Made by a program: the position numbers and the translations under genes | Notes under the pieces: generated by a model | The model's database searches: none | Seen by the model: only the letters and a program-made list of their open reading frames with translations | Told to the model about the DNA's origin: nothing | Shown: positions 1 to 21,259 of the stretch, piece after piece | Position numbering within the stretch: position 1 is the stretch's first letter | Layout: the number at the start of each line of letters is the position of its first letter | Assembly: GCA_024278345.1 (NCBI GenBank) | Contig: JAJRTK010000469.1 | Span: forward strand, 1 to 21,259 | Reading direction: 5' to 3' | DNA from: a bacterium | GTDB lineage: Bacteria > CSSED10-310 > JAJRTK01 | Length of the DNA stretch: 21,259 nt

Positions 1-1
1 C

Positions 2-421
2 ACCCTGGACCTCGCCGCGCTCGTAGCCAGGGTCGTGCCCAGGAAGAAGGGCCGGTGGAGAATCCACCCGGCAACTCGTGTTTTCCAGAGTCTACGCTTG
101 GCCGTAAATGAGGAACTCGAGCAGATTGTCCCTGCCCTCGATGCAGCGATGGAACGCCTGCGAGTCGGAGGGCGAATTGTGGCCATCAGCTTCCATTCCT
201 TGGAAGATCGCCTGGTGAAACGGCGATTTCGCCTCTGGGCCGCCGATTGCGTTTGCCCGACGCACCAGCCCATCTGCAATTGCGGCAAAACCCCTGTGGC
301 GCAGATTCTTACCCGGAAGCCGCTCAGACCCTCGGCGGTGGAAACCCAAGGGAACCCTCGCGCCAGGAGTGCCCGCCTGAGAGCCGCGGAAAAAATCAAG
401 GAATGGCCCCATGCGGTATAA
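2..421 (+). CDS. rsmH: 16S rRNA m4C1402 methyltransferase RsmH, C-terminal part
   Basis: RsmH (MraW) is a SAM-dependent enzyme that N4-methylates C1402 of 16S rRNA in the ribosomal P site. The window begins inside the gene: the frame is open from base 2, and the residues before the first GTG (position 35) already match the family (TLDLAALVARVVPRKK). About the last 139 residues are present. They include the conserved block RIHPATRVFQSLRLAVNEEL and the motif AISFHSLEDRLVKRRFR, followed by the cysteine-containing segment CVCPTHQPICNCG near the C-terminus. The gene ends in TAA at 419-421 and overlaps the start of ftsL by 11 bases, as expected for the first genes of a dcw operon. The SAM-binding N-terminal half lies outside the window. 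Identification is secure. Confidence 0.96.
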   Translation, partial: TLDLAALVARVVPRKKGRWRIHPATRVFQSLRLAVNEELEQIVPALDAAMERLRVGGRIVAISFHSLEDRLVKRRFRLWAADCVCPTHQPICNCGKTPVAQILTRKPLRPSAVETQGNPRARSARLRAAEKIKEWPHAV

Positions 422-962
422 TGGAAAAGGCGTGGTCTCGGGGCGTAGAGCTCAGGCAGGCAGATCGAGGACTGCCTTGGTGGCGCGGCGGTCTTCTCTG
501 GGCAAGACAGGGAGTGTGTCGGCGACACGGCGCTCTTCTCCAGGTAAGAAACGAATCTCCGGTGGAACCTCTTCGCCGCGGAAGGCGAGCCGATCTCGTG
601 TCCGGACATCCCGTCAAATTCCTGGCCGCGGCTTCTTCAAGGTTCGCCCGAGGTTAACCCGAGGCCGGCTCAAAATGGCCTTTCCGCTCTTGATCTTGGT
701 GTTGGCGGCCTCGGCTGTAGTTTGGGTCGTGGACAGCCGTACACGCCTCATCGAGGGAAGCTACGAGATCGGGCGGCTACGATCGGAGCTGGAGGATCTG
801 GAGATGCGAAACCGGCAGTTGCGGCTGGAGATCTCGTCACTGAGCCAGCCGGTGGATTTGGAGAGGACGATCCAGAAGTTGGGATTACAGCCGCCAACGC
901 CGGAGCATTTGTCCTTCATTCCTCCCCGTGGAGCTGACCTCTTTTCAGGGAGCGGCTCATGA
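411..962 (+). CDS. ftsL: FtsL-like divisome protein with a long basic N-terminal tail
   Basis: FtsL is a small bitopic protein that links FtsQ to the FtsW-FtsI septal synthase. Identity rests on position (between rsmH and ftsI) and architecture. Residues 89-107 (MAFPLLILVLAASAVVWVV) form one membrane segment. They are followed by a short periplasmic coiled coil (about 115-145, RLRSELEDLEMRNRQLRLEI) and the FtsL-type ending DLERTIQKLGLQPPTPEH. The protein is 183 aa, longer than the usual 90-120 aa. The extra length is an 88-residue cytoplasmic tail rich in Arg, Ser, Lys and Gly, with a repeated motif ARRSSLGK (25-32) and TRRSSPGK (39-46). ATG 411 follows AAGGA at a workable distance and overlaps the rsmH stop. 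The stop TGA overlaps the ftsI ATG (ATGA). Sequence conservation in FtsL is low, so the name depends partly on context. Confidence 0.82.
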   Translation: MRYNGKGVVSGRRAQAGRSRTALVARRSSLGKTGSVSATRRSSPGKKRISGGTSSPRKASRSRVRTSRQIPGRGFFKVRPRLTRGRLKMAFPLLILVLAASAVVWVVDSRTRLIEGSYEIGRLRSELEDLEMRNRQLRLEISSLSQPVDLERTIQKLGLQPPTPEHLSFIPPRGADLFSGSGS

Positions 963-2938
963 GAAAGAACGGCCATCAGCGGAGCCGCCAGCGGTTACGC
1001 CTCTTTGCGTGGGCGTGGATTCTGGGTTTTTCTGTTTTGGCGACAAGACTGGTTCAGCTCTCGGTGGTCGCCCAGTCCAAGTATCGTAAGCGGGCGCTCC
1101 TGCAGCACAAACGGGAAGTCCGACAGGCTCCCGGGCGCGGCTCGATTCTGGACCGAAACGGCGAGCTTTTGGGGATCAGCATCGATGTCGATTCCATTTT
1201 CGCGGCTCCAAGCTCCATGCAAGATCTCCCAAAGGCAGCCTTGCTCTTGGCGGGAGCTCTTGGCCGCACCCCGGCCCGATTAGAGAAAAGCCTGCGCCCC
1301 ACCTGAGACTTTGTCTGGCTCGCACGTCAGGTGAGCCCTGAAAACGCACGAGAAGTCTATGACTTGGGGCTTGCCGGAATAGGTTTCGTCAAGGAGAGCC
1401 GCCGGTTCTATCCAAAAAAGGAGCTGGCGGGCCAGTTGTTGGGTTTTGTCGATCTCGATGGCAAAGGGCTGGAAGGGTTAGAGCGGACATTTGACTTCGT
1501 CCTTCGAGGCCAAGGCGGGCGAGTGATTACAGAGATCGATGCAAAGCGGCGGCGCCTTCCAGTACTGGAACAGGTGATCGAAAGGCGCACTGCGGGGCGG
1601 GATTTGGTTTTGACCCTGGATCACGTGATCCAGCACATTGTGGAACGGGAGCTTTCCAGGGCCGTCAAGTCGGAGCGTGCAAAAAGTGGCGTGGTGGTGG
1701 TGTTTGATCCAAGGCTGGGTGATGTCTTGGCCATGGCGACGGCTCCTGGTTTCGATCCGAACCGGTTCCGGAAGTCGGCTGCGGCGGATTGGCGCAACCG
1801 GGCCCTTTCCGACACCTTCGAGCCAGGTTCCACCATGAAGCCGTTCGCCGTGGCCGGTTGTCTGGAAGAGAAGCGCTGCAACCCCGAGACCGTCATCGAT
1901 TGCGGGATGGGATCCTTCCGGATCGGCGGACATACCTTCACCGATCACCATCGCTACGGCTATTTGAGCGTGGCGGATGTCCTGAAGCACTCCTCGAATA
2001 TCGGGGCGATGAAAATTGCACTTCGCCTGGGCCGGCAGCGCTTGTACCAAACCCTGGGGGCGTTTGGCTTCGGCAAGAAGCTCACGGCGCTCTCCCAAGA
2101 AGCGGCAGGCCGTTTGCCCCCGCCGGAAAAATGGTCGAAAACGACCATCGCTGCCGTGGCCATGGGGTATGAGATGATGGCCACTCCACTCCAACTTGCC
2201 GCCGCTTATGGGGCAATTGCCAACGGAGGGCTCTTGCTCCGACCTCGGTTCGTGCTTTCTCCCAGCCATCTGGAGCCTTCCGAAGTACTGGGCCGCGTCT
2301 TGTCTACCAAGAATGCCCGAGCTCTTCGGAAGATGCTCCAAAGGGTCGTGGAAGGCGGTACGGGGAAGGCTGGACGCATCCAAGGCTTGACCGCGGCAGG
2401 GAAGACGGGAACGGCGAAAAAGTTGGATCCGCGCACCGGGAAATACTCGCCAACCGCGGTTCGCGCCACGTTTGTGGGAATGATCCCGGCGGAGGACCCA
2501 GAAATTGTCATCGTCGTCACCTTGGACGAGCCCAAGAAAAACCCGTGGGGCGGTCTGGCGGCCGCTCCGGTATTCCGGGCTATCGGACGACAAACCATGG
2601 GCTATCTGAGGACCTCGCGGCCCGTTGTCCCACCCGATGGCCTTCTTCCCGATCCAAAGCCCCGCGACTCTTCCAAAGGTCCCAACGGAGACAAACCGCG
2701 CCCACGTGATCTCGGCCACCCGCGCCGACCTCGAGCAGTTGAGTCGCCAGCGGATCTTGTGGGGTTGAGCATGAGGCGGGCATTGAGGGAGGCGCAAAAT
2801 CGAGGCTGGAGCTTGCGGGTCTCCGGGAGCGGTTATGCCGCGGCGGTCCATTTGGATGCCCAATCGGACAGGGAGCACCCCATCTGGAACGTGGCGTTCA
2901 AGCCAGGGCTCATCGGTGTCACAAAAGGAGGGCGGTAG
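959..2938 (+). CDS. ftsI: FtsI/PBP3 septal transpeptidase with PASTA domain, interrupted by an in-frame TGA
   Basis: FtsI is the class B penicillin-binding protein that cross-links septal peptidoglycan with FtsW. ATG 959 overlaps the ftsL stop. Read through codon 116 the protein is 659 residues: membrane anchor at about 13-35, an N-terminal dimerisation/pedestal domain, then the transpeptidase domain with S291-T-M-K, S345-S-N and K482-T-G. A C-terminal PASTA-like domain starts at about residue 595 (ADLVGLSMRRALREAQNRGW). The anomaly is TGA at 1304-1306. Upstream residues end KSLRPT and downstream residues in the same frame resume DFVWLARQVSPENAREVYDLG, the usual PBP pattern, so a single codon is affected and there is no frameshift. 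As written it gives a 115-aa and a GTG-initiated 535-aa product, the latter without a membrane anchor. TGA is a normal stop in neighbouring genes, so the code is standard. Sequencing error, recent mutation (for example CGA to TGA) or readthrough remain possible. Confidence 0.9.
1300..1333. other. Inverted repeat enclosing the ftsI in-frame TGA
   Basis: CACCTGA (1300-1306) and TCAGGTG (1327-1333) are perfect reverse complements separated by 20 bases. The in-frame TGA is the last three bases of the left arm, and the only nearby in-frame start codon (GTG 1331) lies in the right arm. The loop contains a small GAC-TTT-GTC mini-hairpin. The repeat may be a chance match inside coding sequence or a structure affecting decoding. 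It does not look like a bacterial selenocysteine insertion element. Confidence 0.4.
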
Positions 2939-3045
2939 TGTTCGTGAACCAGATCAGCTTAGCCAAGCCTGCAATGGGGTGTCACGGGATGGGTGCCCTC
3001 ATCGATCTTTCTCTGAAATGGACCCAGGAAGGGACCGGGCCTTGA
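2938..3045 (+). CDS. Small 35-codon reading frame in the murE-murF slot
   Basis: A GTG codon at 2938 overlaps the ftsI stop (TAGTG). It is preceded by AGGAGG at optimal spacing, better than most start sites in this cluster. The frame runs 35 codons and ends in TGA 3043-3045, overlapping the TTG start of mraY (TTGA). The product starts MFVNQISLAKPAMG and has no recognisable domain or signal peptide. About two thirds of third codon positions are G or C, like the neighbours. In other dcw clusters murE and murF occupy this place. By eye, the stretch AMGCHGMGALIDLSLK faintly resembles the GSRGMxMExVxEAL ending of MurF, so a deletion scar that keeps the upstream start signal and couples translation to mraY is one reading. 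A leader peptide or chance frame are alternatives. Confidence 0.45.
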   Translation: MFVNQISLAKPAMGCHGMGALIDLSLKWTQEGTGP

Positions 3046-4127
3046 TTTACCATCTCCTCTATCCACTCCACGACGTGATCTCGGTGTTACGGGTCTTCCG
3101 ATACATCACGCTTCGAACCGCCTACGCAAGCTTGACGGCCCTGGCCATTTCACTTCTCCTGGGCCCCGCCCTGATCCGGAGCCTCCGGCGTTTTCAGATT
3201 GGTCAGACAATCCGAGAAGACGGTCCCCAGAGCCATCAGAAGAAATCCGGAACTCCCACCATGGGCGGGCTGCTCATTCTCATCGCCACGGTACTGCCCA
3301 CGCTCATGTGGGCCGACCTCGGGAATCGGATGATCCACATCGTTCTCTTGACGACTCTGGCCCTGGGCGGCCTAGGTTTCTTGGACGACCTCTTGATGCT
3401 CCGGCGTGGCAAGAACGAGGGACTTCGACCGCGGCAGAAACTCGCGGGCCAGGTGGTGGTAGGCCTGCTATTGGGCACTTATCTCTACTTATACCCAGCC
3501 TCGGCGGAGCTTGGGAGCGCCCTTCCCGTGCCCTTCTTCAAGCACCTGGCGATTCCTTTGGGACTTGCCTGCATCCCATTTACCGCATTTGTGCTCGTGG
3601 CCTTTTCCAACGCCGTCAACCTCACCGATGGCTTGGATGGCCTCGCTATCGGCCCCACCATCGTCGCGGCTTCGGCTCTGGCCCTTCTTTCTTATCTGGC
3701 GGGACACCGGATCGCGGCCGACTATCTCCAGATCGCCGCCATCAGCGAAGCCGGAGAACTGACGATCTTTTGCGGCGCTCTCGTGGGGGCGGGACTGGGG
3801 TTCTTGTGGTTCAATTGCCATCCAGCGGAAGTCTTCATGGGGGACGTTGGCTCGCTTGCTCTGGGGGCCGCGCTAGCTACCGTGGCACTCTTGGTTCGCC
3901 AGGAACTCCTGTTTGCCGTAATTGGCGGCGTCTTTGTCTTGGAAATCCTCTCCGTGATCATCCAGGTAGGAAGCTTCAAGCTCCGGGGAAAACGGGTTTT
4001 TCGCATGTCTCCCTTGCATCACCATTTCGAACTCTTGGGGTGGCCGGAGTCAAAAGTCACCGTGCGGTTTTGGCTGATTTCCATCTTCTTCGCACTCCTG
4101 GCTCTTTCAACGCTGAAACTCCGATGA
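3042..4127 (+). CDS. mraY: Phospho-N-acetylmuramoyl-pentapeptide transferase MraY
   Basis: MraY transfers phospho-MurNAc-pentapeptide from UDP to undecaprenyl phosphate, forming lipid I at the inner membrane face. The start is TTG 3042: the next residues, IYHLLYPLHDVISVLRVFRY, match the usual MraY N-terminus, AGGAAGGGA precedes it at good spacing, and it overlaps the stop of the preceding small frame. ATG 3018 is an in-frame alternative. At 361 aa the length is typical for the family. Landmarks are PTMGG (about 71), the Asp-Asp pair about 115 in FLDDLLM, NAVNLTDGLDGLA (about 191-203), MGDVGSLALG, and the MSPLHHHFE segment (about 320-330), with about ten membrane segments between. All expected catalytic and nucleotide-binding residues are visible. 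murE and murF are not upstream, so their products must be encoded elsewhere. Confidence 0.96.
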   Translation: MIYHLLYPLHDVISVLRVFRYITLRTAYASLTALAISLLLGPALIRSLRRFQIGQTIREDGPQSHQKKSGTPTMGGLLILIATVLPTLMWADLGNRMIHIVLLTTLALGGLGFLDDLLMLRRGKNEGLRPRQKLAGQVVVGLLLGTYLYLYPASAELGSALPVPFFKHLAIPLGLACIPFTAFVLVAFSNAVNLTDGLDGLAIGPTIVAASALALLSYLAGHRIAADYLQIAAISEAGELTIFCGALVGAGLGFLWFNCHPAEVFMGDVGSLALGAALATVALLVRQELLFAVIGGVFVLEILSVIIQVGSFKLRGKRVFRMSPLHHHFELLGWPESKVTVRFWLISIFFALLALSTLKLR

Positions 4128-4377
4128 GGCGGCACAGCATGACCCACACAACAAGAGAAGGAAAAGGCGAAAACAAATCTCTTTTCTCGGGTTGCGTTCC
4201 GCTCCCGTCGCTCACCTCCGTTGCGCGCCGTCCGCCTATTGGCGCCCTCCAGCTAGAGCTCTGTCCGGAAAATAAGGAAGAACCCACCACCGGTATCGAC
4301 TCGTTTCTTATGAGCAGCCGGGGCTTTTCGGAGACGGGAAGTGTGCCGTTGCCCTCCATTCCAGAGGAGCAGCGCTG
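4128..4377 (+). other. 250-bp spacer between mraY and murD
   Basis: This is the first sizeable break in the overlapping gene chain. It holds an 80-codon frame (ATG 4139 to TGA 4379-4381), whose stop overlaps the murD TTG (TTGA). That frame has only a weak, distant GAGG before its ATG, and its composition and predicted product give no sign of a protein family. I treat it as probably non-coding. No convincing -35/-10 pair or terminator hairpin was found. The region may carry an internal promoter for murD onwards or be left over from lost sequence. Confidence 0.4.
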
Positions 4378-5832
4378 TTGAATCTCTCGAACAGAAAAGA
4401 GATCCCGAAAAACGGGAATGAGCTGCCAAGGGGAAAACGAGTCCTGCTGGTGGGGCTGTCGAGAAGCGGCGTGGCGGCGGCTCGGGCCCTCGCACCATTG
4501 GGTTACGAGCTTCGTGGCGCCGACAGTTCTATCGACTTGGATCCGGCGGTCCGATCCGATCTCGAAAAGTTGGGCGTTACCCTGGAACTGGGGCCTCACG
4601 GGGAAAAAAGTTTCTTGGGTTCCCATTGGATCGTCCTAAGCCCCGGCGTTCCCCGGGATCTTGCTCCTTTGGTCTCTGCTGGGGCAGAGGAGATTCCCAT
4701 TCTGGGAGAACTGGAACTGGCCTTCCGCTTGGCCCGTCTGCGGAGCCGCGGCGAGGATCGGGGCAAGTTCGTGGCGATCACCGGGACCAATGGCAAGAGC
4801 ACCACCACCATGATGGTGGGCGCGATGCTCTCCGCCGCCGGGAAGGACCATCTGGTGGGCGGCAACATCGGGACGCCCCTTTCTCATCGCCTGGAATCGG
4901 TTCCGGAGTGGATTGTCGCGGAGGTGAGCTCCTTCCAACTCGAGGCGGTAGAGCGGTTTCGGCCTCGCGTGGCAGCATTGCTCAATCTTTCAGAAGACCA
5001 TCTGGAGCGCCATGGAGGGTTCGGAGCTTACGTTGAGGCAAAGGCCGCCATCTGCCAGAGGATGGGGGCTGGCGATTGCTTGGTGTACAACGCTGACGAC
5101 GATGCGGTCGTCGCCCTTGTCAAGCGATGGCCCACACTGAAAAAGATGCCCTTTTCACCGCTGAGGCCGGTGGAAGGTGCCTGCATCGTCGATGAATGCT
5201 TGTCACTTTGGCGCCATGGCCAGGTGGTGCCGGTCTTGGAAATCCGGCGGGTTCCCCTTGAGGGACTCCACAATCAAGAGAACGCACTGGCCGCTCTGGC
5301 CGTTGGCTCCGAGCTTGGATTGTCCGACAAGGCCATGTCAAAGGCCCTTGAAGAATACCGACCGCTGCCCCATCGGTGCCAGCTTGTGGGCGAATGCCGC
5401 GACGTTCGCTTTTACGATGACTCCAAGGCGACAAATGTCGGAGCCGCCGTCAAGACGTTGGAGAGCTTTCCGGGCACCGTGGTCCTCATCGCCGGAGGGA
5501 AGGACAAAGGCGGTGACCTTTCCCCCCTCGTGGAGAGCATCGGCCGAAAGGCGCGTTGGGTCGTGCTCATGGGAGAGGCTCGGAAAAGATTGGCGAAAAG
5601 TCTTCGGGAGTTCGGGCGCTTCGAAATGGCGATCTCCTTGACCGAGGCCGTGGAGCTTGCGTTTCAACGTGCGGAACCAGGAGACTCAGTGGTGTTGGCT
5701 CCGGCATGCTCGAGTTACGATATGTTTCGGGACTATCGCCACCGCGGAGAGGCTTTTTGCCGTGCGGCCGCCGCGGTTTGCAGCAGGGAAACAGCCGCGT
5801 CCGGGGCAAGTCGCCGGGAGTTGAAAGAATGA
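4378..5832 (+). CDS. murD: UDP-N-acetylmuramoylalanine--D-glutamate ligase MurD
   Basis: MurD adds D-glutamate to UDP-MurNAc-L-Ala in the cytoplasm, an ATP-dependent step of peptidoglycan precursor synthesis. The 484-aa frame has the N-terminal UDP-binding Rossmann motif VLLVGLSRSGVAAARAL, the Mur ligase P-loop ITGTNGKSTTT (about residues 135-145), GGNIGTPL, EVSSFQLE, the metal-site motif NLSEDHLERH, and the C-terminal substrate motif YDDSKATNVGAA followed by IAGGKDKGGDL. No upstream in-frame ATG exists. TTG 4378 is preceded by AGAGGAG eight bases away, so the non-ATG start is well supported. About 20 residues precede the first conserved strand. The stop TGA overlaps the ftsW ATG (ATGA), indicating translational coupling. 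Length and motifs are typical for an intact enzyme. Confidence 0.96.
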   Translation: MNLSNRKEIPKNGNELPRGKRVLLVGLSRSGVAAARALAPLGYELRGADSSIDLDPAVRSDLEKLGVTLELGPHGEKSFLGSHWIVLSPGVPRDLAPLVSAGAEEIPILGELELAFRLARLRSRGEDRGKFVAITGTNGKSTTTMMVGAMLSAAGKDHLVGGNIGTPLSHRLESVPEWIVAEVSSFQLEAVERFRPRVAALLNLSEDHLERHGGFGAYVEAKAAICQRMGAGDCLVYNADDDAVVALVKRWPTLKKMPFSPLRPVEGACIVDECLSLWRHGQVVPVLEIRRVPLEGLHNQENALAALAVGSELGLSDKAMSKALEEYRPLPHRCQLVGECRDVRFYDDSKATNVGAAVKTLESFPGTVVLIAGGKDKGGDLSPLVESIGRKARWVVLMGEARKRLAKSLREFGRFEMAISLTEAVELAFQRAEPGDSVVLAPACSSYDMFRDYRHRGEAFCRAAAAVCSRETAASGASRRELKE

Positions 5833-6965
5833 AAAGCGGGACTGGGGGACGATATGATCGCACCATCATGGTGGCCGCATTGATCTTGATGGCCGTGGGC
5901 TGCGTCATGGTCTATTCCGCGTCCGGCGTGAAGGCTGCTGAACTCTACGGAGATCCCTACCACTTCTTTCGCCGCCAGCTTGTTTTCGTGATCCTGGCCG
6001 TGCCACTTCTTGGCTTTTGTGCTCGGATCCCCGCGGCCACGGTCTACCGGGTGGCCTTGCCGTTGGCACTTTTGACCGCGGGGTTGCTGGTCCTGGTACT
6101 CATTCCCGGGATTGGCCTCAAAATTGGTGGAGCCAGAAGGTGGTTGGGGACGGCCGGTGCCAGGTTACAGCCTTCAGAGTTGGCCCGGTTGGCCCTGGTG
6201 GTGATCCTCGCTCGTTTCCTGGCCGTCCGCCTGGAACGTGGAGAGGAAGAAAATACACGGTTGACCCTCTTTCCCGCGCTGTTCATCAGCGGATTGCTCT
6301 CGGGCCTGGTCCTACTGGAACCGGATTTTGGGACCATGGCAGCCATGGGAGGCGTGACGCTTTGCCTCATCTTCGTGGCAGGTGTCCCGTCAAGGCAAAT
6401 CGCGCGAATCGTCACGGTGGGCTTGGTTTGCCTGGCCCTACTCATCGCCTCCGCGGGCTACCGGCGGAGCCGGTTTATGGCCTTCCTCTCACCCGACGCC
6501 GACCCAGCCGGTTCCGGATACCATGTTCGCCAATCTCTCTTGGCCGTCGGGGCAGGAGGCGTCATCGGTGTCGGCATTGGCAACAGCCGCCAAAAACTGT
6601 TCTACTTACCCGCGGCTCACACGGACTTCATCTTTGCTGTCATCGCGGAAGAAACGGGGCTTGTGGGGAGCTTTACGGTGGTGCTGCTCGTGGCTCTCAT
6701 ACTATTTCGGGGACTCTCCATTGCCAGGCGTCAAAAGGAGTCGTTTCGGATGTTGTTGGCCGTGGGCCTCACAACCAACTTCGGTCTCAGTGCGCTCATA
6801 AATTTTGGGACCGTCTTGTCGCTGCTACCCACGACGGGAATGAGCTTGCCGTTGGTGAGTTATGGGGGCTCGTCGCTCCTTTGCCAATCTGTCTCCTTGG
6901 GGCTGTTGTTATCTCTGTCACGCGCTCCCTCTCCGCCGATCCGCGGGCGGAGAGGTAGACGCTAG
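5829..6965 (+). CDS. ftsW: FtsW septal peptidoglycan glycosyltransferase (SEDS family)
   Basis: FtsW polymerises lipid II into septal glycan strands together with FtsI. The start is ATG 5829, overlapping the murD stop; a longer upstream frame is only the murD shadow. The 378-aa product has about ten membrane helices. SEDS landmarks include VYSAS in the first helix, QPSELARLALVVILA, LLEPDFGTMAAM, the long periplasmic loop with GYHVRQSLLAVGAGG and GNSRQKLFYLPAAHTDFIFA (the Asp of AHTDF being the proposed catalytic residue), and MSLPLVSYGGSSLL near the end. The C-terminus is short and basic (PPIRGRRGRR). In textbook clusters murG follows. Here murC starts only 11 bases later, so murG is absent from this locus. 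FtsW rather than RodA is inferred from the dcw position. Confidence 0.95.
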   Translation: MKSGTGGRYDRTIMVAALILMAVGCVMVYSASGVKAAELYGDPYHFFRRQLVFVILAVPLLGFCARIPAATVYRVALPLALLTAGLLVLVLIPGIGLKIGGARRWLGTAGARLQPSELARLALVVILARFLAVRLERGEEENTRLTLFPALFISGLLSGLVLLEPDFGTMAAMGGVTLCLIFVAGVPSRQIARIVTVGLVCLALLIASAGYRRSRFMAFLSPDADPAGSGYHVRQSLLAVGAGGVIGVGIGNSRQKLFYLPAAHTDFIFAVIAEETGLVGSFTVVLLVALILFRGLSIARRQKESFRMLLAVGLTTNFGLSALINFGTVLSLLPTTGMSLPLVSYGGSSLLCQSVSLGLLLSLSRAPSPPIRGRRGRR

Positions 6966-6976
6966 AGGGGGTCGCC

Positions 6977-8377
6977 GTGTTCGGAAAAGTTAGACATCTA
7001 CATTTCGTGGGCATAGGCGGCATCGGGATGTGCGGAATCGCCGAGATTCTACTGAACCTGGGATACAAAGTGAGCGGCTCGGATTTGCGTGAAAACTCGG
7101 CAGTGGCGCGGCTCCGCACCCTAGGAGCGACCATCTATATCGGGCATCGGGCTGAGCAGGTTGCCCAGGCGAGCGTCGCGGTTTTTTCCTCGGCTGTGCC
7201 CAAGGAAAACGTGGAGCTGGAGGCGGCCAGGAGGGCGGGAGTTCCAGTGATCCCCAGGGCCGAGATGCTCGCCGAGTTGATGCGCCTCAAGCATGGCATC
7301 GCCGTGTCTGGGAGTCATGGAAAAACTTCCACGACATCGATGATCGCCGCTCTTTTATCCAACGCGGGTTTGGACCCCACCATCGTGGTCGGCGGGCGTG
7401 TCGATTCCATGGATTCTGGCGCCAGAGTCGGCACGGGCCGCTTCTTAGTGACGGAAGCCGACGAATCGGATGGCTCGTTCAACAAACTCTCCCCCACTGT
7501 GGCTGTGGTCACATCGATCGACCGGGAGCACATGGACCACTACGGTGAGATGGAGGGCCTTTACGCGGCGTTTGCCGATTTCGCGAACAAGGTTCCCTTT
7601 TACGGTTCGGTGGTTCTTTGCCTCGACGATGCCGGCTGTCAGGCACTCCTGGCCAAAGTCCGGAAAAGGATCGTTACCTATGGAATCTCCGCCCAAGCAC
7701 ACTTTCGGGCAACAGCGATGAAGCTAGGCGCCTTCGAAGCCTCCTACGACCTAGTCGTGGAGGGGAGCTTGTATGGGCGAGTCATCCTCAAGGTCGGAGG
7801 GATGCACAATGTTCTCAACTCCCTTGCCGCCGCTGCCGTCGGGGTCGAGCTCGGATTGGCGCCCCAGAGAATCCTGGACGGCTTGAAGCGATACCAAGGC
7901 GTCGATCGGCGATTCCAACGCCGAGGAGAGGTGGGCGGAATCCTGGTGGTGGACGACTATGGTCATCATCCCACCGAGATCCGGGCGACACTCAGTGGGG
8001 CGAGCCTGCTGGGCCGGCGGATCTTGACGCTTTTTCAGCCTCACCGGTACAGCAGGACAGCCGATCTCTTTGATCAGTTTGCAGGAGCCTTCCACCTGGC
8101 GGACTTCCTCACGATTCTCGACGTTTATCCGGCCGGTGAGAAGCCGATTCCAGGGATCGACGCTCCTAGCTTGGTGGCGGCCATCCTGCGCCACGGCCAT
8201 CGCCATTGCCAATACAGCCCGGAACGTAAATCGGCCGTGGATAAGATTTGCTCCCTAGCCCGGAATGGAGACCTGGTCCTGCTCTTGGGAGCTGGCGACA
8301 TTACGGGACTGGCCGATGACCTTCTGTCGCGCCTCAAGGAGATGCATCCCCGAGGCCGGGCCAAGGGAGGTCCATGA
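6977..8377 (+). CDS. murC: UDP-N-acetylmuramate--L-alanine ligase MurC
   Basis: MurC joins L-alanine to UDP-MurNAc with ATP, the first amino-acid addition of the stem peptide. The start is GTG 6977, with AGAGGGGG just upstream; the protein then reads FGKVRHLHFVGIGGIGMCGIAE, the expected N-terminal nucleotide motif. At 466 aa it is full length. Further motifs are the P-loop AVSGSHGKTSTTSMIAALL (about 109-127), VTEADESDGSF, VVTSIDREHMDHYG, GMHNVLNSLAA and the C-terminal DDYGHHPTEIRATL and FQPHRYSRT. There is no fused Ddl or MurB domain, unlike the MurC-Ddl fusions known in some phyla. The stop TGA overlaps the ftsQ ATG (ATGA), so murB and ddl, which often sit here, are not at this locus. Confidence 0.96.
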   Translation: MFGKVRHLHFVGIGGIGMCGIAEILLNLGYKVSGSDLRENSAVARLRTLGATIYIGHRAEQVAQASVAVFSSAVPKENVELEAARRAGVPVIPRAEMLAELMRLKHGIAVSGSHGKTSTTSMIAALLSNAGLDPTIVVGGRVDSMDSGARVGTGRFLVTEADESDGSFNKLSPTVAVVTSIDREHMDHYGEMEGLYAAFADFANKVPFYGSVVLCLDDAGCQALLAKVRKRIVTYGISAQAHFRATAMKLGAFEASYDLVVEGSLYGRVILKVGGMHNVLNSLAAAAVGVELGLAPQRILDGLKRYQGVDRRFQRRGEVGGILVVDDYGHHPTEIRATLSGASLLGRRILTLFQPHRYSRTADLFDQFAGAFHLADFLTILDVYPAGEKPIPGIDAPSLVAAILRHGHRHCQYSPERKSAVDKICSLARNGDLVLLLGAGDITGLADDLLSRLKEMHPRGRAKGGP

Positions 8378-9279
8378 TGACGGCGCGAAATCGAACGGAC
8401 AGAGGGAGAGCGCGGAGTGGACGGAGCCCGCGACGCTTGGCATCACCAACAGCGGCGGGATCGCCTTGGACCCAGAACCCCGAGGGGCAGTTGCGGCGGT
8501 GGGGTTGGCGCTGTTTCTGGTTGCTGGCCCCGTGCGGTCTGGCGGCGGTATTGCTCGTGGGTTGGCCTTATTTCACGGAGCTCGGTCTCTTTCGCCTCCA
8601 TGACCTAACAGTGGAGGGAGTCCGTGGACTCAAGGAGGGCCGCGTGCTGGAGTTGGCGGCCTTGGAGAAAGGGGAGAATCTACTGAGACTCGATCTCCGG
8701 GAAGTGGAGAAGCGGATCGAGGCCGATCCTAGGGTGGCCAGAGCCCATGTGAGGATTCGTTGGCCTTCGGGTCTCTTGCTCCAGATCAAGGAACGCGAGC
8801 CTGTGGCTCGGATTCTTGGGCGTGGGTTCCTGGATGGACGTGGCTTCTTTTGGGAGGGGGGATCGCGGTGGGCACACCTAGATCTCCCACTCGTCACCGG
8901 AGTTACGGAGGGACTGGGAAAAAGGGAGCGCTCGGGGCTCTTCAAGGTTGCCGTCCGGCTTTTGAGGGGGGCGAAGCTCTATCTGTCTCATCTTCGACTG
9001 TCGGAGCTTTCGTTCGGTCCAGAGGGGCTGGTTCTCTATTTTGAAGGGGGCCTTGGTCCCGTTCTTCTAGGATACGGGAGGGGAGCGGAGAAGCTGGAGC
9101 TTCTGTCGAGGTTCCTTCGCTCTCGCTCCGGAAAGGAAGTCGCCGGTGTGCTGGATCTGCGCTGGAAGGGTCGCGTGATCGCCCGGCCTGCGGCAGACAC
9201 CGTTTCCATGGTATCTGAGAAGATTCATTTTCCTTTCGCGGTCGCTGCTCTAGACATGGATACGAGAGAGTATGGATAA
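8374..9279 (+). CDS. ftsQ: Cell division protein FtsQ (POTRA domain)
   Basis: FtsQ is a bitopic divisome scaffold that recruits the FtsL-containing complex. The 301-aa product starts at ATG 8374, overlapping the murC stop, with AGGGAGG just upstream. It has a basic N-terminal cytoplasmic tail of about 45 residues (rich in Arg, Ser and Thr), one membrane segment at about 46-68 (FWLLAPCGLAAVLLVGWPYF), then a POTRA domain: LFRLHDLTVEGVRGLKEGRV, ENLLRLDLREVEKRIEADPRVARAHVRIRWPSGLLLQIKEREPVARI. The beta domain follows and ends soon after VLDLRWKGRVIARP. It is the last gene of the tightly overlapping stretch. TAA 9277-9279 lies in the loop of a small ATGGA/TCCAT palindrome. Identification from the POTRA pattern plus context is strong. 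Confidence 0.93.
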   Translation: MMTARNRTDRGRARSGRSPRRLASPTAAGSPWTQNPEGQLRRWGWRCFWLLAPCGLAAVLLVGWPYFTELGLFRLHDLTVEGVRGLKEGRVLELAALEKGENLLRLDLREVEKRIEADPRVARAHVRIRWPSGLLLQIKEREPVARILGRGFLDGRGFFWEGGSRWAHLDLPLVTGVTEGLGKRERSGLFKVAVRLLRGAKLYLSHLRLSELSFGPEGLVLYFEGGLGPVLLGYGRGAEKLELLSRFLRSRSGKEVAGVLDLRWKGRVIARPAADTVSMVSEKIHFPFAVAALDMDTREYG

Positions 9280-9624
9280 ATCCATTGATGTAGTTATTGC
9301 AGTTTTTTTTTTGAGGGGGCAGAATGACGGGTAATGGCCTTCCGTTGGAGGAAACTGGCTGATCGTGGTACGAGGATATCGTTTCGGCTGTTTTCTGGCT
9401 CGTGGTTAAAGAGTGAGTGTCAGGCCCGTTCTTGGGCGGAGGGCGAGTGGAATCATAGCCGGTTCTTGGAGCGGAAATGAAGAATTTTGGTCGTGTCTAT
9501 GTCTTGTGGCGAGTGAAAAAAGGGAATAGGGCTTCAACCCAAGAAGAGATGAGTATTTTGATCTAACGCGGTCTTCAAAATACATGAACCGACCCACAAT
9601 CAGGAGGAGGGGGGTTCGTCCATC
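9280..9624 (+). other. 345-bp intergenic region before ftsA
   Basis: No supportable gene is present. The stretch looks more AT-rich than the flanking genes, opens with a run of ten T (9303-9312), and ends with a strong ribosome binding site (CAGGAGGAGG, about 9600) for ftsA. The T run lies 17 bases after a 5-bp palindrome (9272-9285), too distant and weak for a confident terminator. TTGATC at about 9558 followed 17 bases later by TACATG is a poor sigma-70-like candidate. The length and composition suggest a separate promoter for ftsA-ftsZ, which is common in dcw clusters, but I cannot place it. Confidence 0.45.
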
Positions 9625-10860
9625 ATGGCAAGGAAGGAAGATATTTTTGTCGGCCTCGACATCGGGACGACGAAGATCTGCGCGGTGATCGGTGAGATGA
9701 CTGATGACGACGGAGTGGAGATCATTGGCATCGGCAAGGCGCCCAGCAACGGCCTGCGGAAGGGCGTGGTCATCGATCTTGAGACAACAGTGGAATCGAT
9801 CACCAAAGCGGTGGAAGATGCGCGGCACATGGCGGGCATCGATATTGATCGAGTTTATGCGGGAATTGCTGGTGGGCATATCAAAGGGTTCAATTCTCGT
9901 GGTGTCATTGCGGTGAGTGGCAAGGATCGGGAGATCACACAGCAGGATATTGATCGAGTCATGGAGGCGGCGCGTGCAGTGGCGATTCCTTCGGATCGGG
10001 AAGTGATACACACTCTTCCCCAAGAGTTTATCGTCGATGATCAGCATGGAATCAAGAAGCCTCTGGGGATGTATGGAGTGCGTTTGGAGACGGACGTGCA
10101 TATTGTGACAGGGGCAGTGACAAGTGCGCAGAATATCATAAAGAGCGTGAACAATGCCGGCCTTGGCGTGGAAGATATCGTGCTCCAGCAGCTCGCCTCG
10201 GCGGAGGCAGTCCTCACGGATGACGAGAAGGAGCTTGGTGTAGCTCTCATCGACATGGGTGGCGGCACGACGGACCTGGCGATCTTCGTGGAGGGCTCCA
10301 TCTGGCACACGGCGGGCTTGTCCCTTGGAGGGAACAATGTCACCAACGATATCGCCATGGGCCTTTCAACGCCGAATCATGAGGCTGAGCGGATCAAAAA
10401 ACTCTATGGCTGCGCCATGGAGGACATGGTGGACCCGGAAGAATGCATCGAGGTTCCGTCCGTGAGCGACCGACCGCCCAGAAAGCTCTTCCGGCATGCT
10501 CTTTGCGCAATTATCGAGCCGAGAATTGAGGAGATTTTTGAGCTTGTGGCGCGGGAGATCCGACAGACAAGATACGATGATCTCATTGGTGCGGGAATCG
10601 TGATGACAGGCGGAGGCTCGAGTCTTGCCGGGATTTGTGAGCTCGGAGAGCAAGTCTTTGGGCTGCCCGTTCGGTTGGGGATGCCCAAGCGGAAGATCGG
10701 CGGACTCGTGGACCTGGTGAGCTCTCCAATTTATGCCACGGGAGTCGGGCTCGTTCTTTTTGGGTGCAAGTATGGCGGAATCTCTGGATTCCAGTCCAAC
10801 AATCAACAGTTTCATAGCATTTTTCAAAGGATGAAAGAGTGGTTTGCCGATTTGCTCTGA
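9625..10860 (+). CDS. ftsA: Cell division protein FtsA (actin-like membrane tether)
   Basis: FtsA is an actin-fold ATPase that anchors FtsZ filaments to the membrane and recruits later divisome proteins. The 411-aa product starts at ATG 9625 behind AGGAGGAGG. Visible landmarks are the phosphate-1 motif FVGLDIGTTKICAVIGE (8-24), the FtsA-specific 1C domain (VYAGIAGGHIKGFNSRGV onward), HTLPQEFIVDDQHGIKKPLGMYG, phosphate-2 VALIDMGGGTTDLAIF (about 205-220) and the adenosine motif GIVMTGGGSSLAGI. The C-terminus FHSIFQRMKEWFADLL is the amphipathic membrane-targeting helix. Third codon positions appear less GC-rich than in murC or ftsI. ftsZ follows after 135 bases, which show no clear promoter or terminator. 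Length is typical and no key residue is missing. Confidence 0.97.
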   Translation: MARKEDIFVGLDIGTTKICAVIGEMTDDDGVEIIGIGKAPSNGLRKGVVIDLETTVESITKAVEDARHMAGIDIDRVYAGIAGGHIKGFNSRGVIAVSGKDREITQQDIDRVMEAARAVAIPSDREVIHTLPQEFIVDDQHGIKKPLGMYGVRLETDVHIVTGAVTSAQNIIKSVNNAGLGVEDIVLQQLASAEAVLTDDEKELGVALIDMGGGTTDLAIFVEGSIWHTAGLSLGGNNVTNDIAMGLSTPNHEAERIKKLYGCAMEDMVDPEECIEVPSVSDRPPRKLFRHALCAIIEPRIEEIFELVAREIRQTRYDDLIGAGIVMTGGGSSLAGICELGEQVFGLPVRLGMPKRKIGGLVDLVSSPIYATGVGLVLFGCKYGGISGFQSNNQQFHSIFQRMKEWFADLL

Positions 10861-10995
10861 CCTGGAATCCTCGCTGAGCCTTGGGAGGCAAGACGAAAGC
10901 GAGAATGGCTTTTATGGCTAGGGCGGAACAAATGTTTTGGAGCGAGTCGGTAGCGATTTTTTCAGCGGGGCCAAGGGAAGAAAGAGGGGCGATCG

Positions 10996-12228
10996 ATGCA
11001 GAGTTATGACGACGGGTATTCCATGAAGCCAACGATCAAGGTGATTGGGATCGGGGGTGGTGGAGGCAATGCCATCAACCGGATGATTGAGGACAAGATC
11101 CCGGGGGTCGAGTTCATTGCGGCCAATACGGACATGCAGGCTTTGAGTACCTCGAAATCGGCCATCAAATTGCAGTTGGGGGAGCGTTTGACCCGGGGGC
11201 TGGGTGCCGGCTCCAATCCTTCCCGGGGCCGCGACGCTGCGCTGGAGGATGAAGACCGCATTCGGGAGCAGCTCGTGGACTCGGACATGGTTTTCGTGAC
11301 GGCCGGGATGGGGGGAGGCACGGGAACGGGGGGCGCTCCGGTAGTGGCGCGCATTGCGCGGGAACTGGGCGCTTTGACCGTGGCCGTGGTGACCAAGCCC
11401 TTCCTGTTCGAAGGGAGTATCCGTTTGCGGCAAGCCGAAGAGGTAATCGCCGATCTGAGGAAAAATGTCGATACGATTATCACGATTCCGAACCAGCGGC
11501 TCTTGGAGATCGTGGAGAAAAAGGAGACCCTTATGGGAGCCTTCCGGAAGGCCGATGAGGTACTCCGACACGCGGTACAGGGCATCAGTGACCTCATCAT
11601 TGTGCCTGGCCTCATCAACCTGGATTTTGCCGATGTCCGTACCGTGATGGGCAATATGGGGATGGCTCTCATGGGGACTGGCATCGCCGAGGGCGATAAC
11701 CGCGCGCACGACGCGGCGATGCAGGCCATCCGATCTCCGTTGTTGGAAGATACCTCCATCGACGGTGCGAGGGGGATCCTCATCAACATTAGCGGTTCCA
11801 CCGGGCTCTCCTTGATGGAGGTGAACGAGGCGGCGGAGATTGTTCGCGGCGCTGCTGCCGCGGATGTGCATGTGATTTTCGGGGCCGTCCTCGACGATGC
11901 GTTGGAGGGCTTTATGAAGGTGACGGTCATTGCTACGGGCTTCGAAACACCGCCACCTTCTCCGCGAACTCCCGGTTCTCAAGGGCAGCGGACGCGGCGC
12001 GTGGGACCTCCCGGAAGCGTGGTTGGCAACTACGGAGGTGGAGTCCGGCAGCCAACTCCAACGTTCACAGGTTCCATGTTAGACCGCCCGGAGCAGCGGG
12101 AGACCGTGCCGCCGGAGTCACACTCCGCCGGGGTCCCGACAAACCGGGAGCGGAAGCCGCCTGTCAGGCCTCCCATCGACTACGATGAGCTGGATATCCC
12201 CACCTTCCTTCGCCGGTCTTACGATTGA
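10996..12228 (+). CDS. ftsZ: Cell division protein FtsZ (tubulin-like GTPase)
   Basis: FtsZ polymerises at mid-cell into the Z-ring. The 410-aa product starts at ATG 10996 behind AGAGGGGCG; ATG 11023 (MKPTIKVIG) is a shorter alternative. Motifs are [25 protein letters not shown], the signature [19 protein letters not shown] (about 99-117), [17 protein letters not shown], the T7 loop [11 protein letters not shown] and the end of the core KVTVIATGF (about 308). A Pro/Arg/Gly-rich linker of about 80 residues leads to the C-terminal peptide [15 protein letters not shown], which binds FtsA. Small variations are GGAP where GAAP is common and IPNQ where IPND is usual. The stop at 12226-12228 lies inside the end of the convergent regulator gene (10-base overlap), leaving no intergenic terminator. 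Confidence 0.97.
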
Positions 12229-13679
12229 GGCGAGGCGAGTTTGCGGGCCAGAGTGTTCCGGCCGATCTGGAGCAAGCGCGCTGCGGCGCTTCGGTTGCCG
12301 CCGCACTGCTCCAGAACGTATTCGATGTAGGCTTGTTCTACTTTTTTGAGAGGCAGTAGCGGAGTCTGGAAGGTTTTGGCCGGGTCGTTTCTTGTCGTCG
12401 CCAGAGCCCCAAAAGAGACGGATTCAGGGCCAATCTCTCGTTCAGGAGCCAGAACGATGGCCGACTCGATGCAGTGTTCTAGCTCGCGGACGTTACCAGG
12501 CCAAGCGTGGGAGTGAAGGAGCGCTCGCGCCGCAGGGGAAAGCCTGAGATCGCGTCTTTGGTGGCGCTGGGAGAGCTCGAACATGAAGTGGTCGATGAGG
12601 CGTTCAAGATCGCCGTGGCCGCGGTGCCGAAGTGGAGGCAGAGGGATTTCCACCACCCGGAGACGGTAGTACAGGTCTTGGCGAAATTGGCCTTCCGCAA
12701 CGAGTTCTTCGAGGTTGCGGTGGGTGGCGCAGACGAAGCGGACGTCGGCCGTCTGTTTCCGAGTGCCCCCCACCTTGAAAAAGCTCTTCGACTGGAGAAG
12801 TCCCAGCAATTTCCCCTGGACCGGGAGCGGGAGTTCGCCGATCTCGTCCAGAAAGAGGGTTCCTCCGGCAGCAGCCTGTAGCTTCCCATCGGAGGTGCGG
12901 TCAGCGCCGGTGAAAGCCCCACGTTCGTGGCCAAAAAGCTCGTTCTCGATGAGCTGATCCGGCAGCGCGGCGCAATCAATTTTGACAAACGGGGCGAGCC
13001 GTCGGCGGGAGTTGTCGTGGATAGCGCGGGCAATGAGCTCTTTGCCCGTGCCGCTTTCGCCGCGGATAAGCACCGTCGCCTCCGTGGCTGCCGCCCGGCC
13101 CGTCTTTTCGTAGACTTCCAGCATCGGGTTTGACTCGCCGATAATCTCGTTGAAATGAAACGACAGAGGATGGCGGTGCTCCGGGCGGAGCTGGCTCCTG
13201 AGGCTCGTGATCTCCAAGAGCCCCGCCACCTGGCTTGCCAGAGCGGCCAAGAGAGTTTCGTCCGACCTTTGGAATCCATTGCCCCGCTTGTTCAAAAGTT
13301 GCAAGACGGCGATGACCTGGTCGGCCTCCCCAAAGACGGGGACCGCCAGCAGACTTCGCGTCCGGTAGCCAGTCATGGCGTCGATTTTTCCGGAAAACCT
13401 GGGATCGTTGGTGTTCGGGGGGATGCTGAGCAACTCTCCGGATTGAGCCACCCACCCGGCGACCCCCTCGCCCAGACGCAGACGAATCTCCGAAATCTCC
13501 GGCAAGTGAGCCACGTGGCTCACAAGCTCTTGCCGTGCGTGATCCACCAGGTAGAGAGTGCCGCGATCCGCCAGAAGTCGCCGGGTCACGTCATCTACAA
13601 TCCTGCGAAGCAGTGCCGTCAAATCGACTTGCTTGCCCAAGATCCCCTGCCTGAGATCCGCTAACCGCTCCTCCGGCAT
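12219..13679 (-). CDS. GAF-AAA+-Fis sigma-54-dependent transcriptional activator
   Basis: This is an NtrC-type enhancer-binding protein that remodels sigma-54 RNA polymerase. From the chosen start it has 486 residues. An N-terminal GAF sensor domain (about 20-165) contains [18 protein letters not shown] and [24 protein letters not shown]. The AAA+ domain has Walker [13 protein letters not shown] (about 205), the sigma-54 contact loop GAFTGA (about 254), Walker [13 protein letters not shown] (about 272) and [11 protein letters not shown]. The C-terminal Fis-type helix-turn-helix is [35 protein letters not shown]. There is no receiver domain, so the signal is probably a ligand or partner sensed by GAF. 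ATG 13679 has AGGAGG four bases upstream. TTG 13748 overlaps the stop of the upstream hydrolase gene, has GGGGAGGTGG at good spacing, and would add 23 residues. The lower third-position GC of that stretch favours the ATG. Confidence 0.92.
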
Positions 13680-13744
13680 ACCACCTCCTAAGTCAAACAG
13701 GCCGTGAACGATGGAATCAGCGTATCTGGCAATTGCCGTGCTCG

Positions 13745-14563
13745 TCAAAGCGCTACCACCTCCCCTTCGCGGGCGACGAAGGCGTTGGCGAAGCTCAGCC
13801 GGGCCCGAGCCTCGATAGTGGAAACCTGGCAGTCGTCACGCATGGGATCATGGTGGAAAAGGGCTAGCCGACCTGCGCCACAGATCCGGGCCGCTCGCAC
13901 CGCTTGAGGCCAAGTCGAATGACCCCATCCTCGCCTGGACGGACCCTTTTTTCCGGCGTACTCTTCGTCGGTGAACTGAGCGTCGTGGATCAGAAGGTCC
14001 ACGCCCTCCGCCAGCTCAAGGAGCCGTGCGTCCAGCTCGGGGCCGTGTTCCACGTCCGTCGCGAAAACCAGGGAACTCTCCGAATCCTCGATCCGGTACG
14101 CCACCACCCCGTCGGGATGTGCCATGTCCAGAGCCGTGACCCGAAAGGGACCCATCTCCCAAGGCGCGCCCGTCGCCACCGTCCGGAATTCCAGATGCGC
14201 CGGAATCGCGTCCAGGGTGATGGGGAAGGTCGGCGGTTGCATTTGCGCGTCCAGCGCAGCCCGCAGCGTCCCTGAGGACCTTTTTGCTCCCAGGAACCTA
14301 AGTTTCGAGTCAGGATGGAACGCCGGGCCAAAGAACGGAACTCCCTGGATGTGATCCCAATGCACATGAGTGAAGAGAAGGGTCGCTTCCATAGCCTGCC
14401 AACCGTAGCTTTCGCCAAGAGCCCGAAGCCCGGTGCCCCCATCGAGAATGAGCCGCTCACCCTGAGATGAAACCTCCACGCAGGTCGTATTTCCGCCGGT
14501 TTGAACATATCGTGCGCCGCTGACGGCGATGCTTCCTCGAACTCCCCAAAATCGAACGTCCAT
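13745..14563 (-). CDS. Metallo-beta-lactamase-fold hydrolase, possible cyclic-nucleotide phosphodiesterase
   Basis: The 272-aa product belongs to the MBL superfamily subgroup that starts with MDVRFWGVRGSIAVSG and GGNTTCVEV. These are soluble dinuclear metal hydrolases often annotated as PhnP- or cAMP-phosphodiesterase-like. Metal motifs visible are THVHWDHIQG (HxHxDH, about 64-70), DMAHPDG, FATDVEHG and LALFHHDP near the C-terminus, with LLIHDAQFTDEEY and GWGHSTWPQAVRAARICG between them as in this subgroup. The ligand set appears complete, so it is probably active; the substrate is unknown. ATG 14563 is preceded by GAGGT at good spacing and gives the canonical N-terminus; longer starts at 14579 or 14617 are possible. 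It is first in a two-gene unit with the sigma-54 activator, behind a sigma-54-type promoter. This suggests it makes or removes a signal for the GAF domain, which is inference only. Confidence 0.88.
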   Translation of the reverse strand: MDVRFWGVRGSIAVSGARYVQTGGNTTCVEVSSQGERLILDGGTGLRALGESYGWQAMEATLLFTHVHWDHIQGVPFFGPAFHPDSKLRFLGAKRSSGTLRAALDAQMQPPTFPITLDAIPAHLEFRTVATGAPWEMGPFRVTALDMAHPDGVVAYRIEDSESSLVFATDVEHGPELDARLLELAEGVDLLIHDAQFTDEEYAGKKGPSRRGWGHSTWPQAVRAARICGAGRLALFHHDPMRDDCQVSTIEARARLSFANAFVAREGEVVAL

Positions 14564-14741
14564 GGTGAACCTCGCTTCCATCGTTAGCCGGGTCGTGCTC
14601 TTCCGCCGGGGCGCCAAGGCTGCATCCCTCTCTTCTCTCTAGACTCTGGTCCGCTCCCGACGGGAGCCCGTTTCGCCGATCTTGCCATCGGTGGCCACCA
14701 GGGCCGAGCACACACCGTGAATTGTAGAATCCGAATCTCCC
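14564..14741 (-). other. Structured 5' leader of the hydrolase-regulator operon
   Basis: If transcription starts about 12 bases downstream of the sigma-54 -12 element, the mRNA has a leader of nearly 180 bases without a supportable gene. It contains a perfect hairpin, GCTCCC-GAC-GGGAGC as read on the + strand (14653-14667). An adjacent imperfect one is CCGAT/ATCGG (about 14675-14690), next to the palindrome GGTGGCCACC. No known riboswitch pattern was recognised. The leader could be regulatory, or it could simply be GC-rich sequence. Confidence 0.35.
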
Positions 14742-14750
14742 CCTTAAAAG
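14722..14750 (+). promoter_or_regulatory. Possible sigma-70-type promoter for the HEXXH gene
   Basis: TTGTAG (14722-14727) and TAAAAG (14745-14750) are separated by exactly 17 bases and point toward the gene at 14902. Each hexamer matches the consensus at about four of six positions. The site abuts the divergent sigma-54 promoter, so the two could compete for polymerase. The match is modest and could be chance. Confidence 0.25.
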
Positions 14751-14751
14751 A

Positions 14752-14768
14752 AGCAAGGAGCGTGCCAG
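14752..14768 (-). promoter_or_regulatory. Sigma-54 (-24/-12) promoter for the hydrolase-activator operon
   Basis: On the - strand the sequence reads CTGGCACGCTCCTTGCT. It matches the sigma-54 consensus YTGGCACG-N4-TTGCW at every defined position, with correct GG-to-GC spacing. It points at the metallo-hydrolase gene starting at 14563, whose partner gene encodes a sigma-54 activator. A simple random-base estimate for such a match on both strands of this window is about 0.0025. Promoter function is not demonstrated, but sequence, orientation and context agree. Confidence 0.82.
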
Positions 14769-14852
14769 CGAAAAACTACACAAAAACCAGGTTATTTCTC
14801 CACGGTCGATCCAGTTCGGCGCAAAAGCCTGGTCCAGAATGGAGCATTTGTT

Positions 14853-14877
14853 CAGATTTATACGGTTTTGAAATCTG
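14853..14877. promoter_or_regulatory. Candidate upstream activator binding site (inverted repeat)
   Basis: CAGATTT (14853-14859) and AAATCTG (14871-14877) form a perfect 7-bp inverted repeat with an 11-bp spacer, about 90-110 bp upstream of the sigma-54 promoter. This is the usual distance for an enhancer site bound by the Fis-type helix-turn-helix of an NtrC-family activator. A second short palindrome, AACCAGGTT (14785-14793), lies closer. The repeat also sits just upstream of the divergent gene at 14902, so it could influence that gene too. Confidence 0.4.
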
Positions 14878-14901
14878 GAGGCAAAACAGTACCATGAACC
14901 C

Positions 14902-15705
14902 ATGTGGATTTATTTCCGATTCTGCTTTCTCGGGGCCGCTTGGACTGGTTTGGGCTGGAGCCTGGCGCTGGCTGGTAGCTTGCCCGACGGCGCCGGTGTG
15001 AGGCGCGGAGCCAGGCCGGGCTGGGACTCGGCGTTGCTCGGTGGTCCGCCGTGGATCGGGAGTGGGCGCTTCTTGCTGCCAGATCCCGACACCGGTCGGT
15101 TCCGGAGGTTGGCGTCGGGACGTCCGGGTCGGGATCTCGGGGGAATCGGGGCGGGCTCGACCTCGAAAAAGTCTCGACCTCGGTGGGCTTTGCGCTTTTT
15201 GGCCGGCGGCGCCATCGCCTTCGCGGCCCATGAAAGCGCCCATGTGGCCTTTGACCTGGCTTTCGGCGCGGGGCCCGGCCTTGAGGGAGTCGATTTCCAC
15301 GGGATTCCCTTCTTCGCCATCACTCATCATTCCGATGTTTCGGATCGCCAGCGGTACGTCATTGCTTCGGCGGGCTTCAACATCCAGCACCTCGGCAACG
15401 AGTGGCTACTGAGTCGGACTCCTGACCTTCGTCGGCGGCCTTTCCCGCTGGAGAAGGGTATTCTTGCCTTTAACCTCTTGACGTCGTTGGGGTATGCCGG
15501 AGCGGCTTTTGCGCGGACAGGACCCCTCCAGCGGGACACCCGGGGGATCTCCATGGGGCAAGGAGTGGATGAACGCTGGGTGGGACTGCTTGTTTTGGCG
15601 CCGGCGCTATTGGATGGCTATCGGTACATCAGGCCCAAGGCGCGTTGGGCTCGCTGGTCGTCGAGGGCCGTGAAGCTGGGCATGATTTTGCTGGCCATCC
15701 GTTAG
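14902..15705 (+). CDS. Conserved-looking membrane-associated protein with an HEXXH motif, function unknown
   Basis: I do not recognise a named family. The 267-aa product begins with a likely signal peptide or membrane segment (residues 1-27) and a region PPWIGSGRFLLPDPDTGRFRR. A hydrophobic helix, ALRFLAGGAIAFAAHESAHVAFD, follows, in which H110-E-S-A-H114 matches the zinc metallopeptidase pattern HEXXH at the end of a membrane segment, loosely like M50-type proteases. After it come VDFHGIPFFAITHHS, RQRYVIASAGFNIQHLGNEWLLSR, then two further hydrophobic stretches (about 190-205 and 228-243). A third metal ligand cannot be assigned; His and Glu in FNIQHLGNEW are candidates. ATG 14902 lacks a well-spaced ribosome binding site (GGAGG is about 20 bases away), so the start is uncertain. 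It is divergent from the sigma-54 operon. A structural or lipid-related role is equally possible. Confidence 0.7.
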   Translation: MWIYFRFCFLGAAWTGLGWSLALAGSLPDGAGVRRGARPGWDSALLGGPPWIGSGRFLLPDPDTGRFRRLASGRPGRDLGGIGAGSTSKKSRPRWALRFLAGGAIAFAAHESAHVAFDLAFGAGPGLEGVDFHGIPFFAITHHSDVSDRQRYVIASAGFNIQHLGNEWLLSRTPDLRRRPFPLEKGILAFNLLTSLGYAGAAFARTGPLQRDTRGISMGQGVDERWVGLLVLAPALLDGYRYIRPKARWARWSSRAVKLGMILLAIR

Positions 15706-15770
15706 GAGCGTAGGATTGATTTTTCGGCCTTGGTCATCTATCGGTCACCCTTGGAAAACTATTTTATGCG

Positions 15771-15816
15771 CAAAGACGTGGGTCCAGGGAGCGAGCTCCC
15801 TGGACCCACGTCTTTG
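15771..15816. repeat. Perfect 21-bp-arm hairpin
   Basis: Arms 15771-15791 and 15796-15816 are exact reverse complements around the 4-base loop CGAG; the core is GGTCCAGGGAG and its complement. It lies 65 bases past the stop of the HEXXH gene. A T-rich stretch (TTTTCCTTTTTTTT, 15827-15840) follows about 10 bases after the stem, so it may act as a terminator for that gene. However, the separation, the perfect symmetry and the shared CCAGGGAGC and ACCCACG words at the right end of the window suggest a dispersed palindromic repeat. Confidence 0.85.
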
Positions 15817-16044
15817 TACGCTACGCGTTTTCCTTTTTTTTCTGTTCTGTCCCGCCTTGCGTGGATACCTCCCCAGGGTGAAGTGGCTTTTTGGTGCAGG
15901 CACGGTGTATGACGTATTTGGGATCTTCTTGTTTTTAGCCTCCTTTGCGGAGAAGAGGCTTTTTTCCTCTTTGGGTGGTGGGTGGTAAAGTCACGAGAAA
16001 TGGTCTGAACGGGGTGAAATGAGTCTTGAAGGGAAGGGGAAAGC
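15817..16044 (+). other. Non-coding stretch upstream of nadK
   Basis: No gene is supportable here. It contains the T-rich tract after the hairpin, a weak AAGAGG/CCTCTT stem with a T-rich loop (15953-15971), and GAAGGGAAGGGG just before nadK as ribosome binding site. The nadK promoter presumably lies here, but no convincing -35/-10 pair was identified. Confidence 0.4.
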
Positions 16045-16911
16045 ATGAAGCGGATTGGAGTTGTGGCGAAGACCCATTCCCCGGATGCGCCGAAGGTTGT
16101 GCCGGCGTTGGTTCGCTGGCTTCGGAGGCGTCATCTGGAGGTCTTGACTGAGCCTGCCACGGCGAAGCTTGGCCTTGAGGGGGCTTGTATCGAGCGATCT
16201 GATCGGTTGCCGCAACTGGTGGATCTTCTCATCGTCCTTGGCGGTGATGGGACTCTGATTAGTGCGTCTCGGAGCGTCAAGCGTCCCACGACACCGATTT
16301 TGGCGGTCAATCTCGGGAGCTTGGGGTTTTTGACCGTTGTCACCCTTCCGGAGCTTTATGGAGCGATTTCCAGGGTTCTGGCCGGGGATTACAGCCTGAG
16401 CCAGCGGTTTCTTCTGGAGGTGGACTACCTGCCGGCCGCGGGGTCGCACCGGGTGTTTCGCGTGCTCAACGATGCCGTGGTAAGCAAGACGGCTTTGTCG
16501 CGAATGATTCGCCTGGCCACGTACGTGGATGGGCGCCTGCTTTGCCGGTACCAGGCCGATGGCCTGATTGTTGCGACGCCCACGGGGTCCACGGCCTACT
16601 CGCTTTCCGCGGGCGGTCCTATCGTTTTCCCCGGCACCGAGGCCATCGTGGTCAGCCCCATTTGTCCTCACCAGCTCACCAACCGTTCGGTGGTTTTTCC
16701 GGCAAGCGTATGTGTCGAGGTGGTTCTGGAGACGGAACTCGAAGAGGTGACCCTGACCCTAGACGGTCAGATCGGGATTGCCATGCATCACCGGGACCGT
16801 TTGTCCATCACTCGATCCTGCCATTCGGTGGGTCTTGTCCGGTTCGACGAGACGGATTACTTCGAGATCTGGCGCAAGAAACTCCACTGGGGACGCCGGG
16901 AGAACGACTAG
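16045..16911 (+). CDS. nadK: NAD kinase
   Basis: NAD kinase phosphorylates NAD to NADP in the cytosol, the only known route to NADP. The 288-aa product starts at ATG 16045 behind a purine-rich binding site. It shows the N-terminal Rossmann strand KRIGVVAKTHSPDA, the catalytic GGDGT motif (G66-T70, in LIVLGGDGTLISASR), VNLGSLGFLT, the LNDAVVSK segment (the usual NE/ND motif) and the glycine-rich TPTGSTAYSLSAGGPIVFP. The final conserved segment is VTLTLDGQIGIAM. Length and motifs are standard. It is convergent with tlyA; in many genomes nadK, tlyA and a polyprenyl synthase gene sit together, and here they do as well but on opposite strands. Confidence 0.96.
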   Translation: MKRIGVVAKTHSPDAPKVVPALVRWLRRRHLEVLTEPATAKLGLEGACIERSDRLPQLVDLLIVLGGDGTLISASRSVKRPTTPILAVNLGSLGFLTVVTLPELYGAISRVLAGDYSLSQRFLLEVDYLPAAGSHRVFRVLNDAVVSKTALSRMIRLATYVDGRLLCRYQADGLIVATPTGSTAYSLSAGGPIVFPGTEAIVVSPICPHQLTNRSVVFPASVCVEVVLETELEEVTLTLDGQIGIAMHHRDRLSITRSCHSVGLVRFDETDYFEIWRKKLHWGRREND

Positions 16912-16917
16912 CTCAAC

Positions 16918-16935
16918 GGGGAAGTTTGCTTCCCT
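16918..16935 (+). terminator. Possible terminator hairpin after nadK
   Basis: GGGAAG-TTTG-CTTCCC (16919-16934), extended by a G-T pair, begins seven bases after the nadK stop. The position fits a terminator, but there is no T run after the stem, so intrinsic termination is doubtful. The remaining convergent spacer holds CCTGTTGCAC (16961-16970), whose reverse complement is at 17060-17069 in the end of tlyA. Confidence 0.35.
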
Positions 16936-17025
16936 CCTTCGCCGTGAGGACCGGGAGGAGCCTGTTGCACGCTGCCGGAATCGAAGGATCTCTTCGGGAT
17001 TAGACCCGGGTATCTCATCACGTTT

Positions 17026-17916
17026 CTACCGCGGGGGCCGAACCATCGTTTCCACCGGTGTGCAACAGGATCCTATCCGCTCCAGGTAGAGGAAGGTCTC
17101 CTGGTTACCCTTGCTGCCGGTAATCAGGGAATCGACGCGCCCAAGGACCCGGAAACCCGCCGTCCGCGCTTCCTGCTCCACCGTGGAGACCGCCGCCTGC
17201 CGAAGCCTTGGATCGCGGACGATCCCGCCCTTGCCCACTTTTCCAGGCTGGAGCTCGAATTGTGGTTTCACCAGGAGGACTGCCCGGCCGCCGGGCCTCA
17301 GGATCCGCCCGACGGCGGGCAGGATCAGGCGGAGGGAGATGAACGACAGGTCCCCGACCACAAGGTCCACGACTTCTCCCAGGTCTTCCCGGATCAGGTG
17401 GCGGGCGTTGGTTCTTTCGTGGACCACGACTCTCGGGTCGGTTCGGAGGCGGTAATCCAGGATGCCGTAACCAACATCGACGCAGTAGACTCGGAGGGCC
17501 CCGCCCAGAAGGAGTCGGTGGGTGAACCCGCCGGTGGATGCGCCCAGGTCGGCGGCCACTAGGCCCCGGACATCGACTGCAAACGATTTGAGGGCTCCAT
17601 CGAGTTTCAGGCCGCCCCGGGAGACGTAGGGATGGTCCGGCACCAGGAGGCGAATGGGATCGGATGGCCGCACCTGCGTGCCGGGCTTGTCGATGGTGCG
17701 CTCCCGGACGAGCACCTTGCCGGCGCGGATGAGTCGTTGTGCGCGATCGCGGCTCGCCGCCAGCCCGCGTTCCACCAGCTCGAGGTCCAGGCGGCGGGGC
17801 TTTTTCTTCCCAGGTGGCGGGCGCCGACTTCCGGCCAGGTCGGAGGCGTGGGTGGAGGCATCGCTCGCGGGGGCGGAGGGCGGCGTCTTGGGGTCGGGAT
17901 GTTGGGACCGCTTCAT
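17026..17916 (-). CDS. tlyA: TlyA-type 16S/23S rRNA 2'-O-methyltransferase (S4 domain plus FtsJ-like domain)
   Basis: TlyA-family proteins combine an RNA-binding S4 domain with an FtsJ-like SAM methyltransferase and, where tested, methylate riboses in 16S and 23S rRNA; related proteins are sometimes called hemolysins. The 296-aa product has a Lys/Pro/Ser-rich N-terminal extension (1-40). The S4 domain follows (about 42-92, RLDLELVERGLAASRDRAQRLIRAG), then YVSRGGLKLDGAL, SAM motif I VAADLGASTGGFTHRLL (about 118), DVGYGILDYRLR, VDLVVGDLSFISL, LLVKPQFELQPGKVGKGGIVRD and SKGNQETFLYL. A 15-residue tail with two cysteines follows the usual end. ATG 17916 overlaps the stop of the upstream phosphatase-fold gene (ATGA). 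It is the last gene of a three-gene operon. Confidence 0.93.
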   Translation of the reverse strand: MKRSQHPDPKTPPSAPASDASTHASDLAGSRRPPPGKKKPRRLDLELVERGLAASRDRAQRLIRAGKVLVRERTIDKPGTQVRPSDPIRLLVPDHPYVSRGGLKLDGALKSFAVDVRGLVAADLGASTGGFTHRLLLGGALRVYCVDVGYGILDYRLRTDPRVVVHERTNARHLIREDLGEVVDLVVGDLSFISLRLILPAVGRILRPGGRAVLLVKPQFELQPGKVGKGGIVRDPRLRQAAVSTVEQEARTAGFRVLGRVDSLITGSKGNQETFLYLERIGSCCTPVETMVRPPR

Positions 17917-19886
17917 TCGATGTAGCCCAGGGAACGCATGAGCTCGATCTGCTGCGCGTCGTACGTGGAGCGCCAGGCGTCGAGCTTTGGGGGTTGCCGC
18001 GCCCCGTAACCGGGGACGGTCCGGACGGGGTATCTGGCTAGGAAATCGGCGCGAATCAGCTCCAGGGCTGGCTTTCCGGCCAACTCCCTGGAGAGGGGCA
18101 ATCCGTAGAGCGGGATCAGCGTCGGCGCGATGTCGGCCAGGGCCATGGGTCGCCCCCGCTCCACCTTGTGCGGCGCTCGAATGGCCGGCCCGGCCAGGGC
18201 GAAAACGCCGAGGAGGCCGGGATAGTTCTCGATTTCTACCGTACTCGGTATCCCCACCAGGACGATGGTCAGGTCCGGTCCCATGAGCTCGCGTGACCTG
18301 GAAAGGAACCGGTCGAGTTCCCCAAGAGCCAGATCGCTGACTTTGCCCAGGGCCGCGGCTTTGGCGAGGGGCGGCGCTGTCAGGGGATCGATGGCGCGAA
18401 GGGCGATGTCGAGCTGCCGGAAATAGACCGCCAGGAAGCTGGGCTTCGATTCTTGCCAGAGCCAGGTCGCGGCCTCTTGGATGAACCGGTCCGAGCGATA
18501 GGCCATCTCGATAGCCTTCAACGGCTTCGAGCCGAATGTGGCCTCCAACTGCCTCAAGACCGGATCAAGAACCGCCGAATTCGAGCTCGCCAGCGGCGCC
18601 AGCCTGGACAGAAGCTCGGGTGGCCAGGTTTCCCCTTCTGACCCTGGGGCCGAACCATCTTCCCCCTTGGCCAGGCTCAAGCGGGTGAAAGCCCGATCGC
18701 TGACGACGATTTCAGGGCCGTCGCCGGTGGGCCAACTCGCCCACCAGTTGAGCCCCGCGCTGGGAATGCCCGCCCCGGAAAAAATCTCCCAGAGCGCCTT
18801 GCTGTGACGCTGAGCCGAAGAGAGCGGTAATCGCTCCACCACCCGAACTGCTGGTATAAGGTTTTGCAGGGCCTCGAACAAGTCCAGCGACGGACCTCGG
18901 GAACCAAGTGGTTGCCGGATGCCGTAAAGAAGCCGCGTATCGAAGTCGCCGACTCCGTGTTGCCGGCGCTGGATACCCGTGGTCACCGTCGTCCAGGTGA
19001 CTGGAGGAACCACTGCTCTCCTCCCAAGATCGAGAGCCGCCACGGCACCTTTTTCCCAGAGCCGCGAAAGCGTTTCAAACCTCCCATCTACGGTGCTTCC
19101 CTTCAGAAGAGAAACCGAAAGACCATCCATTCCCACCAAGAGCACCCGGCTCTCCCGAAGCGCTGGCGGCACCCGCAAGGCTGTTCCCGGGACAGCATCT
19201 GGCGGCGCTCCGCCACCACTCAGCCCCAAGGAAAGAGAGAAGAGAGCGACGCAGCCCCCACCAGAGGCCAAGACGAAACCCATGGAGTGGCGAGGAAGCT
19301 GTGGCACCGGCGTCTCGGGCCGGAGCTGCATGACCACAAGATACCCGCTCAAACCCAGAAAACGGCCCACCACCAAGCTGAGAGCCGCGAAGACGGAGAC
19401 GGCCACAATCCCCGGCCAGAGAGCCTCCGCGCCCAATGCCGCCGCCCGGCTGTTCCACCAGTAGGAGAGGTAGAAGAAGATCGCCAGCCCGCCCACTATC
19501 TCGAAGACCGAACGGAGCAAGACCGGTCGGCCCACGGGCCGCGAGCGCAACTTGAAGACCAGCGCGATGGCACCGCCCCAGATCAGGCCAAGGACAAAAA
19601 AAAGCAGCGTAAAGAGCCCCACTTGGTAGAGGCCGAAGATCAAGAGATCCCGCGGCTTTGCCAGGAGACCGGGCAGCAGCACCGCGTTCTCCGCCGTGGT
19701 GAGCAGCCCCAAGAGAGGCCCCACCACCGCGGCGCTCCGAGCGCCTACTACGGCGATCTGGGAAAGCAACGAAGAGCGCCGCTTCTGCCCTTGCCTCGCC
19801 ACGAACGCGTCCAGTGGGTTATTCAGATAACCAAGGCCGCGAAGCTTCTCTTCCAGCGGTTCCACGGGGATTGGCGGCATCGACAT
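17913..19886 (-). CDS. Membrane-anchored alkaline-phosphatase-fold protein, probably degenerate in its metal sites
   Basis: The 657-aa product has about five hydrophobic segments in residues 40-225. A soluble domain of the type I phosphodiesterase/nucleotide pyrophosphatase (alkaline phosphatase) superfamily follows. The domain opens with RVLLVGMDGLS (D254 fits the first metal ligand) and VPPVTWTTVTTGIQRRQHGVGDFD (a threonine at about 299-300 fits the nucleophile). LAGPAIRAPH and ALADIAPTLIPLYGLPL match the C-terminal family blocks. However, the usual DxxxH appears as QLDIALR (His missing), the SDHG block is replaced by LVGIPSTVE, and the late metal-binding His is replaced around ENYPGLLGVFAL. 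The protein may therefore be a pseudoenzyme or have altered chemistry. Both ends carry a similar 'L-R-x-L-G-Y' motif (EEKLRGLGYL, ELMRSLGYIE). The start ATG 19886 overlaps the ispA-type gene stop (TGATG); GTG 19889 is an alternative. Confidence 0.82.
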   Translation of the reverse strand: MSMPPIPVEPLEEKLRGLGYLNNPLDAFVARQGQKRRSSLLSQIAVVGARSAAVVGPLLGLLTTAENAVLLPGLLAKPRDLLIFGLYQVGLFTLLFFVLGLIWGGAIALVFKLRSRPVGRPVLLRSVFEIVGGLAIFFYLSYWWNSRAAALGAEALWPGIVAVSVFAALSLVVGRFLGLSGYLVVMQLRPETPVPQLPRHSMGFVLASGGGCVALFSLSLGLSGGGAPPDAVPGTALRVPPALRESRVLLVGMDGLSVSLLKGSTVDGRFETLSRLWEKGAVAALDLGRRAVVPPVTWTTVTTGIQRRQHGVGDFDTRLLYGIRQPLGSRGPSLDLFEALQNLIPAVRVVERLPLSSAQRHSKALWEIFSGAGIPSAGLNWWASWPTGDGPEIVVSDRAFTRLSLAKGEDGSAPGSEGETWPPELLSRLAPLASSNSAVLDPVLRQLEATFGSKPLKAIEMAYRSDRFIQEAATWLWQESKPSFLAVYFRQLDIALRAIDPLTAPPLAKAAALGKVSDLALGELDRFLSRSRELMGPDLTIVLVGIPSTVEIENYPGLLGVFALAGPAIRAPHKVERGRPMALADIAPTLIPLYGLPLSRELAGKPALELIRADFLARYPVRTVPGYGARQPPKLDAWRSTYDAQQIELMRSLGYIE

Positions 19887-20827
19887 CACTCTTTCCGGAT
19901 TCCGACATAATCGGCCAGGCTCCTCAACAGATCCGCCTCGGCACCAAAAATCGACAGCGACCCCTTGGCTGTGGCGATGAGCTGCGAAGTCGCCCTCTGA
20001 GAGGCCTCCATTCCGAAAAGCGAGACGAAGGTGACCTTGCCGTCGTCCTTGCGGACGTCTTTCCCGAGCTCCTTGGCTGACGACGTGGAGTCCAGGATGT
20101 CATCGGTGATCTGAAACGCCAGTCCCAGGTTCTTGGCGTAGCTCGCCAGGGCTTCGAGCTGGAGCTTGCTGGCTCGGGAGAGAACGGCGCCGATCTTCGC
20201 AGCCGCGATGAACAGAGCTCCCGTCTTGCGGGAATGGATAAACTCGAGGTTCTCGAAGTTCGATCCATAGCTCTCAATCTCCAGATCGACGTGCTGTCCC
20301 GCGCTCATGCCGCTGGAGCCGATGGCTCGCCCAAGTTCTTCCACCGCCTCCGTGATCTGGTGCTTCCTTATCCTGAGCTCCGCCGTATTCCGCGCCAAGA
20401 GCTCAAAGGAGTGTGCGATGAGGCTCATGGCGCTCAAAATCGCCGTTGCCTCCCCATGGACCCGATGCACGGTCTGACGCCCCCGCCGGAGCAATCCGTC
20501 ATCCATACAGGGCAGATCATCGAGTATCAGGGAGGCTGTATGGACGAACTCGATAGCCGCCGCCGCCCGGGTCAACTTCCTGGCGGGCCCTCCCACGACC
20601 TCGGCCGAGCAGAGCAATAATATGGGCCGAAGCCGCTTCCCGCCCCCCAAAACAGCATAGCTCATGGCCTGGTGAATGCGCGGCGGGTAAAGCTCCTGGG
20701 AGGGCATCCACCGCCGGAGCTCGTCGTCGATAAACTGCTTTTCTTCCTGGAGCCGCCCGACCAAGCGCAGGAGCTCCTCTCGGGAAATCCCAGGCACCTG
20801 CACAGGCGTCGGGGGATGCGGAGACAT
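19886..20827 (-). CDS. Trans-polyprenyl diphosphate synthase (FPP/GGPP type)
   Basis: The enzyme condenses isopentenyl diphosphate with allylic diphosphates, supplying precursors for undecaprenyl phosphate, quinones or other isoprenoids. ATG 20827 follows GGAAGG and gives 313 residues; an upstream in-frame start at 20950 would add 41 poorly structured residues. Motifs are AVLGGGKRLRPILLL, the first Asp-rich motif ILDDLPCMDDGLLRRGRQTVHR, IGSSGMSAGQHVDLE, HSRKTGALFIAAAKIGA and the second Asp-rich motif FQITDDILD. The residue five before the first Asp is Ala (ASLILDD) rather than the Tyr usual in bacterial FPP synthases, which suggests a product of C20 or longer. Chain length cannot be settled from this, so I give no symbol. 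It is the first gene of an operon with overlapping stops and starts, followed by the phosphatase-fold protein and TlyA. Confidence 0.93.
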   Translation of the reverse strand: MSPHPPTPVQVPGISREELLRLVGRLQEEKQFIDDELRRWMPSQELYPPRIHQAMSYAVLGGGKRLRPILLLCSAEVVGGPARKLTRAAAAIEFVHTASLILDDLPCMDDGLLRRGRQTVHRVHGEATAILSAMSLIAHSFELLARNTAELRIRKHQITEAVEELGRAIGSSGMSAGQHVDLEIESYGSNFENLEFIHSRKTGALFIAAAKIGAVLSRASKLQLEALASYAKNLGLAFQITDDILDSTSSAKELGKDVRKDDGKVTFVSLFGMEASQRATSQLIATAKGSLSIFGAEADLLRSLADYVGIRKE

Positions 20828-20875
20828 GACCCTTCCTTCCGTGGACCGAAGTTGTTGAAGACCCAAGCCTACTCC

Positions 20876-20887
20876 CCTTCGCGAAGG
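20876..20887. promoter_or_regulatory. 12-bp perfect palindrome upstream of the polyprenyl synthase gene
   Basis: CCTTCGCGAAGG is a perfect palindrome about 50-60 bases upstream of the ATG at 20827. It could be a regulator operator or an mRNA hairpin for the three-gene operon. Alternatively it lies in the coding extension if the upstream start is used. No -10/-35 pair was convincing around it. Confidence 0.3.
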
Positions 20888-21038
20888 TTTGCCAGAGCCA
20901 CGCGGAAGATTTGGATTTGTGTTCCGCTCGCATCGGGCGCCATCCGACACCCGCTACTCGCCATTTTCACCCGTTTTTTCATCGATCAACCCGAAACCGA
21001 TGCAACTCCCGCCAAGGCCAGAGCCGTCGGGAATGGAA

Positions 21039-21259
21039 CCCCGAGAAGCCGGGGCCAAGGAGGAATGGGGCAAACCGCTCCGCTGTCCGAATCCCGGGAA
21101 AATCCGCTCCAGAAACCGCGTTTCCGGCCTCGGTCATGGTACCGGCCACGGTGCAGATTTCAGACGCCGCGCCAGGGCTTCCAGCCCTGGAACCCGGCGG
21201 AGGCTCTGCCTCCGGACCTCCGCTGGGAGCGCCGCTCCCAGACCCACGCCAGGGAGCCA
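21039..21259. repeat. Cluster of GC-rich hairpins at the right window edge
   Basis: No gene is visible from 20951 to the end. Short perfect or near-perfect hairpins follow one another: CCCCG/CGGGG (21039-21054), GAAAC/GTTTC (21112-21124), CCAGGGC/GCCCTGG (21172-21190), CGGAGGC/GCCTCCG (21198-21214), CTGGGAGC/GCTCCCAG (21223-21241). What looks like the left arm of another, CCAGGGAGC (21249-21257), is cut by the window end. Loops of the last three complete hairpins are 3-5 bases and spacers 7-8 bases. CCAGGGAGC and ACCCACG also occur in the 15771-15816 hairpin. This looks like an intergenic palindromic repeat family. Confidence 0.75.

Follow-up and report, generated by a model that had tools for sequence, protein, structure and literature searches.

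The window, by which we mean the whole 21,259-nt stretch of DNA analyzed in this study, carries a perfect -24/-12 element in front of a gene for an MBL-fold hydrolase and a gene for a GAF-type activator. This arrangement raises the question of whether the two genes form an autoregulated sigma-54 module and, if so, which other genes such a module would control and what the hydrolase would contribute to it.

The two-gene operon and its promoter

The initial annotation described a minus-strand unit of two genes encoding an MBL-fold hydrolase and a GAF-AAA+-Fis activator with an intact GAFTGA loop, and our Pfam searches and alignments agreed with this description. The features of the unit and of its upstream region are as follows.

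13745..14563, minus strand: MBL-fold metallo-hydrolase, 272 aa (PF12706; start at ATG 14563, with a longer start possible at 14617)
12219..13679, minus strand: GAF-AAA+-Fis sigma-54 activator, approximately 486 aa from ATG 13679 (Pfam, Shine-Dalgarno sequence, alignment, and NKFDE)
13683..13689, minus strand: Shine-Dalgarno sequence AGGAGGT of the activator gene (sequence)
14752..14767, minus strand: sigma-54 (-24/-12) promoter TGGCACGCTCCTTGCT, an exact consensus match with an equivalent element before most orthologous pairs
14564..14741, minus strand: predicted untranslated operon leader, approximately 178 nt, from the distance between the promoter and ATG 14563

The hydrolase matched PF12706 at 3e-21, and the metal-binding residues HxHxDH, H149, D170, and HH237-238 were invariant in 34 homologues, which fits a two-metal enzyme from the RNase Z/PhnP branch. 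Its structure model was confident (pLDDT 94). The nearest structures were RNase Z (Z 29-30) and YhfI (Z 29), and further neighbors comprised a PhnP-family diphosphatase, a nucleotide-bound Brucella protein, yeast PDE1, and Apyc1. These folds favor a phosphodiester or nucleotide substrate without choosing one. The protein reached the cut-off of no named NCBIfam family; the best match was RNase Z (TIGR02651), which despite the close fold yielded 58.3 bits against a cut-off of 292.95 bits, and the cyclic-nucleotide phosphodiesterase model NF041851 yielded 40.1 against 400 bits.

The activator contained the domains PF01590 (GAF), PF00158 (AAA+), and PF02954 (Fis). An AAA+ domain with a GAFTGA loop and Walker motifs, together with a Fis-type HTH, identifies the protein as a sigma-54 activator, and the aromatic-T position of the loop was retained across the orthologues. 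The longest activator ORF starts at TTG 13748 and overlaps the stop codon of the hydrolase gene. The start is probably ATG 13679 rather than TTG 13748, because AGGAGGT precedes the former, residues 1-21 of the long form were modeled at low confidence (pLDDT <50), and most orthologue alignments begin near ATG 13679. The NKFDE motif was present in the GAF domain, and most orthologues retained it with minor substitutions (K to R; E to Q, V, or L). This motif is conserved in most characterized cNMP-binding GAFs (PMC4411481) and distinguishes the cNMP-binding GAFs (PMC11977230). At the level of this motif, the GAF domain of the activator may be classed as cyclic-nucleotide-binding.

The perfect sigma-54 promoter claimed for the minus strand was likewise recovered. 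The element TGGCACGCTCCTTGCT at 14767-14752 exhibited 0 mismatches to TGGCACGNNNNTTGCW, for which a first-order Markov model predicts 0.0047 exact matches in the window and 1.35 in the 6.06-Mb genome; the genome contained 6 exact matches compared with 2 for a reversed control pattern. In view of this chance expectation and of the genome-wide counts, the exact match alone is suggestive and not decisive. The element possesses the features of a sigma-54 promoter, namely GG and GC at -24/-12 with fixed spacing in a consensus context, and these were kept in the orthologues. With position -24 assigned to the second G of the GG, transcription is predicted to start near 14741 and to run toward the pair. 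RpoN is encoded in the source genome (550 contigs, 88% complete), and we infer that the operon promoter depends on it. The promoter was located 204 nt from the hydrolase gene, compared with 37-91 nt in most orthologous pairs, and a leader exceeding that of the relatives is accordingly predicted.

Conservation of the pair and its upstream palindromes

The homologue search, in which each species was represented by one genome, covered 80 relatives of the hydrolase. The results of tblastn revealed an activator orthologue (44-61% identity) directly after the hydrolase gene in 36 of the 80. The paired loci were derived mostly from Myxococcota or 'deltaproteobacterial' MAGs, in addition to Archangium, Polyangium, Minicystis, and Labilithrix. 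Approximately nine more genomes that were first scored as unpaired hold the pair with another copy of the hydrolase gene, and in two genomes (L289 and L291) the activator orthologue had no adjacent hydrolase gene. A large conserved neighborhood was rejected, since no family clearly recurred at a fixed place beyond groups of close relatives, simple ORF calling being weak in GC-rich DNA.

The first scoring gave 30 paired loci, and in 19 of them a hand-weighted -24/-12 score of at least 0.85 was obtained before the pair; 2% of random 400-nt stretches of the same loci reached this score. The element was also present before orthologous pairs that the first pairing filter had missed. It matched the consensus exactly in L035, L036, and L044 and nearly exactly in L038, L039, L034, and L042; weak promoters were found in the orthologous pairs L086, L091, L096, and L097, the promoter or the upstream palindromes were weak or unrecognizable in some others (e.g., L104), and inspection of the orthologous pairs revealed no promoter before L309. 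Most unpaired relatives of the hydrolase carried no -24/-12 element at the equivalent place. The initial annotation had staked its proposal on conservation of the -24/-12 site upstream of orthologous pairs, and on examination the site was found to be conserved there.

A palindromic expectation-maximization search identified de novo a 17-bp palindrome, TGnTCCAnnnTGGAnCA, upstream of the pairs, with a log-odds of 238 compared with 43-47 for three shuffled inputs. The 37 upstream regions contained 82 sites, or about two copies per locus; the density was 8.75 per kb there and 0.47 per kb in the remainder of these loci. Because circularity was to be avoided, the palindromic matrix was rebuilt without the window. 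The features relevant to the choice of enhancer are as follows.

14830..14846, no strand: candidate enhancer UAS 1, TGGTCCAGAATGGAGCA, 20.5 bits, best match in the whole window; center 72 bp from the -24 GG
14807..14823, no strand: candidate enhancer UAS 2, CGATCCAGTTCGGCGCA, 15.4 bits, second best in the 21-kb window; center 49 bp from the -24 GG
14853..14877, no strand: inverted repeat CAGATTT-11-AAATCTG with 7-bp arms, at chance level and judged not to be the enhancer

The centers of UAS 1 and UAS 2 lie 23 bp apart, and their sequence and conservation suggest that they are cognate upstream activator sites of the nearby promoter. The upstream palindrome scored far higher for paired than for unpaired hydrolase genes (Mann-Whitney p = 4e-16, although p-values here and below overstate independence because the sequences are related). 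Two unpaired genes were outliers in this score, and one of them, L078, ends at a contig edge just after the hydrolase gene. In L289, the palindrome was still present upstream of the activator gene that has no hydrolase neighbor. The distances from palindrome center to GG clustered at 50, 61, 72, 83, 94, and 106 bp, with a best spacing period of 11.1 bp, and 0 of 5000 jittered sets were as periodic. Helical phasing of this kind would be expected if the activator, bound to DNA, loops to one face of the promoter. The genome contains five further exact -24/-12 matches, and the enhancer matrix detected no good UAS near any of them.

These results bear on three other readings of the upstream region. 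The inverted repeat at 14853-14877, which the initial annotation had proposed as the enhancer, is real and is located at enhancer distance. However, 8.7% of simulated 160-mers contain such a repeat with 7-bp arms, the window contains 30 of them, and the common motif of the orthologues is instead the palindrome found at 14807-14823 and 14830-14846; it is thus extremely improbable that the activator uses the inverted repeat. The notion that the -24/-12 match is fortuitous and that the operon is transcribed from another promoter would be in keeping with the 1.35 matches expected by chance per genome and with the unusually long distance to the hydrolase gene. Against this notion, the position of the element and the phased enhancers are conserved, and we regard it as very improbable. 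A different sigma-54 activator could also use the promoter and palindromes while the GAF activator of the operon regulates something else, and myxobacterial genomes are rich in such activators, 53 having been reported in Myxococcus xanthus (PMC3162934). Nevertheless, the palindrome tracks the adjacent activator gene, is lacking upstream of unpaired hydrolase genes, and persists before the activator of L289, which renders this explanation quite unlikely. Control of the operon by its own activator through the phased palindromes is the reading that we retain.

Other palindromes and an ORF in this region deserve mention. The third-best enhancer-like palindrome of the window (15042-15058, 13.6 bits) lies inside a divergent ORF, approximately 284 bp from the promoter. 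In L036 and L041, a near-perfect palindrome, TGGTCCATTTCGGATCA, occurs approximately 406 nt into the hydrolase gene at an identical coding position, and may be a coding coincidence or an intragenic site. The divergent ORF itself (14902-15705, 267 aa), which begins just downstream of the inverted repeat, contains an HExxH motif (HESAH) and hydrophobic stretches, matched no Pfam or NCBIfam family, and is possibly a membrane metallopeptidase.

An SPFH gene as candidate second target and the proposed circuit

A search of the source genome for the enhancer with one mismatch allowed returned 15 places. Contig C233 of this genome carried tandem palindromes (20.6 and 15.5 bits, 20 bp apart) located 118-138 bp upstream of a -24/-12 element, TGGTACGGAGCTTGCT, which faces the gene of an SPFH/Band-7 protein of approximately 500 residues (G000:C233). 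This protein belongs to PF01145 (Band_7; 6e-24, 85.5 bits against a gathering score of 23.6 bits). SPFH homologues in pair-bearing genomes exhibited 28-39% identity. The UAS and -24/-12 element preceded the homologues of G063, G069, G071, G073, and G084, and weaker versions preceded those of G082 and G083; the arrangement was not seen at distant Band-7 proteins of other families.

With the gene of the source genome excluded, a UAS of at least 14 bits was present within 450 nt in 9 of 14 strong SPFH homologues, compared with 2.7% of random stretches (binomial P about 1e-11). Some of the nine genes belong to genomes that had initially been listed as unpaired; of four such genomes, three do encode the activator. 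Of 39 activator-bearing genomes, 14 contained an SPFH homologue, compared with 1 of 17 others (Fisher p = 0.017), most of the genomes compared being drafts. The closest SPFH homologue, L212 (59% identity), has no enhancer, and the SPFH link is therefore common but not universal. Among 40 fetched regions, most of which surrounded matches to the UAS pattern, a good promoter was also present only at SPFH genes. A large regulon was rejected because spaced UAS-plus-promoter searches over 26 genomes remained at about the level of the reversed control. In Polyangium, a good -24/-12 element was observed downstream of tandem GCTCCGTTTTGGAGC arrays at G083:C121:96507-96607, G084:C122:150274-150397, and G084:C228:11273-11374; a related but distinct activator probably uses these arrays as its enhancer.

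The proximity of the pair to ftsZ had led to the suggestion of a link to division or envelope stress. None of the other loci examined had ftsZ in the vicinity of the pair. Because ftsZ is a neighbor only in the source genome, the division link is unsupported and was rejected, whereas the SPFH target provides indirect support for a link of the circuit to membrane or envelope function. In the window, the ORF list, assigned mostly by eye, indicated a division and cell-wall cluster at 35-12228 (rsmH-ftsL-ftsI-mraY-murD-ftsW-murC-ftsQ-ftsA-ftsZ), which appears to have no murE, murF, murG, murB, or ddl between its members. The ftsI ORF (959-2938, plus strand) is split by an in-frame TGA at 1304-1306, possibly through a sequence error or because the gene is broken.

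On the basis of these findings, we propose a circuit in which activator dimers would bind at least two phased copies of TGnTCCAnnnTGGAnCA that precede the -24/-12 promoter. Upon receipt of a signal by its GAF domain, the activator would drive the hydrolase gene, its own gene, and, in a good share of genomes, an SPFH/Band-7 membrane-scaffold gene at another chromosomal place. The hydrolase might then remove or alter a nucleotide-type ligand of the GAF domain and thereby shut off the circuit. The comparative data on the conserved pair, promoter, and palindromes support well the autoregulated sigma-54 module envisaged at the outset; the predicted operon, promoter, enhancers, autoregulatory layout, and second target are each supported by genome comparison. 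With the shut-off step excepted, we assign a probability of approximately 0.75 to the reading that the locus is a sigma-54 operon under positive autoregulation, its small regulon including an SPFH membrane scaffold.

The role of the hydrolase is considerably more tentative. Together, the folds close to the hydrolase, the NKFDE motif, and the class III cyclases of the source genome (at least 8 loci) suggest, as the most economical guess, a nucleotide signal that is destroyed by the co-induced hydrolase. A nucleotide feedback loop between hydrolase and GAF domain is compatible with all three and is plausible; nonetheless, that the hydrolase shuts off the circuit through the GAF ligand, the nature of which is inferred as well, appears to us somewhat less probable than its converse. 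The complete scheme, an undescribed circuit of Myxococcota and allies in which the GAF domain senses a cyclic or other nucleotide, one enhancer drives both the operon and the SPFH gene, and an MBL phosphodiesterase destroys the signal, is rather unlikely to hold in all its parts. Another possibility, which we likewise find doubtful but worth considering, is a local autoregulatory loop in which the hydrolase serves as an effector (e.g., in processing of RNA or stress-damaged nucleotides) and cooperates with the SPFH protein in responding to membrane or RNA stress, in the manner of RtcR-controlled RNA repair. RNase Z is both among the closest folds and the top NCBIfam match, a stress response is suggested by the SPFH target, and an SPFH gene has been reported inside the rtc locus of Pseudomonas aeruginosa (PMC13086221). 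However, the activator carries a GAF domain and lacks CARF, the RNase Z cut-off was not reached (58 of 293 bits), and most fetched UAS matches elsewhere revealed no other target.

The positively autoregulated operon with its predicted SPFH target would provide an orphan activator family with a testable regulon, and would join an uncharacterized MBL phosphodiesterase-like enzyme and an SPFH protein in one circuit. The genomes concerned include the culturable genera Polyangium, Minicystis, and Archangium. If the feedback step is true, the circuit would constitute a compact, self-limiting nucleotide sensor acting on sigma-54.

Comparison with known systems

We compared the operon with characterized systems that share some of its parts. 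A paper combining these parts was not found in the open-access literature, and one could exist in a subscription journal. The best NCBIfam match of the activator was NifA, which has the same GAF-AAA+-Fis domain order; the score was 354.5 bits, below the TIGR01817 cut-off of 528.85 bits. The enhancer of NifA, with the consensus TGT-N10-ACA, differs from TGnTCCAnnnTGGAnCA, and the window activator is coupled to an MBL hydrolase. The MBL hydrolase and sigma-54-type regulator of the GPMC system (NCBIfam; Geobacter/Pelobacter) form a similar combination, but the window proteins scored far below its cut-offs (22.7 of 360 and 137 of 1200 bits). A defense system was also rejected, PADLOC having matched only the AAA+-HTH part of the activator. 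The hydrolase shares its fold and metal ligands with the YhfI/PhnP/RNase Z branch, whereas its identity to these proteins was at most 24% over the structural alignments, with no named cut-off reached.

In RtcR/rtcBA, a sigma-54 activator likewise controls an operon for nucleic-acid enzymes. RtcR senses through a CARF domain, whereas the window activator would sense through GAF, and its operon contains neither RtcA nor RtcB; against the RtcR model NF038308, the activator scored 307 of 650 bits, with only the AAA+-HTH part matching. The Psp and Bac systems place membrane-stress proteins under sigma-54 control, as proposed here; PspF lacks an N-terminal sensor domain, and the target in the present case would be an SPFH protein instead. 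The bac operon has a putative sigma-54 site upstream and encodes a PspA-family protein (PMC10948618).

A similar layout in a myxobacterium is that of nla28S-nla28 of Myxococcus xanthus, a two-gene operon with an autoregulating sigma-54 activator (PMC9765219). Unlike the window operon, Nla28S-Nla28 is a two-component system with a histidine kinase partner, and tandem 8-bp half sites have been reported for Nla28. Autoregulated sigma-54 operons are thus known. The present locus adds a defined candidate enhancer, a conserved enzyme as partner, and, in many genomes, a membrane scaffold as predicted target.
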